This document shows, piece by piece, positions 1 to 64,000 of a DNA stretch of 64,000 nucleotides. The stretch comes from Cladochytrium replicatum (Eukaryota > Chytridiomycota > Chytridiomycetes > Cladochytriales > Cladochytriaceae), in the NCBI GenBank assembly GCA_025526935.1, contig JAHLKD010000005.1:1-64000 (forward strand), in the 5' to 3' direction. Under the pieces are notes generated by a model. That model did no database searches, was not told the origin of the DNA, and was given only the letters and a program-made list of their open reading frames with translations. Both the position numbers and the translations under genes were made by a program. Each line of letters opens with the position of its first letter. Position 1 is the stretch's first letter.

Positions 1-74
1 TTTATCCGCCAACAACTCAGGCAGAGATTCTTCGATTGAGCCAACACTGCACCATTTCTAAGCTACTTCTTTAG

Positions 75-1255
75 ACTTTCGCGCTCGCAAATGGAACCGT
101 GCTAACTGCTCCTGACAACGGCTACCAGCAAGTTCCCGTCCACGTTGTCTCTCAAGACCAGGATGTTGTTCTTCGCGGATGGTTCAACTGCCCCAAGCTT
201 GACACTGCCGTCAACTCGTTTTATGTCTCTGACGCTTACAAGGCAAAAGAAGCCGCCGCACGCAACTTCCTGGACAGCAAAATCTCGCCTTTGTTTAATG
301 ACAAAGTATTTGCCCTCTCCGACATGTGGAACGTGTAAGTGAAGAGTATCGATCGTCTAGCCAACACATATAATGGCTCTACTATTCCAGATTCGACTAC
401 CTGAACGTCCAGAAATCGTACAACCCCAACTTTCCAAACCTGGACGAAGCATCATGGGACACCATCCGTGATCTTGTCTCGTTCCTCGAATACAACAAAT
501 TCCACAATGGACTTGGTGCCTCTTCGTTTGCCGCTGATCTCGTGTGGCTCCTCAACTCCTTCAAGACTCCCGCCACCTCATCGTCCCCTCTCCGTAAGAT
601 GTCTCTTTACTCAGGCCATTACACCACGTTTGTCTCCTTTTTCGGCCTCTCAGGTCTTTCCACCAAGAATCCGGAGCTCCGCGGCATCCCTTCCTACGGC
701 TCTCTCCTTCTCTTCGAGTTCCTCAAAGATCCTGCCATGAACGAGTTCTATGTTCGCACGGTTTTCCGCAATGGGACCAGGGCAGACGTCGGCGGCCCCG
801 CGATTACTTCGTACGCAGTCGGAACACCTTCGAACGCCGATGCAACGATTTCAAAACTCGATGATTTCATTTCGACGTTGAAAGCGTCCGGAAACCTGCC
901 GGTGTCGAGCTCGCTCAAATCGTTCTGTGATGTGTGCGGAAACAATGCCACACGCAGCTGCGATTTGTACGCTGCACAGAACGCATTGAGGGGCCTTCAG
1001 GGTGGGACGGTTCCGGGAAGTCCTGCTGCTATACGCTCTCTTGGTGATGTTTATGCGGGTTTGATTGGTGCTGCTGTGACGTTGATCCTTTGCATGATTG
1101 TTGCTACGGCTTTTGGATTGAGTGCGTGGAACAGGTGGAAGAAGGGGTATGAGCAAGCAGTGTTGGCAGCGGTTGCATCATCGGCTGGTGCCGAAGAAGA
1201 CCTCATTATATCAGAGAAGAAAGCTGCCGCTGCTTTGAAATCGGAGAGCTCTTGA
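75..1255 (+). CDS. Histidine acid phosphatase-like membrane protein (5' partial)
   Basis: 3' part of a gene that starts left of the window. Positions 1-74 look like the end of an intron: no GT occurs there, a branch-like TTCTAAG is present and the acceptor AG is at 73-74. Exons at 75-334 and 391-1255 join in phase (donor GTAAGT at 335). The visible product is about 288 residues. The segment SLYSGHYTTFVSFFGLSGL matches the C-terminal active-site region of clade-2 histidine phosphatases, where the family has HD (YSAHDTT). Here the Asp proton donor is Tyr, so activity is doubtful. CDVCGNNATRSCD looks like a disulphide-bonded extracellular segment. A single membrane segment (about 1057-1120, AGLIGAAVTLILCMIVATAF) is followed by a basic and then charged cytosolic tail. 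I infer a type I surface or vacuolar membrane protein. Family assignment is from motif recall only. Confidence 0.6.
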
Positions 1256-1391
1256 GCGATGCAACGCTAGAGTCCGTCTGATCTGCCATAGGCTGTAAAA
1301 CTCATGATTTCAAAACATGACGAAATTTTCCTCCCAGATTTTGTATTTGGGAATTATCTGCAGCACAGCAACACGTATGTGATTAAGAATC

Positions 1392-1709
1392 TGCAATTCA
1401 ATCCCCTGTGTCTGCTGGACGGCGGATTGGCTACTGAACTGGAGGACTCGTCCGGAATGGACATCAAGAATGACCTGGGGAGCCCAAGTTGCGTTTGGTG
1501 CTGTTGACATGATCCTGTTCTCTATTGTGCTAAGCATCCTGAAGGACAACCCCGAGGCAATTCTTCAAGTGCACCTGGATTATCTTGAAGCAGGGGCCGG
1601 TAATGTCTCAAATCTGTGGGCAGAGGCTGGGGCCAGAGCAATTGGTGGACGCTGCAGGACGACCCCGGGGCATATTCACTCGTTGAAGTCGCACTTCCCT
1701 CGTTCCTAA
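1392..1709 (+). pseudogene. Homocysteine S-methyltransferase remnant, internally deleted
   Basis: Two frames carry pieces of the homocysteine S-methyltransferase family, which moves a methyl group from S-methylmethionine or a similar donor to homocysteine. Frame 2 reads CLLDGGLATELED...MDIKNDL, the family's N-terminal signature. After a frame change, frame 3 reads ILKDNPEAILQVHLDYLEAGA, which is the next conserved block. It then jumps straight to WAEAGARAIGGRCRTTPGHI, the C-terminal zinc-site block, so roughly 200 residues of barrel are missing. The zinc-binding pair normally written GGCCRTTP is GGRC here, so one of two adjacent Cys ligands is lost. There is no convincing start codon. I read this as a dead fragment; an unusual splice form is unlikely because the middle is absent from the DNA. 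Confidence 0.7.
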
Positions 1710-2213
1710 GAGAAATGTTCGGTTTTGTTTAGAGCTTCTTCGCAAAGAGAATAAGGATTGAAATGTATTGGCATCGTTTGGGACTTCAATCTTGGAATAA
1801 CCCTCCGCTGTACCGTGCAGCGTTGAAAACCAAGTCAATCAATCGATCAAGGGTTACCTTGGACGCCCAATTGTCGGACGAAGGCAGCTTCTGCAAACTC
1901 TGCCGCTTTTTGCCCGGCGATCCTTCCAAACCCGGAACACTCCAGCAGCGAGTTTCCGGCTAAACGATTCGCACTGTGAACGCCTTCAAAACAGAGTCGA
2001 GCTCATTATAAATAGCTGACATTGTCATTTGATTCCCCACCTACTGTCACTTCGCCGGCACCAAAAAGACCCGAAACCCGAAGGAGCTCTCAGTCACGAT
2101 TTGGGTGTTCTCGTTGGCTCGTAGTTTCACCCATCGTATAATGAACCGCAGGCGTTACAAACAAGCATCTGAGAACCCTATTGAGCAGAGGAAATGGGTG
2201 CTTTCAATTAATA
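1710..2213. other. Intergenic, nothing recognised
   Basis: About 500 bases between two pseudogenes. Only short open frames of fewer than 70 codons occur and none resembles a known family. No repeat or RNA gene was seen. Confidence 0.4.
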
Positions 2214-3660
2214 TCACAATACTTTCCCCCATTTTCTAGGTGGATGCCTTTTCGTCGCCGACGAGCTCGCATATCCATGACATCGCACCCGATTTAAAGG
2301 ATCCTGCTCGTCCTCCACCACTCCAAAACCTCCGATGCACCTCCACATGCCCGTTGGTCCACCACAATTGAAATCATCTCCTGTTTCGACATTCCAGAGC
2401 ATCGTGACAGTAACCGCAAGCAAATTTAACATCTACGTTAGTATCCCGCATGTCCACCAATCAAGCATATGAACATCATATCCACAGGAACCAGCTATCC
2501 AACTTGAAACGAAGCTGAAACATGCTGATGAACATATATTTGAGATCGATCTCTGTGTTCTCCAGGAATCGAGAGTTTCTTTCCTTTGATTCCATCGATC
2601 CACCAACCGGACACCTCAGCGTTCCAAGTATGAACACTGGTGATCAACAAGAGATTATCCCACCGCAATTACCCTCAGCTGGTTCTCCACCGCTCCAGAA
2701 AGTCAGTATGGCCACTTTCGCTCGCATTATGCATCGCCTGAATGTCCATCGTAGCTCAAGCCCGCTGGTCTTCCACCACTTTAGTTTTCCAACTTTATAG
2801 AACTCGCTAGCTACATCCATAGTACCAGAAGTCCAGCGGAGCTCCAGCCTACACGTCCGCCACCATTGCAGCACCTCAGCTGAATGTGCCGAATTGCCTA
2901 CTCGTTGTCCACCATTCCAAACCGTCCATGTGACCGACCCATATGCTTGCTCTATTCACTGCATCGGAAGTCCGCTGCGCTTCCACCATTCTAGAATCTC
3001 AACACGTCCGCAATAGCTAGAGAGGTTGCTTGCGTCCTCGCTGTACTTCTTCGTTAGTCCCTGGGCGGATATTCACCAATCGAGGACTTTCACATGCCCG
3101 TCGATGCTAGCGTGGTCCATGCTAACAAAAGGATATCTGAGATCAAGCTCGCTTGCTTCTACCGCTCAAAGAACATCCACTAGTCCGCAGCCACTTGCAT
3201 AATCGATCCCCTGAATGTGTACTCCCAGTCCAGGACACTTGCTCGCCACCAGTCGAGAATCGCTGAGGTTTTCGCAGAGTTCACGGCAATTATTTTCTCC
3301 GTAGAACTGGGGAAAAATTTTGACTTGTTCGTCACCTAGGAACTACTTTTCACGATTGAGCGCTTCTTCCATCCACTCCTCATCCGAATGTGCGATTGAC
3401 CCAGGTTGGGGAACTTTTGTGTCACTTGCAATTGGTAGGCGGATCGAGTGAGGTTGGTCTCTGAGGTATCCTTCGATATGGAGCTCAAGCACAACGAGGA
3501 TGCCGAGTTTGCTCGCTTCGTTCATGGAGATAATTAGGTAGATGAGCCTGGACTAATCGAACCCACGTCGAAGATGCGCGGTCACCAGACCAAGGATCAG
3601 AAGAATTTTTCGTGAGCTCGACCGGGTGGGAAGTGCATGCTGACCGTCGTTGATAGTGTG
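2214..3660 (-). pseudogene. Decayed F-box-like / Trp-Trp repeat protein, copy A
   Basis: Reading the minus strand from about 3660, one frame gives ALPTRSSSRKILLILG, then VTAHLRRGFD, a TAG stop, then LIYLIISMNEASKLGILVV. This parallels copy B (LPNEVLDHTLLLLG ... AQHLRRRYFQ ... MLHILSMDEASTLGIVGV) with about 12 residues missing. A short open stretch ends at about 3343. Below it come repeat units with the core LKWWKTSGLELRWT, spread over all three frames with frameshifts and stops (for example 2644-2874, then EVLEWWRTSRIL near 2330). The unit is about 29 residues, ankyrin-like in its helix-turn-helix rhythm but not a canonical ankyrin repeat. Function unknown; the family looks lineage-specific and expanded. 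Clearly non-functional. Confidence 0.7.
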
Positions 3661-3839
3661 TTGACATGGTCGAGCATTCATAAGCAAAGGAATTTTCATT
3701 TCATCGTTCTAGTACTGGTGCATTGTGTGAGAATGATTGTTTTCCTTCTTTTGACGTCAATGCACCATAGCCCAAAAAAGAAACACTGGCTTACTGTTAC
3801 AAAGATTCAGATTGCGCAAGCCCACTTTTTCCCCACCAT

Positions 3840-4707
3840 TTGAGGACTTCATGATCCCAGGTCGTCCTTGCATGAAAGAACCTGCTGGCTGACAGCAAGT
3901 CAAAATCCAGGCCACTCTCTTTCCATCAATTCAGGACATCGATACAAGCACTCATCGCATCTCTAATCCGCTGTTCTTCACCACCACTCAAGTACTTCAA
4001 CATGCCCCCTCCAGCTCGCCCAAGAAGTCGCAGATGCCTCCATTTCAGTTCTAACCCGCTGTTTTTCCACCATTCAAGCGATTCAATTTGTCCGCTTTTG
4101 CTTGCCATGTCCATGGCAAGCTTAGTCCAGCTGAGCTTCAACCCACTCCCTTTCCACCACTCCAAGACACCGACATGCCCCGTACTTGCGAGGTCGATCG
4201 CAAAACTCGAGTACTTAAGCTCCAGCCCGCTCGTTCGCCACCATTCAAGCACGTCAAGGTGTCCATTTTTGCTCGCGTAGTCGACCGACACGATAGTAAG
4301 TGCAAACCGCCATTTTTCCACCAGTTGTATGCATTGGGAGCCAGGGCAGTGGTAATTGGAAGTAAACGATGAGGAGCGCGTGAGTCGTTCGACGATGTGG
4401 ATAGTCGAAACATTGCAAATTCGGAAAGTTTGCCGATTGGTGATCTGCCCTTACAAGCAAGGATTGGTGTGGTGGGGGGAGGCGAGCTGGATTCAGCTTC
4501 GATGCGCCGTTCGATGTGAAGCTGAAGCACTCCAACTATGCCTAGCGTGCTGGCTTCGTCCATTGAGAGTATGTGTAACATGAGTTGCGACTGGAAGTAT
4601 CGTCGGCGAAGATGCTGTGCGATTCGGAAGGCGAAGACAGCATCTCCTAGCCATTCCCCTAATAGCAAAAGTGTATGGTCCAGTACTTCGTTTGGAAGGC
4701 GACGCAC
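3840..4707 (-). pseudogene. F-box-like / Trp-Trp repeat protein, copy B (best preserved)
   Basis: Begins MRRLPNEVLDHTLLLLGEWL, a plausible short F-box-like start (inference), followed by a helical linker SMDEASTLGIVGVLQLHIE and repeats. The first repeat (NWWKNGGLHL) is broken near 4320 by a one-base change that moves the reading to another frame (IVSVDYASKNGHLDVLEWW). That frame then gives three good units of about 29 residues: LEWWRTSGLELKY, LEWWKGSGLKLSW and LEWWKNSGLELKW. Further on the frame shifts again (RGHVEVLEWW), and at a later unit one TGG of the Trp pair has become TGA (VLN-stop-WKESGL). The C-terminal cap ends LKWWGKSGLAQSESL. Removing these lesions would leave one continuous protein, so decay is probably recent. 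Function unknown. Confidence 0.7.
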
Positions 4708-4927
4708 CTTGGAGCCAGCTTCAACACTGCATTCAGCTTAAAATTGGTCGTTGTATAATATACTTGGTGATTGTTCCCGAAATAGCTTCACTTTGTGTAA
4801 TGTCCTTGTCACATATGCACACCGAAAAGTTTCAACACCATTCACACGTAAGGTAATTTCCATTCTATTCACTTCTGAGGACCGGTGCAGTGTGAGAAGG
4901 TTTTGTCTTAGTAGTTACAGCAATATA

Positions 4928-6020
4928 TTACCTTTTTCTTGAAAACACACAGTCGTTGCTGCTCCAAAGGTTTGGAGTTTTAAAGAAGCCAACTTTCATC
5001 CCACCATACGAGAGTTTTGGATCCCAGGCTTTCCTCGCGAGTTGCATTGTGCGGGCGGACAGCAAGTCATGTTCAAGCCCGCTCGTTTCCCACCAATCCA
5101 GGACAGTGATGCTGGCTGGGATCCGATTACTCGCACCTAGCGACCACAACATTGCTCCATTGCATCTCCAATTCAATGTTCTTCCACCACTCAAGTACTC
5201 CAAGGTGCCGCTATTCGTTGACTTACTCCACTTAAGCTCCAACCAGCTGTTTCTCCACCTTTCAAGCGTCTCAATTTGTCCGGCTTTGCTTGACAAGTCC
5301 ACAGCAAGCTTAGTCCGCTTCAGCTTCATTCCAGTGCACTTCGACCACTGAAGAACACCAGCATGCCCGTTCGCGCTTGCCTCCATCATGGCTTCATGAA
5401 TCCACGTAGGTTCCAGCGCACTGTTTTGCCACTAATCCAGCACCGCAACATGTACTCTCTTGCCTAGCCACATCAATTTGCTTGATTTGCCCATCCCCAG
5501 CGCCAGGCAACAGTTTCCTCGACCACTCCAACACACACAGCGATCTGTCCGTTTATGCTTGAGTAATCGATGGCAAATCCGGAGAAATTGAGCTCCAACC
5601 CGCTCGCTTGTCGATCGCGACGATGGTATAATGTAACCTGGAAAACAGGGTTCGGGATGCTGGAAACGAAAAGATGAAATCTGTTCCGGAGGTCGAAACA
5701 TTGAATATCTAAAGCGTTTGAGAATACGTGATACGTCCGTTTAATTGAGCATTGTGGTGGTGGGTGGTGGAGAGTCCGCCCGCTGGATGTGACGTTCGAG
5801 GTAGCACTCCAACGAAGTCGAGCGTGCTGACTTCGTCCATTGAGAGTATACGTATGATGAGCTCCGACTACACGAAACGTCACCGGAGATACGTTGCGAC
5901 TTTGTAGGCTAAGGTCCTCTCCTAACTGTTCTCCTAGGAGCAATAGAATGATGTCAATCAGACAAGACATGAGAGAACGAAGGGGTTCCCTGTAGCTTGT
6001 TGCAACACCAGGGAGTTTCG
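4928..6020 (-). pseudogene. Decayed F-box-like / Trp-Trp repeat protein, copy C
   Basis: Same architecture as copies A, B and D. The start region LMSCLIDIILLLLGEQLGED matches copy B's LPNEVLDHTLLLLGEWLGDA. After a frameshift the segment LIIRILSMDEVSTLDFVGVL matches the linker. Repeat units are scattered through different frames (GHAVGVL-like, VLQWSKCTGMKLKRTKLAVD, IETLERWRNSWLELKWS). The C-terminal cap VLDWWETSGLEHDLLSARTM aligns with copy B's cap, and a later shift hides TLVWWDESWLL followed by a stop. Several Trp-Trp pairs have degraded to WS or RW. It lies in tandem and in the same orientation as A and B, which suggests local duplication. Confidence 0.7.
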
Positions 6021-6475
6021 CTGTTCTTTTGGAGGAGTTCATGATAGTTCGTCTGTGTGGGAAGGACAATGAAAAGCAAATTGAGGATATGGAAGATGTG
6101 CATGAAAATATAGTACGTGCTAGCAATTCTCCTTTCAAAAACAACTTTTCAGGATAAGCTATGAGCGAAGCAAGTGACGCCGACAGCCATACATATTTGT
6201 CAATGAACCAAACACCACCTCAAGGTCTGCTGTCTTCATAATGAAGACGAGAAGTATTAGAAAAATACTCATTCACATAACACAAAACGTTTCTGTGTTT
6301 ATCAAATGGCAAACGAAGTCACGTCCATTTTCTTGTTGCTGCATTTTTTCTTGTTTCTCCCGAAAACTTAAAAAGCAAGCAGATGGGTTCAAAGAAGTGG
6401 GAAGACAAATAAAATGTTATAAAATCTGAACAAATCAAGCGGACAGAAAGAATCCTGGTGTGTGACAGTAGCCTT
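6021..6475. other. Intergenic, nothing recognised
   Basis: AT-rich stretch between copy C and the acyl-CoA dehydrogenase 3' end. No open frame with a recognisable family and no repeat was seen. Confidence 0.4.
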
Positions 6476-8529
6476 TTACAATTTCGCACCTTGATCAAGA
6501 ACAGAATGGATGAGCCAACCAATGACCAAAGCAAAAGAGTGATGTAATCGTACCCATGAACTGTGCAACCTTGATGGACTGGCGGATACCCAAGTCAAGC
6601 ATGATCTCCTCCGACCCGCCAGGGATAGCGTATGCTACAATAACAAATTGAATCAGGTCTCTGCCCAGAAAACATCAAATCGCTTCCCAACTCACCTCGC
6701 ACTTCACGGTACAACCTCTCAACCTTCTCGCCCTGTCCACCTCGGGAGTAACTCAACCCACCAAAGATCTGCGCCGCCTCGCGCGCGCAGTACTCAAACG
6801 TCTGCGTGCTCTGAGCCTTGAGCAACGCGATCGGCCCGCCGAGTTTCAACATCTGCATCTCAGCCGGCATGCGCGTAGCCTGGTAGATCAGCGTCTCCAT
6901 CCACGCGTGCGTAGCCTCGATCTGGCGGGCCATGTGTGCGAGCTTCTGACGGATGACCGGGTGGTCCACGAGCTTCTTGCCGAAAGTGCGGCGCTTGTGA
7001 GAGTACTTGAGGGCTTCCTCGTAACACACGCGCGCGAAACGGGTCGCTTGGATTGCGATGCCCATGCGCTCGTGGTTGAAGTTGTACATGATCAGACGGA
7101 AACCCTTGTTCTCCTTGCCGATCAGGTTCTCGACAGGTACCTTGACATCCTCGAAGGTGACGTAGGAGGTGCCCGATGCCCAGACACCCATGCAGGGCAT
7201 GTGGCGGGTGCTGACGCCGGGCATGTCGCGAGAGACGACGAGGAGAGAGATACCGTTCATGCCCTCACCACCAGTGCGGCAGGCAACGGTGAAATAGTCG
7301 GCGAACACACCGCTAGAGAAAGAGCATTTGTTACAATTGAAATTCGAACGCAACCCGTTGTCCAGCCTTACTTAGTGATCCACTTCTTCTCACCGTTGAG
7401 TATGTAGTGCTTCCCGTCGGCGGTCTTCTTAGCCTCACACTTGAGGTTGGCCACGTCGGAACCTGCGTAAGGCTCGGTGACTGCCAAACAAATGTTCTTG
7501 GTTCCGTCAAGGCAACCAGGGGCGATGCGCTGCTTCAATTCCTCAGAGCCAAAGTGAAGGATGGCGGGCAATCCAATACCCAGACCTGTGAAAATTAGCA
7601 TTTGATCAGAACGTTAATTTATCGTACTTCTTCTCCTACCTCCAATGAGACCCCAGAGTACACCACCAGAACCGCAGCGAGAAAGCTCATCGCAAATAAT
7701 GAATTCGTGGAATCCGTCAAACTCCTCGGGTTTGATACCGGCAGCGGGGCCACGGTGAGCGTACTTTGACCACGGGCTTCCGACGATACCGCCGAGAATT
7801 CCTGCATCGGCAGCCTTCTTGAATAGCGACTTGGGAATCTGTTTGGCTTCGTCCCATTCGTAGCAGTAGGGCATGATCTCCTTTGCGACGAAAGAGCGGA
7901 CGACGGCACGGAGACGGCGGTGGGACTCCTTGTAGTAAGGGGATTGCCAGTCAGAGTACCTGCGACGAAAAGATCATCAAGACGACGTCACTTGGTTGGG
8001 GTGAGGATGGTGGGTGACTCACCAGTAGGGATCACCGTACGGGACACCGTCACCGAATGTGTCGCCCTCCTCCATTCCCTCGAACACAACATCCTCTTCC
8101 CTGTAGCCAACGGGTTCGGTGGTCTTAGGTGCGGCAGAGCCGATGTCGCCGACGAGGAGCTTGGGACCCCATTGTTGGAGGATGGCGGCAGAGTGGAACT
8201 GGTCGAATTGTTTTGAAGCGTCCGTACCAGCAACCTTGATCAAGACTTTCTTTCCGCCCTATTGAGAAGATGATTCCAAACGTTGCAAAAAACGACAAGA
8301 GTGAATGGTCAGGCCGAGGATAGTGGCATATAGTAATGATTAACACGTACGGGGTGGTCGGCAAGGAACTTTGTGACATCGTACACCTGTAGACCAGACA
8401 GGAAGCGCAGTGAGTGATCTGTGGAAACGCATCTGAGGTGGGGAATGCAGCTACCTTCCCGTGTACGATGATCCAGCAATCCTTCTCGGTGTTGTGAGCA
8501 GCAACCTGCTGTGCAGTGAATGACGGCAT
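6476..8529 (-). CDS. Cytochrome b5 / acyl-CoA dehydrogenase fusion, probably peroxisomal
   Basis: Eight exons: 8529-8455, 8386-8351, 8258-8023, 7959-7640, 7585-7372, 7312-6696, 6634-6554 and 6489-6476, giving 530 residues. Residues about 1-80 are a cytochrome b5 domain; the heme motif HPGG is split by intron 2 (ADHP/GGKK) and the second heme His is in FDQFHS. The rest is a FAD-dependent acyl-CoA dehydrogenase: ICLAVTEPYAGSDVANL (FAD site), WITKNGVFADYF, RRTFGKKL, QIFGGLSYSRGG. The usual catalytic Glu of the C-terminal EGT motif is missing (AIPGGSEE), whereas a Glu sits in FNHERMGIA, the place used by isovaleryl- and long-chain acyl-CoA dehydrogenases. The last small exon gives a C-terminal Ala-Lys-Leu, a type 1 peroxisomal signal. 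No mitochondrial presequence is visible. Role inferred: flavin-linked beta-oxidation with the b5 domain as electron acceptor. Confidence 0.85.
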
Positions 8530-9337
8530 TGCAGAGATAATAATCGCTTGGGATTGTGCGGCGGGGACGATCGATTTTATAGCAGGAGAGAAAGCGATCA
8601 CTCACCGACTGACACGCAATGGAAAATAGAAAAATAGAAGGAAAATGAAAGGACAATAAGAATAACAATGGGGGGTGCAAGTGGTAGTATTATTCACATG
8701 GCAATTGTGTCATAGCGTTTATGATGGATGGTTGGTTGCACGTGAATGTGAATGTGTGCTCTGTTGCTCTCCGTCTCTGTGATTCCAGTGACTGATTATC
8801 TCCTCTCCCTCCCCTCACGTCATTTTCATGAGGTTGCATCTCTCCACGACGTCGCATCACACTCCACGGACCCTCCACCATAAGGATGGTCGCAAGTTTT
8901 GAGTGCGCTAGATGTGCGATGAAAAAAGCCGATCCCGTTCCTGAAATGCTTGGTATATATGTCCACATGTGGAAATATAAGTGGGACGAACCGGGAGAAA
9001 ATGGTGGGACCTGCCAATGGTGTCAGACGGACCCAGGCTGGTGACGCTACAATGTTTGGACAGAGAAGGACGATAAAATCCATGCCGAGCGGTTCTGGAA
9101 GTATGGGGGGAAGCGAGACGGAGCTGTCCGAGGAACCAAGGTTGAAGATGACCAGTCCTGAGAAGATCAGACATGCTCTACATTCATCTTCGCTAATAAT
9201 ACAACTAAGATTTTTGCACTTGAAACAACCAAAACGAATAAAGGCAGCCCGCACAGAGCTTGGCGCTTTCGGTCGCTTTCCTTTTATCAGCGCAACCTCG
9301 TGAGGCTGAACATCTCCATCGATTGAAAAAATGATGA
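8530..9337. other. Intergenic, nothing firm
   Basis: Upstream region of the acyl-CoA dehydrogenase and downstream of the TIR-like gene. A 180-codon minus-strand open frame (8826-9368) has no recognisable domain and no clear splice connection to the TIR-like gene, so it is not called as a gene. Confidence 0.4.
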
Positions 9338-10467
9338 TTACACTTGAATGATATACTTGCCCTCCCAAGTCGTTCCATTGCAGTCGTTAGCAATTTGCAG
9401 AGAGAAGTTTGCCACCGACTGGTCAAAGGCAGCAAAGATCTTTGCGGCAATTACTGGTGGTCTAGACAAGGGAATGGTCTGGAAAGCAATCGTCGCAATT
9501 TTTAGATCTCTGTAAGATACAGGGTAGTTCATGCATTTGATGGGGCACACACCTTACTTCCAGAAATGCCACCTGCAATTTGCTATACACGTTCCCGATC
9601 ATCTGCTCAAAATCCAACCACACGCTGAGCTCTTGCTCTTTAAGGTGGCCACAGGGAGACGAGCGAATCCTGTTTGGGATGATAACCAGTAAAGTTCATG
9701 ATCAGCCCAACTTTCCACGGAACAGTTCGAAAATTTGGACTCACTTAACTCGTAGCTCACGTATATACGTCCCAACGTAGCAAAGGATCCTTTCTGTTCG
9801 GTGCGGGATTCTTTCCGGCCTGGAAAGTCAGCTTTTCAGAACAGATCACTTGTCGATGTAGTTTGAGCAATTCAGGAACAATCCTGTCACAAAAGTGAAC
9901 CGAAACGATCGAATCATTTTGTAGCTTTGCAAAGGCGAAGGGTATTGTTCGCCGTTCAATGTACTCTATCAGAAGCACTGATCCCGTGTAACCGATAGAT
10001 ATCTGCCATGATCTCACGCACCGTTCGCTTTTTCAACGACTGTGAATGGCACGTCACAGCATCCCAGCGAAAAGTCTCGGAAACGGCATGATCATCAAGT
10101 TTCCCAAGAAAAAATGGAACCACAACCGACGCATTTGCCGACGCATGACTGAGCGCCATTCCCCATTGTACAAAACTCTGATCAGTCATATCATAATCGG
10201 TACCACTGATTCCAACCAAAAACATGTTTTATGCCTTACCCGAGCACCACCTTCTCATGGCGACTTAAGAGCATGTCAGGAGCGCCATTCGCGCATTCGC
10301 GGTGCCCTTCATGAACCCTTCACAGCAGTCATCGCCTACACGCGGGCATTTGACGTCCACCAATCTGTGGATCGGGCTGACTATATCATAGTGTTGCTCT
10401 GAATGCCCGATACAGTGCTAGGGTGATCTGCTGTTGCTTGGCGGTAGCTGATGAACACATCGTGCAT
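9338..10467 (-). CDS. TIR-domain-like protein, possibly a pseudogene
   Basis: The ATG at 10467 opens MHDVFISYRQATADHPS, the box-1 signature of TIR domains. Downstream, another frame gives VDVKCPRVGDDCCEGFMKG, matching the box-2 region, and then SFVQWGMALSHASANASVVV, the late TIR helix/strand. Between these blocks stop codons occur that short introns do not clearly remove, so the N-terminal half may be broken. The C-terminal half splices well: an intron from about 9985 to 9946, a second closing before IRSSPCGHLKEQELSVWLDF, and a third before LKIATIAFQTIPLSRPPVI, ending WEGKYIIQV. VWLDFEQMIGNVYSKLQ could be read as a second TIR-like segment, but this is weak. TIR domains act in self-association and some cleave NAD; nothing here fixes a role. 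Confidence 0.5.
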
Positions 10468-10788
10468 GGTGCTGTTTGAACATGCCCATGAGGCGGACTC
10501 TCCCAGCTTTGACCTGTATTGAGATCTATTGTAAACCCTTGGGTGCCACATAAATTTAGCTTTCGTATCCGGGAATGGATCGGCATATTGAGGAATAATT
10601 TGAACCAGCCATCATGTTTGCAACAAAGATACCTGGAAAATAGAAAAGAAATATTCCGCAAATTCGTATTATGTCAAACAACAAGAACAATCAAAAGAAC
10701 CATCAAATGGGTTGGCTCAGGAACAAGAAAAACGAAGGATTATCTATAAATACTAACTACTATCATCCTGTGGGGTCTTTCCCGAATG

Positions 10789-12415
10789 TCATGAGACATC
10801 GATCCTCTCGCCCTCCTCCCCAGTCGCCGAAACAGGCGATATCGACGCGGCTGCAACCGCCGCCGCAACTTCTGCCAACTCTGCCAAAGATCCCGTCTTC
10901 TTCAACTGTCTTTGCACATCATACCCGACTGTCTCACCGTTAATTCCCACCTTCTCATCATCTTCCATTTCATCGTTCTCAGAACCGCTACCTCCCGAGT
11001 CTTCATCGTCCTCTCTCTCCTCACCTATCTTCTCCGTCCTGGAAGAAACCGAAACAACCTTCTTGCTGCCTCCATCATCCGTCGTCCGTTCGATGGACAC
11101 GAGGGTCGTTCTCGATCGCTTGGTTGTCTTTGTGGTGTGCGACGAGTGGTACCTTATGGGACCCCCGGAACTCGTTGAACCGGTCTCGCTGCCCTGCGTT
11201 GACGCGTTGTCGTCGAGACTGCTCCCATTGTCAGCAGCACTGAGACCTCCGCGACGTCGCTGGCATATCCGGAGATGTCTGCGCAAGTTGCTTAAAACGG
11301 AGAAGGAACGCCCACAGCCCGGAATGGTGCAACCGAAGGGACGCTCGCCTGTATGAGTGTAAGTGTGGGTTGTGAGCGAGCTCGGGCGTGAGAACGCCTT
11401 GTTGCAATGTTGGCACTGTGAGTCAAAATACAGACTTTTAAAAAAAGTTTGTGCCACAGAATAATGTGAATCTTACAACGTAGCGTTTTTGCTCTGTAAT
11501 GTTTGCCGGCGGGAGGTCGGATTTGGCGACAAGTTCGGGCGGGATGGACGGCTTTTTTCTCCCACGCGGGGACTCGGCAACTTCCACCGCAAGTACATTG
11601 ATCCCACCAGTCGGGGAAACTTTGGGGACAACAATGATAGAATTCCCTGATTTATGGGAGATTTTGGTGTCATGATTCGGAGATGTGCCCTCCAGATATG
11701 GGTGCTCGACAGGTTCCTTCACTGGGTATGCCGCCTCAGGCGGAGGTGGAGGAGGGGGTGGGTGTGCGCAGTATCCGTAGCGCGGTTCGTGTGGGTACGG
11801 AGAGCTGCGAGTGTACTCCAAGCAAGCAACGTCACCGCAATTGCATTGTGGCGGGACGGGTGGGAGTGGAGGTTGGTAAGGAGCAGGGTACTCTGGAGAT
11901 CTGCAACAGCGGTCTGGAGCTGGGTACGGATACCGTGGATAGTGGTGGGGATAATGATGTTGTGAGTGGTGCGGAAGGTAGCGGTAGTCGTATGGGGGGG
12001 GTGATGGTGCGTTGCAGTACCAGGGATCTGGGTAAAGGGGAACCGGTGGCGCGGGGCGGGAATTGTAGACGTGGTTTGGAGGATATTCGAACTCATCAGA
12101 GTGACGAGCTAAAGGGTGCTCAGAGCGTTGGCGGATCGGCAGGGACGGAATGGGAGGGGAGTGAGATCGGTAAGTGTTTGAGACTGTAAGACTATTAGCG
12201 CATCTGCTGGGTTGGCCATATTGGCGAGTGTGCCAGCGGCCAGCTTCGGTCAAGTATTGTCTGGAATCAGAGTCTGAGCGTCCGTTCCGTTGGGGAGGGT
12301 AGAGGGAATCGTGGTGAGTGTGGCAGGGATATTCTCTCTGACGGGTATATTGGTGTGAGTGGTTGTGGTAACTGGGATTGTTGGGGTAAGTCCTAGCAAT
12401 GCGCTGTTCTTCCAT
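10789..12415 (-). CDS. C2H2/C2HC zinc-finger protein with Pro/Tyr-rich N-terminus
   Basis: Two exons, 12415-11477 and 11415-10789, give 521 residues; donor GTAAGA follows RYV and the acceptor precedes CQHCNKAFSRPSSL. The first 310 residues are low-complexity, rich in His, Pro, Tyr and Arg with a run of eight prolines. Two adjacent zinc fingers follow at about 314-365. The first is classical (CQHC...HTYTH) and is linked by TGERPF to the second, which has CTIPGC...HLRIC, so the last ligand is Cys rather than His. The C-terminal 150 residues are acidic and Ser-rich (EEREDDEDSGGSGSENDEME), then Ala-rich. TGERP-linked fingers in fungi usually bind DNA, so a nuclear transcription factor is likely. 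Target unknown. The start is the first ATG of the open frame. Confidence 0.8.
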
Positions 12416-12796
12416 GTTTGCTGGGTGTTAATTGAAGTGGTGCGTAAGCTAGATGTCGGGTACGCTCCGCACAGATCTCGAAGCAGCGGTCCAATTCGCA
12501 AACGAGTCCCGATCCAAACAAGCAAAAGTCCCGATCCAACCCAGCGGACCGGATCTTCGAAGCACTGCCACCCAACTCAGATCTGCAGATGGCGATCGCA
12601 GCAACTGGCAAGTGTGCAGCAGCGCCTCATTATCGATCTGCAGGTGCAGTGGTTGAAAGAGATCGCACTATTTATCTGGCATTGGATTGACACAATCAGG
12701 TACACTCGAGGTCAATGTAAAATAAAGAATGCTGAACCATCCCGCCGAAATAAGCTACAATTGGGATAGTGTGATAACAATGTTTGCAAAGAACTC

Positions 12797-14422
12797 TTAA
12801 GGGGATCGGCGACGCGCCGGGGGGGAAGCTGAGCGGTTGCGCTCCTTTGACCTGGCACGGTCACGGTCTCCACGGTCACGGTCTCCACGATCACGGTCGC
12901 CGCGGTCACGGTCGCGGTCACGGTCCCTGTCACCGTTGCGGTCGCGATCCTTGTCCCCGCGATCCGACCGATCGCGATCCTTGCGCTCTCCGCCGGGAGA
13001 TCCTGAACGCGGGGCCTTTCAACCACAAAAACACGGTCATTATTTTCCATCGATCCACAAAATTCTCCTTGTTGGTCACTTTACCTCCTTTACGTAGATC
13101 CGCTTGCCGTGGTAGTCGGTGTCATCAAACAACTTAATTGCCTCTTCCATATCCCTTGCAGTGGAAAACTCCACAATTCTAAATAATCAAGTCAATTTGA
13201 TGCTTAAAATGTGCCGCTTTGATTGAACGCTATTATTTGTACTCACCCGTCGCCATTCCTGTCGATATCTGCAAACACAACTTCGCCGGCGCGGCGCATC
13301 AAATCCTTGAGATCCTAGTTGGTCCAAAAGTGTGTCAAGGTCCCGCGGAAGAAATGCCGTGAGCTTTTCTAGCAGATGTCTCCCAGAGCACAAAGAGTCC
13401 ACCAAAGAAGAAACCAGCCTCCAGATAAATAGTAGATAGAAAGAGCCTAAACGACTAGTCCGCCTCATTGCAACGTCCAAAGGAGATGCTAACTAAATTC
13501 TTTCCCGAATCCACAGCCAGCTCGGAGACCAGAAGAATTCATCGGAGAGCCTCAACAGACTGCGCTTCTACATCCCAATGGCCCATTCGACTAATTGGAA
13601 CCCTGGCAGCGTTGTACAATCGATCGCCAACCAGAAGTGATTGAAATCTCCGCAACCAATAGGGATTGTGGATATACAGAAGTCGGTAGAAAGCAAAGAC
13701 CCAAGGAACCAGAATTGACCACGATCGAAGCAGTCCGAATAAACAACAGTCCATATCGACTCAATCAGTGAAAATGAAAAGAAGCCAGCTGTGTTTTCGA
13801 TTTTTGCTTCAGCACTGGCATCAAAAATAAGAAGAAAGGAAGTATCATCCACACCAAATTGAACGATCGAAACAACAAAAATATGGTGCACAATAATATT
13901 CATATCTTCACATTAGCCTTACCTGCCACGAAGTGCGACTCGGCAAGTGCTCAACCGTCAGTCTGGACCGAACCATCAGAACATCTAAAACCAACCTTTG
14001 TAGTTAGTTCGCACCTGAAGTTTCCTCGGAAAGATCGGCGGGGAGGGCTTCCATCTCGATCGCCGCGACGTCCACTACCCCTCTCCCCACGAGCCTGCTC
14101 GACTTGAATCCTGCAACCCCCAACACATTAACAATGTCTTCAAAATCCGAGCGATAGCACACCTTTCACCCATAAACTTTGAGCCATCCAGCTTCTCGAT
14201 ACAGTCGCGCGCATCGCGCTTGTCGTCAAACTCGACAAAACCGAAGCCGGACAGGAGTCGGATGTCCTTGACCCGCCCAAAGTCGCGCGACAGACGCTCG
14301 AGTTCGCGCTCGGTACAGTCACGCGGGAGACGACCTGTGAGAAGTAGGGATGTGAGTTTTAGCACCCAAACCAAGGGGGAGCGGATGGACTTACCAAAGT
14401 ACACACGGCAACCAGACGACAT
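12797..14422 (-). CDS. SR splicing factor, SRSF1/Srp2-like, two RRMs and an RD/RS tail
   Basis: Seven exons: 14422-14395, 14334-14163, 14110-14015, 13962-13923, 13314-13247, 13178-13085 and 13015-12797, giving 238 residues. RRM1 begins SGCRVYFGRLPRD (RNP2) and contains GFGFVEFDD (RNP1). A Gly/Arg linker follows (RGERGSGRRGDRDGS). RRM2 is the pseudo-RRM type: LTVEHLPSRTSWQDLKDLM carries the SWQDLKD heptad diagnostic of SRSF1-like proteins. The tail consists of Asp-Arg and Gly-Asp-Arg repeats and ends SASPPARRRSP. This is a nuclear pre-mRNA splicing regulator that binds exonic RNA. Intron 4 is 608 nt, about ten times the others, and interrupts RRM2 just before DLKDLM. Many SR genes regulate themselves through such introns; that reading is inference here. 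Confidence 0.88.
13315..13922 (-). other. Unusually long intron inside the SR-protein gene
   Basis: Donor GTAAGG follows TSWQ and an acceptor CTAG precedes DLKD. No recognisable protein family was found on either strand in this 608-nt stretch. Its other introns are roughly 50-75 nt. It may hold a cassette (poison) exon or an inserted element. Confidence 0.6.
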
Positions 14423-14879
14423 CTTTTCGGTGGGTTTGCCTATGGACCCAGCCACACGTTTAATTTTCGATAACAAAAAGCTTCCATTCTTTTGTGATTG
14501 GTTTCCAATCTGAATAGTCAAAAGAGCATCGAAGTTTTGTTTATTGACAGGGACAAATCACTAATCATAATAATTAATTCTCAGCTCTGAGAACCGAAAG
14601 TGCGAAGTCTGAAATTAAACATATATTTATCGCGCAACGATAATCCTTCCTTAAAAAGGTAATCTCGGTAGCCTTTTTAGACATGCTCTAGTCTGTAGCC
14701 TGCTCGCTCCATTTCTTACCATTCCAGCATTTGCTTTCGTGGCACGGTTCCCCATCCAGTTCATTCCAGAAACGTTGGTCCCGACCGCCAATCCGACCCA
14801 GTGGATTGAGAATGCGACCCGGAATCCGACGTCGAGTTCATATCCACGGGTCCCTCCACGCATCAAAGCAACCGTTTCC

Positions 14880-16990
14880 CAAACAGCTTCCTAAAGCCGA
14901 AGGCATTGGGGTATACCAATAGCACTAATTGGCGATCCCAACGCAACATTGGTCCCTGGTCCCGTTGGGATACCCGAGGACTGGAAGACTCCAATAGCCC
15001 TATGCGTTAGTTTGCGTAAGAAATGCATCCGAGCTGATATCGTGGAGAAAAGATCAATCATAGCAGCCTCAGAACCAGACTCTTGAACTATCCATCATGT
15101 CTTTCGGGAAGTATGAGATGATCTTTGGGGCTGCTGCGATGGACAAAACTCCGAGGTAAGTTGCATTAACCCCAGTCCTGCCAAAGCACCAAAGAATCCC
15201 AAAAAACGAACGCTATCACCTAACGTTGGCGCATCCGCATCCGTGCACAGCGCCTGCGTCGCGAGGGGGTTCTCCTTCAAGAGCTGCTGTCTAAGGTTGG
15301 CTCCCGCCACGCCCTCATCGTTTCCAATGAACGCCAGCATATCACTAAAGTTTCCTTGCAAATTCGGCCACCAAGTGCCAGAGTTGACTCCCACAATCGG
15401 GATCCTCTTGTCTCTTGCAGGGATCAGCACAGGAACAAACAGCACTGTCGTGAAAGTGTGGCGATCCAGCCTGCGGTCTTGACAGGGTCGTCGTTGTTCT
15501 TGACGTTGGCAATGAAGCTCGCTGCGCGCCGACACCGTCGGTGGCTTCCGTGACCATTTCTGTTGTGGAGACGCCAGTGTCCACTCACCTCTGCCGAGAC
15601 CGGAGTGCCAGTTCGTCCAGAAACCAGAAGCACGACGTGCGTGGGAAGCATCAGTGAAGTAGGTGGAAGTACGGTTGACAGGGAACGCGCCGCCGGGAAG
15701 CCGGCATCGCGGGCGTTGACATAGGCGGTGAATCCAGACGTAAGTTTTGGGCTTTAAGTGCGGCGGATTTGTAAACTACCGGTCCAGTCCACAGATGTGT
15801 ATTGTCAACCTCGAAGCAATGATCAGAAATCAAATTTTTCATCGTTGTATTATGAACTTAGTGCTACCAATTTGGAAAAGTTGGGATAACGTCACCGCAA
15901 GGTATCCTTGCATATACTCCTGGTGGTCGATGATAATATGTATGATATTCGCGCCAGCGCAGTCAGAAGGGCCAACAGCGACAACCGGGATAGCTTTCGT
16001 GCGAAGTAAGTTGTAGATCTCGTCTCCTGCTTGTCCTGCTTGTCCGACGAGATTGGCGGCAAGTTTCGCACTAATACCACGATTGCATTGACTCTACTGC
16101 CTGATGTCAATCGAGCAACGAGTGCAGATTTGGCATCGGTAAGACTAGTTGGATCCAAATCTATGAGTTCCTCTAACGTTATTTGAATCACATTAGTCCC
16201 CGCACGAGCACCAGCGCAAACGGCATCCGTTGCGGCATCGAGACCTTTCGAGGGATTCACACAGAGAACAAGAGCGCGAATTGTGATTGCAGATGTGTTT
16301 CTCAGTGACCTGGATCTCAATAGATCATATCACACTGTCATCGCTTTGTTCAATTCTTCTTACTGGATGACTTCATATCCGCTCATAGTAGAGTTTGAAC
16401 CAAGGTAGGAAAGATGCCGACTTCCCATCGACACGACCTGATCTTCTCCGCTGGTGACACTAAAGACGCTGATGCTGGAAAAGCTGTTGAGAGCTAGCTG
16501 GTATGCCGAGTTTGACGGGTTCTCTTGATTGGGAGATTGCTGATGATCGAACCGTGGTACCCGTGGTTGATCAGTCCCAACAAACTCAGCCCATTCGGAC
16601 TGTGTGATCGCTACATGTTAGAGTAAGTGTTTATATTGATGGCTGAATTATGCTTTATATGTATACATACATCAAAGCTGTCGAGTGCAACCCCTGGGTC
16701 CGCAGCACCACGCTTTGCGCCAGCAGAAAACCCTAGCATCTCGTCGTTACCAAAGGTGTACTTTGTGCTCAAGATGATCCGCACACTTTGACGGTTGAAG
16801 CGGGGGCAATTCGAGTTCTTTCTGAGCGGATCATCTTGTGCGATGATGGTCGAGGCATTGCTTGAGGATGTGGTGACTATTTGAGCGTCGGTGAGCGGGA
16901 TGCTTCCTAGCCAACAAGGTCCTCGCGAGGAGGGAGAAGCGTTTCGGATTGAGCCACATTACGATCGTTCAGCTCGAAACGGGGCATTGA
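14880..16990 (-). pseudogene. Decayed periplasmic-binding-protein-like (type I, sugar-binding) gene
   Basis: Minus-strand pieces in order: PCWLGSIPLTDAQIV, then IILSTKYTFGNDEMLGFSAG; after an intron with donor GTATGT, SEWAEFVGTDQPRVPRFDHQ; after another intron, TIRALVLCVNPSKGLDAATD and ITLEELIDLDPTSLTDAKSA. Next, in a shifted frame with no room for an intron, come GISAKLAANLVGQAGQAGDE and AIPVVAVGPSDCAGANIIHI. Further pieces are GFTAYVNARDAGFPAARSLS and RIPIVGVNSGTWWPNLQGNF...AFIGNDEGVAGANLRQQLL, then AIGVFQSSGIPTGPGTNVAL. The last blocks resemble substrate-binding proteins of the ribose/galactose type, where the protein binds a sugar between two lobes. In fungi such domains can form receptor ectodomains (inference). 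At least one frameshift and several stops indicate a pseudogene, perhaps of a two-domain protein. Confidence 0.55.
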
Positions 16991-17229
16991 CCGAGTCTTT
17001 TATATCTGATTGTGGGGACAAACACCAATCAAACGATATAATTGGATGTACTTATACGTTGCGTTTATGTTTATGTTGCTGCAATTTGCAAACATACGAA
17101 TGAAAGTGGGACAACAGCGCTTGTCATCTCTACGCTGACATTGGCTGATTCTGATTTATCCATGCCTACATCCTGTTCCGGATATCATGGATGTCAGAAT
17201 CCTATTATGCTGCTCTTTCATGAATGAGA

Positions 17230-18950
17230 AACATGAATCTGTGTGTAGACGACAAGAGCTGGGCCACGAAGCACTTCATGCAGACTCTTTAACGGCTAAA
17301 AGAGTACCGAGTCAGTATTTAGCATTTTGATCTAGGCAATCGTTTCAGTCCTCTTTTGTAGTGCCTCCCCAGTCATGTGACCAATCCACCATAGTACACT
17401 CCAATGCGTTATATAAATATTAGAATAATAAAATAGTTATGCTTCCTTAGCTACATCTAAATCTAGTTTATCTTAAATTTTTGTAACATGTAAATTACAG
17501 CCGGAAGATGGTTAATTTGGCTAATACGATATCGTGGATGTGGAGATAGCCTTTTATCTCTGAGTTTTTTAACGATCTCAGCGATTGGAGCTTCTATGAA
17601 TATATTCCTGACGATATGCTTCTAAAAATGTAAATGCTTCTACACATAATTATTACTATAAGCAAAACCATACTTCTATTAAATCAAGATATTTTTTAAC
17701 ATTATTGGTGACCCTTGCCATTATAATGGCTCGTTTATAGGGTTACAGGAAATATCCCTAGCTCCAAGATTATAATCTAGCTATCTATGAATATATTTGA
17801 ACAATGAAGGAAACATAAAGAACAGGTATTAACATTTATACGGTTAATGGATCAAACATTAAACTCCATTCTAAATTTAAATATGTAGATTCGTATTAAA
17901 CTAGTTAAAGGAGGGATTAAGTCCAATGCTAAAAGAAGCATTCCCAAATTAAATACGAGCAGAATAAACTTTTTTATAGATACTAAAGTCTTTGAAAAGT
18001 CCTAATATGTCTTTCTGCTGAGTTATTAGCCAGCATTAAATTATTAGTAGAGTTAGACCCCCCCGCATACCGTCTATTATTTAGGTTACAATAGGCCATA
18101 GCAGGTTACTTATTCGAAAAAAGCCAGCAGCCGGAATATAATATTAAAAATGAGTGAATGAATGAGAGCCTAACGGTCGTCAAATATGTATAACTTATAT
18201 TAATCCTTCATGGGGTCCAATTTAGAATAAATACCTATCAAATACGTTTTAAATATTTTGAAATTTAGTCAAAGACTTGCTTATCTAAAAAAAAATTAAA
18301 TTTATCATTTTGCTTAATTATTTTATAATTTAATTAATGTTTATACTATTACTGCTGCAACCGCATTCTTTAAATTAGGCCATAATGGCTAGGACAACAT
18401 AAAATTATCCCTTTGATCTCTTGCAATACCCTTAGTTTCTGGATTACAATGTACACAAGGCGTTTGAAAGGTATATCCTAATACTCCCTGGATTTGGAAT
18501 TATAAGTCATATTGTTTCTTGTTTCAGTATTAAGTCATCAATATAATAAAGTATGGGGTGTTATTCACTTTATTTTATTCACTTCAGTGATAAAAGTGTT
18601 AATATTTTTATTGTTTGTTATAAACTTAGATGGTAAAAATCGTATTTATATTCTTAAAGAGTCTTCCTATAATACCAATACTCGATATATCGAATGAAGT
18701 GTAGAGGCCAGACGTCGCATAAATTCTAAAAGAGTTAGCATTATCTAAAATACCTAAAATATTATCCAGTATAATTTGCAAACATAAAAGCAATTTTGCC
18801 AGGACTGATTACATTTGCCAGTGTACTGATTATATTGGTAATTAAATTCATTGACAAATCTTCTAAAGGTTCTGAATTACAAAATAGCCAGTACTTGATG
18901 TGTTATTAAAAACCACATATCTTATATTCAATACTTGTCGACCTGTTTCA
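17230..18950. other. AT-rich gene desert, possibly decayed repeat
   Basis: About 1.7 kb of strongly AT-rich sequence unlike both flanks, without open frames above 62 codons. A short minus-strand segment near 18370-18500 reads QGVLGYTFQTPCVHCNPETK and looks once-coding, but I cannot name it. No terminal repeats or target-site duplications were found by eye. Candidates are a mutated transposon or an AT-rich spacer. Confidence 0.4.
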
Positions 18951-19399
18951 ATCTCTCTCGTCCTGCAGTGCAGCTGATGTCAGCCTTGCACGATCAGTGC
19001 AAATGATACTGGATAACCTGATCACTGGACGGATTGGTGTACATCAAACTCTAGAACACCGAAGTGCAATCAATTTTCTCAAGCGAGAGAGCTCAATGGG
19101 TCTTGAGGAAATGTCCAGATGTGTGGCTAATAGTAATGTTAAAGGGGGTCACTTGAAACACATCTCGTCTTTATTACTGGTTCATTTCACTATGATTTCA
19201 AATTTATTTAGTTTCACATTTTCAGATCAAGGCACATGTTCTCTTTTAAGTTTGTTTGTTCGTCTGCACTTAGTATCGCAGAGTTGATTTCGAGTTGATA
19301 GTTGTGATACACCACCTTACGCTTAGCACCAACATTGTTCGATTAACTGAACTTTAAAGTTTCAAATAGTTCCGGTTCTTAACCCTCAGTTCGGAGAAG

Positions 19400-20940
19400 C
19401 CCACTGTCTAACCACCACCACGTCGAAACATAAGCATTCCAGCTGTCGATCGAGACGACAAAGCAATCCTTCCTCCACCTCATCTCGAGCCCACTGCCTT
19501 GCCATCTACGTGGCCATTAGCACGGCCTTGTGCAATGCCTCCTCATTCCACTGAGCTTCCAAACCGCTATTCTTCCACCACTCGAGCGTCTCAACATTAC
19601 CCTGGCTGCTAGCCATATTCATTGCCCCACGTGTCCAATGCATCTCGAGACCGCACGTCTTCCACCACTCCACCACTTCAACACTCAACGATTCCAAAAG
19701 CGCTCGCAAAGCTCATCGCCAGAACGGTGTACTTTTATTGAACGCCCGCAGTGTTCTTCCTGCAGTTGAGTACGGCGACATGGCCGTATTTAATCACGTA
19801 ATCCATACATGAACTCGTGTACTTGAAATAGAGGCCGCCTGTCCTCCACCATTCAAGGATCTCCACCCTACGTGCATGGACTGTTTGGTATACTCGCAAT
19901 CAAGTCCGCTGTTTCTCCACCATTCGAGAACCTCGGGGTTCTTTGCATGTACGTGCCCCCTCCACGCTGTGCATTGAGACGCCAGGCGGATCTGTATCCC
20001 AAACCATAAAGTTTATTTGATACAGGCAAAGGACCTTTCTAAGATGCCTTTCATGCCGTAGAGTACATCAAAAGCGATCTTGTTCAGTTCTGCACCCTAG
20101 GGCTTGCCGATGATGATCCCGCCCTTGGGAGAGCTCAATCAGTCAAAACGAGCAGGATGTTGTACTTAAGATTTTGCCAGTAAGATCCCACACAATGGGA
20201 ATATCCATGGTGGCAAACCAAAATCTTTCTCTGCTGTTTCTGTTGTTTGTTACATGTTTTCCTTCTATTGTTCTTGACTGGAGGAATTCTTTGTTTTCCT
20301 TTATTTGGTTGTTCTCAGTATCCTTTGTTCCGATTGTTTGGGTTGGGTTTCCTTCTTTTGTATTCGGGATGACGGTAGAGGACTTCTTGGTTGTCTTCGA
20401 CTTGACTCAGAGTAATTTCATTGGACAGACAGCTTGGAGGATAGGGGATGGATCAGAAAATCGGATCTTATTGGGAGGAGTTTTCTAGAAGGCTGAAGTT
20501 AAGGGAATAAAAGGTGTGTGACATTGCTCTTCAACAGACAAGAGCGTACACAGTTAATTGTCTCGTCCTCAAGTTTGTCTTTCGTAATTTCGTGCATGTT
20601 AGTCGTAATTTCGTGCATGTTAGTCGTAATTTCGTGCATGTTAGTCGGTCAGTTCGACACTCACGGAACGAGTAGGGCTGATTGATGAGTCCGCCTTCGA
20701 GATGGAGCTGCAGTGCAGCAATGATCCCATTCTCGCTCGCTTCGTCCATAGAGATGATGAGATGGATCATCTTGGACTGGATGCACCGTCGTTCGAGAGC
20801 TTGGCTGTTTCCGTTGTTCCTCATGAAAATTCGCTTCGATTCTCACGATGTGCAATGCAAAAAGGTTCCCACTTCCGAAGTATTGTCTCTGGATCCGTCG
20901 TACATGTAAATCTTGACTCCGCGACCAACTTGATGTGTGC
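19400..20940 (-). pseudogene. Decayed F-box-like / Trp-Trp repeat protein, copy D
   Basis: The linker segment MIHLIISMDEASENGIIAAL at about 20760 is very close to those of copies A and B. The N-terminal F-box-like part above it is frame-disrupted. Repeat units occur lower down: LEWWRNSGLDCEYTKQSM and ILEWWRTGGLYFKYTSSCMD near 19950-19820 in two frames, then VVEWWKTCGLEMHWTRGAMN and LEWWKNSGLEAQWNEEALHK at 19690-19510. The middle (about 20000-20530) holds no repeat unit I can recognise and may be an insertion; its plus strand has a hydrophobic 104-codon frame that I do not believe. It lies 13 kb from the A-C cluster, same strand. Confidence 0.65.
20583..20645. repeat. Three perfect copies of a 21-bp tandem repeat
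   Basis: The unit cgtaatttcgtgcatgttagt occurs three times without a mismatch. It lies inside copy D just after the linker segment, where 21 bp would add seven residues per copy in frame. Perfect identity points to recent slippage. Confidence 0.95.
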
Positions 20941-21055
20941 ATCCCAAGCTGTATCAACAAAAATCAAAAGATGTACTTTTCATCCCATTCAAGAATACAA
21001 ATATCAAAATCAGGTATATTAAAATCGGGTATATCCACACACCCGCGTCATTTTT

Positions 21056-23430
21056 TTACAACGGAATGTTGCCGTGCTTCTTCGTGGGCGGCTTTCGGTC
21101 CTTGCTTTTGAGCATCTTGAGGTCCCTGATGATGGTCTCGCGCGTCGTTGACGGCAACAGAATGTCGTCCACGAAACCACGCTGTGCGGCAGGGAGCGGG
21201 TTTGCGAATTTGGCAATATACTCCGCCTCAGCTTGCGACTTATCCTTGGCGTGACGAAAGATAATCTCAACAGCACCCTTTGCGCCCATTACCGCAATCT
21301 CTCCCGTGGGCCACGAGTAGTTCATGTCGCCCTTCAAGTGCTTCGAGCTCATGACGTCGTACGCGCCACCGTAGGCCTTGCGCGTGATCACAGTAATCTT
21401 GGGCGTCGTCGCCTCCGCGTACGCGTACAAAAGCTTGGCGCCGTGCTTGATGATACCACCGTGCTCCTGCTGCACGCCGGGGAGGAAACCGGGAACGTCG
21501 ACAAAGGTCAAGATGGGGATGTTGAAGGCGTCAAGGAATCGAACGAAGCGCGCGGCTTTGACGGAGGAGTTGATGTCTAGGACGCCGGAGGAGACAAGAG
21601 GCTGGTTGGCGATGATGCCGACGGTTTGGCCGTCGAGACGGGAGAAACCGATGACCATGTTCTTGGCGTAGTCGGGCATGACCTCGAAGAACTCACCGTC
21701 ATCGCATATCTAAGAAATGTGGTTAGGAGCCAATGGTCATAAATCAGAAACGACATAATGCTTACGCGGGAGATAACTTCCTTCATGTCGTAAGCCTTGG
21801 TGGAGTCGGCAGGGACGATGGTGTCAAGGACAGGGTCAACACGGTCACTTCCGAAGTTTATCGTTAGATGACAGTTATTCTAAAATTGTTCACATTTCCT
21901 TACATGGGGTCAGCAGTGGGGCGAACGGGAACCTCGTGGCGGTTAGAAAGGGGTAAAAAGTCGACGAATTGGCGGACCCTGACCATTGATTCATAAGAAA
22001 AAGTATAAATCGCAACCAGCTATCATGACATACTTGGCGAGAGCCTCGACATCGTTGTCGAAAGCAAGGTGGGCCACACCAGACTTGGTTGTGTGGGGCT
22101 TTGCGCCCCCAAGGTCTTCCTGAGTGACTTCCTCGTGGGTGACAGCCTTGATGACGTCGGGACCAGTGACAAAGAGGTAAGAGGTGTCCCGAACCATCAA
22201 GGTGAAGTCAGTGAGAGCGGGTGAGTACACGGCACCACCTGAAATAAAAGATTAGTCAAACACAAGCGAAATTGATATCAGAGAGCGCTAACCAGCACAG
22301 GGACCCATGATCACGGAGATCTGGGGAACGACACCAGATGCGTCTACATTCCGTTGGAAAATGTCTGCGTAACCGGCAAGTGAATCGACACCTTCCTGGA
22401 TACGAGCTCCACCAGAGTCGTTGAGACCAATGACGGGTGCACCGACCAGGACGGCCTGGTCCATAATCTGGAAACCATCAAGATGATCAGTGAGTCAGAT
22501 CCTGAGTCGTAGATGCATGGAAAATGATGGTGAATGAATGTGTCTCACAAATGGAAAAGCACATAAAGCGATCAAAATGTCTGATCTCTGCAATATGGAA
22601 TCGCCAGTACCAACCGCATAGCCGGTCGCCATCACCCCCGATAAAAGGCATCTTCTTTTCAATAATTACCTTGCAGATCTTCTGGGCGTGCATTTTGGAG
22701 AGCGAGCCACCGTAGGCGGTAAAGTCCTGTGAGAAAACATAGACTAGGCGACCGTTGATGGTGCCGTAACCAGTGACAACGCCATCCCCTGTGATCTGCA
22801 AATACGAAGGACATTAGTTGATGAAATGCAATTTCGTGTATTTGAGTATGTTCGAGTCGATCAACTATCAATGACCATAACCAATTATTTGGCGCTAAGC
22901 GGCTGTTTTCTTTCACCCCACAACTCCATTTTTCCTCGCTGCACACTCACGTGAGATTCGTCCATGCCAAAGTCGACGCACTGGTGCTCGACAAATGCGT
23001 CGTATTCCCTGAAAGAGCCGATGTCGAGGAGCAACTCGATGCGCTCGCGAGCGGTCAGTTTTCCCTTCATCACGTCGAATGAGCTAACACAATTCGAACA
23101 AGAGATCTTTCACAATGTGAATACCTTAGCATGCTGAGCAGCGATCCTCTTTTCCCCACCACCGAGGAAGGCCTCCTGACGCTTTTCTGCGATTCTCTGG
23201 ATAGCTTGCTGGTGAGGTAAGGGAATTTAGATTGATTGCGCGTGGGCAGGACTGTTCATACATACCTGTTCCTTTGAGGTAGCGAGCGACGATGATGAGC
23301 GCTGGAGAGCGATGATTCTGTTGTTGATGAGAGCGAGGGACGCAATGCGGGGGGCAGCCGTGCGGGCGATGGCTGTAGATCTTGATGAAGCGGCGATACG
23401 GGCAATAGAGGCCGTAGACAGGGACGCCAT
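21056..23430 (-). CDS. PCCB: Propionyl-CoA carboxylase beta subunit, mitochondrial
   Basis: Nine exons: 23430-23266, 23208-23125, 23064-22951, 22795-22670, 22467-22293, 22238-22034, 21978-21904, 21847-21766 and 21709-21056, giving 559 residues (animal PCCB about 540). The first 50 residues are rich in Ala, Ser, Arg and Ile with almost no acidic residues, a mitochondrial presequence. Conserved blocks follow: [101 protein letters not shown] and the ending KHGNIPL, which closely matches the animal PCCB C-terminus and argues against methylcrotonyl-CoA carboxylase. The carboxyltransferase moves carboxyl from biotin to propionyl-CoA, forming methylmalonyl-CoA. It diverges from PCCA, its partner subunit. 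Confidence 0.93.
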
Positions 23431-23668
23431 TGAGAGGTTGAAGGACTTAGTGGGAGGTCGAGAGAGGATGCAGCGTTGGATATTATTTGAGCCGTGAGTC
23501 ACCTCACACCAATCCAGCCACACGAAGAGTCACGGCTGCACTTATACCCAGAAAGGAACACGGCAACCCCCACCACCAGTACCAGCGACACAGCACACGT
23601 CTATTTTAGTACCCGAAGACCGCTGCACGGAAAAACACCCCCCGCAATCAGTCATTCATTACAACACA
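23431..23668. promoter_or_regulatory. Shared divergent promoter region of PCCB and PCCA
   Basis: Only 238 bp separate the two start codons, so both genes must be transcribed outward from here. Co-regulation of the two subunits of one enzyme is a natural inference. No specific transcription-factor motif is claimed. Confidence 0.7.
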
Positions 23669-26350
23669 ATGCTGAGGACACTCAGATCTACCACTGCAGT
23701 GCGCTACGCGAAGTCGCCTGCTCTCTCCGTCTCCGTTACTGCTCGCACTCTCTCGTCGCATGTCTCATACCCTGCTCCAGCTTCCTCAAAGATGTTCGAC
23801 AAGATCCTCGTCGCTAACCGCGGTGAGATCGCTGTCAGAGTCATGAAAACGGGTACAGATCTCGGTTGTAGATACCAATAATTGCCACTCATTTGCTTTG
23901 TTCCTAGCAAAGAAAATGGGCATCAAGACCGTCGCAATCTACTCTGATGCCGACGCAAACTCTATGCACGTCCAAATGGCCGACGAGGCTGTCAACGTCG
24001 TATGTTAAACGCATTACATCACCAATGCATTTTTTCAATTAATCACTGCATGCTTCGAATAGGGTCCCCCGCCGACAAACCAGTCCTACCTCGTCATCTC
24101 CAACATTATCAACGCAATCAAAAAGACTGGTGCTCAGGCAGTTCACCCCGGTTACGGTTTTCTCTCGGAAAATTTTCACTTTGTGAAGGCTCTTGATGAA
24201 CTCGGCGTCTCATTCATTGGCCCGAACGAATACGCGATGCATGCCATGGGCGACAAGATTGAATCCAAAATCATTGCCAAAGAGGCTGGTGTTTCGACAA
24301 TTCCGGGTTTCAACGGCGTTTGCTCGGATGCGGACCATGCCGTCAAGATTGGTATGTGATCAGAGTGAATGAGAGGAAGTGTGGGAACAGAATCAGCCAA
24401 AGGTATCAGTAACTGAAAAGAGGTGATCCGGAGGATAGCGCGCTGATTTATTTCGCCTGTTCGTGAAGTCTTGACAATAACAGCTGATCAATGTATTATT
24501 TTGCACAGCACGGGATATTGGATACCCAGTGATGGTCAAAGCCTCCGCCGGTGGTGGTGGAAAGGGAATGCGTATCGCATACACCGACGCCGAAGTTAAG
24601 GATGCGTTCCGTCTCTCCGCAGCTGAAGCTAAATCATCCTTCGGTGACGACCGTCTTCTGGTCGAAAAGTTCATCGAGCACCCCCGACACATTGAAATAC
24701 AGCTCATTGGTGACCAGCACGGTAATGTCGTAAGTATCTCTGGAAAGACATTAGGTTTTGTTAACCCGTTTCTAATCCTCGATCTTCTCGCACAGTACTA
24801 CCTTCCCGAACGTGAGTGCTCGATCCAGCGCCGAAACCAAAAGGTTATTGAGGAGGCTCCCTCCCCACACATTGACCCGGCAACCCGCAAAGCCATGGGT
24901 GAACAAGCTGTTGCCCTCGCTCGTCGTGTCGGCTACTACTCGGCCGGTACTTGCGAGTTCCTTGTCGACCCTCAGCGAAACTTCTACTTCTTGGAAATGA
25001 ACACCCGCCTTCAAGTGTGAGTATCGCAATCGCCGTCGCTGTTACAACAAGCTGATGTCTATTCCCAAAGCGAGCACCCCATTACTGAGTACATCACCGG
25101 TCTCGACCTCGTCGAGTGCATGATTCGCGTTGCTGCCGGCGAGAAACTCAACCTCAACCAGGACGCTGTTGCCATTCCCCACGGCTGGGCCTTCGAGTCG
25201 CGTGTGTACGCTGAGGATCCCGAGAAGTATCTCCCCTCCATTGGTCGACTTTCCAAGTACATCGAGCCCAAGGGCGTCACCAACGAGGTCCGTTGTGACT
25301 CTGGTGTGCGCGAAGGTTCCGACATTTCCGTGTACTACGACCCTCTCATCTGCAAGCTCTGCACAAACGGCTCCAACCGTGTGGAGGCCATGGACAACAT
25401 GAGCAAGGCATTGGACAGCTATGTCATCAAGGGTGTAACGCACAACATCCCGCTCCTCCACGACGTCATCAACCACCCTCGCTTCCGTGCCGGAAAGCTC
25501 TCCACTGGTTTCCTTAAAGAGGAGTACCCCGAAGGTTTCAAGGGCCACGCGCTCACTGCACCCGAGCTCCTAGAACTCGCATCACTTGCAGCATACATCC
25601 ACGCTCGCCGGGACGTCCGTAACCGCGAGTGGAAGGCCGGGGGAGGGTCGTTCGCTGAGAACGCCGCGTCGACCAAGTGCTGGGAGTTCGCGGTCGGCGT
25701 CAAGGGCTACGATGAGAGCGTGCGCGTTGGTGTGTCCTTGGTCAACGAGTGCACCTACCAGGTATATTTCCGTGAAATCCAAAACTCTCAAAAGCCGATT
25801 CAGATGAGGTTCCTTTTGCAGGTCACGATTGCCGGTGAGACCTCGACGGTCACATCCGACTGGGCTCTCGAGACCCCGCTCCTCACCGCCCAGCTCTCGA
25901 GCCTCTCCACCCCGACCACGATCCAGTACCTCACCCCCCAACCCTTGGGCTACAAGCTCCAGTTCCACGGAACGCAGTACGACGTCACCGTGCAGACTCC
26001 GTCGCAGGCCGCGCTGTCCAAGTACATGAAGCCCAAAGCGACCGTGGACCTCTCGAACTCGATCGTGTCGCCTATGCCTGGGACCGTCGTTAGTCTTAGC
26101 GTGAAGCCTGGGGACGTGGTCGCGGAGGGCTCGGAGGTTGCTGTTGTCGAGGCGATGAAGATGCAGAACGTGCTCAGGGCGCCGAGGGTCGGAAAGGTAG
26201 CGAAGGTGCTGGTTGCACAGGGGGCGAATGTACAAGCGGACGAGGTAAAAATGATGAAAGCGAGCGTAGTGAGGATAGCTGTGTTGAACAACTTCTTTGT
26301 AGATCCTCATCGAGTTTGAAGTCGAGGAGAAGGCAGAGGAGAAGAAGTAG
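23669..26350 (+). CDS. PCCA: Propionyl-CoA carboxylase alpha subunit (biotin-carrying), mitochondrial
   Basis: Eight exons: 23669-23852, 23908-23999, 24063-24351, 24509-24729, 24796-25016, 25071-25761, 25822-26244 and 26303-26350, giving 722 residues, the usual length. A 40-residue basic presequence precedes [20 protein letters not shown]. The biotin carboxylase domain shows [31 protein letters not shown] (ATP grasp), [19 protein letters not shown] and [23 protein letters not shown] linker region follows, then the biotinyl domain with [14 protein letters not shown], where the Lys between the two Met residues carries biotin. It carboxylates biotin with bicarbonate and ATP and works with PCCB in propionate, odd-chain and branched-chain breakdown. 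Introns 4 (66 nt) and 6 (60 nt) are multiples of three without stops, so their retention would keep the frame. Confidence 0.94.
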
Positions 26351-26446
26351 ATTGCGGCAGTGAGCGACTTATGAACAGAGTCGAAATGATTCGTCTTTTT
26401 TACATTTTTTCCTTCCTGTTTGCTTACCTTTTTTTATATGTGAAAA

Positions 26447-26452
26447 AATAAA
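26447..26452 (+). terminator. AATAAA polyadenylation signal of PCCA
   Basis: A perfect AATAAA lies about 100 bases after the PCCA stop codon, in a T-rich stretch, a normal distance for a 3' UTR. Confidence 0.6.
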
Positions 26453-26639
26453 CCATAACACTGGTTTGGTCTTGCATTTCTTTTCTGAGTGGATGGATTC
26501 TTGTGCACAGCTTCGAAATTTGCAGAATGGCCAACGAGTAGGCATTCACATCCTTTGGGATCTCATTCTCTGGAAAGCAATGAATAGGTTACCAAAGTAG
26601 ATTGAAGATTTAGCGGAGAAAGTGGTTTAGTAACTGAGG

Positions 26640-26810
26640 ACAAACTTATCACTTAAATTTCTTTCCACCTTTAAACCTGAACACTCTGAAACAGCTCTTC
26701 GACTCTGGGACAATGGATACAAAAGCGACTGTTAAAACTATCCACTGAGCCAAAATACCAAGTATTCTAGCCACAGAGTCAGTTGCCCTTATCCGTCGAT
26801 ATCCAACATT
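26640..26810 (-). mobile_element. tRNA-derived SINE-like element, copy 2
   Basis: The minus strand reads GGATATCGACGGATAAGGGC, then TGGCTCAGTGGATAG (26752-26738), an excellent A box of a polymerase III promoter, then GTTTTAACAG and a diverged 3' half with a weak B box (AGGTTTAAAGG). Its first 80 bases align with the neighbouring copy. Without a folded cloverleaf or CCA end it is not a functional tRNA gene. Confidence 0.55.
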
Positions 26811-26894
26811 CCCTCTCAACTGGTGAAGGCAATTCCCTCTGTTTTCAATTTCCTTTGTTGAGTAATATGTAAAGCTCTCAAGGCACATACGTAT

Positions 26895-27056
26895 TGGGTT
26901 AATGTAAATTCGTGCACACAACTGGGTTAATCAGGATTCAAACGAGGGAGTTCAGAGAGATGAGACTCTTGATCTGTTAAAACTAACCACTGAGCCAATA
27001 TATGAAGGTAAAACGAGCCACAGTGCCAGTTGCCGTTATCCCTCGATATCCAACAG
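26895..27056 (-). mobile_element. tRNA-derived SINE-like element, copy 1
   Basis: The minus strand reads GGATATCGAGGGATAACGGC, then an A box TGGCTCAGTGG (26997-26987), then 42 bases to a B box CGTTTGAATCC (26944-26934) that differs from the GGTTCGAATCC consensus at two or three places. The spacing suits a long-variable-arm tRNA ancestor. Copy 2 lies about 245 bp away in the same orientation, sharing the 5' part including the segment before the A box, so the shared unit is larger than a tRNA. Confidence 0.6.
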
Positions 27057-28176
27057 CGACAAATCAATTTGATTTATTCACAAATCATCCTTCTCTTAAC
27101 ATTAGCCAGCCTCATAAGAAGGGCAGCGAAGCTTTCTTTTAACATAAGAAATACTCCAATGAGAGCCCCCTTCCAGCCCAACGAGGTCTTGGCTAAATTC
27201 TCGTCTCAGACAAAAATGTATTGATTTCAATTACCATGGAGCCACACGAGCTAGGCGCCACTTTCAGGAGTTGAATTCACCAGAGAGACTCAGACCTTTG
27301 TGTGGGGCTCCTGGAGGCACTTCGCGAAGGTCTAATATAATTTAAACTTTCTGAATAGTGATGAGATTGTTTCTTATCAGATTCTTATTGCTAATCAGTG
27401 TTTCACCTTTCCGCATCCTGCTCCACCATCACCACATCACCAACATAACATTACACTGCCACTGACATTTAGTCATATACAGACGCTCCTAAGAGCTGCA
27501 GTAATATGTCCTGATATATTTTTGTGACAGATTACCTGATCGCTGGGCAGTGTCCAAAATAATGTTGATATATTACTTGTTTTTCCCCCTGAGCACACTC
27601 TCACAGTGTCACGCATGCAAACAGATTGGTACGGAAATATGATGTAATAGGCTATGTGTGAAGCCACGTGTGCAGAGACTCCTGATTGAATTGGTGCAGA
27701 TCACTGTAGCAACAAGAAACCAAGATGACAATCTGCAGCTGGCCCACTGGAAAGAGAGCAAATGGACCCCCCTGCACAAAGTATGAAGGAAATTTTTGTG
27801 TTACCATTGCCATTGTTCAAGTGACCTGAGAGCAGATCTTGCGGAGTGGTCGTGACACAAAAAATTTGATCCCAGAGAGATCAGACCTTGATCATCAGTA
27901 GAATTGGCAGCTGCGATTCCAGCGGTGGGTGGTGTTCGCGCTCTTCTATGATTATTAGTTTGGGATATACCACAGGTTGAAGGTTGAATGATTTGCTGTT
28001 TGCTCTGGTGTGAAACACGGGCAGCGGTAGGGCGTTTTTTAGCTGTACTGTAGCCAGCACAACAGCTCCAGGTTCCGTCTCTTGGCCAGTACCTGTTCTC
28101 CCAGTCGTGTGTATATGCCTAATAATCAGGCAGGCTGTACACTACACCCAAGCTGGTCAGGCAACCAGGGAATGCT
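27057..28176. other. Intergenic, nothing recognised
   Basis: No open frame above 64 codons and no family match. Moderately AT-rich. It follows directly on the SINE-like elements and may hold other decayed repeats that I cannot delimit. Confidence 0.4.
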
Positions 28177-28332
28177 GTGGTCAAAGATATTGGTCACATC
28201 AACTCCTATATTCAAGTGAACAGTGTGCGTGGGCATACCTGTGGTCAAAGATATTGGTCACACAACTCCTACATTCAAGTGAACAGCATGTGTGGGCATA
28301 CCTGTGGTCAAAGACATTGGTCACATCAACTC
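28177..28332. repeat. Tandem repeat, 63-64 bp unit, about 2.5 copies
   Basis: Units start at 28177, 28241 and 28304, each opening gtggtcaaagatattggtca (third copy has gacatt). The first unit is 64 and the second 63 bases, so the reading frame is not preserved between the first two; this speaks for a noncoding minisatellite. Copies differ at only a few positions. Confidence 0.9.
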
Positions 28333-29423
28333 AAAGGACCAAGCCACACCACATCCCCACAAAATGCCACACTCACTCCACACAGAACTGGCTGAACATG
28401 GACATAATATATGAATATTAAGTTCATAAATAAGAACGAAGAGGGATTGACAAAAGACTCGCATATCCAAGAGAAAAAAGACAACCCAAAGGATAACCCG
28501 TTACACAGCAAGCAGTCTGATATGCTAGCTTTTAACAGAAAACTTTTTATGAAAGAAACTAACATTCAACACATAGTTGACATTGACAACTTGGTCGATG
28601 GTGGTAAAGGTGGCAATCTCTTCTGATGTAAAACATCGTCAAGCTTAGGCATCTGGAAGCAGATTCCCTGGACGACTTCTTTCACCAAAGGATAGCCGTA
28701 CTTCAGTGCTGCTGCAGGCTAACCAAGGCAAGAGAACTGGTTGCATCAGTCTTGGGAATTCTACCAATTGCCTTAATAGCCTCTGAGAAGGGTCTCCTGT
28801 TGATGTTTGTGCCACGGGTGTCACCGCTTCAGAATGACTGGGTCAACTTTTTACAGAGAAGGACTGAGCTCCTGATTACTTTATCTTCAGAAGGTCAGTC
28901 TTTGCGGTCATTAAAAGATCAGAAAACTAGCTTGAATGCAATTGAGATGGATTCAAAAGCAGTCAGTTCCATCTCACTTCACCAAATGGAATACAAGCAG
29001 GAAGCAGATCATCTGGACACCTACTCTCCAAAGGAATACACTACGATATTATATCGCAACCATTGACTTCAGAGGCAGACTCTTGCCCCAGTGATCCTAG
29101 TCTTCTGGCTGCGAGATAGTTTGGCTAAGGGTAATATGTTCGAACGTTTCTTGCGAGCACTTTATCAGCGGAACAATTGTTGCCTCCTGTGCTACCAAAT
29201 ATGTAGCCACAAAGGCGATCTCCAACATCACAACACCCTGACAACATCTGTACAGCCTTTGCCCTGAGGAATTGACGAGGTTCTTCTGGCTTGAAAATAC
29301 ATGGTTTACGCCCTGGAAGTTCGCAATGTGCAAACATCGAACTGGACTTATGTGAGGGTCCCAGCGAAACAATTTCATTTCCGTAAGCCCAAGTTGAGTG
29401 TTTGTACTAATCAGCATCGGCCA
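28333..29423. other. Intergenic, no supported gene
   Basis: Several frames of 60-106 codons on both strands overlap one another and none has recognisable motifs. Parts may be remnants of a mobile element, but I see no diagnostic residues. Confidence 0.4.
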
Positions 29424-31113
29424 TCAAAGCAGTCCCTCCATTGACTTCATAAAAGCATCATACTCATCCTGAGCCGTATTCCCCTTTCCACCACTTATGT
29501 TCTTAACATCTCCCTTCAAGTTTTTCGCTTGCGGTGGAGCTGCCGCTGCCCCATCCTCTTCATCGACATCCGGCGCAGCGTTCACAAACGCCGGCTTAAC
29601 CGACTTCGTAGCCCCTGCCGCACCTTGACGCTTTCGAAGAAGCGAGGGCGGGACGAGATGCGATACTTCTTTCTGCAGGTCGCGAAGCTGAGGTGCAGCT
29701 GAGACGATAGCGGGTGCCTGCAGTGGTGTTTGTTGAGGTACAACAGGCGGTGGAGGACGAAGCTGTATATGCTGTGGAGGGGCATTGTTAAGTATTGGAC
29801 GTGCGTACCAGGTGGGTTGTGGAATGTATGGCTGGTGTGGGTGCACAGGCGGAACGGGTGGAACCGGTGCGCCTGTTGTCAAATATAATTAGGACAAAAT
29901 CAAACACAAGACGAGCCAAAATGGTATTTATGCCTACCGTAGGGAATGAATGGTCGATTCTGCATAAGAAACTGCGGGTATGGAGCGAAAGATGGTTGGG
30001 GAGCATGTGGAAACGCTAGTGGATGCATTATCCCTTGAGCCTGAGGCAGTTGCTTTTGAAGTTGAGGTGATGCGGTTTGTTGGTTTGGTTGAAAGTCCGA
30101 GGTGTTGCGGATTTCAGGCAGTTCGAGGCCAGTGTAGATCTGAGCTTCGTCAGGTGGTACGGGACCATCTGGGAGAGGTATGAATGAAAGATCTTTGTAC
30201 TGTAGTGGTGAGTCTTCCGCAGTCTTCGCTCTCATTGCTGACAAGTGTAACAAGTTTGTGATTGATTTTATACAGGGTCGAGGAAACTTACTGGGGCTCG
30301 AAGATTCTGATTCTGAGGAAGAATCATCCGATGACACGTCCGAATCCGAATCCGACTCCGACTCGGTACTTTCAGCTGTCACTTCTTTATATGGTTAGTC
30401 TTGTCCACTGAAGTTAGTATTTTTCAATACCTTCGTTACTGGGATCCACCCAGCTCCCGGTGTATCCTGGCGGTGGCGCGCCAGATGGATTATAGATTGG
30501 ATCGTAGAAGGGTGATTGTTTTGGATCGACGGGAATGAACGGTTTTTGTTGTTCGGATGATTGATTCTCGTCTGATTGCCGTGAAGGAAGGCCAAGTTTC
30601 TTGATAGTTCATGGAGTAAGTACATCGGTAAGCATGAAGTACATTCAGAAAAGGTTAAGAAACCAACCTCTCGAGCAACTTTGATTTTGGCAAGTTTTTC
30701 TTCAAGTCCCTGTTTTTTGGCTCGCGTTTTCTTGTCAACTTTCCCGGACTCTCGTTCTGACTTGAAAGTAATAAGGGATGGTTGTTGGTGCGATGGACTA
30801 TGTAAGGAGCTCTCACCTAATGCATCCAACGATCTGAGCTCGGCCTGTAGTTTCAAGGTATCCTTCTGGCTCGTCGAGACCAATCTTATACGTTTGCGAT
30901 CTTCTTTATTCTAAATAGGGAAGAACAACTGAGAAATGCCGTCCAAAATCTGCCGTTGTTATCCATTCATTACCTTCTTCACTTCCTTTTTGCGAAGCAG
31001 CCTGCGGTGCGCCTGGATTTGAGTTCAGTCGCTTAAGGTTATCCAAAGAACTTTTCCAGACTTCTCGGTAAACTCACATCAGCCGGATTGAGTGAGCGTT
31101 CTTTCTTGGCCAT
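29424..31113 (-). CDS. WBP11-like splicing factor (Pro-rich, nuclear)
   Basis: Start MAKKERSLNPADAHRRLLRK, then KKEVKKNKEDRKR, the N-terminal Wbp11 domain signature. Further exons give LQAELRSLDAL, VDKKTRAKKQGLEEKLAKIK, SGAPPPGYTGSW, an acidic Ser/Glu/Asp stretch (ESESDSDSDVSSDDSSSESE), a Pro/Gln-rich region rich in PPVPP-type ligands for WW domains, SHLVPPSLLRKR and the ending QDEYDAFMKSMEGLL. Joined by hand the protein is about 437 residues over roughly eight exons with short introns, several with good GTAAGT or GTGAGT donors. WBP11 binds WW-domain proteins such as PQBP1 and works in pre-mRNA splicing. It diverges from NDUFB7 with only 44 bases between start codons. Confidence 0.78.
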
Positions 31114-31157
31114 TATCCAAACAGTTGTGGCTTGACTTTCGGGTGGACATCTGCACC
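31114..31157. promoter_or_regulatory. Very short divergent intergenic region WBP11-like / NDUFB7
   Basis: Forty-four bases separate the two opposing ATG codons, so transcription starts must either overlap inside this space or lie within the opposite gene. No TATA box is seen. Confidence 0.6.
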
Positions 31158-31574
31158 ATGGGCAGCGACCACGACGACACCGCACCACCAAGTACGTTGG
31201 GATATTCTTATAATCTTAAATGAATCTCTCCGTTTTATGTACTTTTTAATCAGAGATGCACATCTCTCAGGAAGAGATGGCCAAAGCGTTGATTCCCCTC
31301 GCATGGAGAGATTATTGTGCTCACCTTGTTCCCGAGCTCAACAAGTGCCGCGTTGGTACCTACTACGTTCCCTGGGCGTGTGACAAGGAGCGAATCGCAT
31401 GGGAAAAGTGCCAGTACGACGAGTGAGTTGGCCAAATAGGAATGCCGGCAGTTTATCACTAACTTCGCTGCTGTGTCGGATAGTTACCAAAGACGTATGA
31501 AGATTCTGACGAAGCAGAAGAGGGCGGAGGAACTTGGGGCTTCACAGAAACTTTCTTCCGAACTTGACTCATGA
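31158..31574 (+). CDS. NDUFB7: NADH:ubiquinone oxidoreductase subunit B18 (NDUFB7)
   Basis: Three exons (31158-31191, 31254-31422, 31484-31574) give 97 residues. The CHCH fold is explicit: a twin CX9C pair, CAHLVPELNKC and CDKERIAWEKC, preceded by PLAWRDY and followed by QYDEYQRRMKILTKQKR, which is the NDUFB7 pattern. It is an accessory subunit of respiratory complex I that faces the intermembrane space and is probably imported by the Mia40 disulphide relay. Human NDUFB7 is somewhat longer (about 137), mainly in its tails. Its presence shows this fungus keeps complex I. The start is the first ATG, in a tight divergent promoter with the WBP11-like gene. Confidence 0.9.
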
Positions 31575-31959
31575 GAGTGCTAGGTTCTGTTTCGCCGGCG
31601 CAAGTGCTGCAAATATACATCACATAAACAACCCAACAATGAGCTTCTTTTGAGTGTCCATCCGTTCATTTGGTTTATGGCAAACATCGGCAAACCAATA
31701 TGGTCTATGTGGCGGAGGATATGGGATGTTGCGTATCGTTCGACGAATGAAAGAGAGATCAATTATCAGATCGAGAAGAGCAGATCAGTTACAAAAGGTG
31801 ACAAAAAGATGCTCCAAACACATTAAGAGCAAAACGTGAATCAGAGAACAAAGAACCGCATAAATGCTTCGTTTAGACACAGGGGACCCAGAAATCAGGA
31901 TAATAAACAAGAACTTAAGCCGAATAGAACTCGAATAAATTTCAAGAAGATTTAACAAC
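31575..31959. other. 3' flank between convergent genes
   Basis: NDUFB7 and the EFR3-like gene converge here. No gene seen; contains AT-rich UTR-like sequence. Confidence 0.4.
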
Positions 31960-34900
31960 TTAAGTTCTAAGAGACGGTTCCTTCAGACGTACACTGCCAG
32001 TGTTGCTGCGAAGGCTGCTCTGAGAAACGCTCGGTTTCAGTCCGGGCTTCAATCCCTTCGCTTGGTTAAGGAGAGATGCTCCAGCCCCGCCATTGCTCGA
32101 AGGTGAGGAGGATGGCAAAACACCGCCACCATAAGACAAACGCCGTTCATTAGGGACTCCAATGGAAAGCCGAGGTATGCTCATCGGTGCAGTCATCCCC
32201 GGCTCACGCCCTGGTTGATTTTGTATCCCGCCTGCTTGGGGGAAAGTCATGGATTGAAACTTGCGACTGAGAAATTGTTTAGAGTTGTGTCAAAAAGATG
32301 GCACATGTTCATACATACCTTTCCACTGTGTTAGTTATCGAGTTTAATAAGGACGTAACCTCAGTGCTGGCTTGCTGACCAATAGCTTCATGAGATGCCC
32401 AGTGGTTCAACACAGGCGATGACGGATCAGAAGAAGTTATTGCCGCTGCTGACATTCATGAATTATGAAGTTTCGAGGATAGAGGTCACCAGACTTACTA
32501 GCAAGTGCTTCTTTAAGTTCATCAACGCGGACAGATAGAGCTGCTGGAGCATCTGATTTCTAGCGGTCACGAAAATAATTAATCACTCTGGCGGATACAG
32601 TGAGATGAAATAAAATTGCCTGCGAGCTTGTTTTGATCGAGGGAGCAAGCTTCTTGAAGTTCTGCACTGCAACAGAGGTGGGCATCGGTCCAGCATTAGA
32701 CGAAATGGCAACAGCCTTGTTGGCGGATTTCCTTCTATAAAGCTGAGTCACAGGAGGAGAGGAAGCCGCTTCATCTGATAAACAGAAGTAAGCAAAAGTC
32801 AAATCGAACCATCACACGGATTACTTACCAACCTCAGTCTCGGGAGAGTATTCTTTACTCATTACAGCCAACTGTGCTGAATCCAGGAGTTGCACAGTTG
32901 GATCTTTTAATATCGATGAAATGAGCTCATCCTTGTTCAACAAAAAGTATCCCACTGGAGAACTCGCGCCATTGTCAAGGTGCTCGATTTCTTTGAATTT
33001 TAATGCTTCCATCCTTCGCAACAGCCCAAAGTTTAGCTCTGGGCCGTCTCCTCCCAGTGCACCAAACATGCCCCAGACTGCCGGTTTAACAGAAGCTCCG
33101 CTCTTTTCTGTTGGGGCACCTTCTCCGGATGACTCTTCATCTTGTGTCCACGAGACCCATTTACTGCGGACTTTGCTGATATACTTTTGAAGGTCACTCA
33201 GCTGCAGGTACTTCGCCGCATACACGAAATATTCGCTGGAAATCTCAACAAGCGCTCGCGACCGAGAAGCAGATAGTGATCCCGTCGTGGCGATATGCTG
33301 AAAATTGGGCTGTTGGTTAAGCAAGCTATTATTAGGAAAAGTTTCTCACCTGCAAGCGCAACGCAAAGGGAACTGACTGTACAAGCTGGCGGTGAAAGAA
33401 TCTTCTCACAAAAACACACATCAAGCTGCCAATCATCATGAAGTCAATCGGCTCGTTGCTGGTGCGTTGCGCATAACTATTGAGGTATCGATGTACATTT
33501 CGGCAAAATCGAGCACTTTGTTGTGCATTCACTCCGGTGCTAGATGCATAATCAGTCAGTACAGATCATCGGAGTGAGCATCCACATACCCAGTCTCAGT
33601 CATTTCCAAAAGCATCAACCGGTAAAAGAAAGAGTGCGCGACCATGCGAGAAGTTAAGTCATCATCGATGACATACGGAAGCAAAGGTTCCAATAACTCG
33701 TAATTGACTGGGGTGCGAACAACAGAACCTCTCTTGAAACCTGGAGATTTGATCCGTCGTGACCTAACGTCAACTAGCTCTGACAATGCCCGCAATAGGT
33801 TGATTCGGAGTCGATGAGTTATCGCATCGGTAGGGGAAGTTTGCGATGATGAAGCACCGGATTGAGCACTGGCGGGCTCCGGTGTGCCGTTTGTTTGATC
33901 GGACGGAGCAGGAGTTGGTGATGAATTATCTGAATTTGGAAGTGCCCGTGCTACCAGGACATCCCCGAGCCTCATTCTGTTGAGGACGAAAGATAGAATG
34001 TCGTTTATTTGGTCGGGGTACTGCAAATGGGCAGCCAGCGCACCTAAATCGGCGTTATTAGTATAAATCACAAATCCCAAGAAAACGCACCAATAGCAGA
34101 AACGGTAGCATCCTCAACTGTGCTCTCCGACGAAGCTTTGCTGTTTTGGTGAGCCCCATCCTCAGCTGCTCGAATAGCAACCTTAACAAGCGCGTCCAAA
34201 ATCTCCAGAACAGTCAAGCCTGCAACTGCGCTCCCACTGTCAATCAAATACATGATGATATTGATCATGCGATGCTTCGTCTCCTCGCTTTTCTTCTTGT
34301 ATGATTCTTCGTCCGTCAAACTTTCAAGGACTGTCGCAGTTAACACATATCGGTACTGTGTCTAGAAAAGCGTAATTTAAGTATCTAATATCATCTTAAA
34401 ACCCTTCACTTACGGGAATAGCGCTCGCTACGGTCCTCATAACTGGCATAACATACTTCCCCGAAGACCATTCGTCATGCTCATAGAAAAACCTTTGACA
34501 CAATTAATACAAAAAACATAGTCTCCAGCTGTGCTTACGCGAATAATGGCGAGAGCAGAGTTCGCAAGGAGGATGGATTTGCCCGGCAGAAAAGCTGATT
34601 CAATGCCGCCATTGCAACGTGTGCAAGCTCGGAGTCAGTTATGAGTTCGTCGGTGACTGACGCACGCTTATTTGCCAACTGATCAGAGGTTGAGTCTTCA
34701 CCTGATAAGCTGATCGCGATGCAGAGTTATTCGAGATCAAAGCGGTGACAGAATTTTAACTTACTGCTGTGACCCAATATCTTCTCCAATATGTTTGCGT
34801 AGCGTTTCCAACAAAGCTGGAATGATCAGTTTGCTGTACTCCTCAACAGCTGGATCTTGCAAGAATGTGTCTGAAGATACTGTCGCCTGCAGCGCCCGGA

Positions 34901-35573
34901 GTCCTGACAGGTTTAATCTTGGACGAAACTTAATTGGGGTTCTCAAATCATCAGCCGGGCATACCTGTGCGTTACCAAAACGTCTTTTGAGTCATAAACA
35001 GCGCACCCGCAAAACTCTTCGACAGAAGAAGTATAGATTTGCTGCAACTCCGGATCAATGACCAGATCATGGACATAGTACTGCGAGAAAGTAACGAACT
35101 AAATCGACAGTGAGTCTGCTGTTGTGCCAGCGTCAACGAGAGGCGAACATACCGTCGATGTAGCCTGGAGAACCAAGTCCGGGTTCGATTGCCCAAGGTT
35201 AACTACACTGAGCAAAATTCTTAATATAGGCTTCGACACCAGGTTGAGATTTTCGTGGCATTCATTAATCAGAGTGTCCAGAATGTTCAAAGTGACCTTG
35301 ATAAATCTTGTTTCGCATCGTTGAGTTAGCATACGTTTCCAAACAGTGACGTCCAGCTTACACAAACTTGTCTTTCCGCAAGTCGGTAAGTGCTCGTTTC
35401 TCAAGGTATGCACCTATTTTAGGAAGCTTGTTGCTTTTTGTTTTCGCATAGAAAATGAGCAACGAAATATTGCTGCTTTGGGGCCCTTCTGCTCCAGGCT
35501 CAGTTGGGTACACATTATTGACGAGCGTCACATGGTTGAAGAACGTCCCACACCACACAGTAGCGTCACACAT
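31960..35573 (-). CDS. EFR3: EFR3-like plasma-membrane scaffold for PI4-kinase
   Basis: The first exon reads MCDATVWCGTFFNHVTLVNN, then VYPTEPGAEGPQSSNISLLI and FYAKTKSNKLPKIGAYLEKR. This matches the EFR3 N-terminus: a short Cys-containing anchor, H..LV..CYP, then SSELSYLLYYA...KL.KVGAFLEKK. Later exons give VTLNILDTLINECHENLNLV, FRPRLNLSGLRALQATVSSD, ELAHVAMAALNQLFCRANPS and LLEPLLPYVIDDDLTSRMVA, all helical armadillo/HEAT-like. A Ser-rich tail follows (LLNQAKGLKPGLKPSVSQSS). At least a dozen short introns. EFR3 holds the Stt4/PI4KIIIalpha-YPP1/TTC7 complex at the plasma membrane; Cys2 and Cys8 could be palmitoylated (inference). Internal exon borders are only partly resolved; one junction uses a GTAACG donor. 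Confidence 0.75.
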
Positions 35574-35729
35574 CTTCGTTCAGGCTAGGGTTGGAGAGCC
35601 GCTGCTGTTATAGCGCTCGTTGCGGTCGCAGGTTTTCCAGATTAAACTGCGGTGGGGAGTTCTTGGGTGACACAAAAATTTCACTTTGCCATTAGCAAGT
35701 TACAAGCGGGCACGTGGCTGGCGTCAAGA
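35574..35729. promoter_or_regulatory. Divergent promoter region EFR3 / large coiled-coil gene
   Basis: 156 bases between two opposing start codons. No gene or recognised motif inside. Confidence 0.5.
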
Positions 35730-38700
35730 TGCCGGACGTGGTTGAGCAAGACATTGAGCAGGCATCGCATGCAGACCAAGAGATTCCTTCAGAATGCATG
35801 GAGCAAGACCCTCCAGAAAGCTTGTTTGCACTCGATCGGAGAATGGAAGAAGTATGTCGGAACTAACGTGAACTGTGTTCTCACGATTTCCATCTAGTTA
35901 TTGGGGGACATCCGTTCATTACTAGACGGGAGAGTCAAGGACATGGGATCGTCTGCAGCAGGAAGCCGTGAGCAACTTCCATTCATGCCGGAGCTGATGT
36001 AATTTCATTGTCATTGTTTTGATTTTGCTGAAACGGGACTGGAAGGGAATTTGAAAACTACAAAGAATTACGCCAAAATCGCCTTGAAAACATTCTTTCG
36101 CAAACCATACCTTCAAGAAGACAGTCATGTGGCGTACTTATAGCTGAAGAGGTGAGAATTCCCCACACATTTAACATCTATGGGATGAAGTCTCTAATAG
36201 TGTATTCAATGCCAGCTGAGGTATCATTGTGACCTTGGAGACCCATTCAAAATGGAAAACATGTTCCAAATGCTTTTGAACTTTTATATGTCAAGGATGC
36301 ATGAGATCCTACAGCAGAATTACTTATTGATGTCAAGATGGGCAAGATTCTGTGAGTTTACAATCGAAGATTAGATATTTTGAGAAATAATATTGATATA
36401 TGTGCTGGTTTTAGGCAAGAATTCCCAAAAACTTCTTCAGTTTCATCCTGCATTTAAAACCTACCAACAAAAGCTCAGTATTGAGTTTAAGGATTCACTT
36501 GAACGTTATGAACGATTAAAGAATATTGATGGGATGTTAAAGAGACGGAGCAGAGAGATAGAGGTGAATAAATGTTAAATACAGCTATATTACCGCTAAC
36601 AATTTAATAAGGTTGTGAACAATTCCAATCGCATAGAAGGTGAAAAACGTGGAGATGCAGTAATTAAAGGAAAGACTACTTCAGAGCAAAATAATAATCA
36701 AGCAATGAAAGGAAAAGATACGTACACAGCTGCAACTGGATCAACTGAGAAGTCAGACATAACCCCTGAATATTCCATCAGTGATATGATTGTGTTTGGG
36801 AGATCTTTGATCATGCGCATGAGAGGGCAACGCAATCTTAATCTTTTCATATCAAGAATTAAGGTTCGTGCAATACATATGTATAAAATTTCCATTAATT
36901 TTTCCAGACTATGGTTCACGATAATCGAACCCAAATTTTTAAAGATTACAATACTTTGAAGAAAATAAAGCCAGGGCAGTCACTACCATCTAGAATGGAT
37001 GACATGGATGGAATTTCAAGGTAGGCTACGCTTTACGCACTGATAAATATCTCAAAATTTTTTAGCTATATTGAGAATCCCCCACTCAAGGTGCCAAAAC
37101 CCGAAGACTTAATTACTGAGTTTGATCTACTCACATCAAACTTTCAAATTGAGACACCAATTGATATTGAAGATGGGCGTCCATTTGCATTTGAAATTGA
37201 CAGTCGATTCTATAAATATTTTGAACTGCAAGAGCTTCGTTGGTCCTTCCTGCCATATGAGGAATTCACAGACCTTGAACCCGGTAAATTACCTAATAAT
37301 GAAAAATATCAGAAAAACCATTCTTTTGGCCTGTCATCAAATTCTACTGCACAATATGAAAAGCCTACTGTTCAAAATGCAAGTCAGGGCTTAAACAGTC
37401 CATTTATATTAGCTGCTTTTCAGGCACAAGAACGTTTAAGACAATTAGCACAATCTTGTGGTCTTGTATCAAATGAGAACAAAATGAGTAATTTGCATGC
37501 AAATTTGATAGTGCAATAGCTAATTGGACCTTTAGAACTTAATATTTCAAGGCGAAAGCAGTCAGATTGGCTAAAAGATCAAGTCTTGAAGCCTGAGCTC
37601 GAATCCTGGCAGGAGAGCCAAGAAGAAAAGTTGTATAAGGTTAGTTAAATCAAAACTTCAACATTTTCTAAGAATCATTCTAGCTTAAAGAGATGGATTA
37701 TGAGCTACTTGTTGAATTTTCCCAGACTATATCCAGAGATATTAATAAAGTTGTAGAATTTCTCAAAGAAAAGGCAAACTACTTATGGGATTCAGCCTCA
37801 AAAATTCCAAATTCTCACCCTAACACAATTAAGATACAACCATTACCACAATCTTATAGTGAGGAAAAGAATCATAACAATCATCAAACATTCAATGAGC
37901 CAGATTTGAAACAAAATGAAAAGTCATCACCAATCTCAATTGACACTCTTCACTCAAAAAGCAATTTCCCTGAGAATCCGTTTAATTTTGGCATGTATTT
38001 GCCACATATTGTAAGTCAATGTGCTGGAAATAAAGATAAGGATAACATCCTACGGAGCAAAAAAATTCTTTTTGGAAATATTTTGAAAACAAATGCTGAA
38101 ACACAACTTTTGGAGCAAGAGATGCTGTCACTTAATATCTCAAAATCTCACCATCAACGGTCAATCATAAATGTGAGATTTTAGATACGAACCAAAAATT
38201 TTCCATAAGCTGACTGGCACACTAGCCGTCCTTGGCAACAATTTTTGCAGCCCACGAAGTTTATTCTTTTGTTCAGCTGAGACATTTACACATCAGGCAG
38301 TTACGTTTAATATTACAGCACCAGTTAAATTTTTTTCGATCAATTGAAAGAAGAATCAACATTGATGTACTACTTGAAGTTAAAAGCATTTGTTTCAGCT
38401 CTAATATATTTATAGGTTGCAAAACTAAGGCAATACACATCTTTCGATCTCTGTGTAAGCTGCAATGATGCTGAAAACATATGTTTGCTCAAAAAGGATT
38501 CAGGTCGAAAAAGACGAGTTTACAAAAAAGAATATGATTGCTGAAGTACTTTCACAATTGTTGGTACCTTCATGATTTTGGGATATTTAATCTAATCTGT
38601 AACAGTTTTAAAGAAAGCAGCTCAACTCTTACAAACCAACCAGGAGCATCAAATCTGTCTTTCAATGAAGATACAAGAATAATTGTGGATAAATGTCCAC

Positions 38701-41700
38701 TCGTTTATGATAGCGCAAATGTAGAAGTGGTTTATGGTAAGAATCTGATATTGTGCTGATTCTGGGCATATCTAATTAATCGACATAAAGACTCGGCGGA
38801 GCTTGACTTGAAACTGCTGGAGGATAAATTGCTTAAAATTGCAACAATATTTATCAATTCTGGCTCTGGCTGTTATGAACTACCTTCAGTCTCATATCTT
38901 GATGAGATGAGATATAAACTCAAATCTGAACTATTGGGTAATAAAGAAAAGATGTGTTGCTGTTATATTTATCCAGCCAAAGATACTAGGGATATGACTT
39001 ACTTGAATTTTTCTCTGGACAGAAGTCAGATTTTACTTGAACTATATCAATGTGAAGTACAGTTTCAGTTTGCCAAAATAGAGGTAATTTTCTTTGGTGA
39101 AGCATTGTAATTTCAGAGTTCAAAGAAATGTCTACAGCTGGCAAATATCTATATGGACCTGTTTGAGCATAGCTGTGACAGAAGCACCATTGAAAATATA
39201 GGACAAAAACTTGTTAATCTCTGTAGTCTCCGTCCGAACATTAATTTTGGGGTGGGTTTTTTTGAATTTATTTGTCTGTAACTTACGTTTTGTCAGAATA
39301 CATATTTTAGTTTTGACTATAATCTCCACTGCAAAGCTCTTGAAGCCCAGGCAGATTTAGTTTGCAGAATTTTCAAGCATACAAAACTGGACAATAGAAG
39401 TTTTATTTCTCGCCATTGGGGTGATAAATATGCTGCAATGACATCTGCATCCAGAAGAGGATCATTTGTCGTTCCAGTTTCTCAAAAGCAATCTGGAGAC
39501 AATTTTCGACTCCGTGTACAGCCAACATTAAATGTGTCTGGTAGTGAAAGCAAAGTAAAACAGAGTCCCCTTGACTCCGGATTGCCAATAATCAATGGTA
39601 TGTCAATCATTCAAAGTACAATTTCAAACATTTAGATATTTTCACGCAGATGGTTTGGAGAGTTTTTCTGTCACAATGCATCATCCTAGTATAGCTGTAA
39701 ACATCACCGAATTTGTTCCGAATATTTCTTTGATTGTTGACATAATAACCATTAACACATTGTGTGTTGATGAATTGTACGTTGCTATTCGTAGTTTATT
39801 TCCTGAACAGCATGTGATTCATGGAGCAGTTGCATCACTGTGGTTCAGAAGTGCACAAGTGAGAACTTCTCAGAATATTATATAGAGTGAATGTTCACTT
39901 TTCTTTCTAGAATATGTGGCGTACTTTGGAAGAGTTCAACTTTGAAATACCTCGATCACGTCGCTTGCTTCAGGGCTTAGAGGCTGATATTCTTTTAGGC
40001 AATCCATTCCTTCCTGATATTTTGCTTGAAGAGCATTACAATAAGCTCAGAGAAAGCAATGGCACAATAGGTGGAACTATAGAAGTTGATAGAGATTGTC
40101 AGGAAGTAAATTCAACAATCAGATTTCTTTTTGATGAACTATCCTACAAAACCTTTGGAAATTTAACTAATAACATTACCAACACTCCAGAAAGGACAGA
40201 TATACTTCAAAATCCACATAAGGAAGATGATGCAGAGAATCAAAATAAACTTGGAGTTCTTACCTATATCAACAATCCACAGTTCCAACAACATGGCAAA
40301 ACTGCATTAAGTTTACTGTACAAGGTTATACTATTACAAAAGAGAATAATTCATTCTTGGTCAGAATCAGGTAGAAACAGTAAATGATAAATAATCAGAA
40401 AACTGACTTAAATGGCCAAGAATTTTGGAGGCGGGCATGCTCAAACCAAATACAGCAAATGGCCCTTCAAAAGGAGAATTATGTTATGAGGCTGAGTTCT
40501 CTTAGGTTCGACATGCTTGATATTGAAGATAGAAATGCAATTGAAGTAATTTAAAACACATTGTATTGATGATTAGTGATCTAAGCTTAATTAAGGATGA
40601 TGTTGAAGATGATTTAGAACAAGAAATGAACTTCAAGCTTTCATCTGCTTCAGCAAGACCTTCAGCTATATATTCACCAGATACAATAATGCCAATGCAA
40701 TCTTCAGGATACAATTCTGCACTTACAGATTGCAGAATAGAGTTTTCTCAGTTAAGGTTCTCAGGGCTGGCTATCACAGAGCTGGATGAAGATGCTGAGA
40801 GAACTCCATTTGATGTTTGCACAATAGATGGTCTCAAAAGCATTCTGCTTGATTCCAACATAACTCGTTTATTGAGGACTCTCAAGGTAGTTAATGTATC
40901 AAATCTTTTTGACATCAACTAATTGTTTAAATACCAGGTCCAAATGCTTGAAAAAGTCTATTACACAAGCATAGTTGAGGTTCAAGATCTTCTAATGGCG
41001 GAAATTCATAAGAATACTTTGCTAGATCAGATAGAACGTGTGTTTAAATCTAAGGACAAAGTGAGAATCTTTCAATCAGTACGAAATATTTAATTATGCC
41101 ATTTTACACTTTTAGACAAAGATACAAATGATATCTAATTTGGATCACAATTTTAAACCATTTGTGCTAAGCTGGATTCCTAAAAAGAAGTTGTTACGAA
41201 GAGCACTTGCACAAGAGTATGCCAAACTGTAGGCAGTAAGGTCTCATAATTGCTGGGTTCGAATATAATTGTCCATTTAGTCATAAATTAGTTCATATAA
41301 CTGAGACAAGAGAAGCCAAAAGAGAAGAACAGCTAAAAACATGCCGTGTAAGTCATTTGTTGTCTTCTAACATCAGATTTATCAACACAATAAACCAGGG
41401 AAATCTGATTGACTGGTATTACAAGAACTTGTGTGAAATTGTAGTTGAAGAATATGAGCGTGCAGAGTTTGCAAAATTAATCGAGTACATGAAGCTTCAA
41501 ATTATTGATATCCTACAATATACCATATATCTTTGTTTTAAAAAAGTTGTTCTTTAATCAAGGCATTCACACATAGTGCATACGGAAAGTTGATTTTCAA
41601 ATACTCAAAAATAGCAAAAATATCTGACTACTTTACCAGTAAGTTAGGACCCTGAAATATTCTCTGTGGCTGAGATTTTTTAGGTCAAGAGAAAGGCAAC

Positions 41701-44700
41701 ATTAACGAAATAGAAATTGAGAGTATTCAATCTTCAGAAACACAAGGAGTTACAATAACTGATATTCATGGAACAGAAAAATTATCCAGACTCTGGTATC
41801 TCCCACATATTTCAGAAATCATCCTGGTAAAAAAGATGAGTCATGCTTTTTACCAAGATTAGTAATGATTTTGATAAAGAATATGAACGGGTCTGATAAA
41901 GTCTCGAAAGTCGTTGGAAGTCCTCATTCAAGGGAATGGGGACCAGAAGCAATCCACACATGGCCACTTATATTCAGGAATTCTTTAGTTTTTCAATGCT
42001 CAACAGATCTGCAAACACTTATTTTTGAACTGTTCCAATTAATTTGCACCAGCTCAAAATATGTACAAGATAACAGCAAAAATATGGATTCGGGCAAGCA
42101 TCACAAACGACAGTCTATAACTCATATTAATTGAGTATCTATATAGTCAAGAGCTTGAGAGAAGCTGAATATGTTGTTACAGTCCTGAATAGCATGAAGA
42201 AAGATCTGAGTTTCCAAGGTGACAATGCCGAATATTCACGCGTACAGGCATATCTGCAAACAAGGTGGAATTTATGGATATTGAGAGTTAAAGCTATATT
42301 ATCAACATCAATTTATGGATTAGAAATGGAGATGGTAATATCACATTCTCCAAATTTTAATTTGCCTCACATTCCCTTTCAGATGTCAGCAGCACAATCA
42401 GAGTTACAAAGAGCACACAGTATTCTCTCTCTCAAGCAGCATCAAAGTTCTTCTTATTTTTTGGAGAAGCTTATCAATATTCCTAAGGTAAAGAACTACT
42501 CAGCCTTTAAAACTTTTCACTGATAGCTTTGAGTACATCAGAGATTTATAAAACCAAGACTTCTGAATATTCCCTCTAAGTTTGTCTTTGTTTTGGGGAC
42601 TGGATATTCTGAAACAGCAACTAAAATATGTTGCCAAAATGTACAGACACTTGAAGAAACTTTAGACCGTGAAGAGATGAGTGTTGCACTTACTTTTGGG
42701 AGTGATAGTCAAGAGGAAATTGCTAAGATTCAATCAGAATATCTACTAGCTTTACTTAAATTGCTTGCATTGAGAAGAGAATTCATTCTTCTGATGTTTC
42801 ATGGAAAAATGATTCAAGTAGGCTATGCAGTAAAATAAATGTTCTTCACACGCAACTAACCAGTAAACTGAGAATAAAAGTCAACTTGCAGAATATTTGA
42901 AGCTATACAAATACAGAATAATTGTTCCCTCAGTTAAACTCTATCATCGTATAGGCGCCAAGGGAAACGCTAGTACTGGTAAGCAGCAAATGTGAATTTT
43001 TGTTGATTTCTTGTGCAATAATATTCTCTTCTAGCTTATCTTCTCAATGACAAAATAGTTAGAGCTACAATTGACACTGAGTTCAATCCTATCGCACAAG
43101 CATCTTTTGATAAATGCCAAACCCTCATTCTTCAAAGTGAGCTTCTAAGAGAGTATACCCAGCAGCTATTGAAATATGCAAAACTATTTTACGAAAATTT
43201 GCTTGATGAGTGCATGGGAAGAGCTTTCAAGATCTATGATTCTAGAGATATTCCAATGTCCGAAGATTGTAAATATGCTTATAAACTCTCAGAGGATGAC
43301 TATGAGAGCAAATTGCAGATATTTGAACAATTTATCGGTGATCTGGCTAAAGCAAAGCTGGCTCTGGTGAGCAAAATTGGGATAGAAATTTTTGAGATCT
43401 AACTTATAACTAGCTCAAAAGTTTGAGAGATGAGAGCAAGAATGTTAAAGGTGTGCGGAAAACAGAACTTCAAGGAACCTATACACGCCTTGCTGAAGAC
43501 AGCCTCTTTGCATGTGGAAAGAAAGAATTGTCCCAAGCAGTTAGTTGACCCCCTGAATAATTCACCTCAAAACTCACAAGCTTGTATCTGTAGCTAGTTC
43601 AGTTTGCTCGCCAGATTGTCCAATACAATGAGAAGCGGAATATCGAACGGGAGCATTTTTCACATATGATTCAAGCTCAGATGCTTGAAATTATTCAAAA
43701 TAGTGAGCGATTGAACAATTATCTAATTCAAGAGAAGAAAGAATTAGAAGCTCAATACAAGATAGATTTGAGAATTGGTGTTGCCAAACAAACGTGGGAC
43801 ATTTCCGTTGCACACGCTCTTCTTGCAGTTGAGCTTAACGATCTTAGAAAGGCGAGGAGAGTTGACGAGAAAAAGATAAGATTGAAAGTCATTGAAGAAT
43901 ATGAGGAGTTAGTGTCAGAACTTCTATCAGAGCTCAACTTTGTCAGGAATCGCTTCAGTGAATTCAGAACCAATGCTGTCAGCGAGATATTGATGATAAT
44001 GAGTGAAGCAAAGAAAGAAGAGTTGAAAAGCCTGATTATAAATCAAGAAATACCACATTCAATGAAGTCATCAACTGAGGCTGCAGTATTTCGTGAAGAG
44101 CACATTTCAGAACTCCTTGACCAAATTTCAACTTTAAAGATGGCAGTAAGTACACGACAGAAACATAGAGCAAAACCTTTGACTTTGGATCAAGCTTAAA
44201 AAGTATCGGGCATTTTCAATTTTGAAAGAGAACACAGTGAAAAATGCCTATGAGAAAAAGGTTGTTTTTGCTAAATCACGTATATCTCTATTTGATGACC
44301 AAAGCCATACAGATGCGCAAGTTAGTAGAAGATAGCAAACGTGCAGAAGAAAAGCTGTGGGACAGCTATAAAGATGCCGAAGCCCGCGAGAGAACTCTCA
44401 GAAAGCAGTTGACCAGAGCTACTAAGGTACCATTCTATGCACCTAAAGGGCACAAATTTTTTCGTAACTTGATTAACAGGCTCAAGCAACTGCAGAAAGC
44501 CAGAACGAGAGTCTTACAAGACTTTTAAAGGAAGAGGTTGGTTTATAATGTATCAATGAGACTTGGTTGAACCATTATTTCCAGCAACAAAAAGTACAGC
44601 AGCTTCTCTTAAACAAGCCAAATACTGCCAATGATTCTAAAGATCCTTCTACAAGCATCAACAAAGGGCTGAAAGCGTCCCCAATGGATGTCCGTGGATT

Positions 44701-45739
44701 GCTCAAGGAATTGGATGAAAAAACCAGAATCATTGAACAACTTGTGCAAAAGCAAACTGTGACACAAGCACTTCCCACACAACGCCCAACACCAAACCAA
44801 AGAAAAAGACCTGCAAGCAGCTTTGCAAGGTTTTCTTCGATCGCCAGTGAATCTCGTCACAAGCGTGTTGAAACAACTTCCAGCTCTTCTTCTCAGTCCT
44901 CGGACAATCCCCTGTTAAATCGCCCAATGTCTAGAGCTTTAGTCAGGCCAAAATCGGCCGCGACTGTGATCAAACGGCCAACTTCAGCCCTTGGCCAGGG
45001 CACTCAGCGGATCTCGAGTACCACCGCCGTTGGAAGTTCTCACGTTGGTCCATCAGCCCAGCAACTTCAAGCAGCTATCAACGAAGAAACAATAAAAAAA
45101 TTAATCGGAATCTCGAAATCGAGTCAACAGCTTCAAAGCATTCTCGAACAGCACGGAATTCATTTTCAAGACTTGAAGAATGAAGGCAATAAGGAGCAGC
45201 CGAAACACAAAGAAAGGCGAGCCAGGTCGGCTGGGTCGAGAAGTTCAAAAGTATCACAATTCCAACGATCACAGGCGTCTATTGAAGCACTGAACGCTTC
45301 CCACGAGCCGATAAGCTTGACGGGACGGCAAGAGCAAAATGAGGAGAAGGATAAACAGGGGCAAACTTCCACCGATACGGAAGCAACTGCTGAAGCTGAA
45401 ACGAGTAATTTGGATCGTAGAGAAAATGAGCTGAAGCGAGGAACGGAGAACCAGTCCGATATTGTTTCGTCAAGTGCAGCAGGGAACAGAAAGCGTTTTG
45501 TTGCCTTCGTCGATAGTAGTCCTTCGGCCATGGTTCGCGGTGGGCAACCGGAATCCCGTCGCCCTCACTCGGCACAGATTTCCGTTTCATCGACGCCAAG
45601 ATTTGGAGTTGGAAGGTCTCGACCTGGTTCTGCTCTTCGGTCAAGTACAACTGGACTAGTTGTGACAAATAGACCTCCTCGTCCAAGCACAGCACCTCCG
45701 CTCAGGCAACATGACCCTAGGACGGATAGCTTCGACTAA
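35730..45739 (+). CDS. Very large coiled-coil protein with RPxS-rich tail, probably ciliary
   Basis: One gene of about 10 kb with well over 20 exons. The start is MPDVVEQDIEQASHADQEIP. Junctions I could follow run through LLGDIRSLLDGRVKDM, PFMPEL/MEFENYKELRQNRL, LRYHCDLGDPFKMENMFQML, YLLMSRWARFCKNSQKLLQF and onward. At the far end, LVEDSKRAEEKLWDSYKDAE, then AQATAESQNESLTRLLKEE and QQKVQQLLLNKPNT are joined by clean introns, linking it to the long last open frame. The body is helical and Leu/Glu/Lys-rich. The last about 300 residues carry repeated RPxS motifs (RPASS, RPMS, RPKSA, RPTSA, RPHSA, RPGSA, RPSTA), common in ciliary proteins. The N-terminal layout recalls the DUF4549/CCDC162 type, from memory only. 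From 36.1 to 44.5 kb, exons are far more AT-rich than neighbouring genes. Confidence 0.72.
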
Positions 45740-46115
45740 GAACGCACGCAAAGAAGTGTTCAATTCTAGGTGTTTATCATTTCCTATCGATTTGTAATAC
45801 ATGAAGTCGAAAACAATTGATTCAAAAAGTTAACTCATACAAAAGGGCGAACCGTTAAAACGATATAAGAGAATCGTCCCCAGTTAAAGATGGAAGCCGC
45901 ACAATCATGCTACGGTCGGTAGTGAGGACTAAACTGTGGTGAAAGTAGGTGTGTGAACTCCAAGAACGTGAAAGAACTGGTTAGGCAAAAGCAAGAATAA
46001 AATAGAAAGAGGGACAGAGGTTTAAAAATATTGATCCGTCAACCAAATACCCAAATGTGTACAAACAGTAATAGTTCGGAGAGCCTGCTGTTACCGTTGA
46101 AAAAAAACCGCGATC
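45740..46115. other. 3' flank between convergent genes
   Basis: Contains only UTR-like sequence between the large coiled-coil gene and the BTB gene, which converge. Nothing else seen. Confidence 0.4.
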
Positions 46116-48811
46116 TTATGGGCGCAGAAGATATACTGCAAGCCAAACCGATCCAATCCAGCTTCCCACCACGATGCCCGCGCTCGTGAGGGCCTCCATC
46201 CTCCTAGTCCGCTCCCGTCTCCTCTCGCTGATCATGATGACATGCTTTTGCCCGGCAGTAGGCCTGTGTCGGAAAAACTCTTGGTCTGCACATTTCGCAG
46301 TTAATTCTGAATCAGTGGAGTGATCGCCGTCACCATCAGCGGAAAGTCCCTCCCTGGTATTACCAGGTCCTTCTTCTGCTGTTTCTTCTTTCGCAGGAAC
46401 AGGTGACTCTTCGGACTCCTCGCCTTTAGCAGTCACGCCGTATATCATTTTCCAATATTTCTTTCGAATGACCAAAGCGATAGATTCAGCAGTTCGAGCA
46501 AGGAAGGGCGGAGCGAGTTCTCTCATGATCCATTTGGACGCAATGATGATTGGGTCGCGCTCAAGGTAGCTGGCGCGAGGTTTATGATCGTGCAAGCCGT
46601 CAAAAGTCTCTAGAAACTGGATGCGATCCTCGAGATGTCCGACCAGGCTGCTAAGGTGGTAGTACCTCGCTTCCGCAAGGAGCGCTCGCAAGTGCGGGAG
46701 GTGGCGTGTGGTCGAGAAAGTTTTGTCAACAAGACGACCGGATCGAAGGTAGTTCAGGATGTGACGGAAAAGTGGGCCTAGACAATACAAACGTATCAGC
46801 AGAAGTATAATGCTTCAGTTTCAGAGCACAAACCATCACGGTCGATGAAATAGTACCCGCCTCGCATAATCATCGATTTGCGTTGACTTTCGCTGGAAAA
46901 CCAGTGTGCGATCAAGGATCTCGAGTCAGACAGCAAGGTGTCCAGGGTAGTGACGTACTCGATTCCACCAACATTCAGGTGCACGACAGTGTTCGGACCA
47001 CCAAAATGTGACCCTGAGCCGCCGGCCCCGTACATTGGAGACGCCCACATTCTGTGATCTGGAGCGACGCACATAAATGCCTCCTGTGGCCCTCCTTGCA
47101 AAGCGCCCTCTCCATTCGTAATTGCTGGTCGAGCAGTTTCGGTGGTACTGGTTCCAGTTGGGGTTCCAGTTAGAAGAACATTTGTTTTCTCTTCACCAAG
47201 CACCAGTTTCGCAGAAGTCGCCAAAACTGAGAATCCGATCCCAGAGGCTGCCTTTACGCCGTATTCCATGAACGATTGCTTTTTCTGCACAGTTTTCCCC
47301 TTCACTTCTGCTCCATCGGCGGCGCTATCGCCGGAAGATATATCGACGGGAACAGTTTGCGTGGATACCTCAAATGTTTGCTTCGGGATTGATCCAGGGA
47401 AAGTTGAGATGCGAAGCACTTCTACTCTGCCAGGTGCTGCACGCTGTCTACGAGAGGGTTTGCCCTTGCTTTTCCCACTCTGCGCCCCAGCATCGCCATC
47501 GATTTCTTCATCCTCCCGATAACCAGGAGCACGCTGGTATGCGACACCGGCCTTTATCGCCGCAGTTGCAAGAACTCCTCCCGCAAGCACGCTAGTCGTT
47601 GCAATCTTCTGAGTTGCAGAATAGATGTAGTTTTGTACACCAAAAACGTCATCTACACGCCGATAACCCTCAAGAGCTGAATCTGCAAACGAGCCAAGGG
47701 CGTCCGGAATCGGGCTCTGTTTCAGCATAACAGCACCATTGACAGCAGCCTCCTGAACTTTGTCAGACAACCAGGCTGACCAGTCCTTCGGCGGTGGAGG
47801 AGGTGGGGCTCTGACGACCGCTTGGTTTCCCTGTGTGTCATTGGTTGTCGTAAGCGCACTTGCAACAGATTCTTGGTGTTGCTGAGTCTGGTGAGAAGGT
47901 GAAACTTCGTCGTCGGATTCCTGTTCCACTTTGCGAGGATGCGGGAAGAGAAAGTAGTAGGCGATACCGCCAATCGCCAAGTACCAGAGCATCTTAGAAA
48001 TCGAAGGAATTTGAAATAAAGAGTTTGATTGGGGAACAGATGGAGACGGCATGGAGACGATGTGCTCAGGTGGTGGAGCAACGATGGTCACTTGAGAGTT
48101 GCTTGTTCCGAGCAAATACATGAGAACCATACCGACGATCAATGTTGTCGGGGAGTAAATTGCAACATCCATGATGTCGTGATCCAAAATCGGTGAGGCC
48201 GGCGGAGTATTGTCGTCATACCTCGACCTGCCAGCTTTCGGCCCGTGTTGATCCCATGCAATATCAGACCCAACGGAAAGTGGCCGGGTGGGTTCTCCAG
48301 CGTAGGAATTTCGGTTCGTCCGTTTGACTTCACTAGCCTTCGTGTGCTCGAACGTTTTCACCCTTCTAAGTGTCTTCTCCCTCTTTTCATTTTCCGACGC
48401 CCTCTCGCTTTCCACAGCCCCAGAGTTCCCCAAATCAGGGAGTTTTCCGTCGTACGTTGCCGAGTCGAGTTCGTCGATCTCAGGTACAGGGGAAGGTGCG
48501 CGAGAACCAGAGACTGAAGGCACAGTAGTGGTATCACCTGTCAAATCTTCTCCAGCCCCAGCCGATGCAGTTACTGGCATTGTAGATGTTCCTCCCACAC
48601 TGAGTACAGAGTCCCTCCGTTTCAAATTGGTTGATGACGCAGCGGAGAAAAATCGAAACGGCAAGGTGGCAGTTGCGGTCTCCACTAAGGTTTCATAAAT
48701 GGACGACGGTCGTGAAGCGACTTGTTTTTGTTCATCTCCCGGCACAGTTGCTGACGTTGAAGTTGATTGGGAAACGTTCTCTTCAGCAGCATTTGCAGCA
48801 TAGCTAGTCAT
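46116..48811 (-). CDS. Membrane-anchored KCTD-type BTB/POZ protein
   Basis: Two exons (48811-46834, 46777-46116) give 879 residues. The BTB domain of T1/KCTD type spans about 613-720: VVHLNVGGIEYVTTLDTLLS, HWFSSESQ, GGYYFIDRDG, then across the intron PLFRHILNYLRSGRL and ALLAEARYYHLSSLV. Before it is a long disordered, Ser/Thr-rich region with hydrophobic segments at about 216-236 (YSPTTLIVGMVLMYLLGTSN) and 273-290 (MLWYLAIGGIAYYFLFP), a Pro-run and a weaker hydrophobic stretch (SVLAGGVLATAAIKAGVAYQ). A final segment, SAGIVVGSWIGSVWLAVYLL, sits at the C-terminus. KCTD domains form oligomers and often serve as Cul3 adaptors; a membrane-embedded version is unusual. Function unknown. Confidence 0.8.
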
Positions 48812-49074
48812 TTTAGGTCAGTGTCCGATGAACAGTTCTGGGCAGCAAAGGAGAATGAGATTCGAGTCAAGACGAACAGCTATTTCTGTTATGCACATAC
48901 AGACTTACGTAACACGATGCCAGCGTGACCCTCCGACCGATCACACAGGTGTCAAATTTCCCAAATTCTCAGGGTGTGGAACGAGGACACAAAAATGAGC
49001 AACTGCACAGCCTCTACTAGCTGCACTAGCAACAGAAAATGTCAAAGCCTCTTGTTTCTACAAACAAACACCAC
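48812..49074. other. Intergenic between two minus-strand genes
   Basis: Promoter space of the BTB gene and 3' flank of the HAUS3-like gene. No gene seen. Confidence 0.4.
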
Positions 49075-51367
49075 TTATTGATCTTTCAGCTTGTCGAGTC
49101 GGGTCACCGCCGGTTGCAGCTGTGCAGATCGTTCCATGATCGCCTTTTCTTGCTCAAAAATCGGCTGGTATCAAAGAGTGAGATAAAACAGGATAATCTG
49201 GGCAGAGGATTTACCGTTGGGACCAGGAGTGATCCTCCGCTCACAGTTGAATTGACCCGGATGAAAACCCCTTTCTCGGCTTGTTGCCTATCCATTCAAA
49301 TATATAAAAAGGAATTAAGGATGGGGGTCAGGAAAGCTCACATTTCGGCAAATCGCTGGTCCAGCTTAAGGATCTTTTCTTGCATTTGATCGCTCGATCC
49401 GTTCTCCGTTAATGGATAGAAATGGGGACCTTGCCCCACCTCAGCTTAGGAAAATTTCAGTATGTTCCACTGACGGACTGGCTCTCGTCTCGTTACCAAA
49501 ATAGCCATGTTGGTTCAGTGATACCTAGGTGAACTTCAGGTCAGAAACAGAGCTGGATGATCTCTACACAACCTACCAATGCTTTTGTACAACAAGCTTT
49601 TTCATCTTCCAACTCGCTGATTACACCTCGAAGAAACTGGGAGATCGAAAGAAGCTCTTTATGATCAGACTGCAAGCCCATCATAATCATTTCCATTCGA
49701 AGCTGTTGCTTCAGTACACTTTCTTTGATCTTAATGAAATATCAAAGAAATTTCAGTTCAGATTTCAACCACATACTTGAATGGTCTGCTGAATGAGGGC
49801 GTTGGAACGCTCGGTTTGTGTTTCCCTGAAGATCGCCATAATCGGCTCACGTAAGTTCTTTTCTGCAACTTTCTCGAGAAGTTCGGATAGTGTTGTCTCA
49901 TTTAGGTCAGCCAGCCGTTCGATCTCGGCAGATTCGTCCCCGCCACAGGAAAAATCTAGTGCAGATAACGATATGCTTCCATTCAAAATTTCTTCCACAA
50001 ACAAGCTTGTCTTTTCGATATCGAACAGAGTGTTCTCAATAAACTCCCTGTGCAACTCAGTGGAATGACATTTGCCGGTGTTTTACGTTTCTTACTTGAG
50101 CTCGTCTTCGCTCTGTGGGAGTTCCTGACTTACGATAGATCGCCTTGTTGCAAAGTCTTTGGCCACTCCCTGGAAAGTGTCAAAATAGCTCTCCTTTACA
50201 GTAAGTTGTATGTCGGCCATTTCGGCTTCAGACGTTCTAGAACCAAAGTTCATTAGTTAGAGTTGGATTTGGATCTTTCGACTAACTCCTCTGTTAGAGA
50301 ATTCATCGCGCTGTTTAGCATTTCATAGGTCTCGTTCTGCGAATCTCCTTCTTTGCACCAGTTTAATCGCCTCAGATCAGGCGACTCTCCAACACATGCG
50401 CTGACTTCGTGACCCTACCAATTATGAATTGGGGTGTCAACGACACTTAAAATATTATAATGCTTTTCCCTGTTTCAAACATACCTCAGTTATTGACTTC
50501 AGAGTGACTTCAAGAATGTCAGCTTCTGCTTTCGCTATACTCGCTAGTTGTTCATCCTGCTGGAAAAGGTGGCCCCCTGTTTGGCCATCGAGTTGACCTT
50601 GACTTTTGTCGAAACGCTCCATCTTCTCTTTTGCATGCAAGACTAGCGATTTGACTGCAATCTCGCCATCCGACGCACGAGCTTTTAAAGCATTGCTCAG
50701 CGAATCAGCAACGTCCGATATTGCAACCAACGTTCCGTGCGCTTGTTCTTCCCGCCTGCCGGACGCCGATTGCATTGAACTTCGCCAATGGTAAGGCCAA
50801 CGATTTACATCGAAATGTTGATCGTACCGCATTAGATTCTCTCGCGCGAGAGATTTTTCCAGCTTTTTCTTCAACAATTCCATCTCCTCTTCCAACAGTT
50901 CGATCTCTGACCTGTTTCTTTGTTATATAATAAGTAGTTTCTCGGGTAGAAATTGTTTACCGAACAGCTGTTTCTTGATCTCCATGATTAATCCATTCTT
51001 CCTGCTCTTCACGGTTGTTTTCTGAAAACTCGTCCTCATCCACAACTCCTGATCGAATCAACTCCTCCCAACTAACCATGAATTAGCATCTTTCGAGCCA
51101 CGTAATTGAAATCTCTTACGCGAGAGCTTCTCCATGTGTCAGCGCAGCAATCTCTGTGCTCTTGAAGAGCGAATCCGGGTTGCTCTCGCCCAATGTCCGA
51201 CCAATAAACTCCACCACCGAACGGGTCGCATCATCACTTTGGAAAGTCCATGAGAGCCACTGCTCCAGCAATTCAACGTCACTGATTCCTTTCGCACGCT
51301 TTTTTGCTTGTGGTTCGTAGCCCAGAGCGGCAAGAGTCTCCGCGAACGACCGAGCGCTTACTGGCAT
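49075..51367 (-). CDS. Coiled-coil protein, possible HAUS augmin-like subunit 3
   Basis: Start MPVSARSFAETLAALGYEPQ (51367). Exons joined by phase continue LLEQWLSWTFQ...LTHGEALAWEELIRSGVVDE, then SEIELLEEEMELLKKKLEKS, then VNRWPYHWRSSMQSA. Later exons give LNSAMNSLTEE, TSEAEMADIQLTVKESYFDT, LHREFIENTLFDIEKTSLFV, ESVLKQQLRMEMIMMGLQSD, NGSSDQMQEKILKLDQRFAE, and the end VTRLDKLKDQ. About ten exons. HAUS3 proteins start with a small globular head (F...L..LGYP, ...FL.WF...) and are otherwise coiled coil; the match in the head and overall layout suggests HAUS3, part of the augmin complex that nucleates branched microtubules. Similarity is weak by eye; any long coiled-coil protein is an alternative. 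Confidence 0.5.
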
Positions 51368-51798
51368 GAATGGGTGAATGGGCGACTTAATGTTGCCCAA
51401 ATGGGGAGCGTGTGGCTGGGTGCAAAAGGTGACAGAATGCACGCAAAGAAAGTCGAAGGTGTTGTTCCTGTCGTGAAGACCCACGAACTGGCCGTTTCGA
51501 GCAACTGGGCTGCGATTCAAAAGAAGGTCTGTGCGTCTTTGCCGATTTCGCGCATGAATCTTAACTGTCCATGCTTACAGATGAAAGAAATAACAAGAAA
51601 TAAACCAAAAGTATGCATGCAAATAGGCAGAAGTTTTAGAGGGGAGGGCTGATGTCATTTTAGAAGCCTGAAGCTCCCAGACGCCAAACACAGCGAAAGA
51701 CGGAAAAAGAACAGAAAAATGACGAACGGAACTCACGAAAGAGCGGGAACGCGAAACGCCGGCGCGTTGACGAAGAAGGAGAGAGCGGGAAATCAAAA
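51368..51798. promoter_or_regulatory. Divergent region HAUS3-like / REXO4
   Basis: About 430 bases between opposing starts. It contains short open frames on both strands without recognisable motifs. Confidence 0.4.
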
Positions 51799-52935
51799 AT
51801 GCAGCGTATTCAGGAGGGACGGGTAGAAATGGAGGATTTAGCTCGCCGTGCGGAAAAGAGTGACTGCTGCAATGCACCAGCAATATCAAACTCGTCCAAT
51901 GATGCAGCTAAGAAAGTCGAAGAAGAAGACTTGTCGGTCGAGGAGGGCATATATCATGAACGAAATCAGAGCTTAAAGATATTAGACATGGTCATCGATG
52001 GCGTTGCTGGATCCGACGGAGAAGACGACGCCCTTGATGAAGATCTAATCAAAGATGAGAAACAAGAAGGAAAGGATGCTATGCCGAACAAGAAGCAGGG
52101 GAACGATCTTCCACCAGTTGATCCAACCGACAAAAGGTTTGGAATCGTCAAATCACAACGTGATCCTAGTTGCCGAATAATTCTTTTCAGGGCTGGAAAA
52201 TATGTCGCCATTGATTGTGAAATGGTCGGAGTTGGCTCTAACGGTGAAAGATCAGTGCTTGCACGAGTCTCCGTGGTGAACATACATGGAAATGTGCTGC
52301 TGGATGCATTTGTAAAACCACTTGAGCGAGTAACGGATTACAGAACCCACGTCAGTGGAATTACTCCACAGCTTCTCGCGAATGGTATGCGACTTTAATT
52401 TTCATAGTTAATGCGACTGATTTGTTTTTGTCAGCACGGGATTTTAAGGAGGTTCAAACAGAGGTTGCGGAGCTGCTGAAAGACAGGGTGCTCATTGGTC
52501 ACGCTGTGCACAACGATTTGCACGTAAGTTTTTCGAATCCCTGATGTCCAAACTTGACTTACTCTTCTGTAGGCACTCATGCTGACGCACCCCGCCCGCA
52601 TGATTCGCGATACAGCCACCTACAAACCCTTCAGAGCTTACTCCAAAGGCATGAGCCCAGGTCTACGCCGTCTTGCATCTGTCGAGCTTGGTTTGGACAT
52701 CCAATCTGGGGAGCACTCTTCGGTGGAAGACGCAAAAGTTACTATGCTCCTCTATAGGAAGGTCCGGAGGGATTGGGAGAAGGCTCTACTGGCTTCAAGA
52801 GGAGCCCTAGGAAAAGTTGCAGCAGAGAACGCCACGTTCCCTATCACTAGAGGTGAAAAGCAGCTTTACGTACGCAACAAGATAAAGGAGCGGAGAAGAG
52901 CAAAAGCTATTGCGAGGTCGAAGACGAAGAAGTGA
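51799..52935 (+). CDS. REXO4: RNA exonuclease 4 (DEDDh 3'-5' exonuclease)
   Basis: Three exons (51799-52384, 52435-52523, 52573-52935) give 345 residues. The exonuclease domain carries all three motifs: [20 protein letters not shown] (Asp and Glu of ExoI), [13 protein letters not shown] (ExoII Asp) and [16 protein letters not shown] (ExoIII, His and Asp of DEDDh). The first about 115 residues are acidic and Lys-rich ([24 protein letters not shown]), and the last 40 are strongly basic ([18 protein letters not shown]), probably a nucleolar signal. Yeast Rex4 acts in rRNA processing at ITS1. The start is the first ATG after an in-frame stop. Converges with CFAP65, 62 bases apart. Confidence 0.9.
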
Positions 52936-52997
52936 ACTATGTATTAAACAGTAATACAGATAGTAAGAAAAGAAATTGTGCATTACACTCGTTCTGG

Positions 52998-55900
52998 TCA
53001 CACATCTGGTGATGGGAGAGTTGGGATGATCCTGATGCCATATTTGGTGATGTCAAACTCTCCAGCATTACACTCTTGCATCAGATTGAATATAGTGCTT
53101 TCGAGTGCAGCTTCCAAAATGTTTTGTACCTCTCCCGCCCTTTGGTAGAAGTTTGAGTCACAGTCTAAACAGGGGAGCAAACTATAAAATACCTGAGAAG
53201 TCTGTTAATTGTGGCCTCCTCTTGCTCCAACTCAACCAAGCGTTGTGCAAATTGTATTGGCCGGTTATAACTTGCGACACAAGCATTACCAGTCAATGCA
53301 ACATGCTGAGGTGTTTTCGGTCGAGTCTTGCCGGACTCCTTAAAGATTCCATTCTTCGGTTTGGTTGTAAACTGGGCGAAGTAGGGAATTTCCGTCTCCT
53401 CCTTGAATCTTTGGGTGGTGTTGTCCGTGAGACCCTGCACTTCCTTCTCCAACATGATTTCATCAATGTAACCACTCAGCAGTTCCTTCAAGGTGTTTCC
53501 CAGATCTGTGGGCAATTTCATTCTGCTGGTTTCCTCATGCAAAACATTGGGCGGTTTAGGATTGATGTCTGGGTTGGGGGGCACATCTTTTCCAAGTTTT
53601 GGGTCTCGATTCACACGGAAGATGAAGAATTTGTCGAACTCATCATGCTCCAGCATTTCATCAACATGGTGAGTCCACGATGAAATAGAGAGATGGAGCA
53701 AAAATGGTTGCGGGGGCTCAATTACACTGATCAGCGATGTGCTTGCGACTGAATGGGCGATAGTAAGTAATGAGCCGCTACACAAAACTCAATTTGACAC
53801 CAACCAGACATTGCTGAAGCAGGTCGAGAAGTTGTAAACAGCCTTTCTTCTGCTGCAGATGCAGCCTCTGGTCTTTCCGGAAGTGAAACGTGCTTCGACT
53901 TTGGCGGAGTGATGGGCGGTAGGGGGCGGAACTTGGCATTCCGAAGTTCATGCTTTCGCGAGTTATCACAACCTTGCGACATCTTTCCTTGTGAAAGCGC
54001 CCTAAAATTTTGAGGGGAAGGGGACATCTGACCCCTTGAAAGCTGCGACCTCTCCGTTGGAGAGCGAGTTCTTCTTACACTACGCCCTGTTCTGTTGCTT
54101 TCGCTTGCACTTTGCACAACACGTCCACCGCTGATTGGACGCCCGCGGCCACGTCTGGCGATTTCTGCAACGGCTTTTTGAGCCTCATAAAGCTCCTGAT
54201 GTGAAGATGAGTAACGAGAAATTGGTTTCTGGGACCTTTCCCACCTTTTCAGATTCGTTTGTTATTTCGCAAATGATATCAGAGAAATAGAACTGTGGAG
54301 TTTTTGATGGGTAGAAAGCCACTTTGCATATTCGACTCTCCCCCGGAAGCAGAGTCCCACGCAACGGAGATATTTTCAATGCTGGTAAACATTAGTCAGC
54401 CGTCCAGGCTTCAACTTGGCGCAACCAACCTTGGGGCTCCCATGAGTTGTCCAAAATCCACTTGAATGATAAGGACACATCGTCGCTTTCATTGCATAGG
54501 ACCAATATTTGCCGAGTAAGTGCACAGACTGGTATATGTCCAAAGTTAAGGCGTTCCTAATTGAAAATGTCAAGCTGGCAGAAATTTTTGGATATGCAAT
54601 TAATCGTACTTTTGACAGATAGCCAACTTGTCTGGGCATTCGAATGACCTGTGATGAAGGAATTGGATCTTCAAGAAGTCCGTACGGATGGATATCAGAT
54701 CCCTATCTTGATGTGAGAAATAGATTCATCCGAAGTGAGTTATTACGGACAAACTTTTGGACACCAGCTCCGCGGAATGTGATAATCTTTGTTTTCCCAT
54801 CGGAGACAGTTATGGGAATGTCCACCTGAAGGCGATTTTGTAACTCTACTAAAGTTGAAAGATTCTCTGACAAAATATTACCTCATATTGGCGCACCTCA
54901 AGCGGCCAGAAAACCCATGGTATGTATTCTACCTGTCCTGGTGAAATCGTTCCACAAGAGCGCAAGCATTCAAAAACCGAGAAGCTACTATTTTCCTCCT
55001 TGATCTACATGGCGAACACGGATGAACATTCAAACTGCACCTTTACTTCCGTTTGCATTAGAACCTTCTGAAGCGGGCTGAGGTCCAAATGATAGTTGAG
55101 CGTCACTGTCCCTCTGTTCGTCAACTGATAAAGCTGGTATAACGAAGTTTAACCAGCTAATTGTGTGTGAATTCTTTTCTCACTTGTATTGGTGGGCTTG
55201 TTGTTCCAATATGCACCTCTTGAAACTCGTGGACACCTCTGAGGAAATGAAGATGTTTTCTTCCGAGCGACACCGAGTATCCCACAAATGTGATCAGAAA
55301 ATCTTTTCCTGATGAACGAATCGACTGAGTGGCCAAAAAATCTTTCAGAACTATTATATAAATTACCCATATTCATTGAGCCGTATCCGTCCTTCAACCG
55401 GAACGTGACGGGCAAGCGATGGAGTCCAGGAAAATCATGAGTGTACGTCATAACCACGTGTGCAGACTCGCCAGGGAACAAACAGCCGGTCTATAAATGA
55501 GTTTCATTTCAGATCCCGTGTTTCACTGTCCACAAGCACTCGTAACTCACTTTTGGGGTCACTTGGAAAAGATTATTATCCATGATCATACTATGATGAA
55601 GTTGCTCTTCTGTGTAGTCTCCAGGGTCCGCCCATTGCTCAATCTCAATCTTTGCAGAAGCATTTGTAACTGTTTTCTTATTCATCATCATGTCCCCACC
55701 TCAAGATCATTTGGAAAGTTGAATACCCACTCGACAGGCACAACTCCGCCATTATGAACGTTCATGTGCATGACTGTGGGATCACACCTAAATATCCATA
55801 TAAGGTATTGAACAAAAGCGGATGTTCAATTAATATACCCAACAGCACATGCTCCGAAGTCAAAATCAACTGATTTTGTATCGGTCCCGTGCTTAAGCAT

Positions 55901-58900
55901 GCTTGAAGTCTGAAGATGACGATTGACATTTCGCGCTGCAGAACAACTCGAAGTACGTACTTTCGTTGATGATGTCAACTCGGGCTTAAAGGAAAGCAAA
56001 ACTGCGTTGAACCGCTGTAGCGAAAACATTTCCCACAGCTGACTTTTGCTTAGACCTGAAATAGGCTCATGGTCAGTAGGAATTGACCTCTTTGTTTAGA
56101 CGTACCACCTTCACAACGGATATCAGTGACTTGCACGGATGGATAAACTCCCAGTGCTGAAATTTCGCACAAATCAAACCGACGCTTCCAGAAAAGTATA
56201 AATCGCATTTTTGTGATAATTCCGTTTTCCCTACCTCCTGTTCGTGCTTCCGCAGGTGGGAAGCTAAATGGTCATCGAGGTGTTGTGCTTGGCTTAGTTT
56301 AGCAGCTGAAGTGAAGAGCATATGCTTTAGCCCACTCACTTGGCAGCAAATACCGAATCTTGAATCGATACTCCATTTGTTGACGTAGCCTCACCCGTAC
56401 TCTTAGTTTCTGGTATGATCGGGCCGCAAGAATGGAAGAAGTCTGAGTAATCTCAAGTCCAGACTCTTGATCTTGAAAAAGAAAAATGAATCCCTTTCTT
56501 AATTTTGGACGACCTTGCTTACCTTTCACGCTATTTGGAACCAATACTTCAACATCTTTGTGAATCGTGGAACAGTTCAGGGATGTGTCTCTCATGTGAA
56601 CTATTTCTGTGCATTCAGATCGCTCGATGTTTGCTTCTAATATGCTTGCTTGTCGCAGAGTTTTATCGAAAAGCAGATCTTCATTTTCTTCTCGAAGTTG
56701 AGGCTCGGTTTTAACACGGTACACTTCCAAATAATACTCCATATCGCATTCACTCTGATTCCACAGGGTGATTTCTCTCTCTGTGACAGCGTTCACCAGT
56801 GTTGGCCCGAACTCAAGAACAGGTGGAATTGAAACTATCCGGCCCATGATTCCTTCACCAATGACTGTAAGACTCGTTCGTCTGTGCGACACTTCGTGAT
56901 CTGTAATGGCCGAGGCACTCGAATCATCTTGCTGAGGTCAGTTTGTTTCCCTCCACGATTTTGAACAGAACAGACCTTGGTGGACATAATGACAAGGTAT
57001 TTTCAGGACCCAATCTTTTGCAGCGCTTGGCGCAAATGTACAGCGCATCACAATGGTTGCATTCGGTGCAAGGCGACCACTCGCAGGGAATATTGATACA
57101 AGATTGACGTAAAACTTCGGAATCCTCCACTGGAATGTAATTTTTGTTAGCTATTCGACAATTCATAACATTGAAATATTCACCTGAAAGTCAAGATAGA
57201 TTCGGGAATTATTCCTAGCCTTAAACTCCTTGTGCGCAAGTGTACCGATACAGGTTGGCTTGAAGCATAATGTATTCGAGTTCTCAAACACAAGTTGCGG
57301 AAGATATCCAAGACCTCGAACATGAAGGTCCTAACAACATCCAAAAGCATCAGCAAGTGTTGTCATCCATGATAGCTTAACTAACGACTGTGTTCGAAGG
57401 GGCTTTGTTGAATGCACATTTCAAAACTTGGTCATATAAACGCTGCTCACTCGGAGAGAAGCGCAAAACGATAAGTTGAGTTTCATCCTTGTGGAGAACT
57501 CCCACCCGAGGCTTCACAGAAAATGGCGCACCGCCAAAGCTAGCTAACGGAGTTGCTCCGCCAATACCTCGGAGTTGCTGATGCTGTGCTAAAACAATCG
57601 AGCCGCTTGTTGGCTTAGGGTCGTTTTCTCCCCCTTTGTCTGGATCGATAAACAAAAATTTGGCCGGAGTGTCTCCTGTATTTGTCAGCCGCAAGGTCCT
57701 GTAAACCGATTTATCGGGATAGCACGATGGAAAATCGAGGCGAATGGAACTGAACGAAACTTTAGGAATAAAGGTGTCTTCTCCAGCTGAAAAGGTGTTT
57801 CTGCACGAGGAAATATTCAATTTGAGGTTCAGATGATTCTTCCGGAGGATATTCGTACCCAACAATAGTCGGCGTTAAGCACCAAGGTGGTGTAAAAGTC
57901 AATTCATTCACCAGCCTGAAGTTTCGCATGCTTTTGAAAAAAACGTAGCACTCCAGCTGCACACCATAAAATGCATTGTCCGTTTTGGGCCGAAAGTGGA
58001 TTCGAAACTCGAATGTACTTTGGGGGAGAATGTCTGTAACACGAGGAGTGACTGCAAACGCACTCTCCTCCCTAACATTTTTGAATACCCTTAAACGGAC
58101 GAAATGACTCGTTCTTACTTCGTAGCTTCACCAGGCATAATCCACACGCAAGACATCTTTCCCTTTGTGTTGTTTGTAACCCGAATGATTTCACTATCGA
58201 CCATTTTGTATCGAGAAACTGCACCAAAATCGACATAAGTGTCGACGAGAGAAACCGCCTGCGTGGGGAGCATGTTTTCATAAAAGTATTCACAGGCAAT
58301 TTTGCTCGTCTCGTAGGCGGAGTCCAACGCTAATGCTAATTGGCGATTATTAAACACAATGAAACCAGTATGATCAGGTTTCTTACTCTGCGTCTCCTGA
58401 TGCTTCTCTGCAAAAGAGAGAACACTATCGTAACAAACGACGGTACCAGTTTTCAACATCTGTGCCTGAATGAGAATCAAGGAATGTATGACGAATGCCT
58501 TACTTACTTCTTCCAGCTGCTCGGGTCCGTACATCCACAACCCATTTTGAACCCTTTGGATGTACCTTTCGATGTGATGTGGTTTAAAAGTTGCGGGTCG
58601 CCTTTTGTCCGTATAACATGTGCCCAAAAGGTCCACGTACTGTTAATTGAAAGCTCAGTTCTGATGCACAGCTTTCGAAACAGCATTTTTACCAATGCAT
58701 CCTGATGTTCAACGAGACAATATAGACGACGATAGTAATTGATTGGTTCAAGGGGCGAGAATTTAATAGTGAGAGCGACTGAAGACTGCGGGCCGATTGA
58801 TCCAGATGGTTTGTCAAAATGAAAAACACTGTTTGGCTCGACCAAGAACTGTATTCCGCGAGATCAGCTACTCATCGCACACGTAAAGACGGGAAAATAC

Positions 58901-60481
58901 ACACCTGGTAAAATGCCGTCGTTTCGGAATGATTTTGTATGTACAGAGCTCGCATTGTTACACTCTCGGCCGGGACATCGTTGAAGTTGACAAGCTGTGT
59001 ATTTAATGAAACCGCTGGGCCTGAAACGACGATCAGATATCTCCTACATTATATAGATAATGTAGACTCAACCTGTTCCTCTGCCAGTGCAGGTTATGTG
59101 GATGGTGTTGCCAGAAACTGTCCCGATGTCGAAATATTCTGTAGAGTACAGGCCCGACGCGACCGGTGTGTAAGTTATCTACGCAATTTGGTGAACTTAA
59201 TACCACACTGTAAATTAATTGAGTTTGACGCACCACAATTTCTAAGCTGCTTTGGCTCGGTATAACACCTCCCGTTGTCGAAAACGAGAAAAAAGGATCA
59301 GCATCGCCCTCCGTTTGCTTGATCTTGAAATTTGCATGAACCTTAAAGGAAGCATAAGCATAGAATCTATCCTCAGAAGACTCCAGTGCCTACCGAGCTG
59401 TGGTTTTCCAATGAAAAACGAATCTCTGACATGTTTCCCACAAAGACCTCTCCAAAATCGAAGGTTGTTTTATTCCCAGCGGTGCTTAGGTGAGAATACT
59501 TTCCGATGCCGTACACGTTTATGGCCTTCGTTAGGGTGGACTTTGACTGCCCAGTTTTTGCTCCATAGCTACAAACGCCGAGAGCGGTGAACACCGACGC
59601 ATCCTTCAGACACAGACTGTTATGAACTTTAAATATGTATTTCGTGTTCATAAACGAACCTGAGGTTTAAATTCAACCGTCATAGTAACTGAGCTCCCAG
59701 GAGTAAGGGATCCAGTCTTTGGAGATATCGAAAACGGCTCATGAAGCTGCCAGTCAAAGTGGCTCGGCAGCTCACCATCATTCCTTAGAATGAATTGTGT
59801 TTTAGCAGTCTCTTTGATCGGACACAGCTCAAAGTTGATCGTGTTCGGGAAAGTCAGGACATGATCTGGTAAAGTCGCTTTAACGACGAGATTGAACTTC
59901 CCAAACGAAGTGGTGAACTCGATTGTGTCAGTGTATGATTCCTGAGAAGAGCATGTTAAACCGATATATACCACACAATTAGGCGTACTTTTGCAACGGG
60001 TCGGAACGTGATCGGAATCGTCCAACTCATGCCTGCGCTCAGCGTTACTGTCTCCGGGAAATTCATTGAGAAGTATCTAGTTTGAGGGAGCTTGTAGCGC
60101 ATCTTCTGCGTCTTCATGACTACATTCTTAACCACCAGGTTTTTGACGTATTCTCCTCCCGGCTCCCTGCAGACCGAAATAACAAACATTAGGATCAATT
60201 TGCGAGGGGAAGTGAATCAGCTATTTATAATAGCCGTACCAGTGCGTGAAGTGGACGCATTCTGCACAATCCACGCCAAAATGAAGTGCACGGTCAACAC
60301 GAGATGGTGCAGCTGGGATCATCGACCCATTTTCGATCGCATCACTAGGAACGGCCGAGTTTGAGATTGACTTATGATTACCCTGAGGCAACAACGTGTG
60401 GCTGCCCCCGGGCATCTGGATCACGGCCTGGGTTTGTTGTGCGAGCATCTTGTCTGATCTACAAAGATCTTTCACTGCCAT
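52998..60481 (-). CDS. CFAP65: Cilia- and flagella-associated protein 65 (CFAP65/CCDC108)
   Basis: One gene of about 7.5 kb with many introns. Near the N-terminus it reads RALHFGVDCAECVHFTHW, spliced to EPGGEYVKNLVVKNVVMKTQ, KMRYKLPQTRYFSMNFPETV, TLSAGMSWTIPITFRP, then DTIEFTTSFGKFNLVVKATL and FDWQLHEPFSISPKTGSLTP, closely matching the first ASH/MSP-like domains of CFAP65. Further immunoglobulin-like domains repeat the pattern (FDFGEVFVGNMSEIRFSLEN, SIRLDFPSCYPDKSVYRTLR, PPVLEFGPTLVNAVTEREIT, FPGESAHVVMTYTHDFPGLH, LPGESRICKVAFYPSKTPQF). The C-terminal part is Ser/Arg/Pro-rich with RPASAMS, then helical (LVELEQEEATINRLLRYF). CFAP65 is an axonemal central-pair/assembly protein needed for flagellar motility. 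Fungi without flagella lack it, so it is the strongest taxonomic marker here. Confidence 0.85.
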
Positions 60482-60908
60482 TTCATTTCAATGCTCTCTG
60501 GTGGCTTGGCGACGCGCTTTCGCCCACAGCTCGGTCCTGGGAAGTTCTCTGAGTGAAAGCCAAATAATAAATCACTCCATCCTACCCCGCACGCCGCCAT
60601 TCAGAAATCCGACTGCTTTCCGGCTTCCAAGATCAAATATGCACGACCACTCGAAATCCCTCAGGCGTCTCCAACCCCACCAACCTCTCCATATCCCACC
60701 CCCCTATCACCCAACCAAGAAATCCCTTGATCTTCGCGACGTGATCATCTACGCGCTGATAAATCTCCACATCCTCAACCACAAAAAGATCTTTGACGAA
60801 GGCAAGGAGCTCTGGCTGATCGATCATGTCGGGCTATCTCCCACGGCGAGGGGACCCCCACGGCGGCGATGGTGGTGCTTCCCACGACGGAGGAGTAGAG
60901 CAGCATTG
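60482..60908. promoter_or_regulatory. Divergent region CFAP65 / GT32, with antisense open frame
   Basis: About 430 bases between opposing starts. The GT32 frame stays open upstream, with alternative ATGs at 60396 and 60639, and on the minus strand 60827-60633 is also open (LLAFVKDLFVVEDVEIYQRV...). Neither is recognisable, so I treat the space as regulatory. Confidence 0.35.
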
Positions 60909-62333
60909 ATGATGTGTTTGCTCTTTTTGGTGATAGTGGGGACTTTGACTGCGAAGACGGGGAAAGGGAGGGAAGGCGATGAGCGCGGGGCAGTGTGTTT
61001 GTTCTGGAGCTCGTGGGAGAAATGTTGGCCTGAGGAGATGGACGTTCCGTGCGTGAGGTGTACGCCTTCGATCGTGGCCGAGGACTCAACTACGATTCCT
61101 AGGATCATTCACCAGTCGTGGAAAACGAAAAACTTACCACCCGTACGTGAATGCTCATGTTTTCTCGTTACCTGATCCTTGATTTCTTGCTCCAGAGATT
61201 CAAAACGTGGTCACACAGCTGGAAGAAAAAGAATCCTGGTTGGAAATACAACCTCTGGACCGACGAGACAAACCGCGAGATGGTAGCGCGACATTTCCCT
61301 TGGTTCCTCCCAGTTTACGATGGCCTCCCGCGAAATATTTGCCGGGCGGACGTATCACGCTACATGTACATGTTCGCCTTCGGTGGCGTCTACGCCGACC
61401 TCGACGTCGAAGCTCTCAAACCCATGGACGACCTCCTTTCCTGGGCCTCTCGCTCTAAAATAGCAGCCGCAAAGCGTGCAGAGAGAGAAACCTTACCGAA
61501 TTGGGTCAACTTGCTCAACAGGGCCTTCCCAAACACCCTTCGCTTGGAACACGGTGGTGACAAGCGGGGTGAGGTGGAGACCCATAATGCTACGACGACG
61601 ACACTGGAGCTCCTGTTGCCGTTCATGGGTTTTGATTTCAGGAGCGAGCATAATGTACCAAATGCGTGGATGGCGTCTAGACCAGGGCATCCGTTTTGGA
61701 TCCATTGCTTGATGGTCGTTGAGGCACGGTACAGGATGTGGAAGTCGCTTAGTGCCAGGAGAGGGGCGGAGGACGAGGCCAGCTTGAATGTGGAGAAGAT
61801 GACGGGGCCGGTGTTGCTGATCGACGCATATAGAGATTACATGGTCCGAATGCCTCAAGAACTGCGCGAGCCAATATTTTTCCTTGAGCCAGGTAAATGT
61901 GGTTCTGACTTGACGTTGGTAATGGTGTTGTTGAACTTAGATCGATCCAGGTGTTATTTTCCCATTTGACTGGCACGATGTACCGAAGCACGTCTATGAG
62001 ATTTGCTGCGCAGCGCTTGACACGTTCGACCCCGAACGGTGCAAGGCGCTCTATAACTCTACTACTGCGGCACGTGAGAAGGCGTGGACGATCACTTACT
62101 GGTCACATAGTTGGGAGGGAGAGTCGCAATTGTGGAACGTTCCAGTGACCAGCGATGCTGAGTTGGACAAGGAGGGCTACGACGCGGAAGTCAAAGTCTT
62201 GGGGTTGGATAAACGAAGCGCAACTGGCGAGAATATGTACGAGAAAATCAAGAAGAGAAGAAAGTCGCAGGAGGCGTTGATAAATAGGGTGTTCCCCAGT
62301 TGGACGAAACGGTTACGTTTGCAACTAAGATAG
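60909..62333 (+). CDS. Family GT32 glycosyltransferase (Och1/IPC mannosyltransferase-like), type II membrane
   Basis: Three exons (60909-61142, 61196-61892, 61951-62333) give 437 residues from the ATG at 60909. I chose that start because it begins MMCLLFLVIVGTLTA, a signal anchor, directly before a short stem; a longer protein from 60639 is possible. The catalytic domain shows IPRIIHQSWKTKNLPP, WKYNLWTDETNREMVARHFP, RADVSRYMYMFAFGGVYADL and DLDVEALKPMDDLL, where DLD is the DXD metal/nucleotide-sugar site of GT32 enzymes. Later blocks are PNAWMASRPGHPFW, TGPVLLIDAYRDY and WHDVPKHVY. Members transfer mannose or a related sugar in the Golgi, to N-glycans (Och1) or inositol phosphoceramide (Sur1/Csh1). 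Acceptor cannot be told. Confidence 0.83.
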
Positions 62334-62667
62334 ATCCCTTCCTTAGTTAACGACGCTCACTTCCCTTGCGCACAAAATGCTGCCAGGTTGGTAACGTGAT
62401 AAGGGGACATTCCTTTGTAGTTTGTTGTTTTCTGTTCTGCGATTTCTCCTCCTTATTCTTTCCTTCTGTTTTGAACGAATTTTTCGATGATCAAGTTCGT
62501 AACTATGAGGGACAGCACAACCACACGCATTCAAATGCGTGTGGACGACTTGAAAAAGACTCCGAGGAACCGGGGATAATTTGATGCATCAATCTTCCAC
62601 AATACTTCACAAACGCCCAAAACCACCTTTGCTCATAATAAATACAAAACCATCCACCAAAAACCTG
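62334..62667. other. 3' flank between convergent genes
   Basis: UTR-like sequence between the GT32 gene and the last gene. No gene seen. Confidence 0.4.
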
Positions 62668-64000
62668 TCACCCAGTCTTCTTCCCACGCTTCACAGTTTT
62701 TGTATCCTTCTCGTCTCCACCGCTGCCGTCCCCACACCTCACCAAGAATTCCTCAACCGATACAACAAACACCAGCATCTGATTCCTTAGCTCCTCCACC
62801 TGCGACAAATCCACCTCCAACCTTCCCACCGTCTCGCTCGACCCCGCCGCTGCTGCCGCCGCAGCCGCCGCAGCCCCTCCTCCTCCCGCATTCGCCGCGT
62901 CCATGCCGGCCTGCGCCGCAACCACCGTCCGCGCATGAACAAGCATCCCCGCAAGCTCCTCAGTCCTCATCCCAACAATCTCCCTCACTTTCCTCAAACC
63001 CCCGTCGCCCTGCTGCCGTCGATCAAACTCCTCCTCGCTAACGAACCCCATCTTTTCAAAGAAGGCCTGCACGCGAGTGTTGTCTTTCCGGGAGTGGAGG
63101 TACACAAGCCGCGGCTTCGGCTTGCGTTCGTGCTCCGAGCGCTCAATGTTGCTTTGAAGGACTCGACGGAGCATGTCGCGGATCACATTGACGCTCTGCA
63201 TTGCCATCATCCGCGCCGAGAACTGCACGACCTCGATAGCGCCACGCGGGACGTCCCATCTTGTCAATAGGAAGCCGTAGAGGATGTGGTCTGCAGGTAC
63301 GGCTCCGTGCACGTCCACATTCTGCGGATGCAACACGTTGTTTGCGCGCTTGTTTTTCTTGCGCGGGACTTTGGGCATCCAAGACATGGTGATGTGGCTC
63401 ACGAGCGACGTGTCGCTGACGGGGGTATTGAGTTCAGTGCGGCAGCGCTCCCAAGCTGTTGACACTGCAAGGCTGAGGTTAGCGTACGTCGAAAAGCGCT
63501 CGTATTCTTCCATGACTTTGGGGATCGCGTAGAGACTTAGGACGCCGTCCTCGTATACGGATTTGATGTCTGTGATCATGCTCGCGTCGATGTGTGTGTC
63601 GGGCGCCGTGCCGCGCGTGTCGACGTCCCAGACGCGGTGCTCAAGCGCGGTGTCGCCGATGCGGACGTGGGACAGTGTGCAAGTGCGTCGGCCAGGTAGG
63701 AACATTTCGCTAGGTCGGAACTTGCCCGTCCGATATTTACCGCCGCCGCCGCACTCGGTGCAGAAGGCGTACTTGGCGTGGCAGGATGCGCAGATGACTT
63801 CGAGGGTGACGCCAGCTTGCGCGTAGGGCACCGAAACGAGCTCCGGGATCTCGACCTCGCCCTTCTTGCGTTTTTCTGTGACTGAGATCGTGACCTCCCC
63901 GTTGGCAACTTTGCGTCTGCACACCTCGCATCCGATCGCGTCACCCTCGCGTTTCCGCTTGCGTTTGCGGATGTTGGCGGCGGCTTTGCCCTCGCGGCGG
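62668..64000 (-). CDS. Cys-rich, GNAT-like protein of unknown function (5' partial)
   Basis: Open to the right edge. The first visible residues are basic (ANIRKRKRKREGDAIG), likely a nuclear signal, followed by CEVCRRK and 40 residues later CASCHAKYAFCTECGGGGKY, a probable zinc site of paired CxxC motifs. The middle has HITMSWMPKVPRKKNKRANN and DHILYGFLLTRWDVPRGAIE. Then comes PKPRLVYLHSRKDNTRVQAF followed by FEKMGFVSEEEF, which resembles motif B of GNAT acetyltransferases (N..A..FYEK.GF). A Gly/Ala run (about ten Ala) and a short helical tail end in KRGKKTG. I infer a nuclear zinc-binding, acetyltransferase-like protein; the acetyl-CoA loop was not seen, so catalysis is unproven. Single exon over 1.3 kb, GC-rich. 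Confidence 0.6.
   Translation of the reverse strand, partial: RREGKAAANIRKRKRKREGDAIGCEVCRRKVANGEVTISVTEKRKKGEVEIPELVSVPYAQAGVTLEVICASCHAKYAFCTECGGGGKYRTGKFRPSEMFLPGRRTCTLSHVRIGDTALEHRVWDVDTRGTAPDTHIDASMITDIKSVYEDGVLSLYAIPKVMEEYERFSTYANLSLAVSTAWERCRTELNTPVSDTSLVSHITMSWMPKVPRKKNKRANNVLHPQNVDVHGAVPADHILYGFLLTRWDVPRGAIEVVQFSARMMAMQSVNVIRDMLRRVLQSNIERSEHERKPKPRLVYLHSRKDNTRVQAFFEKMGFVSEEEFDRRQQGDGGLRKVREIVGMRTEELAGMLVHARTVVAAQAGMDAANAGGGGAAAAAAAAAAGSSETVGRLEVDLSQVEELRNQMLVFVVSVEEFLVRCGDGSGGDEKDTKTVKRGKKTG

Follow-up and report, generated by a model that had tools for sequence, protein, structure and literature searches.

A large family of Trp-Trp ankyrin-repeat proteins in the chytrid Cladochytrium replicatum, with four decayed copies in one 64-kb stretch

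The 64-kb stretch of Cladochytrium replicatum DNA analysed here (the window, at its full length) contains four pseudogenes of a very large family of putative binding proteins in fungi, most of whose members are intact and which combine unusually short ankyrin repeats with a faintly F-box-like start in front of them. The initial annotation had recognised four decayed minus-strand copies, and HMMs of the repeat unit and of the head confirm them at about 2.2-3.6, 3.8-4.7, 4.9-6.0 and 19.4-20.8 kb (Table 1). The copies are broken because their reading frames are interrupted by shifts and stops.

Table 1. Family features in the window (positions in the 64-kb stretch).
Feature	Position	Strand	Content
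Copy 1, decayed	2234..3624	-	head remnant 3472-3585; at 2306-3260, what is left of about 9 ankyrin units
Copy 2, decayed	3767..4737	-	complete head 4510-4701; 5 unit matches 3815-4288; border to copy 3 approximate
Copy 3, decayed	4928..5960	-	fragmented head, best 5799-5924; 4 unit matches 5072-5398; ends approximate
Copy 4 array, decayed	19355..20084	-	4 ankyrin unit matches 19557-19934
Copy 4 gap	20085..20659		575 bp without family similarity, separates head from array
Copy 4 head	20660..20806	-	second half of head and degenerate first unit (SMDEASENGIIAALQLHLEGG)

The unit HMM was built from 577 genomic units with the window sequences left out. Run on the six-frame window, it returned 26 rows above 6 bits, or 24 once two overlapping pairs were merged, of which 22 lie in the arrays and two in the linkers; each falls on the minus strand within the intervals of Table 1, with no match above 6 bits elsewhere in the 64 kb. 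The head HMM, built from 51 heads and likewise without the window sequences, returned 12 rows that exceed 5 bits. The head proper is recognised at four places, with best scores of 78.9 (4510-4701), 38.3 (20696-20800), 30.2 (5799-5924) and 27.3 bits (3472-3585), while the remaining rows match only the ankyrin-like end of the head, and no row above 5 bits falls outside the same intervals of the window.

Decay has proceeded to different degrees. The head is matched in all four copies, but the F-box-like start that had been described as common to them is complete only in copy 2, which alone has the full LPNEV start; this start is fragmented in copy 3, and copies 1 and 4 retain the second half of the head only. 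Three of the five unit matches of copy 2 share one open frame (4040-4288), and copies 2 and 3 are 79% identical in DNA across 145 bp. The Trp pair, previously described as invariant, is not so in the dead copies, since copy 3 has LQWSK and LERWR in its place. The reported linker between head and repeats is present, but it is in fact the first ankyrin unit, degenerate and lacking the Trp pair. The gap in copy 4 contains a 21-bp repeat (20582-20647, 3.1 perfect copies) and represents either an insertion or units that have decayed completely.

Intact paralogues, whose existence elsewhere had been left conditional, are numerous: the same genome has many open genes with a head and 29-residue units. 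When its 50.5 Mb were searched with two head queries, 173 distinct places came up, spread over 83 contigs and including window copy 2; this number is a lower bound. Two other counts were set aside, namely 37 places found with the [DE]WWK core written as a DNA pattern, a search in which very common words are skipped, and a mark-recapture total of 179, for which the two head queries are not independent. Open frames of at least 200 aa enclose 118 of the 173 heads; the other 55 lie in shorter frames or have a stop inside. Forty-five complete open frames carry 4-25 units each (median 11), the longest reaching 879 aa with 25 units. Head and units go together: among the 45 best-ranked loci brought up by the head, some of them the same place twice, 43 have at least three units above 10 bits and none is without units, whereas eight F-box control loci have no units. 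Three window units used as a query gave 171 genome matches, the best non-self match at 4.7e-31. The early unit set comprised 306 units from 32 frames, some of which are the same gene cut off where a locus ends; after thinning, the later sets contained 65 frames and 577 units.

In 40 of the 45 complete frames at most 40 residues follow the last unit, so that a catalytic domain has no room there, and no NACHT or NB-ARC domain was found in eight scanned intact proteins (Pfam, E 0.1). The family is large, divergent and partly clustered. In the 150 bases upstream of 45 genes, the top six-base word occurred 13 times (shuffles at most 11) and the top eight-base word six times (shuffles at most 5); all top words are AT-rich.

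Judged by its sequence, the Trp-Trp unit of 29 residues belongs to the ankyrin repeats. It had been considered unassignable to a named repeat class, yet Pfam Ank_4 (PF13637) matches all eight scanned intact proteins (E 1.6e-43 to 5.6e-15; 55.5-146.2 bits, cut-off 22.7), and Ank_2 (PF12796) exceeds its own cut-off in two of the eight. Two findings had been named beforehand as counting against the initial annotation: a placement of the units in ordinary Pfam ankyrin repeats, which the Ank_4 matches in 8/8 proteins provide, and the lack of any intact copy, which the open paralogues contradict. On eight pieces of the window Ank_4 itself gave one match above the cut-off (23.5 versus 22.7 bits) and another slightly below it (20.7). 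The unit, AxDxASxxGHVxVLxWWKxSGLxL, aligns to the ankyrin pattern but is about four residues shorter, places the Trp pair in helix 2 and has AMDxAS where ankyrin has TPLHxAA, the TPLH motif being absent. The usual ankyrin repeat has 33 residues; among the 268 spacings of the 15 listed classes, 206 are 29 and three are 33. A structure predicted from a window sequence alone has helix pairs (H28-35/H39-48 and H56-64/H68-76) at a pLDDT of only 49.8, and a fold search with this low-pLDDT model gave no match (best E 5.1).

The head is harder to place. Its consensus, LPxEIvDxILilLG...A...At.lRRr.vQ..Lv (ATHLRRRHVQAELV), has in common with the F-box domain (PF00646, PF12937) an LPxEIxxxIL helix near the N-terminus, where F-boxes usually lie, but lacks the conserved F-box Trp and the C-terminal LW. 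The F-box assignment of the initial annotation is weak: none of 21 heads matches PF00646 or PF12937, and the 90 places with an F-box match in the genome are all clear of the 173 heads. Just one F-box gene lies as close as 3 kb to a head (on contig C83), and it is a separate frame without Trp-Trp units. Up to E 10, the head profile found six PDB matches and no F-box protein, where an F-box profile, run for comparison, found 50 sequences. In a profile comparison the head scored 22.0 against the F-box (probability 44.5, 27 columns), with at most 18.8 for 100 shuffles and 10.2 for the reversed profile; a stricter hhalign run with the head alone gave 20.3 (probability 42.1), compared with at most 17.1 for 200 shuffles, 10.3 for the reversed profile and 5.9 for ankyrin slices. 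The LPxEIxxxIL helix outscores 200 of 200 shuffles at a probability of only 42%, and the stricter alignment covers only 14 columns, in helix 1, the second half of the F-box being absent. A structure model of the head is one long helix and not F-box shaped, though with a single sequence as input it carries little weight. We regard the F-box reading of the head as weak. The genome does contain SCF components (5 Skp1 loci, 65 PF12937 matches).

These results bear on an alternative that we consider doubtful but well within reach, in which the proteins are ankyrin adaptors with a head of a kind other than the F-box. Such a head would either pack against the repeats as an N-cap or bind some other partner, and the proteins would be unconnected with ubiquitin. 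The missing F-box matches in the model and PDB searches, the short stricter alignment and, weakly, the one-helix model argue for it; against it stand the helix, which beats all shuffles and both controls in the stricter test, and its N-terminal position.

It appears quite improbable that the proteins are secreted or delivered into another organism. The size, divergence and partial clustering of the family would fit such a role, as would the fact that heads are less frequent than F-box matches on the largest contigs (C1-C21; 32 of the 173 heads, 35 of 65 F-box matches), and a hydrophobic ten-residue stretch between first Met and head in 3 of 51 genes. Expanded ankyrin sets are described in plasmodiophorid secretomes, including 17 proteins of P. 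brassicae that also have a SKP1/BTB/POZ domain (PMC12503489). However, a Met lies at most 12 residues upstream of the head's LP in 50 of 51 genes, and the farthest in-frame Met at most 27 residues away in 47 of 51; judged from these Met positions, most genes leave little room for a signal peptide. Purifying selection also acts on four old paralogue pairs (dN/dS 0.07, 0.26, 0.25 and 0.15), which speaks against secretion. The same low ratios over long divergence, together with frames of 25 units that remain open, make it very unlikely that this is a mostly neutral birth-and-death family kept through duplication, a large repertoire without common function, despite the 55 interrupted or short head frames, the dead window copies and a pair that duplicated very recently (dS 0.016).

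The unit is also present outside this genome. A gene on contig NYXK01000106.1, which is probably fungal, carries Trp-Trp units of the same type, as shown by the unit HMM (2e-40) and by blastp against the family (2.4e-37), but, unlike the family, has them fused behind a PF02441 flavoprotein domain and preceded by a LPPEIWTLIFERVGDW stretch that the head HMM barely touches (-2.1 bits). A single family query found one matching frame in this record, Ank models gave no match to the gene at E 1, and among the matches listed in the C. replicatum genome none covers its flavoprotein part (69 of 1030 candidates scored). The initial label of lineage-specific may thus apply to the expansion and not to the unit. 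Ankyrin-repeat protein B (PDB 5k35), the Legionella F-box/ankyrin protein, which is injected by the bacterium, has a similar order, with the F-box followed by ankyrin repeats; its F-box is detected by the F-box profile (E 1.3e-6), whereas the family head is not. Pandoraviruses are reported to have large tandem-duplicated sets of proteins with ankyrin and F-box motifs (PMC5995976). The chytrid family is alike in being a large set, but viral contigs, searched with a single window query and with an alignment, gave 8 and 32 pattern stretches and no confirmed relative; phage records also held none. Searches of open-licence papers turned up no description of this family.

Family members are probably intracellular recognition proteins. 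We tentatively read the family, just short of an even chance, as an expanded set of intracellular ankyrin adaptors that may be SCF substrate receptors, and of which the window copies are dead members. As a rule, an intact protein begins a few residues before the short head; a degenerate ankyrin unit then acts as a cap, and 4-25 short-loop units come after it, with the Trp pair in the second helix. We infer binding, docking and ubiquitination as follows. The array would form the binding surface for a target protein because it belongs to the ankyrin fold class, and the head most likely provides the docking site for a partner common to the family. Its LPxEI...IL helix suggests that this partner may be Skp1 of an SCF ubiquitin ligase, in which case the members would be substrate receptors. 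New copies probably come from duplication, both nearby and dispersed, and are lost through frameshifts, as seen in the window. More speculatively, and in our view unlikely, well over 100 such intracellular ankyrin receptors, each with one short docking head and a varying number of Trp-Trp units, would constitute in this zoosporic fungus a recognition library, for example for foreign or misplaced proteins, that feeds a common degradation machine and replaces NLR-type receptors.

Because its architecture is defined, its unit can be searched for and a single genome has many open members, the family allows docking partner and choice of targets to be tested directly. Should the head bind Skp1, the family would represent a sizeable set of SCF receptors of the ankyrin type in a fungus.

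The 29-residue Trp-Trp unit is securely assigned as an ankyrin repeat, and its loop appears shortened. All eight intact proteins that we chose for a Pfam scan match Ank_4 (E 1.6e-43 to 5.6e-15), the solved proteins nearest to the window units by sequence are, weakly, designed ankyrins (1n0r, E 0.0066; 4qfv, 0.02), and an AlphaFold model of the unit has helix pairs at the repeat period, though its quality is too low to establish the fold and it has no fold match. The initial annotation, which could place the unit in no named repeat class, is therefore corrected. The unit follows the pattern A-M-D-x-A-S-x-x-G-H-V-x-V-L-E-W-W-K-x-S-G-L-x-L-K-W across 306 Trp-anchored units drawn from 32 frames, some frames being clipped versions of a gene that others also contain. 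The Trp pair is 100% conserved by construction, the Leu two before it 97%, Ser +4 92% and Gly +5 89%. The stretch previously described as a separate linker is present but fits this pattern except that it lacks the Trp pair; the best reading makes it the first unit of the array.

The family is widespread in its own genome. A query of three copy 2 units (window 4040-4288) gave at least 171 matches (best non-self 4.7e-31) among 150 scored of 1871 first-look candidates, and two head queries gave at least 150 and at least 140 (150 scored of 238 and 220). Counting window copy 2, the head queries together identify at least 173 distinct places, spread over 83 contigs. Of these, 118 lie in open frames of 200 aa or more, bearing out the possibility that intact paralogues exist elsewhere, 38 lie in shorter frames and 17 have a stop inside the head. 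Of 45 loci brought in by head matches, which are the top-ranked ones and include some places twice, 43 carry at least three units above 10 bits and two carry one or two; eight F-box control loci have none above that score. Of 90 gaps between neighbouring heads, 33 fall within 20 kb, where our own arithmetic gives a random expectation of about 6. On contigs C1-C21, a cut of our choosing made without base counts per contig, heads (32/173) are rarer than PF12937 matches (35/65; p 2.3e-7).

The 45 frames complete in fetched loci encode 232-879 aa (median 406) with 4-25 units (median 11), and 40 have a tail of at most 40 residues after the array. In one, L010, the tail runs to 269 residues and its second half is largely proline-rich; the other 44 tails reach at most 78 residues. 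The frame runs from head to array without introns in all 45, which were selected as open frames, so intronless members exist without this holding for every member.

Profile HMMs of the unit (577 family units) and head (51 heads), both built without window sequence, were scored on the six-frame window. The unit HMM gave 26 rows above 6 bits (24 with overlaps merged) and the head HMM 12 above 5 bits, all confined to the minus strand of the 2.2-6.0 and 19.4-20.8 kb intervals, with no match above these thresholds in the rest of the window; this clustering is far from chance. Four decayed copies are visible as first described, all with frame changes or stops. The common F-box-like start claimed for them stands insofar as each has a place for a head; the full LPNEV head is confined to copy 2. 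Copies 2 and 3 are 79% identical in DNA over 145 bp, and are thus probably old tandem duplicates.

Coordinates of family loci and further observations
Feature	Sequence	Position	Strand	Observation
Copy 1	window	2234..3624	minus	partial head, 27.3 bits
Copy 2	window	3767..4737	minus	full head, 78.9 bits
Copy 3	window	4928..5960	minus	partial head, 30.2 bits
Copy 4	window	19355..20806	minus	partial head, 38.3 bits
Short tandem repeat	window	20582-20647		21-bp unit, 3.1 perfect copies, in copy 4 between head and array
Low-G+C stretch	window	36001-44000		G+C 0.34-0.36 in four successive 2-kb windows; 0.39-0.56 in other 28
Duplicate gene pair	contig C63, same genome	192200-199850		very recent, ~6 kb apart, differing mainly at C-terminal end
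L087	NYXK01000106.1	57737-62051		MAG CPC1 67547, labelled Deltaproteobacteria

Is the head an F-box? F-box models match none of 21 heads. Searched with the head profile up to E 10, the PDB yields no F-box, although a profile of the genome's own F-boxes finds 50 sequences there. The genome has 65 matches to PF12937 and 71 to PF00646 (E up to 0.1), and none of 90 distinct F-box places overlaps a head. Profile-profile comparison with seven F-boxes scored 22.0 (probability 44.5); none of 100 column shuffles exceeded 18.8, and the reversed version gave 10.2. The head alone against nine F-boxes scored 20.3 (probability 42.1), exceeding 200 shuffles (at most 17.1), the reversed head (10.3) and ankyrin slices (5.9). 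Since this stricter match covers just 14 columns, LPxEIxxxILxxL, and curated models miss the heads, the head is F-box-like in its predicted first helix, yet no member of the F-box family by curated tests; the earlier F-box-like label survives for that helix.

The host has matches to chitin synthase (PF03142, up to E 1.7e-226; four of the 14 prokaryote controls also have weak relatives) and dynein AAA_6 (20 matches, up to 3.5e-159; 3 of 14 controls match, none over the cut-off), in agreement with a flagellate fungus. Skp1 exceeds the cut-off at five loci (contigs C17, C39, C18, C49 and C127); most fungi have fewer. With the many F-box matches, this indicates that parts of the SCF system are present.

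Two viral scans yielded no relative. A scan of prokaryotic genome contigs found one locus, L087, a 689-codon frame with a PF02441 flavoprotein domain followed by LPPEIWTLIFERVGDW and Trp-Trp units (unit HMM 2e-40; blastp to the family 2.4e-37). The head HMM scores just -2.1 bits there, leaving a common head unsupported. The record has 38 matches to Zn2Cys6, a fungal domain absent from all 14 control genomes. One of them lies on C110, the L087 contig as judged by coordinates and frame length, so that fungal contamination is the most likely origin of this contig. In that record, one family protein gave two matches, both in the L087 frame only. The public MAG as a whole appears to hold much fungal DNA. 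Flavoprotein/ankyrin genes of this kind are probably common in moulds. Passages of PMC13391722 place 116 protein-coding genes in one ankyrin cluster across 11 genomes of a chytrid, and do not describe the Trp-Trp unit. Given L087, the unit is not confined to the Cladochytrium replicatum genome; what is special is the expansion, to which the proposed lineage-specificity may apply.

Four diverged pairs have dN/dS of 0.07, 0.26, 0.25 and 0.15 (dS 0.69-1.78, the largest near saturation), and none of the four shows signs of diversifying selection such as an arms race with targets could produce. In a fifth, recent pair (dS 0.016, dN/dS 0.61) the changes are too few to be read. Within the unit, pN is below pS throughout, save at the Trp pair, where neither rises much above zero, and is highest (0.30-0.45) at positions -17, -16, -12, -9 and -4. 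Units are slightly more alike within proteins (0.486) than between them (0.460; label shuffles at most 0.477), which is mild evidence of duplication within arrays.

Start codons lie close to the head (Met within 12 residues of LP in 50 of 51 genes). Most genes thus have scant space for a signal peptide, and an intracellular location of the proteins is probable; the exceptions are four genes with an in-frame Met 44-90 residues away and three with a hydrophobic stretch. An ankyrin array lacking an enzyme domain would serve as a binding platform. We tentatively propose, at slightly less than even chances, that these proteins are intracellular adaptors whose head would dock to a shared partner, with Skp1 the best candidate, while the array would choose the target.
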